From contig NZ_JAHKPT010000007.1 of assembly GCF_018860635.1 (NCBI RefSeq), positions 1 through 64,000 of the forward strand: a DNA stretch of 64,000 nucleotides, in the 5' to 3' direction. The translations under genes were made by a program, and so were the position numbers. Shown one piece after another: positions 1 to 64,000 of the stretch. The notes beneath the pieces were generated by a model. It saw nothing but the letters and a program-made list of their open reading frames with translations, had not been told where the DNA came from and did not search any database. The DNA comes from Aliiglaciecola lipolytica (GTDB lineage: Bacteria > Pseudomonadota > Gammaproteobacteria > Enterobacterales > Alteromonadaceae). Numbering within the stretch: the first letter of the stretch is position 1; the number at the start of each line of letters is the position of its first letter.

Positions 1-123
1 TACCCATTTTTGTAAGGTGGAATATCCAACTTCCATTGCATCGGCAGCTTGCCTAACTGGATAACCTTGAACAGTGATCAACTCAATACATTCTAATTTA
101 AATTCGGCTGTGTACTTCTTCAT
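1..123 (-). mobile_element. IS3-family transposase orfA, N-terminal end (runs off window)
   Basis: The minus strand from the ATG at 123 reads MKKYTAEFKLECIELI and continues with QGYPVRQAADAMEVGYSTL to the window edge. This is the helix-turn-helix N-terminus of an IS3/IS911-type OrfA, which binds the element's ends and is normally joined by frameshift to OrfB. Only about 41 residues lie in the window, so it cannot be said whether the rest is intact. The terminal inverted repeat should lie between the start codon and the IS91 fragment that begins near 190. The stretch 145-186 is a candidate but I could not verify it without the other end. Confidence 0.8.
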
Positions 124-189
124 TCTTACCTCATTGGTTTTTGATATCATACCTCCAACAAAGTGTTTTGAATAATTAGACCATTACAA

Positions 190-375
190 GTGCAGCGTGA
201 TATGGAAAACAGTTATCTGAATTTACCGATAGATGACGAAGATAGTTTACTCCAGTTACAAGGCGCATCAGTTAGCTACCGCATCGCAATAGGCCCACGA
301 CAAGGTCAAAAGGTGTTTACCTTGCAAACCTTACCTGCAAGCACCGAGGGTGAATATGGTCAGTTGGCCAATACC
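190..375 (+). pseudogene. IS91-family transposase, C-terminal fragment
   Basis: The plus-strand reading contains LLQLQGASVSYRIAIGPRQG followed by KVFTLQTLPAS, a stretch characteristic of the C-terminal part of IS91-type Y2 transposases. In intact relatives it continues into a GFSLHAGV-type sequence. Here similarity stops at about 372 (the residues ANT) and the reading frame is lost. About 60 residues of a protein of roughly 400 remain, so this is a non-functional remnant. It lies directly against the truncated Tn3 transposase, so the junction near 372-376 is a recombination or insertion scar. An N-terminal IS91 fragment lies at 26.5 kb. Confidence 0.7.
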
Positions 376-2156
376 TGCCGTTTGAGGGAGCCGATAATAC
401 TAAGGTGTTAGCTGAACAGCTAAATAGCATGAAAAATGAGTTCTTAGAGGCTGGTAAGTTAGCGTCTACAGATCGGCGGCTAATTAAGGTCAACCAACAC
501 TTGTATGTGATTGATGAGGATAACAACATACTTCTGGAGCGTTACGAGATCATGCTGTATTTGTTAGCTCAGAATAAACTTGATGGCCAACTATTTATAC
601 ACACAGTCATCAAATTCCGAGCATTACACGATGATCTCGTTTGCGATGTCTCATGGGCACAGAAAAACAAACTCCTTAAAGATTCTATGCTAGACAGCAT
701 GAATACAGAGCCTGCCAAGTTTGTTAGGTCGATGGAGCAGAAGATGAACGAAAAGTTGCAACGGGTTTGTCAGCGTATTGATGATGGTGACAATCGAAAT
801 GTAATACTGCGCAATCGCTCGGGCAAAACGCAGTGGAGATTGCCGTATTCAGGCACGAAATCGGCTTTAAACAATCCCTTTTTTGCGCGCATGAAACCAA
901 TTAATATTACCGATGTACTGCGCTTCGTTCATCAGGAAACAGGGTTTTTACAGTACTTCGAACACGTCCGTCAATTACAGTCTGGACAGACCGGCCATTT
1001 AAATGATTTGCTGGCAGCCATTATTGGCAATGGCACTTATTACGGCTTGCATGGCATGGCCAGTATCTCCGATCGCTCATATGATCATCTTCGCACAGTA
1101 CAAGCAAATTATCTGCGACCTGAAACGCTAAACCTCGGTAATGATGCAATTAACGATGCGACTGCGAAATTATCCATCTTCAAACATTACAATATTCAAG
1201 AAGGACTCATCCATGCCAGCGCCGATGGGCAGAAATTTGAATCACGGTTAGAGACGTTTAAAACCCGTTATTCATCCAAATATTTTGGTACCAACAAAGG
1301 GCTGACATCGATGAACCTGATAGCCAACCATGTAGCCTTGAATGCACAAATTATCGGTGCCAACGAACATGAATCACACTTTATTTTAGACCTGCTTCAT
1401 AACAATACCTCTGAAATTAAGCCGGACATATTATCCACCGATACACATGGTGTTAATCATGTGAACTTTGCCTTGCTGGACTTGTTTGGGTACACATTTG
1501 CACCCCGTTATGCCCAGTTTGGAACAGTAATATCAGATCTTTTTGATGTGAGTGAGGGGGAAGAAAACAAGGCGACACTCTCGTTGAAAAAGCCTATCAA
1601 TACCACGTTAATTGTCGATGAGTGGGATAGTATTCAACGGATCATAATATCGTTACCGCAAAAGACGATAACGCAGGCAATGCTTGTGAGAAAGCTTTCT
1701 GGCTACAGTCAAAACCACCCTTTACTGAAAGCGTTAACTGAGTACAACCGAATGCTCAAGGCCACGTACTTATTAGACTATATTGATGACGCCAGCCTAA
1801 GAACTTATGTCCAACGAGCTTTGAATCGCGGGGAAGCCTATCATCAATTACGTCGCGCTATTGCTCATGTAAATGGAAATCGTTTTCAAGGAAAGTCAGA
1901 CGATGAAATCGTCTTATGGAACGAATGTGCAAGGCTTTTAACGAACGCTATTATCTATTTTAATTCGCTGATCTTGAGCCGATTACTAGAGCACTTTAAG
2001 GCAGAGGGTGACGACCAAAAATTGGAAATCATTAAGCAAGTTTCACCAGTGGCATGGCATAATATAAACTTGAACGGAACTTACAGCTTTAGCTTTGAGC
2101 AAAACTTACTTGATTTAGATGAAATTATGCAATCAATAGTGCAGAATGAAAATTAA
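375..2156 (+). pseudogene. tnpA: Tn3-family transposase TnpA, 5'-truncated
   Basis: An open frame of about 590 codons runs from the IS91 junction to 2156; the first possible start is GTG at 405. It corresponds to the C-terminal catalytic half of Tn3-family TnpA, normally about 950-1000 residues, which cuts transposon ends in replicative transposition. The three DDE positions can be placed: Asp in HASADGQKFESR, Asp in ILSTDTHGVNHVNFALLD, and Glu in LWNECARLLTNAIIYFN. The N-terminal DNA-binding half is absent and its place is taken by the IS91 fragment. The remaining frame has no internal stops, so the truncation may be recent. A candidate terminal inverted repeat lies just downstream. No resolvase or passenger genes are visible. 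Confidence 0.85.
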
Positions 2157-2194
2157 GAGGCCTGTGAATGTCATGTTAGCTGTGGGTTGTAGCG

Positions 2195-2232
2195 ATAAGT
2201 GTTACATTAGGCGGGGATGTCCCCAGAACCCC
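2195..2232 (-). repeat. Candidate Tn3-type terminal inverted repeat
   Basis: Read on the minus strand from 2232, the sequence begins GGGGTTCTGGGGACATCCCC. A 38-bp element starting with GGGG, about 40 bp behind tnpA, is the usual arrangement for a Tn3-family end. The partner end is missing because the 5' side was lost, so identity rests on position and the GGGG start only. Confidence 0.45.
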
Positions 2233-2267
2233 AAAGTCGTTTGTTAAGGTAAAACATTTTACCGCGC

Positions 2268-3293
2268 TCATGAGCTATAACCGTTTGGATTAGTTGATTG
2301 CCAACGCCACGTATCGGCCATCATCATGTCTAAGTCTCGCTTTGCATGCCAATTCAGGACGCTTGCTGCTTTTTCTGCATTTGCCCAGAAAGCGGGTAAA
2401 TCCCCTGCTCGTCTATCTGCAATAACATATGGAATAGCGGTGTTTGTCACTTTTTCAAAAGCACTAATAATTTCAAGTACTGAAACCGCGCTTCCAGTGC
2501 CTAAATTAAACGTTTCAAGGCCCGTAAAAGACTGATTTTTTTGCAACCATTGGAGCGCCGCAACATGCCCCTCAGCTAAGTCCATAACATGCAAATAGTC
2601 CCTTTCGCAGGTACCGTCTTTCGTTGCATAGTCATTACCAAACACGTTCAAGTTGGCTAGTTTGCCCACTGCCACTTGTGCAAGGTATGGGAGTAAATTA
2701 TTGGGGATTCCCTTAGGGTCTTCACCAATTATACCGCTAGGATGTGCGCCTATTGGATTAAAATAACGCAACGATACTCCTCTAAAATTGGTATTGGCAA
2801 TCGCATTATCACCTAGGATGCGTTCCACCATTACTTTGCTTGCACCATATGGACTTGTAGGATTCCCTAATGGCATAGTTTCGATGTAGGGAACACTATT
2901 GTCTTCTCCATACACAGTAGCGGAAGAACTAAAAATAAAATCATTCACACTATGCTTTGCCATCGCTTGCAATAAGTTAAGCGTTCCGTACACATTGTTT
3001 TGGTAGTATTCTAGGGGAATTTGGCTGGATTCACCCACCGCTTTTAACGCTGCAAAATGAATAAGCGCTCGAATATTATGCTGTTCAAAAATATCATCGA
3101 GTATTTTTGTGTCTTTTATTTCGCCATGAACAAAATCGATATTTTTTCCGGTAAGTTGCTTTACTCGGTTTAATGACTCAACATTTGAATTCGTCAGGTT
3201 ATCCAACACAACAACGTCAAAGTTATTTTTTAATAAGGCCAGCGTAGTGTGAGAACCGATATAACCGGCCCCGCCTGTGACGAGTACTTTCAT
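2268..3293 (-). CDS. galE: UDP-glucose 4-epimerase
   Basis: This cytosolic short-chain dehydrogenase/reductase interconverts UDP-galactose and UDP-glucose and closes the Leloir pathway. It is 341 residues, the usual length. The NAD-binding glycine motif GGAGYIGSH lies at residues 7-15. The Ser/Tyr/Lys catalytic set is visible as SSSATVYG (about 122-129) and YGASK (Tyr149, Lys153). The substrate-binding part with FNLGTGSAVSV is present. It is the second gene of a minus-strand pair: its ATG overlaps the stop of the LacI-type regulator by four bases (ATGA), so the two are translationally coupled and probably expressed from the galR/galT intergenic region. Relatives such as NDP-sugar epimerases of other specificity are possible, but the Leloir context makes galE nearly certain. 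Confidence 0.96.
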   Translation of the reverse strand: MKVLVTGGAGYIGSHTTLALLKNNFDVVVLDNLTNSNVESLNRVKQLTGKNIDFVHGEIKDTKILDDIFEQHNIRALIHFAALKAVGESSQIPLEYYQNNVYGTLNLLQAMAKHSVNDFIFSSSATVYGEDNSVPYIETMPLGNPTSPYGASKVMVERILGDNAIANTNFRGVSLRYFNPIGAHPSGIIGEDPKGIPNNLLPYLAQVAVGKLANLNVFGNDYATKDGTCERDYLHVMDLAEGHVAALQWLQKNQSFTGLETFNLGTGSAVSVLEIISAFEKVTNTAIPYVIADRRAGDLPAFWANAEKAASVLNWHAKRDLDMMMADTWRWQSTNPNGYSS

Positions 3294-4363
3294 TCTTCAG
3301 CTTCCTGTAAACTTACACTAATATTTTGGTTCACGTGATTACTTTGTGTTGCGTTATTTTCTATTACATAGCTAGTAGATTCACGTTTTACTAAATACGG
3401 CAAGTATTTAAACGTTTCAGCACCGCTATTTTGTGGCTCATTGGCAGAGTTAAAAGCCAGCAGCGCAGCCTTCTGCGCCATTTCATCTATAGGGTAATGC
3501 AGGGTTGTTAATCGCGGTTTTGCATAACGAGCTATTAGTCCATCATCAAACCCTAATACTGAAACGTCGTGAGGCACCCGAAAACCATTATCTTCTAGTG
3601 CCGTAATTACCCCAATCGCCATTGCGTCGTTGTACGCAAAAATAGCAGTAAATGGTTTGCCAGATGCAAGTAAATACTGCGTTGCCTTTTCCCCGCCTTG
3701 TTGATTTGGTTCGGCATATTGAATTAATTCGTCGTTTAAGATAATCCCCGACTTGTTTAATTCGTCTTGGAATCCCGTTAGCCTAAGAAGTGGATCTTCA
3801 ATAGTGTATTTACTACTAACGCACGCCATTGCGCGATGATTTAAAGACATTAAATGGCGCGCAGCAATTTTTCCGCCTTCTCTATTATCGAGCCATATGC
3901 ACTTATGCTTTATACGTTCAACGAACCTATCAATTAGCACTAGTTGTGGCATCTTGTTACACAGTGAAATTAGCGCGTCGTCTGACAATTGCTTGCTATG
4001 CAAGACTATTATTTGACAACGTTGCTCTACCAAAAGATTTATCGCCTCTTGCTCAGACTCAGCGCTTTGCAAGGCTGTACTTAGCAACAATTGCATACTG
4101 TTCTGACGTGCGATTACATCAACGTTATGCGCTAAATTTGCAAAGAAAGGATCTGTTAGTTCGGGGATAACTACACCAATAGTCATACTTTTTCGTTTAA
4201 CCAAAGCCCTAGCATTCGCGTTAGGTGTGTACCCAAGATCGCGCATAATTTTGCTGACTTTATCTCGGGTTTGCTGACTAACTTTTGGCCCGTTGTTTAT
4301 TACCCTAGAAACTGAAGCAACTGACACACCAGCAATTCGGGCTACATCTTTAATTGTTGTCAT
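3290..4363 (-). CDS. LacI/GalR-family transcriptional regulator
   Basis: This 357-residue DNA-binding regulator has an N-terminal LacI helix-turn-helix ([20 protein letters not shown], residues 3-22) and hinge (residues about 45-60). A periplasmic-binding-protein-like effector domain follows to about residue 330. It is coupled to galE and divergent from galT-galK. Two near-identical 18-bp palindromes, typical of this family, lie at 4366-4383 and 4453-4470. I infer that it represses the divergent gal genes and itself, with galactose or a galactoside as inducer. It resembles GalR/GalS, but specificity cannot be read from sequence, so no symbol is given. Beyond about residue 335 the C-terminus is a short polar tail of no recognised fold. 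Confidence 0.93.
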
Positions 4364-4365
4364 TT

Positions 4366-4383
4366 AAGGAAATCGTTTACCCT
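4366..4383. promoter_or_regulatory. LacI/GalR-type operator O1
   Basis: The sequence AAGGAAATCGTTTACCCT matches the reverse complement of O2 at 16 of 18 positions. It lies 2 bp upstream of the regulator's ATG, so binding there would block transcription of the regulator-galE pair (autoregulation, inferred). Confidence 0.75.
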
Positions 4384-4389
4384 CAATTA

Positions 4390-4400
4390 TTGTCATACAA
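4390..4400. promoter_or_regulatory. TTGTCATACAA palindrome (TTRT-CAT-AYAA site 1)
   Basis: The 11-mer TTGTCATACAA has inverted arms TTGT/ACAA around CAT. It is one of six such sites in the catabolic locus and has the size and symmetry of operators of FadR-type GntR regulators. It lies in the divergent region between the LacI regulator and galT. Confidence 0.6.
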
Positions 4401-4452
4401 TATACATCAAAATCACTATTTTGTACATTGTAAATTTTACGTTGCATTTTTA

Positions 4453-4470
4453 AGGGTAAACGATTACCCT
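4453..4470. promoter_or_regulatory. LacI/GalR-type operator O2
   Basis: The sequence AGGGTAAACGATTACCCT has perfect 7-bp inverted arms AGGGTAA/TTACCCT around ACGA. It lies 39 bp upstream of the galT start, where a bound repressor would block the galTK promoter. With O1 about 87 bp away (centre to centre), looping as in GalR/LacI systems is possible. Confidence 0.8.
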
Positions 4471-4509
4471 CTTGGCATTAGAAATCATTTAAGTTTAATT
4501 GAGAAATTT

Positions 4510-5550
4510 ATGAACACCATTTTTGATCCAACTGAACATCCACATAGACGTTTTAATCCACTGTTAGATGAATGGATTTTGGTCTCTCCTCATCGCGCTA
4601 AGCGTCCTTGGCAAGGTCAAGTTGAAACCGTTGATGAAGACGAACGTCCGCAATACGATAAAGATTGTTTTCTATGTTCAGGCAACACGCGCATAAATGG
4701 TGAAATAAACGATAAATATGAAAATACCTTTGTCTTTACAAATGACTTTGCGGCACTAAAAACTGATACGCCACAATTTGAACAAAACGACCCTTTATTT
4801 CGGATGACGACCGAACAAGGCGAAAGTCGCGTCATTTGCTTTTCACCCGACCATAGCAAAACGTTACCGCAGTTAAGCACTGGAGAAATTACGCAGGTTA
4901 TTAAAACCTGGAAAGAACAGTGCGCAGAGTTAGGTGAAAAATACAATTGGGTGCAAGTGTTCGAGAATAAAGGGTCAATGATGGGCTGCTCTAATCCGCA
5001 TCCTCACGGTCAAATTTGGTCACAACAGCACTTACCGTCGCTTGTGAGTAAAAAGCAAGTCAATTTGTCGGATTACTTCGCTACCCATGGTAAAAACCTA
5101 TTGCTAGATTATGTGGAAAAAGAAGTTTCCTTAAAAGAACGCATTGTTGTCAAAAACGACGATTGGGTAGTACTAGTGCCCTATTGGGCAGGTTGGCCCT
5201 TTGAAACGATGTTATTACCGCGATTCCCCGTTACAAGAATGACTGAGTTAAGCACAAAGCAGGAAGAGTCGCTCGCTCATGCGCTAAAAAGCATCACGAT
5301 TAAGTACGATAATTTATTTAATTGTTCTTTCCCTTACTCAATGGGTTGGCATGGAGCGCCATATGACAAAGAAGAACATCCTGAATGGCTACTTCATGCT
5401 AGTTTCTTCCCGCCACTGTTGCGTTCTTCTACTGTACGTAAATTTATGGTGGGTTATGAAATGATGGCCGAATCGCAGCGTGATCTTACCCCCGAACAAG
5501 CAGCACAAAGACTTCGAGACGCATCTGACATTCATTATAAGGAGGCTTAG
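4510..5550 (+). CDS. galT: Galactose-1-phosphate uridylyltransferase
   Basis: This enzyme transfers UMP from UDP-glucose to galactose-1-phosphate in the Leloir pathway. The ATG at 4510 is preferred over upstream in-frame codons because it gives 346 residues, the normal family length ([18 protein letters not shown]), and because the upstream alternative at 4354 would run through both operators. The active-site motif [14 protein letters not shown] places the HPH triad at residues 164-166, with His166 as the nucleophile. Cys53 and Cys56 (CFLC) match the zinc site of the family. galT is followed after 2 bp by galK (stop TAG, then the galK ATG), so the two form an operon. It is probably repressed by the divergent LacI-type regulator through O2. 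Confidence 0.96.
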
Positions 5551-5552
5551 TA

Positions 5553-6698
5553 ATGTTAAATAGCCAATCAATTACCGAGCATTTCAAAGAGCATTTTAAA
5601 AGTGCTCCTGAGCACACCTTTCATGCCCCCGGTCGCGTTAATTTAATAGGTGAGCATACCGATTATAACGACGGATTTGTTTTGCCTGCAGCCATTAATT
5701 TTGGCACAACTATCGCGGTAAAAAAACGCAACGATAGGACGGTCAATGTACTAGCTCTCGATATAGATAATGAAACTGATTCATTTAGCCTAGACGCCAT
5801 CGAATTCAATCAGCAAAATATGTGGAGTAATTATGTGCGTGGAACGCTCAAAATTTTACTAGACACTTATCCTGATATAAAAGGCGCTGATATTTTGGTA
5901 AGTGGTAATGTGCCACAAGGCACAGGGTTAAGTTCCTCAGCAAGTTTTGAGAACGTGATTTTAAAAACGTTTTCTACAATCAATAATATTGAACTAGACG
6001 GCGTTGCTGCCGCATTGATGTCGCAAAAAGCCGAAAATACATTTGTTGGGTGCAACTGCGGCATTATGGATCAACTCGTTTCCGCTATGGGCAAAGAAGG
6101 CACCGCAATGTTACTCGATTGCAGAAGCTTAGAATTTCAATACGCTGATATTCCAAAAGGGGTTTCCTTAGTTATTATTAATTCCAATGTAAAACGAACA
6201 TTGGTAGGCAGCGAATATAATACCCGCAGACAACAGTGTGAAGCCGGTGCAAAACACTTCAACAAGCCCGCATTGCGTGACGTTACTATTGAAGAATTAG
6301 AAAGCGAACGAGACAACTTAGAGCCCTTAATATATCAACGCGCAAAACATATTGTTACCGAAAATGCGCGAACCATGAAAGCACTCACTGCCTTAAACAA
6401 GAATGACATGAGCACCATGAGTGTGCTTATGGCTCAGTCACATGAGTCAATGAAGAATGATTTTGACATTACTACACCTGAGTTAGATACACTGGTAGAT
6501 ATTGTCGCGAAAGTATTAAGGAGCCGCGGTGGCGCGAGAATGACAGGCGGTGGATTTGGCGGCTGCGTAATTGCGCTAACGCCCGACGAGCTGGTTGATC
6601 AGGTAAATGACGCGATTAAAGACCAATATTCAGCAAGTACTGGACTCACTGCCGATATATATGTATGTACCGCTTCAGACGGTGCTTTCTTCGAGTAA
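5553..6698 (+). CDS. galK: Galactokinase
   Basis: This GHMP-family kinase phosphorylates alpha-D-galactose with ATP. It has 381 residues, as expected. The galactokinase signature GRVNLIGEHTDYNDGFVLP (about residues 26-44) binds the sugar. The ATP-binding motif is GTGLSSSASFE (residues about 126-136), and the C-terminal GHMP motif GGARMTGGGFGGCVIA is present near residues 327-342. It follows galT with only 2 bp between stop and start, preceded by an AAGGAGG ribosome binding site inside the galT end. No clear intrinsic terminator follows it; downstream comes a degenerate formate-dehydrogenase-like block. Confidence 0.97.
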   Translation: MLNSQSITEHFKEHFKSAPEHTFHAPGRVNLIGEHTDYNDGFVLPAAINFGTTIAVKKRNDRTVNVLALDIDNETDSFSLDAIEFNQQNMWSNYVRGTLKILLDTYPDIKGADILVSGNVPQGTGLSSSASFENVILKTFSTINNIELDGVAAALMSQKAENTFVGCNCGIMDQLVSAMGKEGTAMLLDCRSLEFQYADIPKGVSLVIINSNVKRTLVGSEYNTRRQQCEAGAKHFNKPALRDVTIEELESERDNLEPLIYQRAKHIVTENARTMKALTALNKNDMSTMSVLMAQSHESMKNDFDITTPELDTLVDIVAKVLRSRGGARMTGGGFGGCVIALTPDELVDQVNDAIKDQYSASTGLTADIYVCTASDGAFFE

Positions 6699-6908
6699 AA
6701 ATTTAGTTTTTTAGTGCGAACAATTGCATTGAAGAATTAAAGGCGTACCCTAAAAGGATATAGCTATTTGAAATAGCAGATTAGTGCCAAGTTCAAAATA
6801 TTCTTTTAGGGTCTCGCTGATATCGAATTATTCAATTTCACAATCCCATGATTGCCATCAATCGAATGATTTACACCATTCATTTGCAGAAGAACAAGTC
6901 GTTGTAGT

Positions 6909-7109
6909 GCAGAACTCGTTCAAAAAACACGCGCTCTCGGTATTTCTATCTTGGCTAGTTTTGCTTCGCCAAGCACTCTGGCACTAAAGTTAGCACAAAG
7001 TTACAAAATGACTTTAGTTCATATCCCAAAACAAGATCTGCCTAATGTATATTTCCCGCGTCCCCAAAACGCCCAACAACAGTTAGCGAACGAGCCAATC
7101 AATGACTAA
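6909..7109 (+). pseudogene. fdhD: fdhD C-terminal remnant
   Basis: In one frame the sequence reads AELVQKTRALGISILASFAS and continues with PSTLALKLAQSYKMTLVHIP. It then reaches a stop at about 7109. This is the C-terminal part of FdhD, the sulfurtransferase that sulfurates the molybdenum cofactor of formate dehydrogenases (intact relatives have about 270 residues). The preceding 210 bp after galK show no recognisable FdhD N-terminus. The remnant lies directly before a broken ydeP-like gene, its natural partner, so both appear to be decaying together. Confidence 0.7.
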
Positions 7110-9292
7110 AGCCAATAAACCACAAAAAGCAGGCGGTATGGATTCGGTTACCTCTACAATTAAACAATTACTACAAAGTAAGCGAAGCAAAGGCAATTGC
7201 ATGGGAATCGACAGAACGAAAAGTCGGCAGCGATTTTTTTGCAAAGTATTCGGTGAGTGATTTATGAAAACAGAGTGATTACTGGCTTGAATACCAAGGA
7301 CGCCTAACGCAGCCAATGCGCCATAACGCAAATAGCGACCACTATGAAGTGGTTTAATGGGAAGATGCCTTTGAGCTAATAGCGCAGCACCTACATAAAC
7401 TAACATCACCAAATCAAGCAGAGTTTTATACTTCTGGCAGAGCCAGCAACGAAGCGTCCTATTTATATCAGTTAATGGGCCAAACTTACGGCACAAATAA
7501 TTTTCCTGACTGTTCTAATATGTGTCATGAAGCAAGCGGAGGTGCCCTAAGCTCCTCTATTGGCGTAGCCAAGGGTACCGTTGTATTAAAAGATTTCAAT
7601 CACGCCGAAGCTATTTTTGTATTCGGACAAAACCCTGGTACAAACCACCCCAGAATGATGAATGCGCTGAGGAAAGCAGCGAAAGCCGGCTGCAAAATTG
7701 TATCGATTAATAATTTGAAAGAAGTCGCCTTAGAAAAATTTGCAAGCCCTCAAAAACCTTTAGAATTATTAACCAGTAAAAGCGTCAGTATTAGCCATTT
7801 ATATCTAACTCCGAAACTTGGCACTGACATGGCACTAATACGCGGGATGGCTAAAGCGATATTTGAAGATTTCCCCGAGCACATTAATAAAGATTTTATT
7901 GCGCAACCTACTACTAATATGAGTGCATATCGGAACATCGTGAGCGATACGCCTTGGTCAACAATTATAGAACAAACCGGCCTTAGTAAAGATTTAATCC
8001 AGCAAGCATCTGCTGTTTTTGCTACCAGTAAAACGGTTATTAGCACGTGGGCGATGGGCTTAACACAGCATAAGCACTCGGTCGAAACAATACATGAATT
8101 AAGTAATTTGCATCTCTTACTTGGACATATTGGTAAAACTGGAGCGGGCCTAAGTCCGGTGCGCGGGCACAGCAATGTGCAAGGGAATCGCACAATGGGC
8201 ATCAATGAACAGCCTAGCGCGAGCTTTGTTAATAGGCTTCAAAGCCATTTTGACTTACCTATGCCTAAGTCACATGGTCATAACGTACATGCAGCCATAA
8301 AAGCGCGATACGCTAAGCGAAGTAGAGTCTTAATATGTTTAGGCGGTAATTTAGCCGCTGCTGCACCCGATACACACGACACAGCACAGGCTATGCAAAA
8401 TGCCGACTTAAATGTACAAATAAGTACAAAACTCAACCGAAGTCACTTAATGGTTGCTCATGATGGTCTCATACTGCCATGCATAGGGCGAACTGAGGAA
8501 TACGTACAATTGGGTGGTTCACAAAAGGTGACTGTGGAAGATACGTTTAGTATGGTGCACGCCTCTGGTGGTACAACCGAACCCCCATCGAAACTATGTT
8601 TGTCTGTAACGGCTATTATCGCACAGATAGCCCATCATCTATTTACAGAGAAACGCGCAAATAATACTGATTGGCTAGGGCTAAAAGATGATTATGCAAA
8701 AATTCGCGACTTAATTTCGCATATCGTCGATGGCTTTGAAAATTTCAATCAAAAAATTCAAACCCCATTTGGTTTTCACTTAACAAATAGTGCAGCACAA
8801 CTCACCTGGCAAACTAAAACAGGCAAAGCAACTTTTAGTGCTACAGCCTTACCAACCTTTTTATATCCTCGTTTGGTGACAAGTGCAGTAGTAAAACACA
8901 AAGAACGAGTGTTTACCTTGCAAAGCATGCGCTCACACGACCAATATAACACTACCATATACGGCATGGACGACCGTTATCGTGGCGTAAAGAATGCACG
9001 CAAAGTTGTGTTCATTAATAGTCAAGACGCACACAAGCTATCGCTCGAGGAAGGACAACCAGTTGATATAGAATCAATTTGGGATGACGGCATAACACGA
9101 AAAATAGAGGGCTTCACGCTACATTTTTATGACATACCGCGAGGCAACTTAGCGGCTTATTATCCTGAAACAAATGCCTTAATTGCCATAGACAGTGTTG
9201 GAGATAAATCTGCCACACCCACATCTAAGTCGGTTCCGGTATTTTTAAGGCCTAGTGCACAGCAGCCCCCTATATTCAAGCAGCGCCAATAA
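7102..9292 (+). pseudogene. YdeP/FdhF-like molybdopterin oxidoreductase, broken at the 5' end
   Basis: The 3' 1.9 kb is an intact frame with strong resemblance to the YdeP-type subgroup of formate-dehydrogenase-like molybdopterin enzymes (NNFPDCSNMCHE, NPGTNHPRM, RGHSNVQGNRTMGI, RSHDQYNTTIYGMDDRYRGV). The 5' part is damaged. From ATG 7102 the start MTKANKPQKAGGMDSVTSTI fits the family N-terminus. The segment that should hold the Fe-S cysteine motif is then deleted, the frame shifts near the residues AIAWEST, and in-frame stops occur near 7263 and 7357. Residues further on (LEYQGRLTQPMRHN, FYTSGRASNEASYLYQLMGQ) are recognisable before the continuous frame. A shorter translation starting at 7475 would lack the cofactor entry region. 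It is therefore most likely a pseudogene unless sequencing errors explain the breaks. Confidence 0.85.
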
Positions 9293-9313
9293 CGTAAGCG
9301 CTACTTTATAAAG

Positions 9314-10000
9314 TTAAAGTCTCGCTTCTATTACATTCAAGGCATCGGTGAGAATATCGTGCACCGCCTGATGAGCCGTGTCGGCATCGCCGTTTTTAAT
9401 GGCCTCAAACACCTTGCTGTGAAACGTTACATCAGTGTTTGAAACACCCTTTACGTCATTAACATAACGAATACTTACGCGCAGCGCTGCATTTACAAAC
9501 TGTGTTAATTGAATAAAGAATCGATTGCCGCTGGCCAATAACATTGTATTTAGAAAATTAAGGTGGGCATCGAGTTGATCTTCGATTATATCATCGGTTT
9601 GTGAAATACGAATTAATGCTTGTTCCATGTTTTTGATTTGTATTGGTGTTGCATTTTCTGCCGCTAATTTAGCCGCCACAGGTTCAATTGCAAAACGAAC
9701 TTGCGTGAATTCTCTTAGTAAATTTAGCGAGGGCTTGCTTTTTAGTATCCACTCGAGCACGTCTGTATCAAAAAGGTTCCATTTCTTTTCTGGGTTTACT
9801 CTAATCCCTTGACGCGGTCTTGATGAAATCAAGCCCTTAGCAGATAGCATTTTCACTGCTTCTCTGGTTGCACTGCGACTTATATTAAATTGTTCACATA
9901 GGACAGCTTCAGAAGGCATACTCAAACCAACCCCGTAAACGCCGGCTACTATTGCTTCTCCCAATGTATGCGTGAGTTGTTGTGTCAAATTGCTGGTCAT
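9314..10000 (-). CDS. GntR-family (FadR/FCD subfamily) transcriptional regulator
   Basis: This 228-residue regulator has an N-terminal winged helix-turn-helix (residues about 5-70; SMPSEAVLCEQFNISRSATR) and an all-helical FCD ligand domain (about 95-220) with the metal-ligand-type acidic and histidine residues (DAHLNFL, FHSKVFEAI). FCD regulators generally respond to small organic or sugar acids. It lies convergent to the broken oxidoreductase and next to the alpha-galactosidase. One TTRT-CAT-AYAA palindrome lies 23 bp upstream of its start codon, which fits autoregulation. Five further copies lie in front of other catabolic genes, so I infer that this protein controls the galactoside/glycerol regulon. 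The DgoR/LldR group is the closest type by architecture; the ligand is unknown. Confidence 0.9.
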   Translation of the reverse strand: MTSNLTQQLTHTLGEAIVAGVYGVGLSMPSEAVLCEQFNISRSATREAVKMLSAKGLISSRPRQGIRVNPEKKWNLFDTDVLEWILKSKPSLNLLREFTQVRFAIEPVAAKLAAENATPIQIKNMEQALIRISQTDDIIEDQLDAHLNFLNTMLLASGNRFFIQLTQFVNAALRVSIRYVNDVKGVSNTDVTFHSKVFEAIKNGDADTAHQAVHDILTDALNVIEARL

Positions 10001-10022
10001 TTAAACTTCTTATCCAAGGCAT

Positions 10023-10033
10023 TTATCATATAA
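10023..10033. promoter_or_regulatory. TTATCATATAA palindrome (site 2)
   Basis: TTAT/ATAA arms surround CAT, 23 bp upstream of the GntR-type regulator's ATG. Its position suggests autoregulation. Confidence 0.6.
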
Positions 10034-10107
10034 ATTACCTTATTATGATGAATATACGCACCATAGTAAATAAACATTCATTATATTTATATATATATTC
10101 CCTCAAT

Positions 10108-12246
10108 TCAACTTTGTACTTTCGTCAACTTAAAAATAAGGCTCGTTTGTGGATTCGTAATAGGAAGTTGCATGCCAAATTGCATGAGTGACTCACCTGT
10201 AAAGCTTTGCGATTCAATAGTCCTTAATAATGATGGACTATACTCCTGCAACGCTTGGGGCCACACAAGGTTAAACCTGTATGTCGCATCCGGTGACAGC
10301 CCTTCAAACCGATATTTTTTAGGGAAAGAACGGCGAGACTCAATCACACTATTGTAAGAAAACAAAGCGCTCGATTGGTCTTGCGCTACAATGCCAAAAT
10401 CAATGGAGTTACCGTTCTTATTTGAACGGTATAATCTACCAGAATGAATTAGTTCTCGGTGCGACTTGTATAATTCAATACCGGCGCGCAGTTGTGTTTT
10501 GTCTGCTTCAGTTAACTCACGAGGATCCATTTCCATTCCGAAACTACCGAACATTGCTACGGCAATGCGTGTTTCCATGCTAATTCGTCGACCTGTTATA
10601 TGGCAATCACGAGGTCCGACATGCGAACCCATTATTTCTGCTGGAAAGAAAAATGAGCAGCCTCGTTGTATATCTAGCCGTTCTAGCGCGTCGTTAGAAT
10701 CTGATGTCCAAACTCGATCTGTGTGCGCTAGTACACCATAATCTATTCGTGCTCCACCTGAAGAACAACTTTCGATATCAACATGAGGATGATGTGATTT
10801 TACTTTTTCTATTAATTTATAAACGTTTTTGGTTTGTTCGTGAATAGCGCTAATACCATATTGGTCACCAGTATGATTAATATCACGATTCATGTCCCAT
10901 TTTATGTATTTAATTGATGGGTAGTCACAAAGTACTTTGTTGATTTTTGAAAACAAGTAGTCAGTCACTTCACGTCGAGTTAAGTCCAATACGAATTGGT
11001 GTCTAAATGCAATTTGTGGATTACCTTCAGTGCTCAACACCCAATCTGGGTGAGCCTTGTACAAGTCACTGTCAGGGTTGACCATTTCTGGTTCAAACCA
11101 AATACCAAATTCCATACCTAATGATTCGACATGATCTATAATGGGCTGCAAACCGTCGGGATAAATGCCTTCATCAACCGACCAATCGCCCAGTCCTGCA
11201 CGATCATGTCTGCGATGCTTAAACCAACCATCGTCTAACACGAAACGTTCCGTCCCTAGCTCACCTACAATAGAAGCCAGTTCCATTAGTGTAGAGGTTT
11301 TGTGTTCAAAGTAGATGCCTTCCCACGTGTTATACATTACGGGTCTTGGTGTTGAGGTAATTTTAGCGCGCAGCAGATGTTGCCTAACGTACTGATGAAA
11401 ATTGTGCGATAACTCACCAAAGCCATTTGCAGAGAAACTTACATACAAATTGGGGCTATTATAAGAGGCCCCTTTTGCTAATACTATTTCATTGTTGCCA
11501 AGTAGTTCACCCATTTGTACATAAGTGCGTTGTTCAGGCAACAACTCTACTCGTGTACGATGATTACCGCTCCACCCTAGGTGAAATGCATATGCGTCAC
11601 CTTGAGATTCGTTTGCATGTTTTTCGTGCACGATAACGCCGGGAAAATTGTCGTGCGATGTTTTGCCTTTACGATTTTCGCGAACAAACGCGCCTAAAAA
11701 TAAATCTATCGACGCTTGTTGAAACTCCATTGACCAGCGCCCTTCAAACGATAGAATCTTATCAATATGGTCAGGTAAATTAAACGTTGGCGCTGCACAA
11801 TAATTAATATGCAAAGGAACTGCACTATTGTTCGTAACAGCTGTTGATGCCGTTAATACATTAGTATCTTGGTCTAGCACAAGTCTATGTGAAATTTGAA
11901 TCTTACGAATGGAATCTTCAGATATAAAAAGTACTTCTTGTTCAGACAGCTGCTCAACTGAAACGAGTCGGGCGCCAACCGACCAAGCATTACTACTATT
12001 GAAAACATCTATACCCGGTGACCCGGTAAATCCATTGCCCAAGCATGGCGATAAACTTAATGGCACCTCTTGCACGAGTCCACACTTCGGTTCTTGACGA
12101 GTAGCCAACAATGCAATCATCTGCTCACTTTGAGTTGAATGTATTTTTTCACCATAATAAAGTACAACAGGGGTTTTTCGCTGACAATCAATAATAATGC
12201 TAGTGGCTTTACTTGATAAACGTACAAAATTTGGTAACTGATGCAT
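10108..12246 (-). CDS. Alpha-galactosidase, glycoside hydrolase family 36
   Basis: This enzyme hydrolyses terminal alpha-galactosyl residues. Its 712 residues show the GH36 order: an N-terminal beta-sandwich (about 1-300), a TIM barrel (about 310-620) and a C-terminal beta domain. Catalytic landmarks are FGIWFEPEMVNPDSDLY, IKYIKWDMNRDI (Asp nucleophile in KWDMNR), IESCSSGGARIDYG and the acid/base Asp in WTSDSNDALERL. No signal peptide is visible (MHQLPNFVRLSSKATSIIID), so it probably acts in the cytoplasm on imported oligosaccharide or galactosyl-glycerol. It is divergent from the GH42 beta-galactosidase, and the 152-bp region between them holds two TTRT-CAT-AYAA palindromes. Alpha-galactosidase is the likeliest activity; alpha-N-acetylgalactosaminidase members of the family exist but the context argues against that. 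Confidence 0.94.
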   Translation of the reverse strand: MHQLPNFVRLSSKATSIIIDCQRKTPVVLYYGEKIHSTQSEQMIALLATRQEPKCGLVQEVPLSLSPCLGNGFTGSPGIDVFNSSNAWSVGARLVSVEQLSEQEVLFISEDSIRKIQISHRLVLDQDTNVLTASTAVTNNSAVPLHINYCAAPTFNLPDHIDKILSFEGRWSMEFQQASIDLFLGAFVRENRKGKTSHDNFPGVIVHEKHANESQGDAYAFHLGWSGNHRTRVELLPEQRTYVQMGELLGNNEIVLAKGASYNSPNLYVSFSANGFGELSHNFHQYVRQHLLRAKITSTPRPVMYNTWEGIYFEHKTSTLMELASIVGELGTERFVLDDGWFKHRRHDRAGLGDWSVDEGIYPDGLQPIIDHVESLGMEFGIWFEPEMVNPDSDLYKAHPDWVLSTEGNPQIAFRHQFVLDLTRREVTDYLFSKINKVLCDYPSIKYIKWDMNRDINHTGDQYGISAIHEQTKNVYKLIEKVKSHHPHVDIESCSSGGARIDYGVLAHTDRVWTSDSNDALERLDIQRGCSFFFPAEIMGSHVGPRDCHITGRRISMETRIAVAMFGSFGMEMDPRELTEADKTQLRAGIELYKSHRELIHSGRLYRSNKNGNSIDFGIVAQDQSSALFSYNSVIESRRSFPKKYRFEGLSPDATYRFNLVWPQALQEYSPSLLRTIESQSFTGESLMQFGMQLPITNPQTSLIFKLTKVQS

Positions 12247-12281
12247 AGTGAAGTCTCAAAAATAAAAAATACCTATTTATA

Positions 12282-12292
12282 TTATCATACAA
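12282..12292. promoter_or_regulatory. TTATCATACAA palindrome (site 3)
   Basis: Arms TTAT/ACAA around CAT, 35 bp upstream of the GH36 gene start, in the divergent GH36/GH42 region. Confidence 0.6.
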
Positions 12293-12323
12293 ATGAAAGC
12301 AAGATGCACGTAAATGTTAATTT

Positions 12324-12334
12324 TTATCATATAA
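12324..12334. promoter_or_regulatory. TTATCATATAA palindrome (site 4)
   Basis: Identical to site 2. It lies 42 bp from site 3 (about four helical turns) and 64 bp upstream of the GH42 start, so sites 3 and 4 could jointly control both galactosidase genes. Confidence 0.6.
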
Positions 12335-12398
12335 ATATGTTATAAGTATTATTTATTGATTACACACTTAGCTTCAAAAACAAGAAGGATTACGCTTT

Positions 12399-14360
12399 AT
12401 GATTGGAGTTTGTTATTACCCTGAACATTGGCCCGAACGCATGTGGCAAAAAGATGCTGAGGAAATGCGGGAGTTGGGCATTAAGTTCGTACGTTTGGCT
12501 GAGTTTAGCTGGTCTAAACTTGAACCTATAGAGAATGAATTTAACTTTGATTGGTTAGATAAAGCCATAAGGATACTGGCGCAACAAGATATTAAAATTA
12601 TACTTTGCACACCTACAGCAACACCTCCCAAGTGGCTCATCGATAAACACCCTTCTATCTTGCCAGTCGATATCAATACTGGTGTCACTCGTGGCTTTGG
12701 CTCGCGCAGACATTATGATTTTTCATCGCATGAGTACTTTGATGCATCCATGAAAATCACTCGGATTATGGCGCAGCGATATGTTAATAACCCTGCGGTT
12801 GTAGGCTGGCAGACTGACAATGAACTAGCGTGCCACGATACCACGCACAGCGGGTCACAAAATGCCCTAATTGCGTTTCAAGCGTGGTGTAAGAATCAAT
12901 ATGGCGATATCGATACTTTAAACAAAAAATGGGGGACTATTTTTTGGTCTATGGAATATCAAGACTTCTCGCAAATAGAGCTCCCTTTTTTAGCAGTGAC
13001 AGAAACACATCCTTCACATCAATTAGCTTACCGGCGATTTAGCTCTGATCAGGTAATTCGTTATCACAATGCCATGATAAGTGAGATTCGACAACACTGT
13101 CCCAACCAATTTATCACTCATAATTTTATTCCCATGGTCGACACCCAGTGTGATAATTTTGCATTGGCAGACAAACTAGACTTTGCCAGCTACGATAATT
13201 ACCCTTTGGGAAGAACTGACTTGTTTTTTGCAAATAGCGAACCTAAGGCATTTGCGAAATATATGCGCACCGGCCACCCAGATTTTTCTAGTTTTTCATT
13301 TGATCAAATTCGCGGTATTTCGCACGACCACTTTTGGGTAATGGAACAACAACCTGGTCCTGTAAATTGGGGAAGTCATAATCCTAGACCGCACCCGGGA
13401 ATGGTGTATTTGTGGTCATGGGAAGCGGTAGCCCATGGTGCATCAACGGTGTGTTACTTTAGATGGCGGCAAGCCGCATTTGCTCAAGAACAAATGCATG
13501 CAGGCATTAAACGTGTTGATAATTCTAAATCAATAGCATGGCACGAAGCAAAGCAGTTTAATCTAGACCTCCAAAAAACAGAATTTGATTTGTCTGCCAA
13601 AGTATCAGCTGACATTGCCATTTTAATGGATGTGCATAATCAATGGGTAACAGAAATCGAACGCCAAGGTGATAGCTATCAGCACCAGCAGGTTGAATTT
13701 TCCTACTACAGTGCTTTCAGAAAATTAGGCCTAAACGTCGACTTTATTGACCAAAATAGCGACTTAAGTTCATACAAACTAGTGGTAGCACCGTGCTTAC
13801 CCATTATTAACGCTAGTTTTATTGAGCGCGCTAAATTAGCGCAAGTGCATTTAGTTGTTGGGCCACGAACGGGCAGTAAAACTGACGAACTATGCTTTGC
13901 ACCTAATTTAGCTCCTGGCGCATTACAGCAATTAATAGATATAAAAGTGTTGAGTGTCGAAACACTTCGTGACAGTTGCGCAACTGAATTCATTTATAAC
14001 AACAATGCTTACCAGTCGGAACGTTGGAACGAAGAGTTACTCGTGGGCGATGACGTTGCCGTAGCAGTATCATTGCCAAATGGACAGGCTGTAGTCGCAC
14101 AAAACGAGAAAGTAACTTACATAGCAAGCTTAACGAATGACGCATTCTTATTAGCCTTATTTACCGATATTGCTAATAAACATAATCTTGGTCCAGTGCA
14201 ATTACCACAAGACATTCGTTTATCATGGCGAGGAGACTACGGGGTGTTATTAAACTATGGTGATACTCACGAAACTGTGGAATTGCCCTTTGAACACAAA
14301 TGTATTCTAGGCTCTTTGAAAATTGCGCCGTATTCAGTAAGTATAATTAAACAGGTTTAA
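12399..14360 (+). CDS. Beta-galactosidase, glycoside hydrolase family 42
   Basis: This retaining beta-galactosidase has 653 residues, the usual GH42 length. The N-terminus IGVCYYPEHWPERMW is the family hallmark, and the TIM barrel occupies about residues 1-370. The acid/base Glu is in GWQTDNELACHD and the nucleophile Glu in WVMEQQPGPVNWGSHNP. A trimerisation domain (about 380-590) and a small C-terminal beta domain follow. No signal peptide is present, so it is cytoplasmic. An AGAAGGAT ribosome binding site precedes the ATG. It is divergent from the GH36 alpha-galactosidase with shared operators, and the two would strip alpha- and beta-galactosyl groups in sequence. A strong intrinsic terminator follows at 14379-14425. 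Confidence 0.95.
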   Translation: MIGVCYYPEHWPERMWQKDAEEMRELGIKFVRLAEFSWSKLEPIENEFNFDWLDKAIRILAQQDIKIILCTPTATPPKWLIDKHPSILPVDINTGVTRGFGSRRHYDFSSHEYFDASMKITRIMAQRYVNNPAVVGWQTDNELACHDTTHSGSQNALIAFQAWCKNQYGDIDTLNKKWGTIFWSMEYQDFSQIELPFLAVTETHPSHQLAYRRFSSDQVIRYHNAMISEIRQHCPNQFITHNFIPMVDTQCDNFALADKLDFASYDNYPLGRTDLFFANSEPKAFAKYMRTGHPDFSSFSFDQIRGISHDHFWVMEQQPGPVNWGSHNPRPHPGMVYLWSWEAVAHGASTVCYFRWRQAAFAQEQMHAGIKRVDNSKSIAWHEAKQFNLDLQKTEFDLSAKVSADIAILMDVHNQWVTEIERQGDSYQHQQVEFSYYSAFRKLGLNVDFIDQNSDLSSYKLVVAPCLPIINASFIERAKLAQVHLVVGPRTGSKTDELCFAPNLAPGALQQLIDIKVLSVETLRDSCATEFIYNNNAYQSERWNEELLVGDDVAVAVSLPNGQAVVAQNEKVTYIASLTNDAFLLALFTDIANKHNLGPVQLPQDIRLSWRGDYGVLLNYGDTHETVELPFEHKCILGSLKIAPYSVSIIKQV

Positions 14361-14378
14361 GGTACTTTTAATAGGACG

Positions 14379-14425
14379 CTTGGCGCTCTAATTATCTTAT
14401 AATTGGAGCGCCAAGTTATTTTTTC
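14379..14425 (+). terminator. Intrinsic terminator after the GH42 gene
   Basis: A 17-bp stem (CTTGGCGCTC with an AT-rich extension, closed by CTT and the complementary arm ending GAGCGCCAAG) is followed by TTATTTTTTC. It terminates GH42 transcription on the plus strand; no U-tract appears on the other strand. Confidence 0.85.
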
Positions 14426-14441
14426 ACGACTAAATTAAGTT

Positions 14442-15902
14442 CTATGCAAGTCTCTTCTCATTTCCAACCCATTGGATCGCTGGTCTTTGTCCGTAAACCG
14501 CCCAGTTCAGTAGCAACGACAAAGTCAAACAACTTACTAATGTAATAAACATTAAGTGTATGTAGTGCAAATCAAATGGCGCATAGATGGGTGAGAATTC
14601 AAACGAAACGCTCGCATATAATATAACCCCGAATACAACGGAAAATATACCCGCACCAGCATGTACGTTTTTAAAGGCTAATCCCAATATAAACACCGAT
14701 AAAATAGGCATGCTCAACAAGCCATACAGCTGTTGAATAAGATTAATAATACTATCAGCCTCTTTATAAACGAGTACTAATAATAACGACAAAACGGTCA
14801 TCAAAATAGTTACTATACCTGACAGTTTCTGTACATTAGGCGTTTTATTAAAATATGCTTCATGAATATCACATACATAAAGTGCAGTCGCCGAATTTAA
14901 GTTACTGTTAAATGTTGTTAGCACGGCCGCTGCCATAGCCGCAGCAAAAACACCGCTTAACCAACTTGGCAACAAGTCAGAAACGATAGTCCCGTAGGCC
15001 GTATCACCTATGTCACCATATAGTTTATAGGACACTATTCCTGGAATAACAATAATTGAAGGCACTATTAATAAACGAATTGCAGCCGCGGCAAAAACAC
15101 CTTTTTGGGCTTCTTTAATATTCGGAGCAGCCATGGCGCGTTGGGTAATAACCTGATTGGTACCCCAATAGAATATTTGGATAAAAATCATACCTGTCAA
15201 CAATGTATGCCATGGAATAGGCGAATCATCACCGCCAATTAGCGTTAATCTTTCAGCTGGAATACCTTCAAAATTATAGTCAACGGCATTAAGCGCCAAA
15301 ACAACGATAAGTACCGCCATAAACAGCAGTATCACACCTGAGTATGTATCAGATACCGCAACAGCGCGTAAGCCACCGAATATAGCGTATAAAGCCCCTA
15401 CAATGGCGAAAATAGCTGCGATGTAAATAATGGGTAGTTCAACGTTAAACATATTTTGCATGAACAAAGAGCCAGTATAAATTACAGCGGGACAAAAAAT
15501 TAAAGCGGAGCCTAGAAAAAACAAGCAGCTAATGACAGCACGTATATGCTTATTATTGTAGCGTTTTTCAAGTAGTTCGGTGGTGGTCGTGCAGTTGTAC
15601 TGATAATAAACAGGTAGAAACACCTTGGCTAATACAAATAAACCCGCTACGGCTGAAAACTCCCATAACGCAAGTAGCGCCATTTGGTTTCCATTCATGC
15701 CAACAAGTTGATCAGTACTCAAATTGGTTAAAGTAATAGAGCCTGCTACAAAATACCAGGCAAGTCCCCCGCCAGCCAGAAAGTATTCTTTACTTTGGTC
15801 AGCGGTGGTATGGCCTTTACCGCGACACTGAAGATAAGTAAGGAATGCGATCAACAATGTTACAAATAAAAACACGCCGATTTGAATTAAGTTAACTGTC
15901 AT
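14442..15902 (-). CDS. Sodium:solute symporter (SSS/SLC5 family), probable Na+/galactoside transporter
   Basis: This inner-membrane Na+-coupled symporter has 486 residues with about 13-14 hydrophobic segments spread along the whole chain. The N-terminal region (EYFLAGGGLAWYFVAGSITL followed by NLSTDQLVGMNG) closely follows the Vibrio Na+/galactose symporter pattern. GTNQVITQRAMAA in the central part is the conserved SSS segment of helix 6-7. It is the last gene of a minus-strand group after the halogenase-like and SapC-like genes (21 bp gap), in a galactose locus. I infer import of galactose, a galactoside or galactosyl-glycerol; the substrate cannot be fixed from sequence. Confidence 0.9.
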   Translation of the reverse strand: MTVNLIQIGVFLFVTLLIAFLTYLQCRGKGHTTADQSKEYFLAGGGLAWYFVAGSITLTNLSTDQLVGMNGNQMALLALWEFSAVAGLFVLAKVFLPVYYQYNCTTTTELLEKRYNNKHIRAVISCLFFLGSALIFCPAVIYTGSLFMQNMFNVELPIIYIAAIFAIVGALYAIFGGLRAVAVSDTYSGVILLFMAVLIVVLALNAVDYNFEGIPAERLTLIGGDDSPIPWHTLLTGMIFIQIFYWGTNQVITQRAMAAPNIKEAQKGVFAAAAIRLLIVPSIIVIPGIVSYKLYGDIGDTAYGTIVSDLLPSWLSGVFAAAMAAAVLTTFNSNLNSATALYVCDIHEAYFNKTPNVQKLSGIVTILMTVLSLLLVLVYKEADSIINLIQQLYGLLSMPILSVFILGLAFKNVHAGAGIFSVVFGVILYASVSFEFSPIYAPFDLHYIHLMFITLVSCLTLSLLLNWAVYGQRPAIQWVGNEKRLA

Positions 15903-15923
15903 AGTGATCTTCTTATGTTAAGT

Positions 15924-16688
15924 CTAGTGGTGGGCGACATCTTTTGCGACTTCCATTTTTATGGCTTTCACGACTAAATTATCAGGGCGCGCATTATGTT
16001 TATTTATTAATACATTAAGTTGGTAAATAGACATTAATAAAGCATGAATCGGCATTAAGTATCCTGCTGAATTTAGTTCTGCAAGTGTGCTCGCGGGTAA
16101 CATTTTGAATTGGTCTTCGTCTATAGTAAACAAGCCTTTGATGGTGTTAACGTGCCCGTTCTCGAACATTACTTTCAAATCAATCTGCTTAAGTAAATCA
16201 AGCTCTTCTAGCTTAGTTACAAGATGGAAGCTATGTCGCATGTTATCTAATTCCGTTTGCAGTAACTTAGTAACCACTGTCAAGTGGTCACTTGCTACTC
16301 CTTCTGCCGAAAATAGTGGTTTACCTTCGGTTTCTGAGAAAGCTGTGTTTTGGGGGTCAAAGCCAACGGTAAATTGAGCGTCTGCTTTGTTAGACTGCAT
16401 CAAATACAGTGGGTATGTCCGTAATGCACTGGGCTGAAAAACAGGGAGCCACTGATTACTTTCAACAAATAAATTTTGTTCCGTTAAAAAACTCGTCATT
16501 GCCGAAAAGTTTAAGTTTCCATTAATGTTGTTACGTGACAAAAATATAGGAAAACAAGTAGCTGCTTGTGCAATTTCAACCGCATTTAATGAAAACACAT
16601 GTTGTTTACTCGCAAATTCATTAATAGCGCTAGGCACTACTTTAAGATTCTGGTGTATGCGGCTACTTAACTCTATCAATTGCGTCAT
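15924..16688 (-). CDS. SapC family protein
   Basis: This 254-residue soluble protein resembles the SapC family (VFSLNAVEIAQAATCFPIFLS near residue 30-50, then a middle part with LRTYPLYLMQ and PLFSAEGVASDHL). Members with this architecture are regularly found next to TonB-dependent receptors and tryptophan-halogenase-like genes in Alteromonadales and Caulobacterales sugar-uptake loci, although the original SapC is an S-layer-related protein. The biochemical role is unknown. It lies 3 bp downstream of the halogenase-like gene and 21 bp upstream of the symporter, clearly in one operon. No signal peptide or membrane segment is seen. Confidence 0.8.
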   Translation of the reverse strand: MTQLIELSSRIHQNLKVVPSAINEFASKQHVFSLNAVEIAQAATCFPIFLSRNNINGNLNFSAMTSFLTEQNLFVESNQWLPVFQPSALRTYPLYLMQSNKADAQFTVGFDPQNTAFSETEGKPLFSAEGVASDHLTVVTKLLQTELDNMRHSFHLVTKLEELDLLKQIDLKVMFENGHVNTIKGLFTIDEDQFKMLPASTLAELNSAGYLMPIHALLMSIYQLNVLINKHNARPDNLVVKAIKMEVAKDVAHH

Positions 16689-16691
16689 CGT

Positions 16692-18248
16692 TTATATTCC
16701 TTTTTGTAATTGTTGTTTGGCTTGAGCAGCTGCTAACCATGTTTGAATAAACGCTCTATGTTGAGGTAAAGACGCAAGCATTTGTTGCGTCAATTGTTGG
16801 TTTTTGCGCGCAACCAATGAAGCTTGTTGTTGTTCATTATAAAGATGTTGATGCTTGCTGAAGTCGGGTTTAAACCCCATTCCGTATAACACATATTGGT
16901 AACTCGCTGCAGGAAATAACTCAATAGCGCTTTCAAAATCGGCTTGTGTCGGACCTCTGTAAGCCCAAACAGCTAAATCTTCTTTCAATCTTTCAGGAAT
17001 TGAATCTGCTTGGGTATGGGCTTGCCAATAGGGCTCTTGACGCTTAGTCAACATATAGTGGAGCTTAAGAAAATCAATAATTCGAGACCATTTGTAGTCC
17101 ATTTGTTGATTGAAGCGTTTCGCAATCGTAGGCATAACGCCGTGATGTGGGGGAAGATTTTCAGCCACATAGCGAGCTGATATTTCTATCAACATAATCG
17201 CAGTCGCTTCAAGGGGTTCAACAAATCCAGCCGACATGCCAATGGCAACGCAGTTTTTATGCCAAAATTTCTCCCGGTGACCTGATTGAAAGGCTATTTT
17301 TCTGGGGCTTATGTCTTCTGGTTTTTGACCAAGATAGTTAGCAAGATTCAAATGCGCTTCGTCATCTGTTAAATATTCACTTGCATAAACATGACCAACG
17401 CCGCGTCTAGAAGATAAGCCAATATCCCAAATCCATCCCGCATTTTGGCCTGTTGCCACGGTATGTGTGGGAATAGGATCGTTGGCATCTTTATACGGTA
17501 CATGCAACGCTAAAGCAGTATCGTTAAATAAATATTTGTCTGTTGATTTAAAACCAACACCCAATGCTTTTCCAAGTAATAGCGATTGAAACCCTGTGCA
17601 ATCTATAAATAAATCGGCTGAACATTGCTGACCATCCTTAAGTTGGACGCTAGCAATATTTCCGTCATCAGATAATACGACATTGTCTACTGTTCCAATA
17701 ACGTGCTTAACGCCTAAATTTTCGCGGGCATGCTGTTTGAGCAAATCAGCAAACGCACCCGCATCTAAATGATAGGCATAATTGCACTGTCCTGAGTACT
17801 CGCCTTCAGAAATGGATCGGGGAGCTAGGTTTGCTTCACATACACTTTGTTGGTAATTTGCCTCAAGTGCATATTCTTGAATATTTGACACGTACGGCGC
17901 CAAATCAATTCGACCATACCCTAGCGGGACGGTAAAGGGATGATAATAAGAGTCACCTTCACTTTTCACCCAATTGACAAATTTGCCACCTTGTTTGAAT
18001 GCCGCATGGCAACGAGAAAACACATCGCTTTCTTTAATCCCTATAGATTTTAGAGTGTTTTTCATTGTTGGCCAAGTACCTTCACCTACCCCAACCGTTG
18101 GAATATCTGACGACTCGATTAGGATAATTTCTAGTGATGCTTTAGCAGATGTCGTTGCTTTCTTATGATGAGCTGCTATAACCGAAGCTGCTAGCCATCC
18201 CGCAGTTCCGCCCCCTACAACTGTAATTTTTCTTATATCTTTGGCCAT
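16692..18248 (-). CDS. Tryptophan halogenase-like FAD-dependent protein
   Basis: The 518-residue protein belongs to the flavin-dependent tryptophan halogenase superfamily. It has the FAD-binding GGGTAGW (residues 12-18), GEGTWPTMKNTL around residue 57-68, and DCTGFQSLLLGKALG around residue 210. True halogenases carry a WxWxIP motif; here the corresponding region reads GWIWDIGLSS, so IP is replaced by GL. This argues against a classical halogenation role. Such genes typically accompany TonB receptors and SapC genes in marine polysaccharide and oligosaccharide loci, where their function is unresolved. It is the first gene after the receptor's terminator, so expression may need readthrough or its own promoter in the 140-bp gap. 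Confidence 0.85.
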   Translation of the reverse strand: MAKDIRKITVVGGGTAGWLAASVIAAHHKKATTSAKASLEIILIESSDIPTVGVGEGTWPTMKNTLKSIGIKESDVFSRCHAAFKQGGKFVNWVKSEGDSYYHPFTVPLGYGRIDLAPYVSNIQEYALEANYQQSVCEANLAPRSISEGEYSGQCNYAYHLDAGAFADLLKQHARENLGVKHVIGTVDNVVLSDDGNIASVQLKDGQQCSADLFIDCTGFQSLLLGKALGVGFKSTDKYLFNDTALALHVPYKDANDPIPTHTVATGQNAGWIWDIGLSSRRGVGHVYASEYLTDDEAHLNLANYLGQKPEDISPRKIAFQSGHREKFWHKNCVAIGMSAGFVEPLEATAIMLIEISARYVAENLPPHHGVMPTIAKRFNQQMDYKWSRIIDFLKLHYMLTKRQEPYWQAHTQADSIPERLKEDLAVWAYRGPTQADFESAIELFPAASYQYVLYGMGFKPDFSKHQHLYNEQQQASLVARKNQQLTQQMLASLPQHRAFIQTWLAAAQAKQQLQKGI

Positions 18249-18333
18249 AATATCCTCAATAAATGGATAAAACGCTAAGGATTTAACTTAAACACAAATA
18301 TTGTAATAAGACCAATCTTTAGAATTTTATGAC

Positions 18334-18368
18334 TAAAAAAGAAAAGCGACGGTAGCGTTTACCGCCGC
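18334..18368 (-). terminator. Intrinsic terminator after the TonB receptor
   Basis: On the minus strand a GC-rich stem (GCGGCGGTA with TACCGTCGC, one mismatch, loop about 5 nt) is followed by TTTTCTTTTTTAG. It separates the receptor from the halogenase-like operon and probably lets only part of transcription through, setting a high receptor level. Confidence 0.8.
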
Positions 18369-18389
18369 CCTTCTGTTCACACAAAGCTT

Positions 18390-21146
18390 TTAGAATTTAG
18401 TTCTAATACCTATCGCATAACGAGAACCGTTGTCTTCTACAGAATATGTTTGATTAGCAAAACGTCCTGTTTGAACCAATTCTTCTTCAGTAATGTTAAT
18501 TCCTTCAAAGAATACAGTGGTTGATTCGCTAATATCATAACTTGCGCTAATATCTATTTGACCAAACGTATCCGTATTTATGGGTTCGCCTGTAGAGCCA
18601 TTGTCGATACTACGTAAGAAACCTTCGCGATTGTTATAAGCAACTCGCGCTTGCCAATCTTCTGCTTCATAGAAAATTACCAAGTTTTGAGAATCGCCTA
18701 GACCTTCTAAAGCAAACGTAGTAGAGGTGTCAGAGCCAATTTCTACTGAGCTATCTACTACCGTAGCATTAGCCGTTACGCCGAAACCGTTGTCAAATAC
18801 ATGTGTCCAAGCCAGTTCGAAACCAGTGACACGAGCAGACTCACCGTTTTGAGGACGGCTAACTGTGTAGTCTTCCTGCAAACCGTATAACTCTTGGGCT
18901 GTTGTTTCGTCGGTAATATCTAGCGTTGCACAAGCTGCGTCAGCACATGTAAAGTCAACTTGATCGCTTCGATTTGCCAGAGTAAACGTCTCTATGCCCG
19001 TTAATGTAGTAATAAAATCTTCTACTTCTTTGCTAAAGAAAGCAAAGGTTAAAATACTTGTGTCAGCATAATACCATTCGTACGAAATATCCCAGTTTGA
19101 CGAACGGAACGGTTTCAACGCAGGGTTACCGCCGCTAGCTGTCAAGTTTTGACGACGTGGCTCGCCATAATTGGTTGCTGGCGATAAATCACTCATAGTT
19201 GGACGAGTTAACGAGTCATAAACAGCAAAACGCAATATCATGTCATCTTGAAGTTGTAACTTTAAATTAACGCTTGGCAATAGTGTTGCATAAGAGCCGC
19301 TTTCTACTATGTCAGTTGCCGGACCAAATACATTTGAAAATAACGTTTGATCAGTTGTTGGAATAACGTCAGCAATAAAACTTTGTACAGCGTTTACATC
19401 AACAGACGTTTTTGAGTAACGAGCGCCCACATTTAAGAATACAGGCATGTCTCCAATGTCAGTTTCAAAATTAAAGTCAGCATATACCGAAGTGATTTTT
19501 TCATTAACCGTATAGCGATTGTTTTGCAATGTAGGCGTAATTGGATTACCTGTCTGTGCTAAATAATCAACATACGCGTCGCCATCGTAAGTATAGTATG
19601 TATCTATTAAACCTGAGAAATAGTTGTTTGCGGTAAACGGTCTAAAATTAAGAGTATCAAGTGGTGCAGGCTCTGCATAACCACAAAATGCACACTGGCT
19701 AGCAAATATTTGGAATACTTTCTTTTCGCGATCTTGACTATATATACCAAAATTAGCACCGGTAAAAACATCGCCGTCTGCACGGTAATGAAAATCAGCT
19801 TTTACTTCAGTAATTGAATCTTCAAAGCTTGGTTGATTGCCTTTTTCGTTATAGTGTAAACGCGCTAAGTTTGCATCTGGAAGGCTTCCGTTACCAAATC
19901 CATCATGAATAACTGTTGGTGTGCCACCGGTACCATCAAATTGATAACTATTAATAATTCCAACCACGTTAAATCGGTCTTTGCCAGCACGATCGTTTTC
20001 GGCAGTTGATGATGAAACATCAAATTCTGCAGTAAGTGAATCCGAAATTTCCCAATCAACATTCAAACCAAATGCTGCATTTGAAATATCACGAGAGTTA
20101 CGTGTATGCGATACAAAATCTGTCGCGGGATTACCAGAGCTTACGAATAAATCAGTATCTTGTGAGAATGAGGTTAGTGTACCCGTAGCTTCATCAATGG
20201 TGGCAGAACCGACGCGATCAGGTTCAAACCATGACGCTAAATCGGTCACTTGAGAATCAACTTCGAATGTAGATACTGAACCGTCTAAGGTAATAGTTAC
20301 ATCATCTGATGGTGCGTATTGAAAAACAAGGTTCGCATTTGTTCTTGTGCGTTCTTGGTTATCTACAATTTGATCCCAGTTACGAGGAATATATGCATTC
20401 GAATACAATACCCCATCGCGTGAATTCGATATAGTTTGACCCGGACGCCAACCCGCTGTTTCGATGCGGTTAATTTGAACATCACGTTTCTCATGACTCA
20501 AAGAAAATAAGATGCCCATCGTGTCATCATTAAATGTATTTGAAACTAAAGCAGAAATTGTGGGAGATAATTCTTCTGACAAACTTTCATACATACCTTT
20601 CGCTGAAACTACAGCAGTGAAGCCGCTATAGTCAAAAGGACGCGCTGTAATAAGACTTACGGTGCCACCTATACCACCTTCCTGCATTGTAGCCGTTCCG
20701 GTTTTGAAAATGTCTGCACCAACAATTTGGTTCGCGGAAACTGAGTCAAAAGCAAATTCTCTACCTCCTGTTTCGGAAGCCATTTGGCGACCGTTTACTA
20801 ACACAGTATTAAATTGTGGACCGAAACCACGAATTGTAACCGCCTGGCCTTCTCCGCCGTTTCGGTCTATTGAAACGCCCGTAATCCGTTGTAATGATTC
20901 GGCAACATTGAGGTCTGGAAATTTACCTAGATCTTCAGCTTTTATGCCGTCAGACACTACATTCGCGTTTTTCTTATCATCCATTGACGCTTTTAAGCTG
21001 CTGCGATAACCAGTTACAGCAATTATCTCTACGCCACTAGCATCTGTTGCTTGTGCAATAACAGTAGTAGGTGCGAATAACGCAACAGCAATAGCCGCTG
21101 CGATTGATGTATATGTGCCAAATTGTTTTATTTTTTTGGTTTTCAT
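18390..21146 (-). CDS. TonB-dependent receptor
   Basis: This outer-membrane active transporter has 918 residues. A signal peptide occupies about residues 1-31 (KIKQFGTYTSIAAAIAVALF, cleavage near VIAQA), followed by a TonB-box-like segment (EIIAVTGYRSSL). The plug domain (about 50-170) has DLGKFPDLNVAESLQRI, ITGVSIDRN and TIRGFGPQFNTVLVNGRQMA. The rest is a 22-strand barrel with the terminal strand SRYAIGIRTKF ending in aromatic Phe. The plug resembles those of sugar receptors of Alteromonas/Xanthomonas type rather than siderophore receptors. It heads the minus-strand uptake group and is preceded by TTRT-CAT-AYAA site 5. I infer uptake of galactosides or galactosyl-glycerols. Confidence 0.94.
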   Translation of the reverse strand: MKTKKIKQFGTYTSIAAAIAVALFAPTTVIAQATDASGVEIIAVTGYRSSLKASMDDKKNANVVSDGIKAEDLGKFPDLNVAESLQRITGVSIDRNGGEGQAVTIRGFGPQFNTVLVNGRQMASETGGREFAFDSVSANQIVGADIFKTGTATMQEGGIGGTVSLITARPFDYSGFTAVVSAKGMYESLSEELSPTISALVSNTFNDDTMGILFSLSHEKRDVQINRIETAGWRPGQTISNSRDGVLYSNAYIPRNWDQIVDNQERTRTNANLVFQYAPSDDVTITLDGSVSTFEVDSQVTDLASWFEPDRVGSATIDEATGTLTSFSQDTDLFVSSGNPATDFVSHTRNSRDISNAAFGLNVDWEISDSLTAEFDVSSSTAENDRAGKDRFNVVGIINSYQFDGTGGTPTVIHDGFGNGSLPDANLARLHYNEKGNQPSFEDSITEVKADFHYRADGDVFTGANFGIYSQDREKKVFQIFASQCAFCGYAEPAPLDTLNFRPFTANNYFSGLIDTYYTYDGDAYVDYLAQTGNPITPTLQNNRYTVNEKITSVYADFNFETDIGDMPVFLNVGARYSKTSVDVNAVQSFIADVIPTTDQTLFSNVFGPATDIVESGSYATLLPSVNLKLQLQDDMILRFAVYDSLTRPTMSDLSPATNYGEPRRQNLTASGGNPALKPFRSSNWDISYEWYYADTSILTFAFFSKEVEDFITTLTGIETFTLANRSDQVDFTCADAACATLDITDETTAQELYGLQEDYTVSRPQNGESARVTGFELAWTHVFDNGFGVTANATVVDSSVEIGSDTSTTFALEGLGDSQNLVIFYEAEDWQARVAYNNREGFLRSIDNGSTGEPINTDTFGQIDISASYDISESTTVFFEGINITEEELVQTGRFANQTYSVEDNGSRYAIGIRTKF

Positions 21147-21602
21147 AGTGTGTGCCCTTTTACAGATTTACCCTGTTTAAATTAATGTGCGTGTAAAACC
21201 AGCCAATAAGCTATTAACTTATTTATCATACAATATAACTAAAACTAGGAAGTTATCAACAAAAATGTACAAAAAATTAACATATAAGATACTTAGAAGA
21301 ATTGATTTAAGCGGAAATAAATATTGTGATGTTTAAAGATCGTTATAATTAGCTAATTAATCAATGACTTACAGTTTACCCGTAGTTTAAGTAAAAAACA
21401 TGATATTATTATGAATGAGATTATTTATAATACAAATTCGACTAATAGGTATCTAATGAACAGAGTGACGCAGGTCCTGGGGCCACTAATGCTCATTTTG
21501 TAGAGGTTCACACGAGGGGCGAAAATCAACATATGAGGCTGAGTATGTTGACGAAAACACTCACACTAGTCCTATCAAAGTTTGGAGCTTGTTCCCCTAC
21601 CG
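21147..21602. other. 456-bp intergenic region upstream of the TonB receptor
   Basis: The 21147-21440 part is AT-rich and must hold the receptor promoter; it includes palindrome site 5. The glycerol kinase stop lies at 21603, so the glpK 3' flank also falls here. I see no convincing gene, tRNA or terminator in 21440-21600. Confidence 0.5.
21223..21233. promoter_or_regulatory. TTATCATACAA palindrome (site 5)
   Basis: Identical to site 3, 76 bp upstream of the TonB receptor ATG. It links the uptake genes to the proposed GntR-type regulon. Confidence 0.6.
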
Positions 21603-23087
21603 TTATTCTGCAAACGCTAGCGTAGCTTCAACCGCCAAATTCCATTTATTCAGCAGTCTAGTGCGGGTGTGGTCACCTAATTCAGGCGTAAAGGTGCGGT
21701 CGACGGTTTTGCATGAGGCTATGTCGTCTAAATCTTTGTACAATCCATATTGCAAACCAGCTAGATACGCAGCTCCTAAAGCAGTTGACTCCATAATTTT
21801 AGGCCGTTTAACCTCTACTTGAATAATGTCAGCTAAGAACTGACATAGCCAATCATTGGCCACCATTCCACCATCTACCCACACTGCAGAAGAAGGCATG
21901 CCGTCTTTATTCATTGCACATAGTAATTCGTGAGTTTGATAACACACTGCTTCTAAAGCCGCTCTTGCAAAATGCGCGGGTCCAGTCCCTCTGGTCATTC
22001 CAAATAGACTCGCTCTCGCGTGTGGATGCCAGTGTGGCGCGCCTAAGCCAGCAAAGCCTGGCACTAAAAAAACACCATGGTCATAATCTAAGGACTCAGC
22101 CAAAACTTGGCTTTGTTTAGCATGTTTTAACACCTTAATACCATCTCGAAGCCATTGAATATTAGCGCCCGCAGTAAAAATGGCGCCTTCCAACGCGTAG
22201 GTCGTTTCACCTTTCAGACGGTAACCAACTGTAGTCAGTAGTTTATACTCAGACAAGACAGGTTTATTTCCCGTGTTCATAAGCGCAAAACACCCTGTGC
22301 CATAAGTACTTTTTAGGTCACCAGGATTAAAGCAAGATTGACCAATTAGCGCTGCTTGTTGGTCGCCTACAACACCGCATATTGGAATAGCTTCACCCAA
22401 GACCCTTTTGTCGCTTATGCCAAAGTTGTCGGCACAATCTAATACTTCAGGTAGCATGCTTTTAGGGATGGTAAACAATTCTAGTAATTCAGGGTCCCAT
22501 TGCTGTGTATGAATATTGAATAGATTGGTTCTAGATGCATTAGTAGCGTCAGTAACATGAGATTTACCGTTGGTGAGGCGCCAAATCAAAAAACTATCTA
22601 CAGTGCCAAAAGCAAGCTTACCTTGATTAGCTAAATGCCGCGCGCCCTCAACTTCGTCGAGAATCCACTTAATCTTACTTGCAGAAAAATACGGGTCTAA
22701 TAATAATCCCGTTTTACTGCGCACCAAATCTTGATGTTCAGAAATTGATTCGCAATAGCTAGCGGTGCGACGGTCTTGCCATACAATTGCAGGGTATATC
22801 GTTTTACCGGTTTCCTTATTCCATACCAGCGTTGTTTCACGTTGATTAGTAATCGCTATACAAGCAATTTCGACACACTTCTCTTGAGCTTGAGCAATCG
22901 CATTTTTACAACTGTCTAAGGTTGTTTGCCAAAGGTCTTCAGATTTGTGCTCAACCCACCCGTTCGCAGGATAGTGTTGGTTAAACTCTTGTTGCACATT
23001 CGCAACTTGATGACCATCAAGCTCAAACACAATAGCTCTGCTAGAAGTTGTACCTTGGTCTATAGATAGGATGCCTAGTTTCTTCAT
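21603..23087 (-). CDS. glpK: Glycerol kinase
   Basis: This FGGY-family cytosolic kinase makes sn-glycerol-3-phosphate. It has 494 residues, normal for GlpK. The N-terminal phosphate motif is [14 protein letters not shown] (residues 7-20). [11 protein letters not shown] (about 80-90), the FGGY signature around [20 protein letters not shown] (about 320-340), and the ATP-binding [16 protein letters not shown] (about 395-410) are all visible. It is divergent from the glycerol-3-phosphate dehydrogenase gene. The 176-bp region between them carries palindrome site 6. No GlpF facilitator or GlpR is nearby, so glycerol probably arises inside the cell from a galactosyl-glycerol (inference). Confidence 0.95.
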
Positions 23088-23224
23088 CTTTTTCTCTTGT
23101 ATAGTTTGTTTTACTTATAAACAAGGACAGTAAATAATATCAGCCGCTCTGGTAAACATTCACTGACGAAAATATATCAACAAGGGAGTTTGCGTTTTAT
23201 GTCAATATATTGTTAATATATTAT

Positions 23225-23235
23225 TTATCATACAA
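23225..23235. promoter_or_regulatory. TTATCATACAA palindrome (site 6)
   Basis: Identical to sites 3 and 5, 28 bp upstream of the glpD start, in the glpK/glpD divergent region. Its place also argues against the upstream in-frame start at 23210. Confidence 0.6.
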
Positions 23236-23263
23236 TAATGTAAAGTGGAAAGGAAATGTAAAA

Positions 23264-24865
23264 ATGTTGTTGCGAGAAACCAATCTAATTAAACTAAATC
23301 AAGGTAAATATGATGTTCTTATTATTGGTTCGGGTATCAATGGAGCCGTTTCAGCGGCGTCATTGGCCAGAAAAGGATTATCAGTCGCGATGATAGATAA
23401 AGGTGATTTTGCAGGAAAGACTTCTTCTAATTCATCAAACCTCGCTTGGGGAGGCATTAAATATTTAGAAAACCATGAGTATCTTTTGGTGAATAAATTA
23501 TGTAAAAGTCGCAATCATTTAATGCGCAGCTACCCTTCAACGGTTCAAGAAATCCGTTTTTTAACCACTTTGCAAAAAGGGTTTAGGTTTCCGGCATGGT
23601 TTGTATACCTAGGTACATTAACATATTGGTTAATGGGACGATTTTTTACGCAACGTCCTAATTTTTTGAGTTCAAAATCCATTAAAGAACTCGAACCCGC
23701 TATTGATGTAAGCAACGCGCAAGGCGGTTTTGAATATTCTGATGCATTTTTACATGATAACGACGCCCGTTTTGTATTTAATTTTATTCGAACATCAATG
23801 GATAATGGCGCTATTGTCACCAACTATGTTGGTGCTTCATCTAGTAAGCGGGACGGCGATTGGTGGACAACTGAAGCCGTTGACCAAATTAGTGGGCAAA
23901 CATTAAATATTCAATCGAAAGTCATAATAAATGCCTGTGGACCAAAGGTAGACGCCTATAATAAACAAGTTGACCAATATACAGATCACAGGCATTTGTT
24001 TTCGAAAGGGGTGCACTTGGTTGTAGATAAAATAACCAAAGTAGATAAAGTCTTGGCATTTTTCGCTTCCGACGGCCGCTTGTTCTTTGTCATCCCAATG
24101 GGGCAAAAAACATGCATCGGAACGACAGATGATAAAGTAGAAGACCCTGATATTAGCGTTACCGAAAGCGACCGTAAATTTATACTCGATAATGTAAATG
24201 CCTTACTTGACCTAGACCAACCGCTCACCGCAGCGGATATAATTTCTGAACGTTGTGGTGTTAGACCTCTTGCAATTAAAGGAAAAGGTGGCAAGGCTGA
24301 TTGGGTAGCGTTATCTCGCAAACATGCCATTGATGTGAATAAAGAAGAAAAGTTCTTAAGTATATTTGGCGGCAAACTGACTGACTGTATCAACGTAGGA
24401 GAAGAAGTCAGTCAAATAATAAAGTCATTGGGTATAACACTCCCCTTTGAGAAAGCTATTTGGTATGGTGAATCTAACGAAAAAATAAAATCAGAGTTTG
24501 AATTTAGAGCTAGGCTCATAAATCTAGATTCAATGACGCCTGACTATTCTTCTGAAAAACTTACCACTCGTTTATGGCGCAGATATGATATCCACGCATT
24601 ACAAATATTAGACGAGATACAACGTGATCCAAGCCAAGCTGAACAATTAATGGAAAATGCTGAATATATTCGTGCAGAATTACATTATGCTGCACGCCGC
24701 GAAATGATCACAAAACTAGAGGATTTTCTTCGCAGACGATCAAAAATTGAAATGGTCTTAAGAAAATCTGATATCGTAAAAACACAAGGAATTATAGAAG
24801 CTTGTGAAATATTGTTTGGCGAGCATGCCCAGATGAAGCTAGATGAGTACATTGGTAAAGTGTAA
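23264..24865 (+). CDS. glpD: Glycerol-3-phosphate dehydrogenase, FAD-dependent
   Basis: This peripheral membrane enzyme oxidises glycerol-3-phosphate to dihydroxyacetone phosphate and feeds electrons to quinone. The ATG at 23264 (MLLRETNLIKLNQGKYDVLI) is chosen because AAAGGAAATG lies just upstream and the longer reading would include operator site 6. It has 533 residues. The FAD Rossmann motif is GSGINGA (about residues 24-30). NLAWGGIKYLE (about 60-70), VIPMGQKTCIGTTD (about 277-290) and the GKLTDCINVGEEV segment (near 370-382) fit the GlpD/GlpA family. The C-terminal helical domain (about 390-530) is present. It is followed after 34 bp by a secreted alpha/beta hydrolase, probably in the same operon. 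Confidence 0.92.
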   Translation: MLLRETNLIKLNQGKYDVLIIGSGINGAVSAASLARKGLSVAMIDKGDFAGKTSSNSSNLAWGGIKYLENHEYLLVNKLCKSRNHLMRSYPSTVQEIRFLTTLQKGFRFPAWFVYLGTLTYWLMGRFFTQRPNFLSSKSIKELEPAIDVSNAQGGFEYSDAFLHDNDARFVFNFIRTSMDNGAIVTNYVGASSSKRDGDWWTTEAVDQISGQTLNIQSKVIINACGPKVDAYNKQVDQYTDHRHLFSKGVHLVVDKITKVDKVLAFFASDGRLFFVIPMGQKTCIGTTDDKVEDPDISVTESDRKFILDNVNALLDLDQPLTAADIISERCGVRPLAIKGKGGKADWVALSRKHAIDVNKEEKFLSIFGGKLTDCINVGEEVSQIIKSLGITLPFEKAIWYGESNEKIKSEFEFRARLINLDSMTPDYSSEKLTTRLWRRYDIHALQILDEIQRDPSQAEQLMENAEYIRAELHYAARREMITKLEDFLRRRSKIEMVLRKSDIVKTQGIIEACEILFGEHAQMKLDEYIGKV

Positions 24866-24899
24866 GTATTTAATGACTTTATATCAATTAGGAGGGCAT

Positions 24900-26246
24900 A
24901 TGTTGACATTTTTAAGCAATCGCGGCGCTAACAGTATAATAAAGTTAAGGACCTACTTCGTGTTGTTTGCGCTCAGTAATATAGGGCTTAATTGTGCTTA
25001 TGCAGATACAATCAAGCCTCAAGAATTATATACTGTGCAACCAACAATAATGCCTGAACTGTCTAAAAATGGTGAATATAAAGTTGGCGTAAAGACCATC
25101 AAGGTCATCAATAAAAATCAACTTGAACTGACAAACTTCACTGCAACAAAAGACCGCTCCTTAACGTTAGAGGTTTGGTATCCTGCGCAATTAGATTCTA
25201 AGCAAACTTTAGCCTCTTATAACGATGTGACTCGCGCCCACAACGCGTTTAGCTTGCAAGGCGAAGCCTACCGAGATGCGCCGGCGTTGAGCAAAGGTAA
25301 GTTTCCTATTGTAATACTCTCTCATGGGTATACTGGTTATCGTTCTATTATGTTTTATATGGGAGAACACTTGGCAAGTCATGGCTACGTAGTAGCGGCC
25401 ATTGACCACACAGATTCGACTAATGCAGATATTGATTTTGAGAACAACCCAGGCGGCGGTTTTTTAAGTACTCTATTTAATCGTTCCCGCGACCAACAAT
25501 TTGTATTAGATTACTTTTCCAAGGACAATTCGTCACTTTGGCAAATAATTGATACAAATCAGGCGTCTGTTATTGGTTATTCTATGGGCGGTTATGGCGC
25601 GATTAATACAGTAGGTGGTTGTTACAACTTCACTTCAAACGGACTACAGAATATTGGTTTCCCCGAAAATTTGACGAAGTCGTTATTGCCATTACTAAAC
25701 TTCTGCAATGCAGGACGCTCGCTCGTCGATCCTAAATGGAAAGCCATGGTAGCGCTCGCACCTTGGGGTCAGGAACATAATGTGCATCACGCAAATTCTC
25801 TTGCCAGCATAGACGTACCCAGTTTGTATATTGTAGGCGATGAAGACGATATTGTGGGGTACGAACATGGCGTGAAAAAGCTATTCGAACAATCCAGTAT
25901 GCACAACAATTATTTAATGGTTTTTGAAAATGCCCGGCATAACGTAGCCCCTCATCCTGCACCTAAAATATCTTATCTCAGCGAATTTGAAATTGGACAA
26001 TATATAGAACCGGTTTGGAGTAATGAGCGACTAAATAGAGTTAATGAACATATGGTTTTAGCCTTTCTTGATTGCCACGTCAAAGAGGATTCAAAGCGAT
26101 GTGCTTATCTCCCGACTAGGGAAGATATCACTCAAACGAAACAAGACAATGGTAAACTAAGTGAAGCTTGGCCCGGTTTTGCTGACCGATGGGGAGCTGG
26201 AGTGTTGTTTTATCGCCGTGATGCCACCAACAAAGCGAGTCAATGA
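24900..26246 (+). CDS. Secreted alpha/beta hydrolase (PAF-acetylhydrolase / dienelactone-hydrolase type)
   Basis: The ATG at 24900 is chosen because GGAGG lies 4 bp upstream and a signal-peptide-like N-terminus follows (a hydrophobic stretch TYFVLFALSNIGLNCAYA with cleavage after AYA). The product has 448 residues. The alpha/beta hydrolase landmarks are the oxyanion segment ILSHGYTGYRS, the nucleophile elbow GYSMGGYG, an acid in VGDEDDIVGYEHG, and His in ENARHNVAPHP. The family contains lipases and esterases of the platelet-activating-factor acetylhydrolase kind. It lies behind glpD in the galactoside/glycerol locus. I infer that it may deacylate a galactolipid or acylated galactosyl-glycerol in the periplasm; this is unproven. 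Confidence 0.8.
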   Translation: MLTFLSNRGANSIIKLRTYFVLFALSNIGLNCAYADTIKPQELYTVQPTIMPELSKNGEYKVGVKTIKVINKNQLELTNFTATKDRSLTLEVWYPAQLDSKQTLASYNDVTRAHNAFSLQGEAYRDAPALSKGKFPIVILSHGYTGYRSIMFYMGEHLASHGYVVAAIDHTDSTNADIDFENNPGGGFLSTLFNRSRDQQFVLDYFSKDNSSLWQIIDTNQASVIGYSMGGYGAINTVGGCYNFTSNGLQNIGFPENLTKSLLPLLNFCNAGRSLVDPKWKAMVALAPWGQEHNVHHANSLASIDVPSLYIVGDEDDIVGYEHGVKKLFEQSSMHNNYLMVFENARHNVAPHPAPKISYLSEFEIGQYIEPVWSNERLNRVNEHMVLAFLDCHVKEDSKRCAYLPTREDITQTKQDNGKLSEAWPGFADRWGAGVLFYRRDATNKASQ

Positions 26247-26512
26247 TATTGTGGACAATTTACTTTGCTCATTTTACAAAATACTAATAGGGTCAAGATC
26301 TCGTCTATGCTTTGCTAAGGTTTAGACTTAGATTTATAGGAGAGCAAGCATTCTCTCGTTAACTCAATCACAAAGCGCGTGTTGCCTTGTTACTTCGGCT
26401 AGGGCGGCTATTTTTGTTACTGACAGGCAAGTTAACGGCAAAACCGGACTGTCAGCCAGTCGTAAATTGAGCCTGTTTTTGCCACACTTGTCAGTATTAA
26501 ATTCAAGGATGA

Positions 26513-26760
26513 ATGGATGTGCCGGCAACGCAACAAGGCCGAACCTATAAGCGCCATCGACCAGAAACAACGCTACTCTATCAATTGGTTGAACGTTACT
26601 ACCCAGATTTTACCGCAAACTTAGCTGACCAAGGCAAGTATTTACCCAAGTATGTTGAGCGTGAGTTTGATGAGTTCTTGCGTTGTGGACGACTAGAGCA
26701 CGGTTTTTTGCGCGTGGTGTGTGGCGACTGCAAGCATGAGAAGTTGGTTGCATTTAGCTG
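26513..26760 (+). pseudogene. IS91-family transposase, N-terminal fragment
   Basis: The reading from about 26516 contains RPETTLLYQLVERYYPDFTA, then LPKYVEREFDEFLRCGRLEH and GFLRVVCGDCKHEKLVAFSC. This is the N-terminal zinc-binding domain of IS91-type transposases, which continue with a second Cys pair (FCPSCG) in intact copies. Here it stops after VAFSC at about 26757 and is followed by the left flank of another element. The preceding 266 bp after the hydrolase gene show no gene and may include the remnant's original left end. Confidence 0.75.
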
Positions 26761-26767
26761 TCATTCC

Positions 26768-27924
26768 GCACCCTAATTTGGAATTAAATTTGCTTAATAT
26801 TTAAGCGGTTGATCTAAGTTTGTTAAAAATAGCTTGACGCCGATCCCCAGTTTAGATCTATTACTCTCTTTTGAGAGCGTAATATTATGCCTGTACCTTC
26901 TTCCAAAATACTCGACCACCACGGACTCGTTGCAGGGTTTTGCAATAGCCTTGGTTTTGCCGACATAATTGATAACGCAGTAAATGGCGATGCGCCTGAG
27001 CGTAAAATTAGTTGTGGTCAATTGGTGACCGCAATGGTCCTAAATGGACTTGGCTTTACCGGCCGAACGCTACATATGTACAGCGAGTACTTTAGAAACA
27101 AGCCCGTCGACAGGCTGATTGGGGAAGGCGTGCTGGCTGAGCACATTAACGATGATGCGCTTGGACGCTGTTTAGATACATTATATGAATATGGCGTATC
27201 TAAACTATATCAACAGTTGGGTGAGGCTGTCGTAGCAAAGCTAGGCCTAGCGACTGAAGCACTACATCTTGATTCGACAAGCTTTCATTATGATGGTCAA
27301 GCCACTGAAGATGGTGAGCCTAGTCACATCCGCATTGCCAAGGGATATTCGCGTGACCATCGGCCTGAGCTCAACCAAGTCATCCTCAACCTTATTTGCG
27401 AGAATCAGTCGGGTATCCCGGTATATATGAAGCCCGCCAGTGGCAACAGCAACGACATGGAAGGTTTTAAACAGATTGTAAAAGCACATATTAGCAGTTT
27501 AAAGGCCGCCCAAACGAGTCGCTATTTAGTGGCCGATGCAGCGCTTTATGTGAAAGAAACCATTATAGATTTAGACGCGCAAGGGCAATTATTTATTACG
27601 CGTGTACCACAAACGCTCATAGAAGCTAAGGCGCTGGTGAAGCAAGCTCCCAGCTTAACGTTTACGCCTATTTCCCAAGGGTATGAAGGCGTCAGCTATG
27701 ACAGTGAATACGGCGGTGTGAAACAAAATTGGTTGCTTATTCGCAGTGAGCAAGCCTACAAGCGTGAGCAACACAGCCTAAACAAACGCATGCCTAAGCC
27801 ACGTTACTACTACCCTGGTGAAAAGCCATACCGGATGATCTACATGGAAGACCCGTTCGGAAATATTCTAGAAATTTACAGCCACAGCTACGAATTAATT
27901 TACTCTAGCGGCGCATATAACTAG
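26768..27924 (+). pseudogene. IS1634-type transposase, 3'-truncated and fused to a VOC/glyoxalase tail
   Basis: A 345-codon frame from ATG 26887 begins as an IS1634-type DDE transposase (DHHGLVAGFCNSLGFADIID, VTAMVLNGLGFTGRTLHMYS, LHLDSTSFHYDG with the first Asp, VADAALYVKETI with the second). The family normally has about 500-560 residues, and the third catalytic residue region is missing. After about residue 298 (HSLNKRM, near 27790) the frame passes without a stop into PKPRYYYPGEKPYRMIYMED and PFGNILEIYSHSYE, the C-terminal strand and metal-binding Glu of a glyoxalase/VOC protein. So a deletion joined the element to the tail of a VOC gene. The product is very unlikely to work as either protein. 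The element's left flank starts near 26768. Confidence 0.8.
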
Positions 27925-27960
27925 AGCTCCTATTTCACTAAAACGCAAATAAACAGTAGC

Positions 27961-27993
27961 CTAGTAAAAACGGCAACCGTATTGGTTGCCGTT
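27961..27993 (-). terminator. Intrinsic terminator of katG
   Basis: A perfect 10-bp stem, AACGGCAACC with GGTTGCCGTT and a 5-nt loop, lies 25 bp past the katG stop on the minus strand. On that strand it is followed by TTTTACTAG. Confidence 0.85.
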
Positions 27994-28017
27994 ACTTTAT
28001 GCTAGTTTGTTAATCGC

Positions 28018-30243
28018 CTATTGGATGTCAAAGCGATCGGCAGTCATCACCTTTGACCAAGCCTTAACAAAATCGTCTACAAATTGCTGTTTAGCATCAT
28101 CAGAAGCATAGGCTTCAGACACGGCACGTAACTCTGAATTAGAACCAAACACCAGATCAACAGGTGTTGCCGTCCACTTTAGTTCACCTGACGCCCAATC
28201 TCTGCCTTCATACAATCCCGCTTGGTCTTTAGACTTCGCCCACTTGGTAGACATATCTAATAGATTCACGAAAAAGTCATTATTCAGGCTATCAGTATTG
28301 TCAGTAAGCACACCGTGTTTACTTAGGTCGGCATTGGCACCTAAGGTTCGCATGCCCCCCACCAACACTGTCATTTCAGGCACCGTTAGATTTAATGTAT
28401 TGGCTCTATCTACTAACATCACTGCCGGTGAATAAGCTGCACCTTTTGCGTAATAGTTTCTAAAGCCGTCTGCAGTTGACTCAAGAACCGCAAAGGATTC
28501 TACGTCTGTTTGAGCTTGAGTCGCATCGACTCTACCTGCGTAAAATGGCACTTCGACTTTAAAACCTGCATTTTCGGCCGCTTTTTCAATTGCCGCCCCA
28601 CCACCTAAAACAATGACATCAGCCAAGGATACTTTCTTACCTCGTTTCAATTTTTTATTGAACTCTGTTTGGACTGACTCTAAAGTGGCTAAAACCCGTG
28701 CCAATTCCTGTGGATTATTAACATCCCAGTCTTTTTGCGGTGCAAGTCGAACACGTGAACCGTTTGCCCCACCGCGCATATCAGTTGCTCGATAACTCGC
28801 AGCGGAGGCCCAAGCAGTTCTCACTAAATCAGCAATGGATAAATCAGTATCGAGTATTGCCGCTTTGAGTTTTCTAACATCCCTATCACTAATTACTTTG
28901 TAATCCATTTCTGGCAATGGATCTTGCCAAATTAAATCGACTTTGGGCGCATCTTCACCAACATATCGTGACCTCGGTCCCATATCACGGTGGGTCAATT
29001 TGAACCAAGCTTTAGAAAATGCCAATTCAAATTCTTTAGGATCTTCATGAAAACGCTTCGCAATTTTCCGATAAATAGGGTCAAATTTTAACGACAAGTC
29101 GGTGGTAAACATGATGGGTGCATGACGTTTAGAAGCATCATGAGCATCCGGCACTAAGTTTGCGCCAGCATTATCTTTAGGGATCCACTGAGTCGCACCT
29201 GCGGGACTTTTGGTTTTTACCCACTCGAAAGCAAATAAATTATCTAAATATTGACTTGTCCAAGCTGTTGGATTGACCGACCATGCCCCTTCCAAACCGC
29301 TGGTGATAGTGTCTTCAGAATGGCCTTTGCCACATTTGTTTTTCCAACCAAAGCCTTGTTCTTCGACGCCCGCAGCAGCCGGCTCTGCATCCAAACATTC
29401 TTCTGGTTTGTGCGCTCCATGGGCTTTACCAAATGTATGTCCACCAGCAATAAGCGCCACTGTCTCCTCGTCATTCATTGCCATGCGACCAAAGGTTTCT
29501 CTGATATCTTTTGCTGCAAGTAAGGGATCAGGATTACCATTAGGTCCTTCTGGATTGACATAAATAAGTCCCATCTGTACTGCTGCAAGGGGCTTTTGAA
29601 GCTCTCTATCACCACTATAACGCTCGTCTGCTAACCAGCTTTTTTCTGGTCCCCAGAACACCATATCAGGCTCCCAATCATCTTCGCGACCGCCCGCAAA
29701 ACCGTAAATTGTGAAACCCATTGATTCCATCGCAACATTGCCGGTTAATACCATAAGATCAGCCCAAGAAATTTTACGTCCGTATTTTTGTTTAATTGGC
29801 CATAATAAGCGCCTCGCTTTGTCTAAACTTACATTGTCCGGCCAACTATTCAGCGGTTCGAATCGTTGTTGTCCACCTGCGCCGCCCCCTCTGCCATCAG
29901 ACAATCGATAGGTCCCAGTGCTATGCCAAGCCATGCGCACGAAAAAAGGCCCATAATGTCCATAGTCTGCTGGCCACCAAGGTTGGGAGTCTGTTAAAAC
30001 AGCTTTAATGTCTTTTCTTACAGCATCAAGATCTAATGTTTCGAATGCTTCTGCATAATTAAAATCATTCCCATAAGGGTTTGATCGCGGATCTTGTTGG
30101 CGTAATGGTTGCAAATTGAGTTTATCGGGCCACCAAAAATGCATATTTTTTTGAGTTTCAGCGGCAGTTACTGAATGAATTGCCACCGCCGGTAAAAAGG
30201 CAAGTGAAATAGCAGCAAAAAGAGGAACAGTACGTTTAAACAT
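28018..30243 (-). CDS. katG: Catalase-peroxidase with signal peptide (periplasmic KatG)
   Basis: This haem enzyme disproportionates hydrogen peroxide. It has 741 residues. The start [20 protein letters not shown] is a signal peptide with probable cleavage near VTAAE (about residues 26-29), unlike cytosolic KatG; exported forms such as KatP are known. The distal active site reads [12 protein letters not shown] (Arg-Trp-His). The Trp-Tyr-Met cross-link partners can be placed (Trp in AWHS; Tyr in [17 protein letters not shown]; Met further on). The proximal His is in [14 protein letters not shown]. The second, non-haem domain (about 430-741) is complete. A 10-bp-stem terminator follows, and a perfect palindrome lies 84 bp upstream. 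It is monocistronic. Confidence 0.95.
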
Positions 30244-30680
30244 TGTTAAGTCCTGTAATAGGTTTGTATGAGTTCACACAAACTATAGACCTAAAATGAA
30301 AACATCAGCTGCGTTTAGCTATTGGAAAATTAGATTACCCTAATCTAATTTAACAATTAATTAACGCAGGCATTAAATCGCAACATAATCAAACAATTAG
30401 ATATCAACACATTGAAATTATTTAAATCAACGACAGACTTGCAGTAGGCTACTTTTATCAATTAGATTAGCAGTATCTTGAGGATAAAAGGATTTATCCA
30501 TTTCACACTATGAAACGAAGAAATAAGGGCGTTTTTACTCGGCTAAAATTTCATAGGTATCTAGCATGGGTAATTGCAATACATCAGCTTTTGCCTTTAC
30601 AAACAAACTTGGATGCATGGCTGAATATTCAGCTTAAAATCTATTTTCTTTTAGTCGAGTAGAAACCGATTAATTAGACC
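30244..30680. other. 437-bp AT-rich intergenic region between katG and glnB
   Basis: It holds the katG promoter side, with the 25-bp palindrome at 30327-30351 and a partial copy of one arm (CAATTAGATTA) at 30458-30468. The half next to glnB contains no gene I recognise. Confidence 0.5.
30327..30351. promoter_or_regulatory. Perfect 11+3+11 palindrome upstream of katG
   Basis: The arms AAATTAGATTA and TAATCTAATTT surround CCC. Such a perfect inverted repeat 84-108 bp upstream of the start codon is probably a regulator site. It does not match the OxyR ATAG-N7-CTAT spacing, so the regulator is unknown. Confidence 0.6.
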
Positions 30681-31019
<339 letters not shown>

Positions 31020-31081
31020 TCAATTTCCCAAATTGTTAAACAAAGGCTCACGTTTAAAAATGGTATACGATTTCCATCAGT

Positions 31082-31471
31082 TTATACATCTAGTTTTTTC
31101 AATACACCGCATTCACCAATAGAATGTCCCGCCGAACAAGAGGAGGCAATTTCAGTTAATACGACTTTTAAATTTGTTAATTCGTCAATGCGTACTGAAA
31201 CTTCATTGATGTGGTGGTTAACCATTTGATTGACTGATTCACAGCTTCTGTCTGGCTCTTCCCGTAAAGCAATTAATTGCTGGATTTCATTTATAGAGAT
31301 ACCTAACGAACGACATTGACGAATAAATGTTAACTGTTTTAGTGCAGAGGTATCATAGTCGCGATAGTTACTGGCACTGCGCAACGGTTGCTTCAGTAAA
31401 CCTTGTTTTTCGTAAAAGCGAATTGTCTGAACAGAACAACCAGACTTGGTAGCGAGCATACCTATTTTCAT
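31082..31471 (-). CDS. MerR-family metal-responsive regulator (CadR/ZntR/PbrR type)
   Basis: Start ATG 31471 gives MKIGMLATKSGCSVQTIRFY, the normal MerR N-terminus, and 129 residues; an upstream in-frame extension would run through the operator. The winged helix-turn-helix occupies about residues 1-70, the dimerisation helix about 80-112. The C-terminal metal loop reads SSCSAGHSIGECGVLKKL with two Cys and a His, plus Cys in EPDRSCESVNQM, as in Cd/Pb/Zn sensors. It is divergent from DUF3703 and CDF transporter genes. It is expected to bind the dyad in the 19-bp spacer at 31488-31518 and twist that promoter open when metal is bound. Confidence 0.9.
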   Translation of the reverse strand: MKIGMLATKSGCSVQTIRFYEKQGLLKQPLRSASNYRDYDTSALKQLTFIRQCRSLGISINEIQQLIALREEPDRSCESVNQMVNHHINEVSVRIDELTNLKVVLTEIASSCSAGHSIGECGVLKKLDV

Positions 31472-31487
31472 TTTTAGCATCGAAACC

Positions 31488-31518
31488 TTGACTCTATAGT
31501 AGATATAGACTTTACACT
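31488..31518 (+). promoter_or_regulatory. MerR-type promoter with 19-bp spacer and operator dyad
   Basis: TTGACT (31488-31493) and TACACT (31513-31518) are separated by 19 bp. The spacer contains the dyad CTATA-GTAGA-TATAG (31494-31508). This over-long spacing with a central dyad is diagnostic of MerR-activated promoters. It points to the DUF3703/CDF genes. Confidence 0.9.
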
Positions 31519-31554
31519 GCAATCCTTCAGTCATCAATATGGAAATAAATTGTT

Positions 31555-31923
31555 ATGGGATACACTGATCACGCAAAACCATTTGTTCTTGAAAAAATTG
31601 CGCTAGCTGAACAGGCGAGAAAAAACGGAAATGAACAAAAAGCATTTGGCTTTTTGGAAGACGCGCACGTCATTGGACAAAAATCCACGTACTTACATTG
31701 TCTAGTTCATTACTTAATGCTAAAACAAGGTTTTAGTAAGCTAAATTTAATGGAAATCGTTGGCCAAGCATTCCGATTAATCGGCGCTTTTACAAAAACA
31801 CGTATTGGCTTATTACCGACGGGCAATACTGGTGGTGTGAATGTCAGTCCATTCAAAGCTATGCCGATATCCGCTGACAATCAAAAAATAATAAAAGCAA
31901 TTGAACGACAAATACAACATTAG
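31555..31923 (+). CDS. DUF3703 family protein
   Basis: This 122-residue soluble protein resembles the DUF3703 family, usually found beside CDF-type metal efflux genes and MerR regulators. The pattern AFGFLEDAHVIGQKSTYLHC and LLPTGNTGGVNVSPFKAMPI is typical. Its function is unknown; the helical first part with conserved His residues (DAHVIGQ, LHCLVHYLM) might bind metal (inference). It lies 36 bp downstream of the MerR-type promoter and 17 bp upstream of the transporter, so all belong to one operon. Confidence 0.8.
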   Translation: MGYTDHAKPFVLEKIALAEQARKNGNEQKAFGFLEDAHVIGQKSTYLHCLVHYLMLKQGFSKLNLMEIVGQAFRLIGAFTKTRIGLLPTGNTGGVNVSPFKAMPISADNQKIIKAIERQIQH

Positions 31924-31940
31924 GAAACAGAGAATTCCCC

Positions 31941-32885
31941 ATGGGTAAGAGCGAGCAGCACGTAAACAGTCATCAGCATGCACATAGCCATCATCACGGG
32001 CATTCTCATATGCATGCTCACCAACATACGGCATCCAATCGTATTGGCTGGGCATTCTTTTTAAATGTCACTTTTACCATTATAGAGTTTATTGGTGGAT
32101 GGTTAACCAATAGCACCGCGATCATGGCAGACGCGGTCCATGATCTAGGTGACAGTTTAGCGATTGGCACAGCCTGGTGGTTGAATAAATTAGGTGAGAA
32201 AGATGCAAATCAGGTTTTCACCTATGGCTTCAAACGCTTTTCGTTATTAGGTGCATTGATCAATAGTTTGATACTGATTGTCGGTTCAGTGTGGATAATG
32301 TTTGAAGCAATTCCAAGACTGAGTAACCCCGAAATGCCGCAGGCAGAAGGTATGTTTGCTTTAGCCATTTTCGGTATTTTAGTGAATGGTTATGCTGCTT
32401 ATAAATTAAGTGACGGCGAGACTTTAAACGAACGCGTGTTGAACTGGCATTTAATCGAAGACGTTTTAGGCTGGGTAGCCGTGCTAATTGTGTCTGTGGT
32501 GTTGATGTTTAAACCTTGGCCAATTTTAGATCCCATTTTATCCATTGCATTTACGCTATTTATTCTCATCAATGTATTAAAAAATTTAAAAATCACCTTA
32601 GTACTTTTTCTGCAGGCAACACCAGACAATACAACCAGGGATGCTGTGAAAAGTATTCTATTATCTCCCAGTAGTGTTGATGATGTTCACCACCTGCACA
32701 TTTGGTCCTTAGATGGCGAGCAACATGTCATGACAGCACATTTAGTGTTAAATGAACAAATTGGCATTCAATTAATGAAAGATTTAAAAGCCGATCTTAA
32801 TGCTCAATTAGCCCCCTTTAACCTCGCGCACACCACAATAGAGTTTGAGTTTTCAGATGAAAGCTGTCGTGATAGTAAAACCTAA
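31941..32885 (+). CDS. Cation diffusion facilitator (Zn/Cd/Co efflux, CzcD-like)
   Basis: This inner-membrane proton-antiport metal exporter has 314 residues. The N-terminus is His-rich (HSHHHGHSHMHAHQH, residues about 12-28), a cytosolic metal-collecting stretch. Six membrane segments span about residues 35-230. The transport site in helix 2 reads MADAVHDLGDSLAIG (HxxxD pattern). The C-terminal cytosolic domain contains VDDVHHLHIWSLDGEQHVMT. It is cotranscribed with the DUF3703 gene under the MerR-type promoter. Zn or Cd is the most likely substrate. The eCIS effector gene is convergent 54 bp downstream, and no terminator is obvious between them. Confidence 0.93.
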   Translation: MGKSEQHVNSHQHAHSHHHGHSHMHAHQHTASNRIGWAFFLNVTFTIIEFIGGWLTNSTAIMADAVHDLGDSLAIGTAWWLNKLGEKDANQVFTYGFKRFSLLGALINSLILIVGSVWIMFEAIPRLSNPEMPQAEGMFALAIFGILVNGYAAYKLSDGETLNERVLNWHLIEDVLGWVAVLIVSVVLMFKPWPILDPILSIAFTLFILINVLKNLKITLVLFLQATPDNTTRDAVKSILLSPSSVDDVHHLHIWSLDGEQHVMTAHLVLNEQIGIQLMKDLKADLNAQLAPFNLAHTTIEFEFSDESCRDSKT

Positions 32886-32939
32886 CATAGAACCATTTAT
32901 CAACAACAGTTGCCGAAATTCCATTAGTCTATTTACCTT

Positions 32940-34925
32940 CTAGGGAACAATTTCGTTATCACCAATACCAGAGGTAGAATAAATTCCTTTTGATGGAATG
33001 CCTCCTTTGGTATTTGCATAAAATACTTCTTGACGTTTTTCTATTGCATCGAGGATATTTTCTACGGTTTTCCCCTCTAAAATACCGGAAAGCATATCGA
33101 TAATCTCGTGGGGATTAACCTTAGCAGCGTCCGTGGTAAAATAGGTGGGTACTCGAGAACCAATCACATCTGTATTTTCAGTATTTCCGATTTCGCTGCG
33201 GACTTCATCCAAATAAGCCATTGATGTACACGCCTGGAAAAACAATACACGATATTTATCAGGGTCAAACTGATCACTTGCTACCATCTCTTTTAAATCA
33301 TGTTCAGTATCCATTTCAACACCATGTTTTTTGGCTTCTTGATAGCGAGTGCCTCTTCCTGCAGCAGCCATAGCCGCATCAATTCCGATTCTAAAATTTT
33401 CTAAAGGAGATGCTTTTTCATCAAAATCTGGACCGCTCCCGTATCGAGCATGACCGTTATAAAGGGTAATTTCCGATGATGAAAGTCCAGCTCCAAACGC
33501 ACTAGCGGCTCCTACTCCAGGTTCAATTAGGTGTACCCAGACACGAATATCTCTTGTTTCAAAACTGCCATCACTTTTAGGGAAGCGAATAGGCGTGCGT
33601 AGTGCCCAAAACTCATCTGAATTTATTCCTAACAAAGCCAGAGCAAATCCACGAGCTGTCAGCCAGTCACGAAATATACGAGCAGAGGCTGTACCACTAT
33701 CTTCGCCGCTATCCTTGCGTTTATTATCAATATCGACAAATGAGGTATTAACACCTGCATGACCAAAGGCAACCGTCACGTCTAAGCGGTTGTCGGCTAA
33801 CAATCTGCTGTAATCAAACACATGCTCATGACGCTGATCAACAGCTGGCGCGACCTGATCTAAAAGAATAATTGCATCCTTATCGCACTTATCCAAATCA
33901 TCACTTAAATATCTCGAACGGAATTGGCTGATAGCTAAACGAGTTTCATCTCCATAGCTACCATCTACGCGATGTAAAGGTAGATCGAATCCCATATCAT
34001 CCAACGCTCTTTGCACCTTAGATACTGCACCATGAATACCGTTTTGTTGGCTACTTAATGCCTCAATCTGACCATTAGCAATTTTTGTGAGTTGCGGGTC
34101 ATTTGCAAAGCGCGGGTTATTCAATACAACTAGCGGCGAGTTTTGTTCACTTGGTTTACGTTGTACAGAATGGCTATATCCACTGCTCCCCCCTTTACTT
34201 TGTTGAACCACATGAGTCAATTCATGGGCTAACAAATGCATACTATTAGGTTGATTGGCTTGGTAAGCCCCTTGATTAAAAACAATATGATTGGCATAGG
34301 TAAACGCTTTAGCTTTTATACCTTTGGCCGCTTGATTGGCCTCACTATTAGTATGTATCCTCACTCCATCAAACGAGCGATTAAAGCGGCTAGAGAAAAA
34401 TCGGTTCTCTGCTGTAGACAACGGATTACCTCTGCCATTCAAGCCATTAACATAGAAACTTAAGTGACTGGGTTGCGGGTTACCATTATGAGCCGTGTTT
34501 GAATTTAAAGTTGAATTTTCAGTCTTGGCAGAGGCTCGCGGAGATTGAAACCTTGAAATATAACTAACCTTACCACGATTGCCGCTCATCACTTGATTGG
34601 CAATCGCATCTGCCTCTTGTTCATAGGCATCATTGGCCGGCCCCACGGTTAACTTTGTTTGTAGTGTTAATGTCTCTTCTTGCTGTTGTTCACAGTGTTC
34701 GCATTTTCGCTGTATCGGGCTGCTTGGCAAGGGAGAACTGACCAACCTTCCCCATAAGGGATTCATTGGCGTTATCCCTGCGCGTTCAGTAGCGTCTTGT
34801 TTCGCTGATGTATGCTCAGCCGAATTGGCAGCATGAAAAGCCTCAGCAGGCTTTTTTGCTGCTCGTCTTGCGGATATTTCACACTGATTAGCAACACTTG
34901 ACTGAGCTTTCAGCATAGCTTTCAC
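32940..34925 (-). CDS. eCIS-associated DUF4157 protein with peptidoglycan-binding-like and caspase-like domains (probable cargo)
   Basis: This 661-residue protein is the last gene of the contractile injection cluster. Visible parts: a CxxC segment RKCEHCEQQQEE (about residues 73-84); the DUF4157 (eCIS core) zincin-like domain (about 90-245) with HELTHVVQQ (His234, Glu235, His238); a PGBD-type helical repeat (about 296-356; VSKVQRALDDMGFDLP, DGSYGDETRLAISQFRSRY); and a C-terminal domain (about 365-640) of no assigned family. The latter has strand-His ITLYNGHARYG (His492) and strand-QAC YRVLFFQACTS (Cys566). This is the catalytic dyad signature of clan CD cysteine peptidases (caspases, gingipains, legumain). 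DUF4157 proteins are known as markers and cargo-leader domains of eCIS. I infer a proteolytic effector loaded into the tube. It has no signal peptide and starts 10 bp after the 1420-residue gene. Confidence 0.85.
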   Translation of the reverse strand: MKAMLKAQSSVANQCEISARRAAKKPAEAFHAANSAEHTSAKQDATERAGITPMNPLWGRLVSSPLPSSPIQRKCEHCEQQQEETLTLQTKLTVGPANDAYEQEADAIANQVMSGNRGKVSYISRFQSPRASAKTENSTLNSNTAHNGNPQPSHLSFYVNGLNGRGNPLSTAENRFFSSRFNRSFDGVRIHTNSEANQAAKGIKAKAFTYANHIVFNQGAYQANQPNSMHLLAHELTHVVQQSKGGSSGYSHSVQRKPSEQNSPLVVLNNPRFANDPQLTKIANGQIEALSSQQNGIHGAVSKVQRALDDMGFDLPLHRVDGSYGDETRLAISQFRSRYLSDDLDKCDKDAIILLDQVAPAVDQRHEHVFDYSRLLADNRLDVTVAFGHAGVNTSFVDIDNKRKDSGEDSGTASARIFRDWLTARGFALALLGINSDEFWALRTPIRFPKSDGSFETRDIRVWVHLIEPGVGAASAFGAGLSSSEITLYNGHARYGSGPDFDEKASPLENFRIGIDAAMAAAGRGTRYQEAKKHGVEMDTEHDLKEMVASDQFDPDKYRVLFFQACTSMAYLDEVRSEIGNTENTDVIGSRVPTYFTTDAAKVNPHEIIDMLSGILEGKTVENILDAIEKRQEVFYANTKGGIPSKGIYSTSGIGDNEIVP

Positions 34926-34935
34926 CTAATTTTGA

Positions 34936-37900
34936 CTAATTAAGATTTAACAACAATTTTTTATCCATGTTCTTTTCCGCTAACGTTGGCGTGCGGGCTT
35001 TAATTGTCGCCATTCGTGTTGCTAGCCCTGCTTCTTGCAATACTTTTTTTAACGCCCTAGCTTGCTTATCTGCGGTTTTTACCGATGCCGCTGAATCATC
35101 TTTACTGACTAATTCGATGGTTTTTATTTGGGTTGAGCTTTCAGTTAAATTTTTTATTTCCTTCTCTAATGCTGCATCGCGAATTACCTCGTTATTATCG
35201 TCAAACCTAACCACGCGGGCTAAATCTCCCGGTACCACACCAATGATTAGACTCGGCGTTATTATAACGAAGGTGATCACCGGACAATTGCTCGGAAATG
35301 AAGTGCGTTGACTCGCCATTATAGAATGATTTGGCGAGTCACTTAGGTTAAGCAACTCAGCTATAACTTCATTCTGACGTTTAGTTTGATCCACATTCGG
35401 TTTATATTCGAAATTGCCGTGGGCAACAGCAATAGGTTTAATGCTGGAATAAAATGAAATTGCACTACCATTATTTAGAAGTTCCCGTAAGGCAATATTT
35501 GTGCTCAAGTGTGACTGCCAATTGTTCATAAACAATTGACGAGAACTCGCTTCAGGCTGATTAGTGTCCCAGTAAAATTGCATTGAATTAAGCTCATAAT
35601 AAGCGGCTTGGTTACTTCCAACCCCAGTATCAAAATCAATTAGAATTTGATCTAATGCAGTTCTTTGCGCTTCATCGACTTGTTGGCCGGGAATGATTTC
35701 AATATCAAAGTCCGAGGATGTGACTAGATACACTTGATGGCACTGCGTAGCACTTAACAGTACAGAGGCTTTTTGACACTCACCAAACATGCCTCTAGGT
35801 ATGGTTAACGTGTCCATATTTTCATCAGGCTCATCCGTCGCTATTCCCAACGTGTTAACAATAGTGTTGGTTTGCTCACGGGTAATTTGCGCGTTATCCT
35901 TATCTTCTGAGGGGTGAATGGCACCAGCATGAGTAATGATATAATTCCCAGCTTCCAGCCAAATATCTTTTAAGTTAGCAACTTGATGCTCTGAAATGAA
36001 ATCACCTGTGCCCTTTTTAAACAGTGGCTGCACATTTAATTTTTTATCATTGTTACTATCAAATACACTGTCTAAGGTGATATTTGAACCCGGCACATAT
36101 TTCGATACAAATTGGTTAATCCTAATCAGTACTTCTTCAGGATTAGACGTCAGAACGTGGTATACAGTATGACAATCAGTTGCTATTTGTTGCTGCTGTT
36201 GCTGAACAAAATACACTATAGCGCCATCTCTTTCGCCGGCATTTAGAGACGACGGTAGTGTTTGTTTCACCACGACTGGAATTCCTGTGGCAAAATTGCT
36301 CACATCATCAAGTACCGCGTTAGTACTATTGACTCGAGAAGTAGCAATCGCATCCCCTTCACTCACCACGTCACCAGCACTTGCAATAGCGGCTATTAAC
36401 ACTTGCGCCTGACTGGTTACTGCACTTTTCCATGCTTCTTGTAAGGCTTTATGAGCAGTATTTATCACCGCTGAACTGGCTGAGAACTGCACATCAACGA
36501 CAGGTTTTGCATTGGCGATTGTCCTTTCGAACGTCCGTTCCATTGACGCTAGTAGCTTTTCTGTATCCGCATCGGCGGCAACTTCCACAAGATAGATCTG
36601 GTATAGTCGCGTTTCCTGAAACACCTCTGGAATAGATCCTCCTTCACATGCTTTAGTCCGTCTTCGATGGAATAAAACCCACGGATATTGTCCCTTAACC
36701 ACAAGTTCGTTGGGTACTTTTTCCGGTGGCGGGAATAAGAGATGACTGGCAGTTTCGACAAATCCTTGATTATTCAGAGCGCCTGCGATTTGGTTTAATG
36801 CAAGCAATGACTTGTTGTAAAAAAGATTACCTGGGATTAACACCCTTTCATCAGGTACAAATTTACCTGACAAAAAGTTACCTTGTGTCGGCGTTCCATT
36901 TACAACCGTGCTGATTTGACCGACTACTTCACATTCACCTGCAGCATTCCATATTTGCGAATAGGTCATATCAACTAAATCAGAGTTACCAAAAAGTGAG
37001 GGGCTAGGTATGTTAATCACAATATTTGAACCGAACTCAGTGGTTTCTCGACTTAATATAATATCGTCATTGAGGTTAGCGCCCGTCACTTGATTTATAG
37101 GTGTTCCGTCAAGTGTTGTGGTGTATTGCAATGTGCTGTTGCCCACAAACCGGCCATTTAATTTTTTGGTTTCATTGCGCTGGGAAATAGTTTCGATAAT
37201 CACCTGCCCAGTGATGTTCAGCTCAATAATGATATCCAGAGCAACATCGCGATCGTTGCCTGTGTAGCGCAAGCTCATCTCCATTATAAAGCGCGCAGAC
37301 ACTTGCGCCCTAGCACCTGAGTTTAGGGAAAATACATCTTTATCAGATTGCATCTGTCCCCATAAATTCATATCTGCATTTACTTTTTGACCTTCAAATG
37401 TGGTCGAAGCAGAATTTTCGGTTGCCAAATAAAAAGCTAATTTGTTGTCACTATTTTCGGCTCTAGCAGCACCGGTCATGTCTTTACCAAAATCAAATTG
37501 CTGAGCAGATAAGATAGTGTCGCTGGCATTAAGGTTAGACCTCTTTGAAGCAGAATGTAAAACCATTTCATCACGGATACTATTTTTGTCCAAAGTGCCT
37601 TTAAAGGCATCCGCAACTAAGTGCAACATCATGCCAAGACCAGCATCGGATGAGTCAATGTGCGCTTGAAATCCAGGTTGAATTTGCGCTTGTTCTAAGA
37701 GGTTAATCTGCCCCTCAGGAACCAATATATCGACCTCTTGAATATTTGCAGCATTATCCAGACCAGAGAGCAGACATATGCGCTGCATATGTTGTGCTTC
37801 CTCTAAAGCATGATGAACAAAGTCTTCGCGAACTGCGCAAAAGCGCAAATCTACGCCCTTGCCCATTAATTGATAAACTTGCTGATTAATCGATAAGTCA

Positions 37901-39198
37901 GAGTCTGCTACCACTGGCAAATAACCAGCACTGGGTAATTCAACAATGCCGCAATCAATTAATAATTGTTGGCTTATTTGACTACTTCCTACCGCTTGCA
38001 ACCTGTCGATGCTAACCCGCAATGCATCCACATCTAAAGTGGCAATACTGACTTGCGATTCTATACTGGCTTTGGGTAATTTTTCAATTTGGGTAAGCTT
38101 TGCAGACATGTCCGTGTAGTAAGACAACAAACGTTGCATGTCTGCTGCTGCGCTTTTAAGTAAGGCTTTTTCATCCGCACAGGGATCATGGGTAACGGGG
38201 GGATCAAGGGGATCAAAACTGCCTAGACAATCCCTCAATTGACATTGGAATTGTAATATCTGTGCCAGATAAATTTGCCAGTTGCGCATGCCCATTCTAG
38301 CCGCCCAATATTGCTGAGCCGGAGGTACTATGCGCTCACGGCGAACGCTCCAAGCATCTAAGAACACCACTGTTTCACCAATTTTTGATAACATACCAAT
38401 GGCGATACCTTCGCCACTTAATCCTTCGGCTCCCAAACACCAAGTCGCGGCGTTGAGTCCTTGTTGGCTGATAAGTGATGAAATGGCATTCTTTTCTTGC
38501 TCAAAATAAGCACTCACAGTACGTGAGCGAAGATGTTTTTGGGCCAAGCTAACATGAGTGGAACTTTTAAGTGCTTCAGTTAATGTAAGGGGCACAGCTC
38601 GAATACTTAAGCCTTCAACGATATGAGTGCGCTGGGTACTGCTTATGCACGCCTCCGAGCATAATTTACCGTAAACGTCTTCTTCACCGCAGTAGGCTTC
38701 TAAGTGATACAAAACAATCAAATACAATTCTTGATTGGCAAGTACGTTGTTTGAACCTGTATCGGATTTGCGCAACTCACAGGCTATAAAGTCACTGCTA
38801 ATGAACTCGCTGGATTTAGGCTTTGCCGTGGATGTATTTTGAGTTTGAACCAGCAATTGGCCTAACCCAACTTCGATATCCTGACTTAACACCAACGCTC
38901 TGCCTTGCCAGTCATATCCGAGCCCAGCGCTGATCGCTATCTGTTGGCCAGAAGCAAGGGTACAGTCAAAGCCATTTACAATACCACCACCGGCTGCCTG
39001 ATTGGACAAACGTATTTGGTTCAACAATGCAGCTTGTTCTAATTGCAGATCAGGAGCACGTAGAAACTTACCATCAAAATAATTTAAACGAGTGAGTGAA
39101 CTAGAACTGTCAATAACATTGTGTCCGCTAGCGTTGGCCTGTCCAGCGGCATTACTCGATATTTTACTACTCACATTGGAAGGTTTAAGACTACTCAT
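34936..39198 (-). CDS. Large eCIS-linked protein of unknown function (1420 residues)
   Basis: I recognise no enzyme family. The N-terminal 100 residues (LTRLNYFDGKFLRAPDLQLE, ending GGIVNGFDC and ISAGLGYDWQGRAL) match a module also present at the N-terminus of the preceding 471-residue protein and common in phage and eCIS structural proteins (pattern YFDG-LL-DDF-EQ ... G-GVV-GL ... G-A-D--GRE). A middle part (about 620-760) is beta-rich. The C-terminal 500 residues contain Gln-rich helices (YFVQQQQQQIATDCH) and repeated Cys-His segments (QKASVLLSATQCHQVYLVTS). There is no signal peptide or membrane segment. It overlaps the 471-residue gene by four bases (ATGA). Possible roles: surface fibre, spike accessory or very large cargo carrier. 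Confidence 0.7.
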   Translation of the reverse strand: MSSLKPSNVSSKISSNAAGQANASGHNVIDSSSSLTRLNYFDGKFLRAPDLQLEQAALLNQIRLSNQAAGGGIVNGFDCTLASGQQIAISAGLGYDWQGRALVLSQDIEVGLGQLLVQTQNTSTAKPKSSEFISSDFIACELRKSDTGSNNVLANQELYLIVLYHLEAYCGEEDVYGKLCSEACISSTQRTHIVEGLSIRAVPLTLTEALKSSTHVSLAQKHLRSRTVSAYFEQEKNAISSLISQQGLNAATWCLGAEGLSGEGIAIGMLSKIGETVVFLDAWSVRRERIVPPAQQYWAARMGMRNWQIYLAQILQFQCQLRDCLGSFDPLDPPVTHDPCADEKALLKSAAADMQRLLSYYTDMSAKLTQIEKLPKASIESQVSIATLDVDALRVSIDRLQAVGSSQISQQLLIDCGIVELPSAGYLPVVADSDLSINQQVYQLMGKGVDLRFCAVREDFVHHALEEAQHMQRICLLSGLDNAANIQEVDILVPEGQINLLEQAQIQPGFQAHIDSSDAGLGMMLHLVADAFKGTLDKNSIRDEMVLHSASKRSNLNASDTILSAQQFDFGKDMTGAARAENSDNKLAFYLATENSASTTFEGQKVNADMNLWGQMQSDKDVFSLNSGARAQVSARFIMEMSLRYTGNDRDVALDIIIELNITGQVIIETISQRNETKKLNGRFVGNSTLQYTTTLDGTPINQVTGANLNDDIILSRETTEFGSNIVINIPSPSLFGNSDLVDMTYSQIWNAAGECEVVGQISTVVNGTPTQGNFLSGKFVPDERVLIPGNLFYNKSLLALNQIAGALNNQGFVETASHLLFPPPEKVPNELVVKGQYPWVLFHRRRTKACEGGSIPEVFQETRLYQIYLVEVAADADTEKLLASMERTFERTIANAKPVVDVQFSASSAVINTAHKALQEAWKSAVTSQAQVLIAAIASAGDVVSEGDAIATSRVNSTNAVLDDVSNFATGIPVVVKQTLPSSLNAGERDGAIVYFVQQQQQQIATDCHTVYHVLTSNPEEVLIRINQFVSKYVPGSNITLDSVFDSNNDKKLNVQPLFKKGTGDFISEHQVANLKDIWLEAGNYIITHAGAIHPSEDKDNAQITREQTNTIVNTLGIATDEPDENMDTLTIPRGMFGECQKASVLLSATQCHQVYLVTSSDFDIEIIPGQQVDEAQRTALDQILIDFDTGVGSNQAAYYELNSMQFYWDTNQPEASSRQLFMNNWQSHLSTNIALRELLNNGSAISFYSSIKPIAVAHGNFEYKPNVDQTKRQNEVIAELLNLSDSPNHSIMASQRTSFPSNCPVITFVIITPSLIIGVVPGDLARVVRFDDNNEVIRDAALEKEIKNLTESSTQIKTIELVSKDDSAASVKTADKQARALKKVLQEAGLATRMATIKARTPTLAEKNMDKKLLLNLN

Positions 39199-40610
39199 GA
39201 TCCGCTCCTTGTTTTAAACATGTAGATAAAATCATTGCCCTGATAAGCGCTACCTGCAGGGCTGTCGATGCCTCCTGCTAAAGGGATGCGATTACGCCCT
39301 AAAATCGGCGTCTCTCCCGTCCCTTTAACAATCAATCTCACAAGCACACCAGCTGGGGCATCACGCAGTTCTATCTGCAAACGATTTTCCGCACTTTGGT
39401 AAGAAACACGTTTGATATCGCAGTTCACCCAACCATCTCGAGTATCAAAAGCCGTCACACTAATTCCTTTAACGTCGACACTGGCTTTCATTAAGGGGGA
39501 ACCAACAACTGTCATATTGATAAACTCGCTGTCTTGCATAGCAACGCTTTGTGAATCAATTCGAGGGCCACCAGCATCATCTTCTGGCGTCACAGAAATA
39601 TTAGCGACTGACTCCTGTGTTGGATGGCAACTACCGCACAATAAGTCTTGAATAGTTGTGGTGGGCAATAAATAGGGCCGCACAAATGGATCGACTTCCC
39701 CCTCTATCAGTTGCCACCCTTGTTCGTCTTTATGCAACCTTAAACCATGTAAATTTGCTAACAGCACTTTGCAAGGTGGTGGCTGAGGAAAACTGCCAAA
39801 TTGGCTACTGCCAACGCTACTTTGTGGTCTGATATCAATGCCATCTAACACCGCAAAATGATTAAACCAATGTTGGCACAGCGCAGCTTTATCGCTGGGT
39901 TCAGCTGCCAGTATCTGTGCTTTGGCTTGCAAAACATCCGCGTCACTTTCTAAAATGATTCCGTCATCATCTTCTCTGGCCTCAACCAAACCAAATAGTA
40001 AATTCAAGCGATAATAGTCAGTGCTTGCAGACTGCTGATACCCACCTGGTGACAAATACACTTTGACAGTCTCGACAACCCGAGAATAAGCCGTTGAGGT
40101 GCTGCTTGCATCACAGCTTTCGCTCAGTGCTGGCACTTGGCGACTTAAACAACCATGAAATTCCAAGGTCACATGGGCGTCAAATATCACGTCACCGCTT
40201 TCTTCATCCACAGTGACGACCTGTTGCAGTGCAACCTCGTCTTGATTGGCTTGATACCAGGCAGCTAAATTTAAGCACGCAGCCTGTTCTAAAAGTAATT
40301 CTCGGCCTGCGGCATCCATGGCCAAACCAGAGGTAACTTTTACTTCTCCCAAGAACCGGGTTTGCTCAGAATCTTCACTATCCGCTTGCGGCAAACTCAC
40401 ATCTAGGCCCCACACAACGCCCTGCCCGTGCAACCAAGCATTGTGATACCACATTTTGCCACGATGGTAGGCATCTAAAGTTTGAAAATCGTCGACCCCT
40501 AGGAGCATGCCAAAATGCACATACAGAGATCGAAACGGATCCACTGGCAACATTTGGTTAGATAAACCAGCAGTGCCAGATGTTTGATTCACTAATGCTT
40601 CTGCGCTCAC
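39195..40610 (-). CDS. eCIS-linked protein with N-terminal 'GVVWGL' module (471 residues)
   Basis: The function is unknown. The N-terminal stretch YVHFGMLLGVDDFQTLDAYH, then WLHGQGVVWGLDVSL and VTSGLAMDAAGRELLLEQAA (about residues 30-130), is the same module seen in the 1420-residue neighbour. Related modules occur in phage-tail-like clusters. A Cys-rich segment IQDLLCGSCHP (near residue 315) and a C-terminal beta domain (about 350-470) follow. It lies 19 bp behind the AAA+ ATPase gene and overlaps the 1420-residue gene by 4 bp, so it is in the same transcript. It could be an adaptor on the particle's tip or fibre network (inference). Confidence 0.7.
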   Translation of the reverse strand: MSAEALVNQTSGTAGLSNQMLPVDPFRSLYVHFGMLLGVDDFQTLDAYHRGKMWYHNAWLHGQGVVWGLDVSLPQADSEDSEQTRFLGEVKVTSGLAMDAAGRELLLEQAACLNLAAWYQANQDEVALQQVVTVDEESGDVIFDAHVTLEFHGCLSRQVPALSESCDASSTSTAYSRVVETVKVYLSPGGYQQSASTDYYRLNLLFGLVEAREDDDGIILESDADVLQAKAQILAAEPSDKAALCQHWFNHFAVLDGIDIRPQSSVGSSQFGSFPQPPPCKVLLANLHGLRLHKDEQGWQLIEGEVDPFVRPYLLPTTTIQDLLCGSCHPTQESVANISVTPEDDAGGPRIDSQSVAMQDSEFINMTVVGSPLMKASVDVKGISVTAFDTRDGWVNCDIKRVSYQSAENRLQIELRDAPAGVLVRLIVKGTGETPILGRNRIPLAGGIDSPAGSAYQGNDFIYMFKTRSGS

Positions 40611-40629
40611 AATATTTCTCCAATAATCC

Positions 40630-42687
40630 TTATGATGGGTTCACTTCTCTGAAGGCCTTGCCGGTTTTTTCAAACTCTTTGCGAACAGCCATAATGAAGT
40701 GCTCTTGTTGTATATCTTGTTGCTGTTGCGCTGCAGAAAAAGCAGCAGCAACGGCAGCATTTCTAATTTCTCCACCGACCAACGGAAATAAAGAGGCCAG
40801 TTGAGTAAAATTCACATCTGCGTTTAAGGGCGCAGTTTGTGGAACATGACAACGCCATAAGTGTTCCCTATCGGTCACATTGGGCTCACGAAAATCCACG
40901 ATAAAATCAAGTCGACGAATGAACGCCACATCGATGTTATTTCTAAAATTCGTGGCTAAAATTGTCATCCCGTCATACGCCTCTAAACGGGTTAACAAAT
41001 AAGCCGTTTCAAGATTTGCATATCGGTCGTGGGAATCTGTTACCTCTGTTCGTCTGCCAAAAATGGCATCCGCCTCATCAAACAATAAAACCGCCTGAGA
41101 CTGCTCGGCAAAACTAAAGACTTTTGCCAAGTTTTTTTCGGTTTCTCCAATCCACTTAGAGACCACGGCTGCCAAATCGACAACCAGCAAATCAACCTGC
41201 AGTTCATTTGCCAATACTTCAGCAGATAGGGTTTTTCCAGTACCGGGGACACCAGAAAAAAGCATCCGTACTCCTTTAGCTCCTCTTCGGTTTTGCAAAA
41301 ACTGCCATTCATCTAACACCTTGTATTGTAATTTCAAACGACCAATGGCTTCTCGAAGCTGCTGTAATTTAGTCTCTGGTAACACTAAATCTGACCATCC
41401 TAACCTCGGCGTCACTCGTTTAATTCCTTGCGGTAACAGCGCGCCAGAATACTGCTTAAATGCATGACTAATGTCGCTCAGTGAGTGTTTTTTTTGTGTT
41501 GATTGATGTAATGAACGCCAACTTTTGACCCGCTGCATTGCGTGATAAGGATCAAGTGGAAACCAAGAGGCAAGCTGTCCAGCGTCAGATGCAAACTCGG
41601 GTAACAACGTCTGCCACATAAGCAAAAGTTCGTTGTGTTCAAGGCGTTGCACGGGAAGATCTAGTTTAATACAGCCAGATTCGATGATATTGATATTGCT
41701 AGTTGCGCAAATGATCACACAAGGACAAAATTGATTGAGCACACCTAAATGCAATGCGGTGGTGCTGCGTTGACTGTCGTAAAGTAAAATAGGGACAGCA
41801 GCAGACAATACACAATGACATGCCAATTGTTTATATTCTTGCTGGCTAAATTGGTCGTTAAGTTGCACCACTACGGATTTACGCTTTGTTTCTTCTAGTA
41901 ATGCTAATGCGCGGTTCAAACTGACTAAATTATCCATATCTTGAATCATAATATGGGATTCAAGTGAGTTCGAAATACACAGCTTTGCATCTTCAACAAT
42001 CGCCGTTTGTAACCACTTAGACAATCCCAGGAAACAACTCTGGATATTCAAAGCAGGCGTCTGTAAAAAGCAAGACTTTCCGGTATTTATTGCATACCAA
42101 GTATTGGCGTTAACCATAATTGATTGGGTGAAAATTGGCGCTTGATCTGCTATTTCCACAATCCCAAGGTCGAACAAAACCGACTCATTTAAACAATTAC
42201 ACAAAGATTCTCGGAGTGGCTGATCAGTGCACACCAATTTTGCTAACAGTGCAGCTGTGGGATAAGGCTGTTGCCGCGGGTGTAAAGAACAAAACAGATT
42301 TGCAAAACCTTCATGTTCTTGTGCCATTCCACCTAGTACTAACAACTGTATTTCCAATTGCGAAAGATTCAAGCCAAGGACTAGACGAGACAAAGCACTT
42401 TGTGCGGAAGTTGTTTCAGATGCATTTGAGTGAGCTTGTTGCACGCTTTTTTTGTAATCGTCGATGGACTGCAAATAGCTATGCAAAAAGTCCACTCCAG
42501 ATTGAATGTAGGTATCATCTTTACTAAAATTCACCTCTAACAACTGAATTAAGTTATTGGTGAGAAATACTACTTGTTCTAGCACAGGACCTCTGCACTC
42601 GGCCGATGGCTCAGTACCAAGAACAGAATCAAATAAAGGAACAGGTTGCTTAGCGGCGCCCGCTAAATAATGTAATGAGTCATTCAT
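40630..42687 (-). CDS. AAA+ ATPase of the contractile injection system (Afp15/Pvc15-like)
   Basis: The 685-residue protein has an N-terminal helical region (about 1-420) and a C-terminal AAA+ module. Walker A is SGVPGTGKTLS (about residue 478), Walker B AVLLFDEADAIF (about 533), and sensor 1 TILATNFRNNID (about 565); the arginine finger region is AFIRRLDFIVDF. In Afp and PVC clusters the same kind of ATPase is always present and is needed for assembly or effector loading rather than sheath recycling. It resembles ClpV neither in length nor in having two AAA modules. It overlaps the tape-measure-like gene by 8 bp. Confidence 0.93.
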   Translation of the reverse strand: MNDSLHYLAGAAKQPVPLFDSVLGTEPSAECRGPVLEQVVFLTNNLIQLLEVNFSKDDTYIQSGVDFLHSYLQSIDDYKKSVQQAHSNASETTSAQSALSRLVLGLNLSQLEIQLLVLGGMAQEHEGFANLFCSLHPRQQPYPTAALLAKLVCTDQPLRESLCNCLNESVLFDLGIVEIADQAPIFTQSIMVNANTWYAINTGKSCFLQTPALNIQSCFLGLSKWLQTAIVEDAKLCISNSLESHIMIQDMDNLVSLNRALALLEETKRKSVVVQLNDQFSQQEYKQLACHCVLSAAVPILLYDSQRSTTALHLGVLNQFCPCVIICATSNINIIESGCIKLDLPVQRLEHNELLLMWQTLLPEFASDAGQLASWFPLDPYHAMQRVKSWRSLHQSTQKKHSLSDISHAFKQYSGALLPQGIKRVTPRLGWSDLVLPETKLQQLREAIGRLKLQYKVLDEWQFLQNRRGAKGVRMLFSGVPGTGKTLSAEVLANELQVDLLVVDLAAVVSKWIGETEKNLAKVFSFAEQSQAVLLFDEADAIFGRRTEVTDSHDRYANLETAYLLTRLEAYDGMTILATNFRNNIDVAFIRRLDFIVDFREPNVTDREHLWRCHVPQTAPLNADVNFTQLASLFPLVGGEIRNAAVAAAFSAAQQQQDIQQEHFIMAVRKEFEKTGKAFREVNPS

Positions 42688-44248
42688 AATAAAACTTCAC
42701 TACGTAACCTAACCATGGCACATAATCAGGATTCAAATCTAAACCTGCAGTACGGATTTGCGTATCAATCGCATCCATTTCAAATACAATGTTTACCCAA
42801 CCGGCTTGATACTCTATCCGTGCATTACGCTGACATAACCAGTCAAATGTCTTGCTCACGTTGTTGTTCAAAGGTTTAGCTAAGCTTGTGTATATTGCTA
42901 ATTTAATTTTCTCGGCAAAGATTTGATAGTCAGCCTTATCCTCAGTGCTGATAGCACAATCATCATCTTGAGTTGGCTCAAACACCATTAATTCACCACT
43001 GAATACGTTAAGCGCAGGATCGAATGTCCCTTGTGGCTGTAGATATTGGCCCAATAGGTTTAATTGCTGAATAAGTGGGTAAGGTTTATCCACTAAAGTT
43101 GCTAATTGTTGTTGCCATTTTGGCTGTTTAAGAATATTCAATACATACAAAATTCCAGCAAAGCTGCTTAACAGCGCCACTTTTTCTGCACTTAGCACGG
43201 AAATAGGTTCTGTCTGACGAAAAACAGTGAAGTTATTGTCATTCTGCTGTTTAGTCGCTTGCAGGCTATTTGGTTGGTTATGTTGGTGGTTGAAAGGAAA
43301 TGCGGTGGAAACGACTCCAGCCACCGTTTTAATTTCCTCAACTAATTGCATCACGTAGGCAGTTAAACTCTGATTATTGGAAATAACCTTACGAACACCA
43401 CTACCCGACCATTCCGATAAAACGCCGGAAAATAGTAAACACTTAATATCATCCACATTCAGTTTTGTTATTTTATTAAGGTCAATTCCTGAATGTCCGT
43501 TATTTAACTGCATGCTTAAGTAACCTTTGATCCATTCAGGCAACAGTGTAATTTCATCAATACGACGATTACTCTGTGACGCTAAATAGCGGCGAAAGGT
43601 AACAACAAGGCCTGACCAATTAATCTCTACATGGGTGTTGATATGCGCTGTAATAGACACCCAATTTGGCGTAAATTCTAACAATCCACCAATCAGTTTC
43701 AGGGCATCATCAAACTCAATAATTCTTCGTGCAATTAAAATCTCTAGTCGGCCCTCAACAGCGAGTCCAATTAACACCGCTTTGAGCAGAGTTGGTTGCC
43801 TAATTAGATAGGCCAGCCATTGTGATTTCGCTTCTTGCAGGTTTAGGCTAGATTGAGAGACAATCCCCATTTGATGCCATGCCCAAACATGACTAAGTTG
43901 TTGCGCTGCCAAATCAATAGCAACGGATTTAAGGGCTTCAACTTTTGAGCGATAATGAATCCATTTTTTAGCGTCAGCAGTTGCAAATAACTTCTGTAAA
44001 GATGATTCAAGCTCGATTAGCCAACATTCAAATATCTCAACATCAGTTTTGCTGTTATCAAAATCGATGGGCAGATACCAATTGCGAATACAGATTATAT
44101 CTCTTTGTGAATATCCACTGTGCAATAACGCCAAATCAACGTACTCACGTAATAATTGTTCGGTGAGGTAATCTAATCTCGCCTTGTAAGTGCGTTGAGA
44201 GGCGCTTAACTGATAACGACGCAATACTTGATTGATTTGAATGTCCAT
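42680..44248 (-). CDS. Contractile injection system tape-measure-like protein (Afp14/Pvc14 position)
   Basis: This 522-residue protein has no catalytic motif. Its start (QRTYKARLDYLTEQLLREYV, then WYLPIDFDNSKTDVEIFECW) has the arrangement of the eCIS tape-measure family. In that family an early section resembles a length-measuring helix region followed by a long helical body (here rich in Leu/Gln helices to about residue 480). The gene directly precedes the AAA+ ATPase, as Afp14 does. It is shorter than the 2000-residue Afp14, so if it is the ruler the particle should be short. Alternatively it is a chaperone/adaptor for the ATPase. Its ATG overlaps the preceding stop (TGATG). Confidence 0.65.
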   Translation of the reverse strand: MDIQINQVLRRYQLSASQRTYKARLDYLTEQLLREYVDLALLHSGYSQRDIICIRNWYLPIDFDNSKTDVEIFECWLIELESSLQKLFATADAKKWIHYRSKVEALKSVAIDLAAQQLSHVWAWHQMGIVSQSSLNLQEAKSQWLAYLIRQPTLLKAVLIGLAVEGRLEILIARRIIEFDDALKLIGGLLEFTPNWVSITAHINTHVEINWSGLVVTFRRYLASQSNRRIDEITLLPEWIKGYLSMQLNNGHSGIDLNKITKLNVDDIKCLLFSGVLSEWSGSGVRKVISNNQSLTAYVMQLVEEIKTVAGVVSTAFPFNHQHNQPNSLQATKQQNDNNFTVFRQTEPISVLSAEKVALLSSFAGILYVLNILKQPKWQQQLATLVDKPYPLIQQLNLLGQYLQPQGTFDPALNVFSGELMVFEPTQDDDCAISTEDKADYQIFAEKIKLAIYTSLAKPLNNNVSKTFDWLCQRNARIEYQAGWVNIVFEMDAIDTQIRTAGLDLNPDYVPWLGYVVKFYYE

Positions 44249-46488
44249 CAGCCAACCCTCGAGTCAAAACCCACTTGACTATTACCGACTATGGTTCCAT
44301 ATTTGGCCTGCCCCAATACATCAGTTGTACCCAGAATCGATTTGCCAATTTGCAATTGTCCAAATCCTGAACTTTGACCAACCACCGAAGACATACCTAA
44401 ATGCAAGCCAGTTCCCACCCTCATACCTGAGTCAACGGAACATATATCGAAAACCGTATGCGCTGGACGATGAACCTCTAAAATATGTTCAATTACAGCA
44501 CGCTTTTCTTCATCTAGAATTAGCGGCACTATGACGCTGAATTTATGGGCGTGCAGTGCTATTGCATCAGAATAGCTAAAGGACGATTGTACATCTGCTG
44601 CATTCGAATCTTGCTCATTGATAACACTGGTAGTATCAGCCTCCCCTAATTTTCCGCCAATCCGAAAGCCCGCGCCAAGAATCGAGTTTGCCGCTAGGGA
44701 ATCATCTTCACCGACAAATGCACCACCTAAACCGCGCACCTGATAATGCTCAATAATGGTGATATCACGCTGTAAATAAATTTCGATAAAACGCTTTAAT
44801 CCAGCGACAGTACCGCGATATTTAAATAGCCACATTGCGTGTTTAATGATCTGTCTTTGGGTTGTTTCAGGCCAACGATTGTCAAGCTCTATTCCAAGTA
44901 AACTGCTAAGCCAAGGCAATACAGATATTGGTGAGCAAAGTGGATCGAGTAAACAATGGCGCGTATCCGAACGTTGTTCAAGTTCATCAAAATTAGTGTT
45001 TAATAAGGTTAAATATCGATGTAAAAAGTCACTTGCAGCCCCTTGCTCTGAAAAAACACGGGGTAAACGTCGTAATAAATCCAGCGCAGGATATTCCACC
45101 CGAATATTTTTGATCTTAGGTGATGCATGTGATTTTCCAAAGAGATCGATGACTAACCAAAGATAGCGCCCTGGCGGCGCATTAACCGGTGCTTCATAGG
45201 TCCGCCAAGGTTCGTCGCTAAACGACCAAGGTAATTCTCGGTTTTGACTACGTCTATGCAATTTTTGACTAACTAACACTTCATTTACCGCTAATTTAGA
45301 TGGCAGCGGCGGCGTTAGATCAGGTCTGGTTAATTCATACTCTCCAATATTTTGTGGTGCAGTGGCGTCTACTTGGGGACCATTTAAATGTTCATCACTA
45401 ACAATGTAACCCAGTTTCATAGAGGTCCCAACCGGCAAACAGGCATCAATGAATATCCTACCCCAGCGACGTTGCATTTCATTATTATCGAGCCTAAAAC
45501 ACACTATGCGACCTTGGCTGCTATATTGAATTTTGGCCACAGTTGCATACATCAATCCTTTAGCAGACCAATAAACCACTTTGCCAAAGGGGTCTAATGC
45601 CATGCCCCGTCCGTCATAATAAGGAGCTTGCAGGTGAGGCATTTGCGCAATACTGTTGGGAGTGATTCTAAACCGCTGAAAATCTGCATTTGGCGCGCCA
45701 GACACAACAATCATATTATCGTCAGTAGCTAAAATATCACTGGCAAATGGGACGTCAATTAATTCATTTTCGCCATCTATCGCCCATAGCACCGCAGACT
45801 CCTCGCCTGCGCCTAATAATACGAAGATGCGGCCATCTGTATTGACTGTCACACTATTGATAGCTAAATCACTGACATCATTGGGAAACTTAAGATCCAT
45901 TTCAATTGGCATACTAGTGGCGTCAAATCTGACTAAGCTAGTAGATTGATTGAGCTGATTGCCCATATCCGGGGGTGTCACCGGCGACACAACAACAAAT
46001 ACTTGTTGGCCGTCACCACGAATGACACTGGGGGTGCCGTCGAGATGAACACTGCGCAATAATGTATTGTCAATTAGATCAAATATTAAGATCCGCTGAT
46101 TGCCGCTATCAGCAATAAATAGTCGTCCTTTTTTATCCACAGCAAGACCGATAGGAAGACTTAAATCAGATTGCACTTGTTGACCAACAAATTCACCATA
46201 AACCTGTTGCGATCTATGAAACAGAGATTTAGCCAAACTTGGCTGGCGCTTTTCAGTCCATAATAATTTATTAATCCCATTGTCTTCAGGAACCGAATGA
46301 TAAAGACGACACCAAGGGTCAAACGTCAGACCTGCGGGTTTCACTTTAAAAGCATGGGAATCGTGCAAGTGTTGATGATGCCAGGCCAACTGAACGATTT
46401 GTTGTTGTATATCCACACTGGTATTTTCGTGAGCGACACGCATCCACTGATCAACACCGGCAATCATGGCAAACTGAGACATCAGCAC
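44248..46488 (-). CDS. Baseplate protein: NHL beta-propeller fused to tail protein I (Afp12-like)
   Basis: The 746-residue protein combines two parts. Residues about 100-400 contain NHL-type blades (GLAVDKKGRLFIADSGNQRI, SVTVNTDGRIFVLLGAGEES) forming a probable beta-propeller. Residues about 470-610 are a phage tail protein I / gp7-like wedge domain (LDLLRRLPRVFSEQGAASDF, WPETTQRQIIKHAMWLFKYR, GTVAGLKRFIEIYL). In Afp the wedge protein Afp12 connects the baseplate to tail fibres. Since no separate fibre gene is seen, the propeller may provide surface binding (inference). The 7-bp overlap with the J-like gene marks tight coupling. Confidence 0.85.
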   Translation of the reverse strand: MLMSQFAMIAGVDQWMRVAHENTSVDIQQQIVQLAWHHQHLHDSHAFKVKPAGLTFDPWCRLYHSVPEDNGINKLLWTEKRQPSLAKSLFHRSQQVYGEFVGQQVQSDLSLPIGLAVDKKGRLFIADSGNQRILIFDLIDNTLLRSVHLDGTPSVIRGDGQQVFVVVSPVTPPDMGNQLNQSTSLVRFDATSMPIEMDLKFPNDVSDLAINSVTVNTDGRIFVLLGAGEESAVLWAIDGENELIDVPFASDILATDDNMIVVSGAPNADFQRFRITPNSIAQMPHLQAPYYDGRGMALDPFGKVVYWSAKGLMYATVAKIQYSSQGRIVCFRLDNNEMQRRWGRIFIDACLPVGTSMKLGYIVSDEHLNGPQVDATAPQNIGEYELTRPDLTPPLPSKLAVNEVLVSQKLHRRSQNRELPWSFSDEPWRTYEAPVNAPPGRYLWLVIDLFGKSHASPKIKNIRVEYPALDLLRRLPRVFSEQGAASDFLHRYLTLLNTNFDELEQRSDTRHCLLDPLCSPISVLPWLSSLLGIELDNRWPETTQRQIIKHAMWLFKYRGTVAGLKRFIEIYLQRDITIIEHYQVRGLGGAFVGEDDSLAANSILGAGFRIGGKLGEADTTSVINEQDSNAADVQSSFSYSDAIALHAHKFSVIVPLILDEEKRAVIEHILEVHRPAHTVFDICSVDSGMRVGTGLHLGMSSVVGQSSGFGQLQIGKSILGTTDVLGQAKYGTIVGNSQVGFDSRVG

Positions 46489-48671
46489 ACTTCCTTAATC
46501 ACTGGCACAGGCACAGCTATGGCATCAGATTCAGTGGGCGATATAATCTCTCCAGGGCTGAGGGTAATGGGGCCGTTTTCAACAGTGATAGCAATTAATT
46601 CCGGTACCTCATTCTTTTGCAGCGTAACAGTATTCGGAATTTCATTGCCTGCAGAATCCCACCCGACCAATTCCAAACCTTCTAAATATTCGACCCCTTC
46701 GACTTGATGGGCTGCGGCTTCCAATTCAGCGTTATGCACTCGACGTCCCAGCGGCCAACCATGCCCGCCTGGTCCATAAGGGGGTAAGGGCGCTAGAAAT
46801 TGACGCAATGCCAGTTCCACCCAATGGCGAACTGCATCAATACCGAAGCCATTTTTCACTTTGACTCCCACAGCAATGGCAACCGGCACATACTTAGGCG
46901 GCAACACATATATTTCCGTGGTGATTAAACGTCTCGCATCTAAAAATCGACAGACACTACGAAGCTGATTCTTGTTAGGAAGTGGCGCATTAGGATTGTG
47001 TTTATCTTCTTTTGGCCACACCACCACACTAACAACACCGGCAGATTCTAATTGTGGTAGTTGAGGATGATAACGGGGTAAAACTTCAGCACGAGCCAAA
47101 TCCGCACCAGGTGCCTGCAGCGCTAATTCTTTAAAATCTGAACGGGTGACAGCTCGATTGCGTCTGCGCAGCTCACTGGGGATCCGCTCTAAAGCGGCTT
47201 CCAAGGTTTCTGCATCTGTACCGCCATAAGCATTAAGGGGATTACTCACTTTGACTAGCGGATTAGCAACAAGTTTGTTAATTGCTGCGGCCGCCACATT
47301 ACCTACTCTGCCACCTCCGTAACGATATTGAATCACTCTTACCCGTTGACCTATTTGCACAACGGCTCCGTTAATACCTGTGCCAAAACGGATTTGTCCA
47401 CCTTGCTTATCCAGCATAAAATGCCGATCACTTTCAGTGCTTGCATAAAAGCCTTCAACTTCGTGCCAGTCGGTCCAGCCTTGGGGCTCTTCAACTTGCA
47501 ATCTAACTGAGTTGGCCAATACCTGTTGATGATTTAGTGCATAAACTTGATTAGGTTGGCCGTTTCCGGTGCCAATAAATTCAGACTTCCCTTGAACCGC
47601 TTGTTCAGCCAATGTGGTATTAGCGCCAATAAAGGTAATTTTACCAATGGCAGTGTCATCATTGCGAAAAGCACGCAACCAACAAATAACCCGAGATTGT
47701 GTATCGTCATCCAAAATGGGGGGGAAATCGCCAACGCCCTGCATGTTGACATCATCGAGTTGATACACCGACATATTTTGCTGTTCAGTGGGCATTTGCA
47801 AACGAACGACGCCTTCTTTTTCTAATCCGTTGGTGGTATCTCCTTGTATCTGCAACGGATAATAGATAGGTTTATTTTGACTATTAATTCGTCCCGTAGA
47901 TATTTGCCAACTAACCGGACTCCCCGTAGCTTGCATCCCTTCGCCAGGACAACGAAAACGTAGTGCAAAATCGGCACTATGGTGATCAAGATCGTCCTCT
48001 AATCTAATCTCAGGAATGAAACCGATATTGAGTAAAAGAGGCGCTTTGGGATGCGCCAATAAATTTTGTTTAATCAATTCTGTTTCTATGGCTTTTTCTG
48101 CCAATATGGCCACCCACAAAATCCCATCAACTGAGCTATTCATATCCCTGGAAAGTCCAGGCTCATCCTGCCAAATCGTTTCGGTGTGATAGGGCTGGGT
48201 TGCACTTGCATCAACACTTGCCGCTGCCTGTTGATAGAAAATACCTTCTTCGCTATCTTCATCAGGAACTTGATCGATTACCTTGAGCACACCTAGGGCA
48301 GATACCGGTAAAACATGTACTTCTTGCAAGGTGGTAAATTTCAGATCACCAGCGCTAGCTTGACTCGCTAGCTTGGCAGCAACACCTTGCGGTTCTTTTG
48401 TTGATAAAGACAGCATTGCGGTGGCTGGATACGCACTTTTTAATGGAATTTGTAACAGCCGCAAAAATTCTATTTTGGTGGAATCGGGTATTTGATTAAA
48501 ACGATAGAGCAGATTTTCAGTCAAATAAGAGAATAATTCGATCAGAGCAATCCCTGGATCGCTAGGGTTATGATCCGTCCATTCGGGCGCGTAGACCGGG
48601 ATACGTGCTATCAATTCATCACGGATTTGCTGATATGATCGGTCGTCTAAAATCGGTTTATTTAGGCTCAT
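46482..48671 (-). CDS. Baseplate J-like wedge protein (Afp11/gp6-like)
   Basis: The 729-residue protein has the J signature near the N-terminus (DHNPSDPGIALIELFSYLTE, NLLYRFNQIPDSTKIEFLRL, residues about 30-75). A central insertion of beta structure follows. The conserved C-terminal half has RRNRAVTRSDFKELA, LPPYGPGGHGWPLGRRVHNA and ELEAAAHQVEGVEYLEGLEL. It forms the baseplate ring around the spike together with the gp25-like and tail-I-like proteins. It is followed by the propeller fusion (overlap 7 bp) and preceded after 6 bp by the gp25-like gene, in canonical Afp9-(10)-11-12 order. Confidence 0.92.
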   Translation of the reverse strand: MSLNKPILDDRSYQQIRDELIARIPVYAPEWTDHNPSDPGIALIELFSYLTENLLYRFNQIPDSTKIEFLRLLQIPLKSAYPATAMLSLSTKEPQGVAAKLASQASAGDLKFTTLQEVHVLPVSALGVLKVIDQVPDEDSEEGIFYQQAAASVDASATQPYHTETIWQDEPGLSRDMNSSVDGILWVAILAEKAIETELIKQNLLAHPKAPLLLNIGFIPEIRLEDDLDHHSADFALRFRCPGEGMQATGSPVSWQISTGRINSQNKPIYYPLQIQGDTTNGLEKEGVVRLQMPTEQQNMSVYQLDDVNMQGVGDFPPILDDDTQSRVICWLRAFRNDDTAIGKITFIGANTTLAEQAVQGKSEFIGTGNGQPNQVYALNHQQVLANSVRLQVEEPQGWTDWHEVEGFYASTESDRHFMLDKQGGQIRFGTGINGAVVQIGQRVRVIQYRYGGGRVGNVAAAAINKLVANPLVKVSNPLNAYGGTDAETLEAALERIPSELRRRNRAVTRSDFKELALQAPGADLARAEVLPRYHPQLPQLESAGVVSVVVWPKEDKHNPNAPLPNKNQLRSVCRFLDARRLITTEIYVLPPKYVPVAIAVGVKVKNGFGIDAVRHWVELALRQFLAPLPPYGPGGHGWPLGRRVHNAELEAAAHQVEGVEYLEGLELVGWDSAGNEIPNTVTLQKNEVPELIAITVENGPITLSPGEIISPTESDAIAVPVPVIKEVC

Positions 48672-48677
48672 CCTTAG

Positions 48678-49079
48678 CTACTCCAGATAAAAGGGAAATA
48701 CAAGATTTTCACGACTTCCGTCCTGAACATGAGAATATCGAATGCTGATCATTGCGACAGAGGGATCTTCGCCACCATTCACTTTGACTTCTTCGAGCTT
48801 TATTCTTGGTTCCCAACGGCTAAGCGCGCGTTCAATATCCCGCTGTATCCCAGACCAAGTAGCAGAATTATTCGGTTGCATTAAGTAACGTCGTAAACCA
48901 CAGCCAAAATTAGGTCGCATAATTCGCTCCATAGGCTCAGTCTGCAAAATCATCCAAATTGACTGTCGCACTTTTTCAGCACCTTCAACATAAGCGATAG
49001 TTTTATCTGCTTGGCTAGGTTGGACTGGAAATGCCCAGCCCTTGCCTAAAAATGCCTTCAGTGGGGACGACTGGGTCAT
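48678..49079 (-). CDS. gp25-like baseplate protein (Afp9-like)
   Basis: This 133-residue protein resembles phage T4 gp25 / baseplate W. Its core GWAFPVQPSQADKTIAYVEG, SIWMILQTEPMERIMRPNFG and CGLRRYLMQPN is well conserved. The Glu-Arg region EPMERIMRP is the family signature that nucleates sheath assembly. It overlaps the upstream membrane-segment gene by 4 bp and lies 6 bp before the J-like gene. Confidence 0.92.
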   Translation of the reverse strand: MTQSSPLKAFLGKGWAFPVQPSQADKTIAYVEGAEKVRQSIWMILQTEPMERIMRPNFGCGLRRYLMQPNNSATWSGIQRDIERALSRWEPRIKLEEVKVNGGEDPSVAMISIRYSHVQDGSRENLVFPFYLE

Positions 49080-50920
49080 GCAGCCTCCTTGTTCAATTCA
49101 ACTTTTTCAAAGTACACTAAGCCACTATCAGGAGTGGGCAGTATCCCCGCTAATTCAGGGTGTTTTACGTCTTGATACTCCGTTTGCATAGCGATAAAAA
49201 TGCCCGCCAGTTCATTCAAACTGAGACTGCTTAAACCTGGGCTATCGCCACCATTTTTGATGTCAGCTCGCATGTCGTCACTAGCATTGATGCCGTTGGC
49301 TATCATTAATCCTAAGTCGTTAGCCAAAACCCCTTCATCCACGTAGGTTTTTTCGTTATCTTTTCCTTTATTTACAGTGATACTGAAATTCGGTTGATTA
49401 AATTTAGCTTCCAAATCGGGACCTTCAATGGCCACCTGAACCGCTAAATCAGCCGTAAATTCGGTCATCAGTTCGACATGAGCATCAATCGAGGCATTAA
49501 AATCTGCGCCAAAAGAACCGTCAAAATTCAAGCTGCCCACCAAGCCCGCATCAAACTGAAATGAGGGTGGAATACAAAATTTTAGTTTTAGCAAAAACCA
49601 TAAATTGAAAATGAATAGCAAAATAGGTAAAAACAGACGGAATAAAAACATCGCAACAATGAAAAAAAGAAAAATCGAGAAGAAACAGATTTGCTGACCC
49701 GCACGAGTTAACGGCTCTCCGCCTTGGGGCATATCCATACTATCAGTGGCAAAGTTAAGGGACGACTCCGCTGGAGCTATAATCCGAGCACTTGCTCCTC
49801 GCCCTGCAGGGGCATTATTGACTTGATTACGAATAGCCGGTAAGTCAGGTAATTTGATATTTACCGGTCGATGGCTAGTGCCATCTAGATCAAAATGAGC
49901 AGCAATTTGATAACCTTCGGTTGCTTCACTCCAAATTACATCACCGCAACAGTCAGCGTGGTTTTTCTGAATGGGGAATTGACTATGGTGTCGACGCACA
50001 AAACAACGTATTTCATATAGATCAGCGTCATCAAACCTTGGATTATTGTTGCTATCAACATCAGCTAAACTAGTTGGTATAACGCCAAACCAAAGGGTTT
50101 TGCCATTGGCAGAGTGATTAGGATTAGTTGGATCAGCGATAAGCGGATACATGGGAATTACCTGTTCTGTAATCTGCTCAGGTGTTTCTTCAATTGGGAG
50201 CCAGTTTCCCACGCCTTTTAAATCACTGGACTTCCAACCTTGTAGTTCAATTTTAATGTCGCCGCTTTGGCTCAATTGGTCTAACTGTCCATTGGTGTCT
50301 TGCAGCTTTTCAGTGAGTTTTTCAGCCGTACCAGATTGCAAACCAGAAAATAATCGCGCGCTTTTGGTTTTTAACAGTCCACTAATATCGCTGCTCCGTT
50401 GAGATTCTTGCAACTGTGCTGTTTTTACTTGCATATTGACTTTATTGAGGTCATTTTGCAGTTGGCTGCGTTGCTGTAATAAGGTCTCAACTTTGCCTTT
50501 TAGTTCCGGTGTGATAACTGGCACACGACGACGAACCACAAATCCTGCTTCACACACTTTGTTACGCTCGACTTGCGGGAACCCAGCCACATCACAATGC
50601 AATTCACACACCACAACATAAAAACGGCTATGGGTATCTAGGTAAAGTTTCAAAGGAGTGTGAGACTGCGCGCGCTCTATGGGAGTAATCACCTGATTAG
50701 GATCACCGCTAAAGGGCTGAACAAAATCTTCACTATTAAAGCGCAATGAGTGCTGCGGTTCATTGACAAGATTGTTCGCAAAATTAGCATCCGCATATTT
50801 CTGAATAATAGGAGCAGAAAAGCGGTTTAAAGCCGTCTTGGTGACCGCGTAACCACCTAAAGAAGAAGGCCGATACCACGGACCAACCAATTTCCAAGGA
50901 TGCTCTGATGTATTTAACAT
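49076..50920 (-). CDS. eCIS-linked protein with coiled coil and hydrophobic hairpin (614 residues, unknown)
   Basis: I do not recognise a family. The N-terminal 130 residues look soluble and mixed. Residues about 135-215 form a probable coiled coil (GKVETLLQQRSQLQNDLNKV). Residues about 407-453 hold a long, strongly hydrophobic stretch (FFSIFLFFIVAMFLFRLFLP, then ILLFIFNLWFLLKLKF) long enough for two membrane passes. The tail contains amphipathic beta-like repeats with alternating polar residues. It occupies the interval between spike and gp25-like genes, where Afp10 (PAAR tip) or other tip accessories occur, but no PAAR motif is seen. It might puncture or anchor to a membrane (inference). 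Confidence 0.65.
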   Translation of the reverse strand: MLNTSEHPWKLVGPWYRPSSLGGYAVTKTALNRFSAPIIQKYADANFANNLVNEPQHSLRFNSEDFVQPFSGDPNQVITPIERAQSHTPLKLYLDTHSRFYVVVCELHCDVAGFPQVERNKVCEAGFVVRRRVPVITPELKGKVETLLQQRSQLQNDLNKVNMQVKTAQLQESQRSSDISGLLKTKSARLFSGLQSGTAEKLTEKLQDTNGQLDQLSQSGDIKIELQGWKSSDLKGVGNWLPIEETPEQITEQVIPMYPLIADPTNPNHSANGKTLWFGVIPTSLADVDSNNNPRFDDADLYEIRCFVRRHHSQFPIQKNHADCCGDVIWSEATEGYQIAAHFDLDGTSHRPVNIKLPDLPAIRNQVNNAPAGRGASARIIAPAESSLNFATDSMDMPQGGEPLTRAGQQICFFSIFLFFIVAMFLFRLFLPILLFIFNLWFLLKLKFCIPPSFQFDAGLVGSLNFDGSFGADFNASIDAHVELMTEFTADLAVQVAIEGPDLEAKFNQPNFSITVNKGKDNEKTYVDEGVLANDLGLMIANGINASDDMRADIKNGGDSPGLSSLSLNELAGIFIAMQTEYQDVKHPELAGILPTPDSGLVYFEKVELNKEAA

Positions 50921-50927
50921 GGCAGAG

Positions 50928-51587
50928 TTACCATAAGTTACCTACCCCAGGAGTATAAGAAGGTGACACTACAGCGGCACTGGCGATGAGCGTTGTACAA
51001 TTGATAATACCGTCAAAATTAGCCACTGGTGCGTGCACGTTAAACGCCGCAGCGTTCAATTCAACCGTAGAATTAGCGGTAATTTCGATGGCACCAGACG
51101 CTGAAAATTCGATTTTATGCCCACCTGAATGTGTCAACGTTATGGCACTCGATGCCTCATCCAATATCAGTTCATGCCCACCTGCGGTTTTTAATGTAAT
51201 TTTGGCCGCTCCTTGACTATCATCAAATTTAAGTTCACTTCCCGAGCGGGTTTTTAAGGTACGAATGTTGTTTGCATCTTCAGCTTGTTCCGGTGGCACA
51301 GCCGCACCGTTCCAACAAGAACCGATAATATAAGGTCGACGCAAATTACCTGCCTCAAACGCAACGACCACTTGAGAATCTACTTCAGGCATAATTTGTA
51401 AACCTTGATCATCATCCGCATAAGGTGTAGTCAACGTACTCCAAGCTTCAACATTTGAATCACTCAACCAAGGAAAACTGACTAACACTCTTCCCAAATT
51501 TTGAGGATCAACAAGATTTACCACTATCGCCGGATAAACACCGAAATAGCGTTGTCTGCCGCCATCAGGCGCATATTGATTTGTCAT
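50928..51587 (-). CDS. Spike/baseplate V protein (gp5/VgrG C-terminal half, Afp8-like)
   Basis: Start ATG 51587 is chosen because AAGGAG lies 6 bp upstream; the longer reading from 51620 has no ribosome site. The product has 219 residues. An OB-fold gpV domain (RYFGVYPAIVVNLVDPQNLG, RVLVSFPWLSD, MPEVDSQVVVAFEAGN, about residues 10-90) is followed by a triple-stranded beta-helix of short repeats (TLKTAGGHELILDE, ITLTHSGGHKIEFS, IEITANSTVELNA). This is the VgrG spike portion. The matching gpD portion is encoded by the preceding gene, so the spike is split in two polypeptides. The C-terminus ends in a plain tip with no PAAR or effector extension. Confidence 0.9.
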   Translation of the reverse strand: MTNQYAPDGGRQRYFGVYPAIVVNLVDPQNLGRVLVSFPWLSDSNVEAWSTLTTPYADDDQGLQIMPEVDSQVVVAFEAGNLRRPYIIGSCWNGAAVPPEQAEDANNIRTLKTRSGSELKFDDSQGAAKITLKTAGGHELILDEASSAITLTHSGGHKIEFSASGAIEITANSTVELNAAAFNVHAPVANFDGIINCTTLIASAAVVSPSYTPGVGNLW

Positions 51588-51649
51588 CTGCCACTCCTTA
51601 AATGCATGTTGTATCCTCAATTGAAAATTGTATAAATAAATCCATCTCG

Positions 51650-52726
51650 CTAATTAATATATGCTCGTTGAGCTTCAAAATGAGTTTGATGCCCCTCCGC
51701 CAAGGTGAATAATTGCTCCAGCTTAGTTACGTAATAACCATCTCCAGAAAACGGTGTTCCAATTTGCTCTAAAGTAATAGAGCTACCGACTACTAAATCT
51801 GCAACACCTACCGATATGGCATTGACAGTTACAAATTGCCGCGCCCTGCGTTGCATCTCAGCTATCGCCCAAACTGAAGCCTCTTCAGCTTGCAAGGGCA
51901 CTTCCATTACGCGTTTGCTAATCCGTTCACCAAAGGCATTTTTCAAGATACTGACACCTGAACGCCCTGCTCCGATTTCGCTGCTAATGGCATCTTCATC
52001 TACCCACTCATCGATGGGTTGTTTTTGCATAGCGTCATATCCAGCAACGTGCACTTTTGTTTTTTGATGGGCTAAATCTGCACTTACCCGTACCTGCATC
52101 AAATCTGTGCCTCGAATTAACGTTAAACTAGTGCCACTGCGCTTATCTCGCGTTTTAAAATGTAAGGTTTCAGCATCTACCCATACTTCTGCTTGCAATA
52201 AACGGGCGCGCTCCCGCAAAAATGCAAGATCGCTCATATTGCACTGCTGAATTTGGTTATAAGTAGGTCCATCCGCATCCACCTCAATTTGTAAACCATG
52301 TTGGTTGGCGATTTCCTCGACAATTTGTTGATCACTCATTTCTTCGTAGGTTTTTGAGATACGAGTCATACGCAAATCCATCAATCTATCTTCCGCGCAA
52401 AAACTAAATTCTGGCTCTTGTCCTTCTTCAAAATGGATTTCCAACGCACTGATATAGCCATTAAAAATCAATCGCTGCCGGCTACCTGCACCAATGGCTA
52501 CTTTCACCTGTTTGCCGAAATCCAAATAACGTCCATCTAAATACAACAAACTCTCTGCTCTTTGCCCTGCCATTGGTCCAATTGCGGTAAACCTTGCTTC
52601 AAGGGTTTTGAGTCCGTCTAGCCCCTCTTTTACACTCATGTACACCACATCTCGAATCAGTTCATTGATGTCTTCACCATCCACGTTAAATGCTGGTTTG
52701 GCGTTAAAAAATAGCGAGTCAGTCAT
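51650..52726 (-). CDS. Spike/hub protein gpD-like (VgrG N-terminal half, Afp8-like)
   Basis: The 358-residue protein resembles phage late control protein D and the N-terminal part of VgrG/gp27. It has the tandem beta-barrel arrangement: DVVYMSVKEGLDGLKTLEAR near the start, then GYISALEIHFEEGQEPEFSF, MSDLAFLRERARLLQAEVWV, and VEVPLQAEEASVWAIAEM-like C-terminal sequence. It forms the hub between tube and spike. It lies 62 bp before the gpV gene, while its own ATG overlaps the end of the 56-residue gene. Confidence 0.9.
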   Translation of the reverse strand: MTDSLFFNAKPAFNVDGEDINELIRDVVYMSVKEGLDGLKTLEARFTAIGPMAGQRAESLLYLDGRYLDFGKQVKVAIGAGSRQRLIFNGYISALEIHFEEGQEPEFSFCAEDRLMDLRMTRISKTYEEMSDQQIVEEIANQHGLQIEVDADGPTYNQIQQCNMSDLAFLRERARLLQAEVWVDAETLHFKTRDKRSGTSLTLIRGTDLMQVRVSADLAHQKTKVHVAGYDAMQKQPIDEWVDEDAISSEIGAGRSGVSILKNAFGERISKRVMEVPLQAEEASVWAIAEMQRRARQFVTVNAISVGVADLVVGSSITLEQIGTPFSGDGYYVTKLEQLFTLAEGHQTHFEAQRAYIN

Positions 52727-52889
52727 CCAAACCTTCTGCTTTAGTTCGTTGTGATTTACTAAATTGACGTTTAATCGCTGCTTCTATTTTTTGTTGTTCT
52801 AGATAGCGCATATCCGTTTCTTGTTTACCTTGCTCACGCTCAGGTTGAACAACCACTTCAGTTACAATGCGCTCAATATAGGCGGTCAT
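52719..52889 (-). CDS. Small eCIS protein, 56 residues (DUF5908-like)
   Basis: This short gene was found between the Pvc7-like and gpD-like genes. It begins MTAYIERIVTEVVVQPEREQ and ends FSKSQRTKAEGLDD. Its ATG overlaps the Pvc7-like stop (ATGA), and its stop overlaps the gpD-like start by 8 bp, so it is sandwiched with perfect translational coupling. Small proteins of this size with an N-terminal beta strand and a charged, helical C-terminus (DUF5908) occur at the same position in many eCIS clusters; their role is unknown. The identification is by position and pattern only. Confidence 0.75.
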   Translation of the reverse strand: MTAYIERIVTEVVVQPEREQGKQETDMRYLEQQKIEAAIKRQFSKSQRTKAEGLDD

Positions 52890-54373
52890 TTCATTACTCC
52901 ATTACATAGACATGCACTCGATTGGCCCGAACTTGAACTCCCCTTTGACCCAGAATCAATTGCTTGTCGCTGAGTATCTTTGTGAGGTAAAGCCACCCAA
53001 GCCGGAGTCGAGGCGTTAGAACTAAAAGGGACATCTCGCGTATTGCGAGCAATGGAACTATCACGGTCTGTGTACACTTTCATAAGGCTTTGAGTTTGCG
53101 ACACGCCAAATAAAGGCTCTAATGGAATGCCTTGACCATAGGTGATCGCTCTTTGATCGATAACTTCTGAGAGAACAGCAGATTCATCTGATGCTTTTGT
53201 AACACCTGTATTGTGTGCTCGAACCAGAGGGGTACGGGTAATAGACGCATTGTTATCAGTTGCAATGGCGAGATCTCGATCGGCCAAACTAACAGAACTG
53301 AACAAATCGCTATTGATGCCAAATGCAGACACACTCATTTGGGTTTGCTGTTGATTCTTTTGAAATTTAACGGCATTAATCGTTGCACCAATACCACCGA
53401 GACTAGACATTGCTTTGCCCGCAGAATCAGCATCGCCTTTGTTATTTGCGGAAACCATAGAGCCGGCAATATCTGACTCTGAGGAATTGGACAAATTTAA
53501 AGCCGAAGATGCTTTTTGGTTAACATCTGAATCGGCATTTACACCACTACTAACACCTATACCAGGACTACTATCTGAGGCTGAATTAAACGCAACCTGA
53601 CTGCCGGCGGCAAGATTTCCCCCTCTATTTGAGCCAGTATCCAAGCCTCGCCATGCGGCTGGGTCTACTCCCATTCTGGCAGCGAACTCAGCGCCCATTT
53701 CCCCCTCTAACGCTAAACCCACTTTTGCTCCAGCGGATAAGTCGATACCGGCACTAACACCTATACCAGCGCTAATACCTATGCCTGCAGAGACACCTAA
53801 TCCCGCCCCCATACTCACACCTGCAGAGAAGCCTAAATTAGTTCCAGCTCCTGGTAATGCAAGCTTCGCTCCTGGACTTTTTGCATTGCCAGTACCGCGA
53901 TTTGCAGGCTTAAAAACGATTGTCGGGTCTTGCTCTTTTATACTTAAATTAACCTTTGCTCTTAACGGATACCCGTTAGCTGCAAAGTGCTCCAGACTGA
54001 CATCAATACTGTCAGCAATACCAACGACGGTAAGGTCTCCCCAGCTGAATTTAAGTTTAGGAGGCGGATCAGGATTGTTTTCTGGTGTGGATATAAATTG
54101 TTCTAATTGTTTGGTTTTTTGGCGCACCGAAACAGGCGCATTTTGACTGCCTTCATCGGCAGTATCAAAAACAAGTTCCATGCTAAGGACACGAGAGCTA
54201 TTCCCCGTTTGTTGGCGTACCTGTTTGGCAGCTGAACGACCACCTTCAATTTGATTGGTGATGCGAATTTTTAAAGAGGACGGATTAAACTGCACAGGAA
54301 AAGCTTCACCATCTTCGGTTTCCGCTTCATCAGCCAAGACCTTTTGTAATGTTGCTTTTACTAAATTACTCAC
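52886..54373 (-). CDS. Hub-to-tube adaptor, Afp7/Pvc7-like, with Gly/Ala repeat insert
   Basis: The 495-residue protein has the CIS tube-adaptor N-terminus (residues about 1-160): FPVQFNPSSLKIRITNQIEG, SRVLSMELVFDTAD, LKFSWGDLTVVGIADSIDVS and PLRAKVNLSIKEQDP. In Afp7/Pvc7 a LysM domain follows; here residues about 180-228 are instead a Gly/Ala/Ser repeat (GLGVSAGIGISAGIGVSAGI). A long Ser/Ala/Asn-rich, apparently disordered tail of over 250 residues follows, ending in CLCNGVMK. No LysM motif is recognisable. It follows the second tube gene and precedes the 56-residue gene with an ATGA overlap. Confidence 0.85.
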   Translation of the reverse strand: MSNLVKATLQKVLADEAETEDGEAFPVQFNPSSLKIRITNQIEGGRSAAKQVRQQTGNSSRVLSMELVFDTADEGSQNAPVSVRQKTKQLEQFISTPENNPDPPPKLKFSWGDLTVVGIADSIDVSLEHFAANGYPLRAKVNLSIKEQDPTIVFKPANRGTGNAKSPGAKLALPGAGTNLGFSAGVSMGAGLGVSAGIGISAGIGVSAGIDLSAGAKVGLALEGEMGAEFAARMGVDPAAWRGLDTGSNRGGNLAAGSQVAFNSASDSSPGIGVSSGVNADSDVNQKASSALNLSNSSESDIAGSMVSANNKGDADSAGKAMSSLGGIGATINAVKFQKNQQQTQMSVSAFGINSDLFSSVSLADRDLAIATDNNASITRTPLVRAHNTGVTKASDESAVLSEVIDQRAITYGQGIPLEPLFGVSQTQSLMKVYTDRDSSIARNTRDVPFSSNASTPAWVALPHKDTQRQAIDSGSKGSSSSGQSSACLCNGVMK

Positions 54374-54412
54374 TAATACAATCCTTATATTGTTATCACA
54401 ATGCTTAAAACA

Positions 54413-54949
54413 CTAGTCAATTAACATCCGTAAACCTTCATGGGCTAAGTGCAGTTCCTCTAATGCAACATCACCGCTTTTTGCATTGAGACTGGGGCCA
54501 CTGACTTTAGTGGGCAATGCCCGGTCAAAAGCCCAAGTGGCAATAATTGGCGCATCTTTGGACGTGTTTTTTCGATGACCATAGACCTTAATAATGCCGT
54601 CATACCGAGAAACCGGTAGGCTTCCTCCCACCACCGATTGAATCCATTCCCAAACATCTGTGGCAAGTTTGTTATCGCTGTTATAAAACATGCCTCTTTT
54701 GAGCACTATATTTTGATATTTGGCGTAACCAACTTGCTGGATTACACCATCATTTCGTCCACCTTCTTGAATCTGTTGCACGTCCATTTGTATTTCTAAA
54801 CCGCTGCATTCAGCGAAGCCTCCATCTCCCAACACATCTTTACCGCTGCTATTTGCACTTGGCGAAAGATTGCTCCCAGATTCAATATTTGCAGCTTTAA
54901 TTAAGCTAATTTCAAAATTGAAATTTGACAGTAGAAATCGTGTTTCCAT
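54413..54949 (-). CDS. Tube protein 2 (Afp5/gp19-like)
   Basis: The 178-residue protein belongs to the phage tail tube family (gp19-like). It has the start RFLLSNFNFEISLIKA, GGFAECSGLEIQMDVQQIQE, KYQNIVLKRGMFYNS and a C-terminal ISFxN-type region replaced by DRALPTKVSGPSLNAKSGDV. It is longer than tube 1 by 29 residues, with an extra Ser/Asn-rich insertion near residues 22-40. In Afp the distal tube protein next to the baseplate is a distinct paralogue; this one is coupled to sheath 2 (TAATG overlap) and precedes the Pvc7-like adaptor. Confidence 0.88.
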   Translation of the reverse strand: METRFLLSNFNFEISLIKAANIESGSNLSPSANSSGKDVLGDGGFAECSGLEIQMDVQQIQEGGRNDGVIQQVGYAKYQNIVLKRGMFYNSDNKLATDVWEWIQSVVGGSLPVSRYDGIIKVYGHRKNTSKDAPIIATWAFDRALPTKVSGPSLNAKSGDVALEELHLAHEGLRMLID

Positions 54950-57024
54950 TATTTGCTCACCATTTTCAAAGACCCATCGGCTTCGCGGCTAAACTGTAAA
55001 ACGATGTATTCCAAGGGCTCTGCTGGAGCAACTCCAATATGCGCAACTAACCTCCCCGAATCGATAATTTGAGCGTTATTTAAGGTTTCATCACAACGTA
55101 CAAAATAGGCCTGCTCAGGAGCTGCCCCCTGAAAGGCGCCGGCAATAAACAGTTGTTTCAAAAAACTCTCAAGTTTGAACTTCACATCTAGCCATAACGC
55201 TGGGGTATTGGGTTCGAATACCACCCACTGCATCTGTTGTAACAGCACCCTTTTCAACATCACCATTAGTCTGACCACACTGAGTTGCCTCCATTGGCGC
55301 TGCTGACTAATGGTTCTTGCGCCACTTAGCCAAATGCCGTCGCGCTGCTGCACAAAGACGTTGATACCTATTGGATGCAACTGATTATGAAAATCTTCGG
55401 AGACGTTAATTTGTAAAGAAAATACCGATTTAGCTAGTCGATTCGCAGGACCATGGGTCAATCCATGCTGTAATTCACTTGCCGCGATAACGCCAGCTGC
55501 CACCGCAGAAGGATTAATAATCTTAGGTGTGCCGCCAACTTGGCCATCGGGATTGTATTGATTCACTTTTAACCAAGGATGATATGCGGCGCAATATTCA
55601 CTGTTGAACTTAGACCGCCACTGCAATATTTGTTGCGGTGTCTGCTCTGGTGGTACGTCTAGCAACACCACAAACTCTTTCAATTGACTGGCGAAATAAA
55701 CGAGCTGTTGTTGCAGCGCTATTATGAGTTCTCGGTCTTGATGGTCTTGCGGATCTAAGCGTAATTTAGGTAATGAAGGGAGCGCTTTGTCAACTTCCAG
55801 CAACTCAGTTTCCACTTCAAAACAAGGAGCGAAATCTGCGCCAGACAACAATTCAGGCTGAAGATTATGATCTACCTTGTCAAAAGACTCAGGCGCATAT
55901 AAATCTGGTACTGCCAATAGTGAGCAATCAACTAGGTTCGCTAAACAATGTACTCCGCTGCCAAAACGCTCATCGCCTGGCACCCAACTCGTATCAAAGA
56001 AATCTGCGTGATCTATATCCTGATAACGATCTTCTCCACCACTAAACAAACAAGGATTGACGCTTAGTTGCTGCGCACTGCTTAGCGAGTCTAAGTTTTG
56101 ACTAAAGGGATCCAAGGTCACTGGAACAAGCTCAGTTAACAACCAGTCAAGTTGCGGATCGACTAAATTCGACTCAGTCAATAAAACCCGTCCTAGAAAA
56201 CGCGGATGACTAGGGCTGAATGCTAGTTTTATAAATTCTTCGGTTATTCCTGTTGCACTATCAATAATACTAAATTGACCTTCTACCCATTCAATTTTCG
56301 TGGGTTTACTAGGTAACGGAGCAGTACTGAAATCCAGTTTCCAAAATTCCGATGCAGCGAGGGTATTGCCTTGCCATTTGATTTGGTTGATAAAGCGATA
56401 TTCTGAGAATTGCTCCTCAGGATGATGAGCATCATCATTAAGCAAGCGTAATAAACATCCACTTTCCAACCCCTGAGTTGCCGCAAAACACACTGAAGTG
56501 GTGTCACTGATGTCCCTTAAAAACTCAATAGGAGTAAAAGAAATGCCTGCCGCGGCCTTGAGTTGATTTCCCCAAATACCTTCGTTCTTTGCACTTAAAC
56601 CTATGGCTAAACCATCAGCGCTCAGGTTATGAATTTGGCAAGATGCCACTGCATCAGCATTCACGATGTTGTCTGCATATTCATGGACAATCCGGCAGAT
56701 GTAGGCCTCTTGACCACCCTGTTCGAAGAAATTTGCAACTGCGTAAACCAATCTTGCTGGGGATTCAAAGCCGCCATAAAGACGTCTGAACTGCTCCCAA
56801 CTACTCACTTTTACAGCGACGGTTCTATCTCTAACTAACCAATTATTGGCAATTTTTTGCAAATCGAGTTCTTCATCAGAAGTAATTTGATGACGCCTTG
56901 ACGGCCCCTTAGGAGCAACGCCCACAAAAGCGCACACATCCATTTTTACCTGACCCAGTTGACGCTGAGTTCGATCTGCTATGGAGATGATATTAGGTGC
57001 ACCAAGTACCATGCCTAACGCCAT
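54949..57024 (-). CDS. Sheath-like protein 2 (diverged Afp3/4-like)
   Basis: The 691-residue protein is a diverged tail sheath. The C-terminal part is canonical: DFHNQLHPIGINVFVQQRDG, ISQQRQWRQLSVVRLMVMLK, EPNTPALW, and FVRCDETLNNAQIIDSGRLV followed by HIGVAPAEPLEYIVLQFSRE. The central portion (about 180-440) is much more variable, so this copy probably plays a specialised role, for example at the baseplate-proximal end. The N-terminus lacks the PGVFVEE signature of sheath 1. It lies 26 bp after tube 1 and overlaps tube 2. Confidence 0.88.
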   Translation of the reverse strand: MALGMVLGAPNIISIADRTQRQLGQVKMDVCAFVGVAPKGPSRRHQITSDEELDLQKIANNWLVRDRTVAVKVSSWEQFRRLYGGFESPARLVYAVANFFEQGGQEAYICRIVHEYADNIVNADAVASCQIHNLSADGLAIGLSAKNEGIWGNQLKAAAGISFTPIEFLRDISDTTSVCFAATQGLESGCLLRLLNDDAHHPEEQFSEYRFINQIKWQGNTLAASEFWKLDFSTAPLPSKPTKIEWVEGQFSIIDSATGITEEFIKLAFSPSHPRFLGRVLLTESNLVDPQLDWLLTELVPVTLDPFSQNLDSLSSAQQLSVNPCLFSGGEDRYQDIDHADFFDTSWVPGDERFGSGVHCLANLVDCSLLAVPDLYAPESFDKVDHNLQPELLSGADFAPCFEVETELLEVDKALPSLPKLRLDPQDHQDRELIIALQQQLVYFASQLKEFVVLLDVPPEQTPQQILQWRSKFNSEYCAAYHPWLKVNQYNPDGQVGGTPKIINPSAVAAGVIAASELQHGLTHGPANRLAKSVFSLQINVSEDFHNQLHPIGINVFVQQRDGIWLSGARTISQQRQWRQLSVVRLMVMLKRVLLQQMQWVVFEPNTPALWLDVKFKLESFLKQLFIAGAFQGAAPEQAYFVRCDETLNNAQIIDSGRLVAHIGVAPAEPLEYIVLQFSREADGSLKMVSK

Positions 57025-57050
57025 TGAATTGCTCCTAAATTACCAACCAA

Positions 57051-57500
57051 TTAACTGTATTTACAGCCTTCACAGACTAAGCTAAGTTCTTCCATCGCCA
57101 CTTCTCCGCCCCCTTTAGCGGCCAACGAGGGTCCAGTCCATTTTTTCGGTTGAGCTTTGCGAAGCTCCCAACTGGCTACAGCTTCTCTTGCTTCATCCAA
57201 TAAGGTAATCACCACTAATCGCGGTTCATGGGCTCCTGCGCTGACATTACTCAACCATTCCCATAAGGAAGTAGAACCAATTAAGCCTCGTTTTAAAGTG
57301 ACGTCATCCACTTTGAAAGTATTGGCAATTTTGCGCACAGTATTGACTTTTTCATTACCATTTCGGTACTCGGCATAACTCACCTCTACCCCTAAACCAC
57401 TGACATCAGAAAAACCACCGACTAACTCGGATTCCTGTCCATCATTGAGTGATACTAGAAAATTAAAGGCGCTGTAGGGATCTTCTCTAAATGTCGCCAT
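57051..57500 (-). CDS. Tube protein 1 (Afp1/Pvc1-like)
   Basis: The 149-residue protein is the major inner tube subunit of the gp19-like family: DPYSAFNFLVSLNDGQESEL, VGGFSDVSGLGVEVSYAEYR, NTFKVDDVTLKRGLIGSTSL, and AQPKKWTGPSLAAKGGGEVA with the ending SLVCEGC. The length fits Afp1/Pvc1 (about 150). It follows the major sheath after 24 bp and would form hexameric rings that carry cargo such as the DUF4157 protein. Confidence 0.94.
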   Translation of the reverse strand: MATFREDPYSAFNFLVSLNDGQESELVGGFSDVSGLGVEVSYAEYRNGNEKVNTVRKIANTFKVDDVTLKRGLIGSTSLWEWLSNVSAGAHEPRLVVITLLDEAREAVASWELRKAQPKKWTGPSLAAKGGGEVAMEELSLVCEGCKYS

Positions 57501-57524
57501 AACAATAGTCCTCTTGTAAATTAG

Positions 57525-59432
57525 TTAGCTTGCATCAGCTGTATATTGTCCAATCCGGAAAATCACAAACTCCGCAGGTTTTACTGGTGCAATCCCAATT
57601 AAACAAACCAAACGACCGTTATCTAAATCGTTTTGAGTCATAGTGGTGCGGTCACAGCGAACAAAAAATGCATCTTCTGGTTTTGCTCCTAGTAGCGCGC
57701 CATCGCGCCATAAAACCAGCAGAAAATCTTCCACCATGCGCCGAATGTTGTCCCAAAGAATCCGGTTATTTGGCTCAAACACAGCCCATTGACTGCTTTG
57801 ATCAATTGAGTTTTCAATGAAGATAAATAAGCGACGTACATTGACGTACTTCCACTCAGGGTCAGAGCTCATGGTGCGCGCGCCCCACACTCTGAAGCCA
57901 CGCCCTTCGAAATAACGTAAAGCGTTGATGCCTTCAGGATTAATTACTTCGTTACGGGGTTTGTTAATATTCAACTCGAACCGAGTCAAACCACGAATCA
58001 CTTCATTAGCAGGTGCTTTATGCACTCCTCGTTCAATATCATTGCGGGCATAAATGCCAGTTATAAATCCGCAGGGAGGCAATGCAATCTGTCTAGGGGG
58101 GGTACCTTGTGAAAAACGTTCATTGGGATCAAAGATATTGATCCACGGGTAATATAAAGCGGCATATTTACTGTCAAATTGCGCACGAAAATCACGTATT
58201 TCGTTTAACGAACTATTGATGGGTCCATCAACAACTGCAATTCGATAACGCTCTCGTTCTGCGTGAGACACTAAACTTTGCGCGGCAACCCGACTCAATA
58301 AAGGTGAGCCCATATCCCCAGAGTCAGGCAAGGCAACAATGGCAATATCTTCCACTTCGGCTAACGCTTCTAAACCGGTTGCCTTAAGACTAGCATCATC
58401 AGGATCCGCTGCACTTCCGGTTAAATCGTCAGGACTGACCATCACGCCATCATTACCACCTTCGAATCGATAGCCGTAAATATCATCAGCGCCATCAGGA
58501 CCGCGAAGATCAGCGGCTAATTGGGCCGCTGCAATCTCATTACCAGCGGTAGGCTCCCAATTAAACCAAAATGGGCAATTGGGATCTTCAGGATTTGTAA
58601 TATCAAAAATTCGCCCTAAGTATCGTTTTTGCGCCGGGTCAGTGGCAAGCTCAGCATACTCACTAATCTGACTTCCAATGGTCACTTGAATACGTAATTG
58701 GATCAGTTGCACTACGTCAGTATCGACAAGTGCCGTAGTGCTACCATCAGCAGCAGAAATAAAAGTTTGTTGACCGTCAGAATCAATACTGACTACCCTT
58801 AGAGTATCTATATCCAGCGGTTGATTACCCACAGGCGCGGGTAAATCTGCCTCAGCGGTTACCTCGACGACCGCCCCATTTTGTACACCTCGCACTTGTA
58901 CTAAACCTAAATCATCATTTTCATAGGCGATATTTTTACTTCGGGTAACCAATACTTTGACAAACATATTGCCCATTTCACCTGGCCATCTGGCCTGTAA
59001 AATCGCATCAGAATTGCCGCTAATAGGAACAGCCGCGCGGCCAATCCCCCAAGCATCTGCTGCAGTATCAAAATCGCTTGAATCGGCCCCTGTATTTGCT
59101 GCAAAAACACGAGAAACGTACAAACGCTTCCCGCCGTTCTCAAAAAATGCTCTGGCACTGTGGGCAAGATAAGACAATCGTGGCGCAATTGTACCGCCGT
59201 CATCTATTTGAATGTTTTCTAACGCGCCATAGACTCGTTCAAATTCAGTAAAGCTAGTTATCAGTCTTGGTTCGCAACTTGTTGGTCCTTGTATCCCTTG
59301 CTCTCGATAACAAACCGGCCCCCATTTCGCCATTCCGGCAAAACCTGTGGTGCTGGTTGGTACACCTTCGATTGATTTTGATCGAAAGCTAACTTCCTCT
59401 ACAAAGACGCCTGGGGCTAGATATTCTGGCAT
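57525..59432 (-). CDS. Sheath protein 1 (Afp2/Pvc2-like), major contractile sheath
   Basis: The 635-residue protein is a canonical eCIS sheath. The N-terminus carries LAPGVFVEEVSFRSKSIEGV followed by TSTTGFAGMAKWGP. The C-terminus carries the conserved core GINALRYFEGRGFRVWGART, MSSDPEWKYVNVRRLFIFIE, VFEPNNRILW and FFVRCDRTTMTQNDLDNGRL, then GIAPVKPAEFVIFRIGQ. The middle (about 120-330) is an inserted variable domain on the sheath surface. It is longer than Afp2 (about 355) and closer in size to the larger sheath copies. Confidence 0.95.
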   Translation of the reverse strand: MPEYLAPGVFVEEVSFRSKSIEGVPTSTTGFAGMAKWGPVCYREQGIQGPTSCEPRLITSFTEFERVYGALENIQIDDGGTIAPRLSYLAHSARAFFENGGKRLYVSRVFAANTGADSSDFDTAADAWGIGRAAVPISGNSDAILQARWPGEMGNMFVKVLVTRSKNIAYENDDLGLVQVRGVQNGAVVEVTAEADLPAPVGNQPLDIDTLRVVSIDSDGQQTFISAADGSTTALVDTDVVQLIQLRIQVTIGSQISEYAELATDPAQKRYLGRIFDITNPEDPNCPFWFNWEPTAGNEIAAAQLAADLRGPDGADDIYGYRFEGGNDGVMVSPDDLTGSAADPDDASLKATGLEALAEVEDIAIVALPDSGDMGSPLLSRVAAQSLVSHAERERYRIAVVDGPINSSLNEIRDFRAQFDSKYAALYYPWINIFDPNERFSQGTPPRQIALPPCGFITGIYARNDIERGVHKAPANEVIRGLTRFELNINKPRNEVINPEGINALRYFEGRGFRVWGARTMSSDPEWKYVNVRRLFIFIENSIDQSSQWAVFEPNNRILWDNIRRMVEDFLLVLWRDGALLGAKPEDAFFVRCDRTTMTQNDLDNGRLVCLIGIAPVKPAEFVIFRIGQYTADAS

Positions 59433-59522
59433 GGCTCTTGTGCTCCTTTACTATCGGCTAATCCGATGATTAATTCGTTTATACAATTTAGAATTTCGCT
59501 TAAATGAACATGTAGGCGTTCT

Positions 59523-60326
59523 TTAAGGTGGATTGAAAACAATGTCGCTGACGTCATGACTAGACAACATCTGACTCAATTGAAAAGATATAGACACTGA
59601 ACTTTGTGACGCCACGTAGTCAGTAGGAATGACTTCTCCCGAACTAACAGGATCACTTGCTTGTGGATCGGTGACGACTTCAATAGGCAAATCCCAATAA
59701 GGGTCTAGGTTGTTGGCAGGCAGCTGCGCAATAGGGGTAACTCTGGCGTAAACCATTAATTCAAATGAAACCCTTTGATTAAGGCTTTCATCAGGCACCG
59801 CATTGGGCGGAATAAGTATTAAAAACTCTCCGCGATCATCTCCCCTAGCTCGCGCTAAAACCGTGTTTGAATCTAACGGCGAACGCAACTCAATAATACT
59901 CCAACGCAGGGGCGAATCATTAAACATGACTTTGCCCCGTAAACCAGTAGTACGACCATTGATTGGATATCCAGCGCCAGGGTACATTACCGGTCGTCGC
60001 TGCCGTGACTGCAAATAATCTTCTGGCTGCGCCGACTCTATGCCCAAAATTTGTTGCAGGGTTAACACTGATATTGATAATCTGCGGGGCACATAGCGAC
60101 GATATGCATCAAAAATTCGAATTTGAATTGCGCTGCTCAAATCAGCGCGGTAGGCCAATGAAAATCGTCCAGATGGATGCCTTAATAATTGAATATCTGA
60201 GGGTTGCTCCACATCGATATTCACCGCAAAGGGTAAATCATCGCGGGTTAGCGCATCGACCGGCAAAATACCGAGTAACAGCCGTTTATTGACAGCAATT
60301 GCTGAATTAAATAATGCGATTGTCAT
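59523..60326 (-). CDS. eCIS accessory protein with a carboxypeptidase-regulatory-like beta domain
   Basis: The 267-residue protein has no recognised catalytic motif. The middle (about residues 125-200; PINGRTTGLRGKVMFNDSPL, VLARARGDDRGEFLILIPPN) reads like a carboxypeptidase-regulatory-like beta-sandwich. The N-terminal 100 residues (FSLAYRADLSSAIQIRIFDA, YRRYVPRRLSI) are probably also beta. It overlaps the DUF4255 gene by 4 bp and lies 90 bp before sheath 1. A similar gene behind DUF4255 is present in some eCIS clusters; its role is unknown, possibly at the particle's cap. Confidence 0.65.
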   Translation of the reverse strand: MTIALFNSAIAVNKRLLLGILPVDALTRDDLPFAVNIDVEQPSDIQLLRHPSGRFSLAYRADLSSAIQIRIFDAYRRYVPRRLSISVLTLQQILGIESAQPEDYLQSRQRRPVMYPGAGYPINGRTTGLRGKVMFNDSPLRWSIIELRSPLDSNTVLARARGDDRGEFLILIPPNAVPDESLNQRVSFELMVYARVTPIAQLPANNLDPYWDLPIEVVTDPQASDPVSSGEVIPTDYVASQSSVSISFQLSQMLSSHDVSDIVFNPP

Positions 60327-60931
60327 GGCTGCACCACTTCACTGGTGAGCTTTTGAGTCGCAAGTCCAACTTCTCGAAGCGGCTCTTGTCGGCGGCCGTG
60401 CATAACTAGCATTTTGGCCATATATGGCACACATAGTTTATAGTCCACAGGAAGTGAATCAAAAATTCGCATTAAGTCTTCGGTAGACAAATCCTCTAAA
60501 CTAATTTGTATACTATCGTTGGGCGCCCAATTCGTGACGGGGTCAAGCATGGGCCCAGTTAGCAAAGGATTATCTTCTAAACACTGCATGGTTCTGCCAA
60601 GAATTCGATATTCTTGATCCGCTGTAATTCCCCATGGAATCATCAAAAAGTGAAACTCAAGAGGCAAGTAGGCCCTGCCTTTAGCCATTGCTTTCCCTGA
60701 ATATGCAGCCCTACTGGTACTATTGAAATCAACTCGATATAAGAACAGCGCGAGACAAGGTGGTGTGATAAGCGGGTTATCTTCTAGATTTAAATCTTCG
60801 GTTCGAGCAAGCACAACAGTGGTGTCAGTAGAACTCGATCCACCGGGTATGGGTTGCTGTTGATCAAAGCAGTGGCTTAAAAACCGTACCAAACTACTTC
60901 CGACCGCGGCTACAGATGCAAAGTCAGCCAT
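60323..60931 (-). CDS. Tail terminator-like DUF4255 protein (Afp16/Pvc16-like)
   Basis: The 202-residue protein matches the DUF4255 / Pvc16 N-terminal pattern: FASVAAVGSSLVRFLSHCFD, PPCLALFLYRVDFNSTSRAA, LPLEFHFLMIPWGITADQEY and RILGRTMQCLEDNPLLTG. Afp16 caps and stops tube elongation and sets particle length. It is the first gene of the minus-strand cluster, so the promoter should be in the 811 bp upstream (60932-61742). The start ATG has no strong ribosome site that I can recognise. Confidence 0.9.
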   Translation of the reverse strand: MADFASVAAVGSSLVRFLSHCFDQQQPIPGGSSSTDTTVVLARTEDLNLEDNPLITPPCLALFLYRVDFNSTSRAAYSGKAMAKGRAYLPLEFHFLMIPWGITADQEYRILGRTMQCLEDNPLLTGPMLDPVTNWAPNDSIQISLEDLSTEDLMRIFDSLPVDYKLCVPYMAKMLVMHGRRQEPLREVGLATQKLTSEVVQP

Positions 60932-61742
60932 TTCTGTACACTCATAAACATTGTCTCATCCATTGAACAATTAACCTGTTTAAAAATAAGAGCTTTATCT
61001 GAGGAGCATCGACACGTACTTTAATTAAATGCCACGATCAATGAGCTCACCCAATTCACACGAGGCTCCATATGCTCTCGACTTGAACAGATTTGCTAGA
61101 CTGCTATTTAAAAAATATTGATCACAATACCCTTGGGTATTTTTTCTTAATGCTCGCTATTAACTACGAGATAAATTCAGGAAGGAAATGCAAAATCCTA
61201 TATCTAAAGCGGTAAAACCTAAAACTGCCAACGATTAAATATTAGGCGATTTATCACTTATTGCAACCTAATAACGACCAAAAAGATCACATTTTGAGCA
61301 AATGTATACTTCAAAAACAATCCCCATAAGTTGGCAAGCCTTACTACTGCTGGTTCTAAACTACGTTCTCGTTAACCGAACAAATCGAAAAATTTTTAGG
61401 ATAAATATGAAGTGTTGTAGCGTTCTCATTTAACCAGTGAAAAATGGTTATTTTAAAACGACTACGAGTGTTGCTTATAGGCTACAAAACAATTTTATTA
61501 TGGGGCTATTTGATATCAATAAAATCCATTTATTCCGTTTTAAATTTTTCTTTAACATCTCTTTATTAAAAAAATGCACATATTTTGACCTTAAATTCTC
61601 AAAATTACGCCTACTTAAAATAGCGGTTTTTTCGATCGCTAATATATCTGTTACTAAAACGAAGTTTGCAGGTTTGTGTTGTTTAACACTGGAGTACTGC
61701 AAGGAAACTAAGTAGGCAAATTTATTTACATTAGGAAAGAAA
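60932..61742. other. 811-bp region upstream of the eCIS operon
   Basis: It must carry the promoter(s) of the eCIS cluster (minus strand) and of the PEP-CTERM gene (plus strand). I find no convincing gene: a 92-codon plus-strand frame at 61437-61715 and its antisense frame are AT-rich and resemble nothing known. A terminator-like hairpin is at 61126-61145. Confidence 0.5.
61126..61145 (+). terminator. Terminator-like hairpin with no upstream gene
   Basis: AATACCC, TT, GGGTATT is followed by TTTT on the plus strand (a short 7-bp stem). The eCIS genes run the other way, so it would end a transcript started inside the 190 bp upstream or antisense to the operon leader. Confidence 0.55.
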
Positions 61743-62645
61743 ATGGAACTTAGAAAACACATTATAAGAACAAGCAGTGCAGTACTGTTTAGTGTCTGTG
61801 CTATTCAACCGGCAATATCTGCTGTCATAATCGATGATCCGTCTTACTTTGTTAGACCTGCCCTTAGAGTAAGCGCAGGGGAAATAATAGATGGGATTAG
61901 GGTAAATAGTGAAACTGAAGCCACCCTTAGCCAAGGTGTTTCGGGATATTCAGAATCCACTGTTAACCTAAGTGAAGGTACCGTAAAGATGTACTCCTCT
62001 GAATATGGGTCAACTTTAGATGGACTGCAAACTTTTGGTAGTTTTGGTGAAAGAGTGACCATTAAAAATGGAGCAGGAAGTAGCTGGGATGTGGGCTTTG
62101 ATATCGAAGGCTTCTTAGAGGTGTATGCGGGCGCACCATTGATTCCAGGCGTAGATACATCACCTGGTATTTTTTATGATGTAGGCATTGCGGTCTATAA
62201 TGCAGGTGAAGTATCGTGGAATAACTTTGTGCCTGGTTTTAACGATTCTTCGCCCGTTTTGTACGAGTATAGTTCAGCCTATGATTCTATTGACGCTGAG
62301 GCAGAAAGTAGTTTCTACGATCTATTTACCAGTGCGTTGGGGTCAGTGGAGATTGCATCAGATTACGAGGTTTACGATATTTTTGCTTTTACCAATGTAA
62401 TTGTTAATTCAGATTACGGAGACGGATTAGAGGCCTACGATGCAGATTTCTTACACACAGCGTCATTCAACATGAATTTTGCCGATGGAGTGGATGCTTA
62501 TTCTAGTTCAGGTGATTTTATGGGATTAGCTAAACTGCCTGTAGATGACGGCGATCCTAGTCAGATCCCAGAACCTGAGTCCTTGTTGTTATTTGCATCA
62601 GGAATTGCGCTGTTCTTCACCAGGCGTAAGCTTATAGTCAGCTAA
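61743..62645 (+). CDS. PEP-CTERM sorting-domain exported protein
   Basis: The 300-residue protein has a signal peptide (KHIIRTSSAVLFSVCAIQPA, cleavage near AISAVI, about residue 28). The body is Ser/Gly/Asp-rich and beta-like. The C-terminus reads PSQIPEPESLLLFASGIALF followed by FTRRKLIVS. Pro-Glu-Pro, a hydrophobic helix and a basic end form the PEP-CTERM signal for export and processing by an exosortase, usually in organisms that make an exopolysaccharide. An AGGAAAG ribosome site lies before the ATG. No exosortase gene is in the window. It is convergent with the sigma factor gene 10 bp downstream. Confidence 0.85.
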   Translation: MELRKHIIRTSSAVLFSVCAIQPAISAVIIDDPSYFVRPALRVSAGEIIDGIRVNSETEATLSQGVSGYSESTVNLSEGTVKMYSSEYGSTLDGLQTFGSFGERVTIKNGAGSSWDVGFDIEGFLEVYAGAPLIPGVDTSPGIFYDVGIAVYNAGEVSWNNFVPGFNDSSPVLYEYSSAYDSIDAEAESSFYDLFTSALGSVEIASDYEVYDIFAFTNVIVNSDYGDGLEAYDADFLHTASFNMNFADGVDAYSSSGDFMGLAKLPVDDGDPSQIPEPESLLLFASGIALFFTRRKLIVS

Positions 62646-62655
62646 GCCGATGAAA

Positions 62656-63264
62656 TTACGTTTCGGCATCGGGTATCTGATCTTGCATATCAAGCTCGTT
62701 CAACAACCAAGCACGAGATGCACGCCAGTTACGCTTGATTGTTGAAGGGGATGTGCCTATTACGGCGGCGATTTCATCAATGGACACGCCGCCAAAATAA
62801 CGCATTTCAACTATTTGCGCCCGTGACTTGTCGATATTGGCCAATTTGTTGAGGGCATCATCGAGCAAGCACAAACTAAAAGTATCATCACGATCATGGT
62901 CTGCAGAATGGTTAGTGAGTAAAGTCACTTTTTGGTGAGAGCGTTTATCTGCGTATTTTTTACGGGCATGGTCGACTAAAACGCGACGCATAATTTGCGC
63001 AGAAAATGCTAAAAAGTGGGCTTTATCTTGCCATTTTATTTGTTCGAGATTAACTAGACGAATAGCAGCTTCATGCACCAGATCGCCGGCAGATAAAGAA
63101 ACACCACCTTCACGTTCTAGGCAAAAGGCAGAAAGGCGGGTTAATTCGTTGTATAACACATCAAAAAGCCTGTTGCGCGCGCTGATATCTCCCTCTCGCC
63201 AGGCAGCTAGCATTTGCTCAACAGAGCCAGTATTAGAGCTAGAATGAGAGCTAGAAGATGACAT
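62656..63264 (-). CDS. ECF-type RNA polymerase sigma factor (kinase-linked group)
   Basis: Start ATG 63264 (MSSSSSHSSSNTG) is preferred to the TTG at 63303; the product has 202 residues. Region 2 (NELTRLSAFCLEREGGVSLS, DLVHEAAIRLVNLEQIKWQD, FSAQIMRRVLVDHARKKYAD) and region 4 (SRAQIVEMRYFGGVSIDEIA, IGTSPSTIKRNWRASRAWLL) are clear. The pattern fits the ECF group TIGR02999, whose genes are typically divergent from a Ser/Thr kinase, as here. No anti-sigma gene is adjacent; control is probably by the kinase (known for the group only in part). Its targets are unknown; the adjacent PEP-CTERM gene and the eCIS are candidates. Confidence 0.9.
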   Translation of the reverse strand: MSSSSSHSSSNTGSVEQMLAAWREGDISARNRLFDVLYNELTRLSAFCLEREGGVSLSAGDLVHEAAIRLVNLEQIKWQDKAHFLAFSAQIMRRVLVDHARKKYADKRSHQKVTLLTNHSADHDRDDTFSLCLLDDALNKLANIDKSRAQIVEMRYFGGVSIDEIAAVIGTSPSTIKRNWRASRAWLLNELDMQDQIPDAET

Positions 63265-63443
63265 GTTTATTCCGAAAGACGGTTGCTTAAATAGCAATTG
63301 CAACTAAACCCAAATAGCATATATTTCATAGATGCTCAGTTTAGAATAATAAAATCAGTAATATATGTCGAATATTTAAATTGTATATACGATTTAAACT
63401 GAAAACCATTGCAACCCGAATGATCGTTATCTGGGATAAAACC

Positions 63444-64000
63444 ATGACCACTGAATCAACACAATTTGAATTACAAGCCATGCAACTATTTGAAGCTTCT
63501 TTAGATATCCCTAAAGAACAACGCAGTGATTGGCTAACAGAGCAAACAGGGAAAAATACTAAATTGCGAAATCGGGTCTTGCAGCTGTTAGAAAAAGATG
63601 AGATTTCCGAAAATGTAATGCATACCGGAAAGGTCGATGTGGATTCCGATACGATTGATATGCCCGAAAAAATTGGTGCTTACAAAATAATCAAATTAAT
63701 TGGCCAAGGTGGTATGGGAGCAGTTTACAAAGGAAAACGTGACAGCGGTGACTTTGAACATGATGTCGCCATTAAAGTGATACGCACTAAGGCGTTACCT
63801 GAGAAACTGATCGAACGATTTGAACGGGAAAGACAAACCCTAGCGCAACTCAACCATCCCAATATAGCCAGACTTTACGACGGTGGACAAACACCGCAAA
63901 AAATGCCGTATTTTATGATGGAATATATTGACGGGTTGCCGCTAACCAAGTGGTGCGAACAACAAAACTTAAGCGATTCGAGACGCATTCAACTATTGAT
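63444..64000 (+). CDS. Serine/threonine protein kinase, N-terminal part (runs off window)
   Basis: From ATG 63444 the product starts MTTESTQFELQAMQLFEASL, a regulatory helical N-terminus of about 75 residues. It continues into a Hanks-type kinase domain: glycine loop IGQGGMGAVYKGKR, Lys in HDVAIKVIR, helix C ERFERERQTLAQLNHPNIAR and hinge PYFMMEYIDG. At least 185 residues are inside the window; the catalytic loop lies outside. An alternative in-frame ATG at 63420 is less likely because no ribosome site precedes it. It is divergent from the ECF sigma factor gene, the standard partner arrangement, and probably phosphorylates or controls it. Confidence 0.92.
   Translation, partial: MTTESTQFELQAMQLFEASLDIPKEQRSDWLTEQTGKNTKLRNRVLQLLEKDEISENVMHTGKVDVDSDTIDMPEKIGAYKIIKLIGQGGMGAVYKGKRDSGDFEHDVAIKVIRTKALPEKLIERFERERQTLAQLNHPNIARLYDGGQTPQKMPYFMMEYIDGLPLTKWCEQQNLSDSRRIQLL

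Follow-up and report, generated by a model that had tools for sequence, protein, structure and literature searches.

The question raised by this locus is what its eCIS particles might carry into a target cell. According to PMC11297309, 983 of 1130 predicted DUF4157 eCIS toxins are without a second annotated domain. In the stretch of DNA analysed here (64,000 nucleotides of an Aliiglaciecola lipolytica contig, hereafter the window), the product of one gene, judged by sequence, is probably a clan-CD-like eCIS effector of putative clan-CD-like fold. It would be a concrete protease candidate, in which the catalytic dyad can be named, the domain holds a single cysteine and congeners have another module at the same slot, and it would make the function of an eCIS payload directly testable. 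If the cassette reading given below is true, related species would use one and the same syringe to deliver different payloads.

The eCIS locus and its last gene

All genes and domains of the window listed below with coordinates as far as position 59432 are encoded on the minus strand. The effector gene is the last in a same-strand row of eCIS genes, with the structural and ATPase genes upstream of it. From the far end of the row, these genes encode a second tail sheath protein (57525..59432), a second gp19-like tail tube protein (57051..57500), the tail sheath (54949..57024) and gp19-like tail tube (54413..54949) proteins, a CIS_tube protein (52886..54373), a Phage_GPD baseplate hub protein (51650..52726), a Phage_base_V spike protein (50928..51620), a GPW_gp25 baseplate wedge protein (48678..49079), a Baseplate_J-like protein (46482..48671), a Tail_P2_I-type protein with an NHL repeat and a CIS12-family match under the cut-off (44248..46488), the AAA+ ATPase of the locus (40630..42687) and a 471-aa protein with a weak CIS13-family match (34.6 bits versus a cut-off of 370; 39195..40610). 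Beside the effector gene, and marking the cargo slot, is a gene of 1420 aa with a weak N-terminal CIS13 match (19.5 bits, cut-off 370; 34936..39198). The two sheath and two tube genes, which differ in length, belong to a single eCIS locus (54413-59432). A PEP-CTERM-type gene (61743-62645) adjoins the locus; its PEP_CTERM sorting domain scores above the cut-off (19.4 versus 16 bits) and its match to the exosortase-dependent XDP1 family falls below the cut-off.

The effector gene (32940..34916) lies in an open frame, 32940-34925, that is real and amounts to 661 aa when counted from a GTG at 34925. The gene probably starts instead at the in-frame ATG at 34916 (658 aa), because AGGTG precedes this ATG and because a leader-sharing congener gene (L091) starts at the corresponding Met. 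Residue numbers are counted here from the GTG; with the ATG start, His492 and Cys566 become His489 and Cys563. No promoter or terminator signals above those of shuffled sequences were found near the gene.

A sequence-only reading of this DNA had ascribed to the frame a DUF4157 core with HELTH, a PGBD-like domain and the motifs NGHA (His492) and QACTS (Cys566). The motifs were found exactly where that reading had put them, with HELTH at residue 234, NGHA at 490 (H492) and QACTS at 564 (C566). The DUF4157 core was likewise confirmed, since the eCIS_core (DUF4157) domain that contains HELTH (residues 168-245; 34191..34424) was matched in a Pfam hmmscan with E 2.4e-25 and 89 bits, above the curated cut-off of 22. 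The PGBD-like domain was borne out in part: a PG_binding_1-like stretch was matched at residues 300-336 (33918..34028), inside the exchanged module described below, yet its score of 20.1 bits (E 7.4e-4) is under the curated cut-off of 23, and the corresponding match in the homologue from genome G006 is also sub-threshold. Residues 300-343 in addition match PDB chain 4nso_A, named only 'Effector protein', with E 0.0016. This stretch and a putative clan-CD-like catalytic domain (residues 366-661, 296 residues; 32943..33830) make up the C-terminal module (residues ~266-661; 32943..34130). We place the activity of the effector in this module because growth inhibition by Cgo1, a DUF4157 effector, is reported in PMC11297309 to be independent of the metalloprotease motif.

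A convergent gene ends 54 bases past the stop of the effector gene and therefore leaves no space for an adjacent immunity gene; the corresponding gaps past the leader-sharing genes of genomes G003 and G001 are 104 and 48 bases. By an argument made in PMC3482391, a cargo gene with no immunity gene beside it fits a distant target, which might for example be eukaryotic. The sequence-only reading had proposed that the gene product is an eCIS cargo, and there is good support for this in the make-up of the locus, in the leader domain, in the cargo slot and in the differing C-terminal modules that are found behind related leaders.

Differing C-terminal modules at one cargo slot

Over residues 1-245, counted from the ATG, the leader of the window protein shares 67% identity with that of a G003 gene, 53% with that of a G001 gene and 51% with that of a 561-aa gene of G006, a genome placed in the window's genus. 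The C-terminal module of the window protein has no match in these three leader-sharing genes; its only match, which begins at about residue 266, is to a 581-aa gene of G006, with 63% identity across 396 residues. The leader of this homologue (L003 5131-6876) is divergent, with HEATH instead of HELTH and only 37% identity to the window leader over 81 residues. The contig in question (L003), listed as uncultured Alteromonadaceae, is the closest named relative. In G003 and G001 the leader-sharing genes are in the same slot, with the large CIS13-like gene on one side and, on the other, the convergent transporter-like gene that is also found in the window, and in G006 both types of cargo (the 561-aa and 581-aa genes) are found in tandem. 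The G006 homologue is followed, 89 bases on, by a same-strand gene of 241 aa that resembles a Sir2-type deacetylase by eye; the labels Sir2-type, CDF-type and MerR-type for neighbouring genes are all such by-eye readings, without a basis in family searches.

The alternative C-terminal module behind the related leaders (L091 8588-10342, L092 8813-10555 and L003 3434-5119) is 65-74% identical among the three species. It has no Pfam match above cut-off (the best is Thi4, at 17.9 bits versus 26.2), and it appears helical and partly hydrophobic by eye; it may be a membrane-active payload. The occurrence of unrelated modules behind related leaders, in the same slot or in tandem, indicates that effector cargo is exchangeable at this locus. 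The simplest reading is that modules were exchanged by recombination, either between tandem cargo genes or as a cassette composed of the PGBD-like stretch and the domain that follows it. The more specific proposal, that a new clan CD family serves as eCIS cargo and, moving as such a PGBD-plus-protease cassette, became joined to another leader at an effector slot that is itself fixed, is one that we offer tentatively, with confidence that stops a little short of even.

An eCIS_core domain was found in 13 of the 60 genomes searched, the window genome counted. Elsewhere in the window genome, a different contig encodes a second eCIS_core protein (L002, G000:C27:467018-467236; open frame 1348 aa). 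The window module has no match within the ~730 residues of this second protein that were compared, and the two proteins match in the leader part only, at ~30% identity over 231 residues.

Conservation of the domain and its candidate catalytic dyad

The putative catalytic domain is narrowly distributed in the genomes searched. In the set of 147 genomes of relatives it is present in two, the window genome (counted among the 147) and G006; a pattern scan of genome contigs returned 29 stretches, of which one was a relative. A profile of the domain gave matches in 1 of 369 genomes of a class sample, 3 of 394 of an order sample, 2 of 289 of a second class sample and, at E 0.1 or less, 13 of 398 of a phylum sample, and beyond the window genome and G006 the matches in these class, order and phylum samples (own genome counted where included) were weak and partial only. 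Three loci considered as possible relatives (L006, L007 and L018) were rejected, their ORFs resembling by eye a SurA/PpiD-type protein, an ABC permease and an exonuclease. L006-L014, L018 and L093, which take in all but four of the phylum-sample matches, lack the motif pattern described below. In plasmids the domain had no match by tblastn. One search of phages gave no domain match and another gave two, at E 0.7 and 9. A scan of viral contigs gave 28 stretches with no relative among them, and a second scan gave none. A further scan of the viral contigs produced 18 stretches; the seven that have the peptide in frame appear unrelated by eye.

Between the window protein and its homologue, 182 of the 291 aligned residues of the domain are identical. 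Cys566 falls in the longest unbroken run of identity, YRVLFFQACTSMAYLDEVRSE (21 residues), and His492 in the next longest, YNGHARYGSGPDFDEK (16 residues). The codon of His492 is at 33450..33452, in ITLYNGHARYG, and that of Cys566, the only Cys in the domain, is at 33228..33230, in YRVLFFQACTS. Other His residues of the domain that are kept in the homologue are 368, 389, 534 and 542, whereas 366, 465 and 606 are not kept. Within the identical runs 10 of 21 codons (Cys run) and 6 of 16 codons (His run) differ, so the identity of these runs does not come from very recent descent. The domain as a whole is under constraint, as its dN of 0.32 over 291 codons is well below its dS of 1.87, a value near saturation. 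The expectation of the sequence-only reading that His492 and Cys566 would be conserved in homologues thus held, both being invariant in the one homologue found; this invariance is weak evidence, because only that homologue is known.

In clan CD peptidases, as described in PMC4357240 and PMC12445089, strand 3 ends at the His and strand 4 at the Cys, and a Gly adjoins the His. The window domain has the His before the Cys and a Gly adjacent to the His (NGH492, QAC566). This arrangement exceeds chance: a pattern of the form hydrophobic-GH[AGS] ... hydrophobic-x-[AS]C turned up in 6 of 200,000 shuffled versions of the domain, and a second pattern in 4 of 200,000, both patterns having been composed after the target was seen. 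Among 662 stop-to-stop stretches from six-frame translation, each at least 150 aa long and many of them not genes, the GH[AGS]/[AS]C pattern fits the window gene and its homologue and none of the 660 others. It also fits 10 of 15 bacterial Peptidase_C14 (PF00656) domains of relatives, which share with the window domain this spacing of strand-GH[AGS] and strand-x-[AS]C but differ in that the window domain has no significant C14 profile score; the second pattern fits 9 of the 15. Both patterns fail on all 14 CHAT sequences and on the single C25 and C11 sequences. These comparison sets were built from the genomes of relatives: 15 of 16 matches were used for C14 (one with an internal stop was dropped), 14 of 19 for CHAT (one was short and four were without a locus), one of two for C25 (the other has an internal stop) and, for C11, the match from one of two genomes, that from the other being a fragment.

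The 25 best strand windows in a Chou-Fasman prediction, which is crude, include 380-388, 429-434, 458-468, 486-491, 557-566 and 587-597. Since windows 486-491 and 557-566 end there, His492 and Cys566 each close a predicted strand; of 291 windows, the Cys window ranks 3 and the His window 19. The top 25 also hold 392-399, 417-422, 510-515 and 634-639, which misfit the clan CD scheme, and window 417-422 falls, as read by eye, in the first helix of that scheme. Judged by eye, the elements follow one another as a strand, a helix that ends in GF, a strand, a hairpin, the strand leading to the His, helices, the strand leading to the Cys and a last strand, an order that the caspase/haemoglobinase fold would give. 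A second GHA motif, VTVAFGHAG, ends the first predicted strand with His389 (codon 33759..33761), also invariant; this residue could be close to the pocket, or could itself be the histidine of the dyad in place of His492.

Profile comparisons went against the clan CD reading. Against profile databases the domain matched at chance level only (best Pfam DUF6630, E 0.15; best NCBIfam PylC, 0.11; PHROGs none), and the best matches to PDB sequences had E 0.77 and 0.99. Peptidase_C14, CHAT (PF12770), C25 (PF01364) and C11 (PF03415) were not among hmmscan matches up to E 10, nor did the names Peptidase_C80, C13 legumain, C50 separase or YabG appear to that limit, provided that the library includes these models. 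In HMM comparisons the scores of the domain were within the range of its shuffles, of which, among those scored from 1000 made, 251 of 531 did as well or better for C14, 310 of 729 for C25 and 300 of 639 for C11; the CHAT profile gave the domain no score. The profile-profile comparison with C14 and C25 that the earlier reading had recommended, extended to CHAT and C11 and carried out with hhalign, went against it, with all probabilities below 1%. By eye, FQACTSMAYLDEV resembles what we take to be the cysteine stretch of C11. AlphaFold, run with an alignment of two sequences, reached a pLDDT of 31.0 on the full-length protein and of 41.7 on the domain by itself, values too low for a usable model; in the model of the domain both motif stretches were drawn as helical at pLDDT <50. 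A Foldseek search with this low-confidence model gave no match at E <=0.001 and no clan CD protein among the best 50 of 333 matches. The proposal of a clan CD order and sequence environment is accordingly supported in part, by motif, order and crude strands, but not by any significant comparison of profile, sequence or fold.

Proposed action, rival explanations and known systems

The explanation that we favour, with somewhat better than even confidence, is that the protein is a modular eCIS effector whose C-terminal module acts on target proteins as a clan-CD-like cysteine endopeptidase. The DUF4157 leader would mark the effector as one to be loaded into the tail tube, a step in which the AAA+ ATPase of the locus would probably help; the particle would then bind the target cell, contract and deliver the C-terminal module, whose His492-Cys566 domain would cleave target proteins. 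The PGBD-like stretch might, as a speculation, keep the module in place while it is being packed or when it is in the envelope of the target.

The same delivery could serve an enzyme of another fold in which a His also precedes the Cys, such as a clan-CE-like peptidase or a non-peptidase thiol enzyme (for example an acyltransferase), or a variant in which His389, being invariant and in a GHA motif of its own, is the histidine of the dyad. In its favour, a Gln is found two residues ahead of Cys566, none of the clan CD profiles tried matches the domain, and the His-before-Cys order is also given for clans CE, CL, CP and CQ in PMC12445089. Against it, the Cys of clan CE follows a loop that contains a Gln, whereas in the window domain a hydrophobic run precedes the Cys (VLFFQAC) and a Gly directly precedes the His. 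We regard an enzyme of this sort as unlikely. More doubtful is a binding or structural cargo domain without enzymatic activity, in which GHA and QAC are kept for folding; species of the same genus, as these two are, have much in common by descent. The presence of the domain, outside the window genome, in one relative (G006) of the 147-genome set that includes the window genome, the further samples that were convincing only for G006 and the low-confidence AlphaFold fold would all agree with such a domain, but the longest identical runs contain the His and the sole Cys despite the diverged DNA there.

Least probable, by a little, is a peptidase that processes its own protein, freeing or activating the effector and not itself providing the toxic activity. 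Most caspase-like domains of polymorphic toxins are read as releasing peptidases in PMC3482391. Such releasing domains, however, usually have a further toxin domain directly behind them, but nothing stands behind the domain of the window protein, and the same source reads the C-terminal-most caspase-like versions as toxins.

The reading as a clan-CD-like endopeptidase has precedents. At the thresholds used for the searches of Pfam, NCBIfam and PHROGs, the claim that the protein matches no named family is borne out, but a protein of this kind, with a C-terminal caspase-like toxin behind a PVC-metallopeptidase/DUF4157 domain, is known already from PMC3482391 (Zhang et al. 2012), where Tox-Caspase is listed with PVC delivery and an association with the PVC-metallopeptidase, itself equated with DUF4157 in PMC8213781. 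As likened by description, Tox-Caspase has a caspase-like His/Cys domain, sometimes the C-terminal-most, and the same leader domain as the window protein; the window domain differs in having no C14/CHAT profile match and a PGBD-like stretch in front. What is added here is this domain, its narrow distribution in the genomes searched and the finding that one slot holds different modules in different species. The word 'caspase' is absent from the main text, as available, of the eCIS toxin papers PMC11297309 and PMC8213781; among the titles listed from the open-access literature there is no report of a clan CD eCIS effector, and among the open-access matches listed no paper on this protein was found.

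Clostripain (C11) and gingipain (C25) share the clan CD order and the Gly-His with the window domain, according to PMC12445089, but differ in that there is no profile match and the motif pattern does not fit, with one comparison sequence per family. YabG has been proposed as a clan CD peptidase although its sequence is not homologous to those of the other members (PMC12445089), and the Tox-YabG row of PMC3482391 names PVC and the PVC-metallopeptidase. YabG resembles the window domain in its His-Cys order and Ala-Cys motif, and differs in the spacing of the two residues, which PMC12445089 places at 161 and 207, 46 apart, compared with 74 in the window domain.
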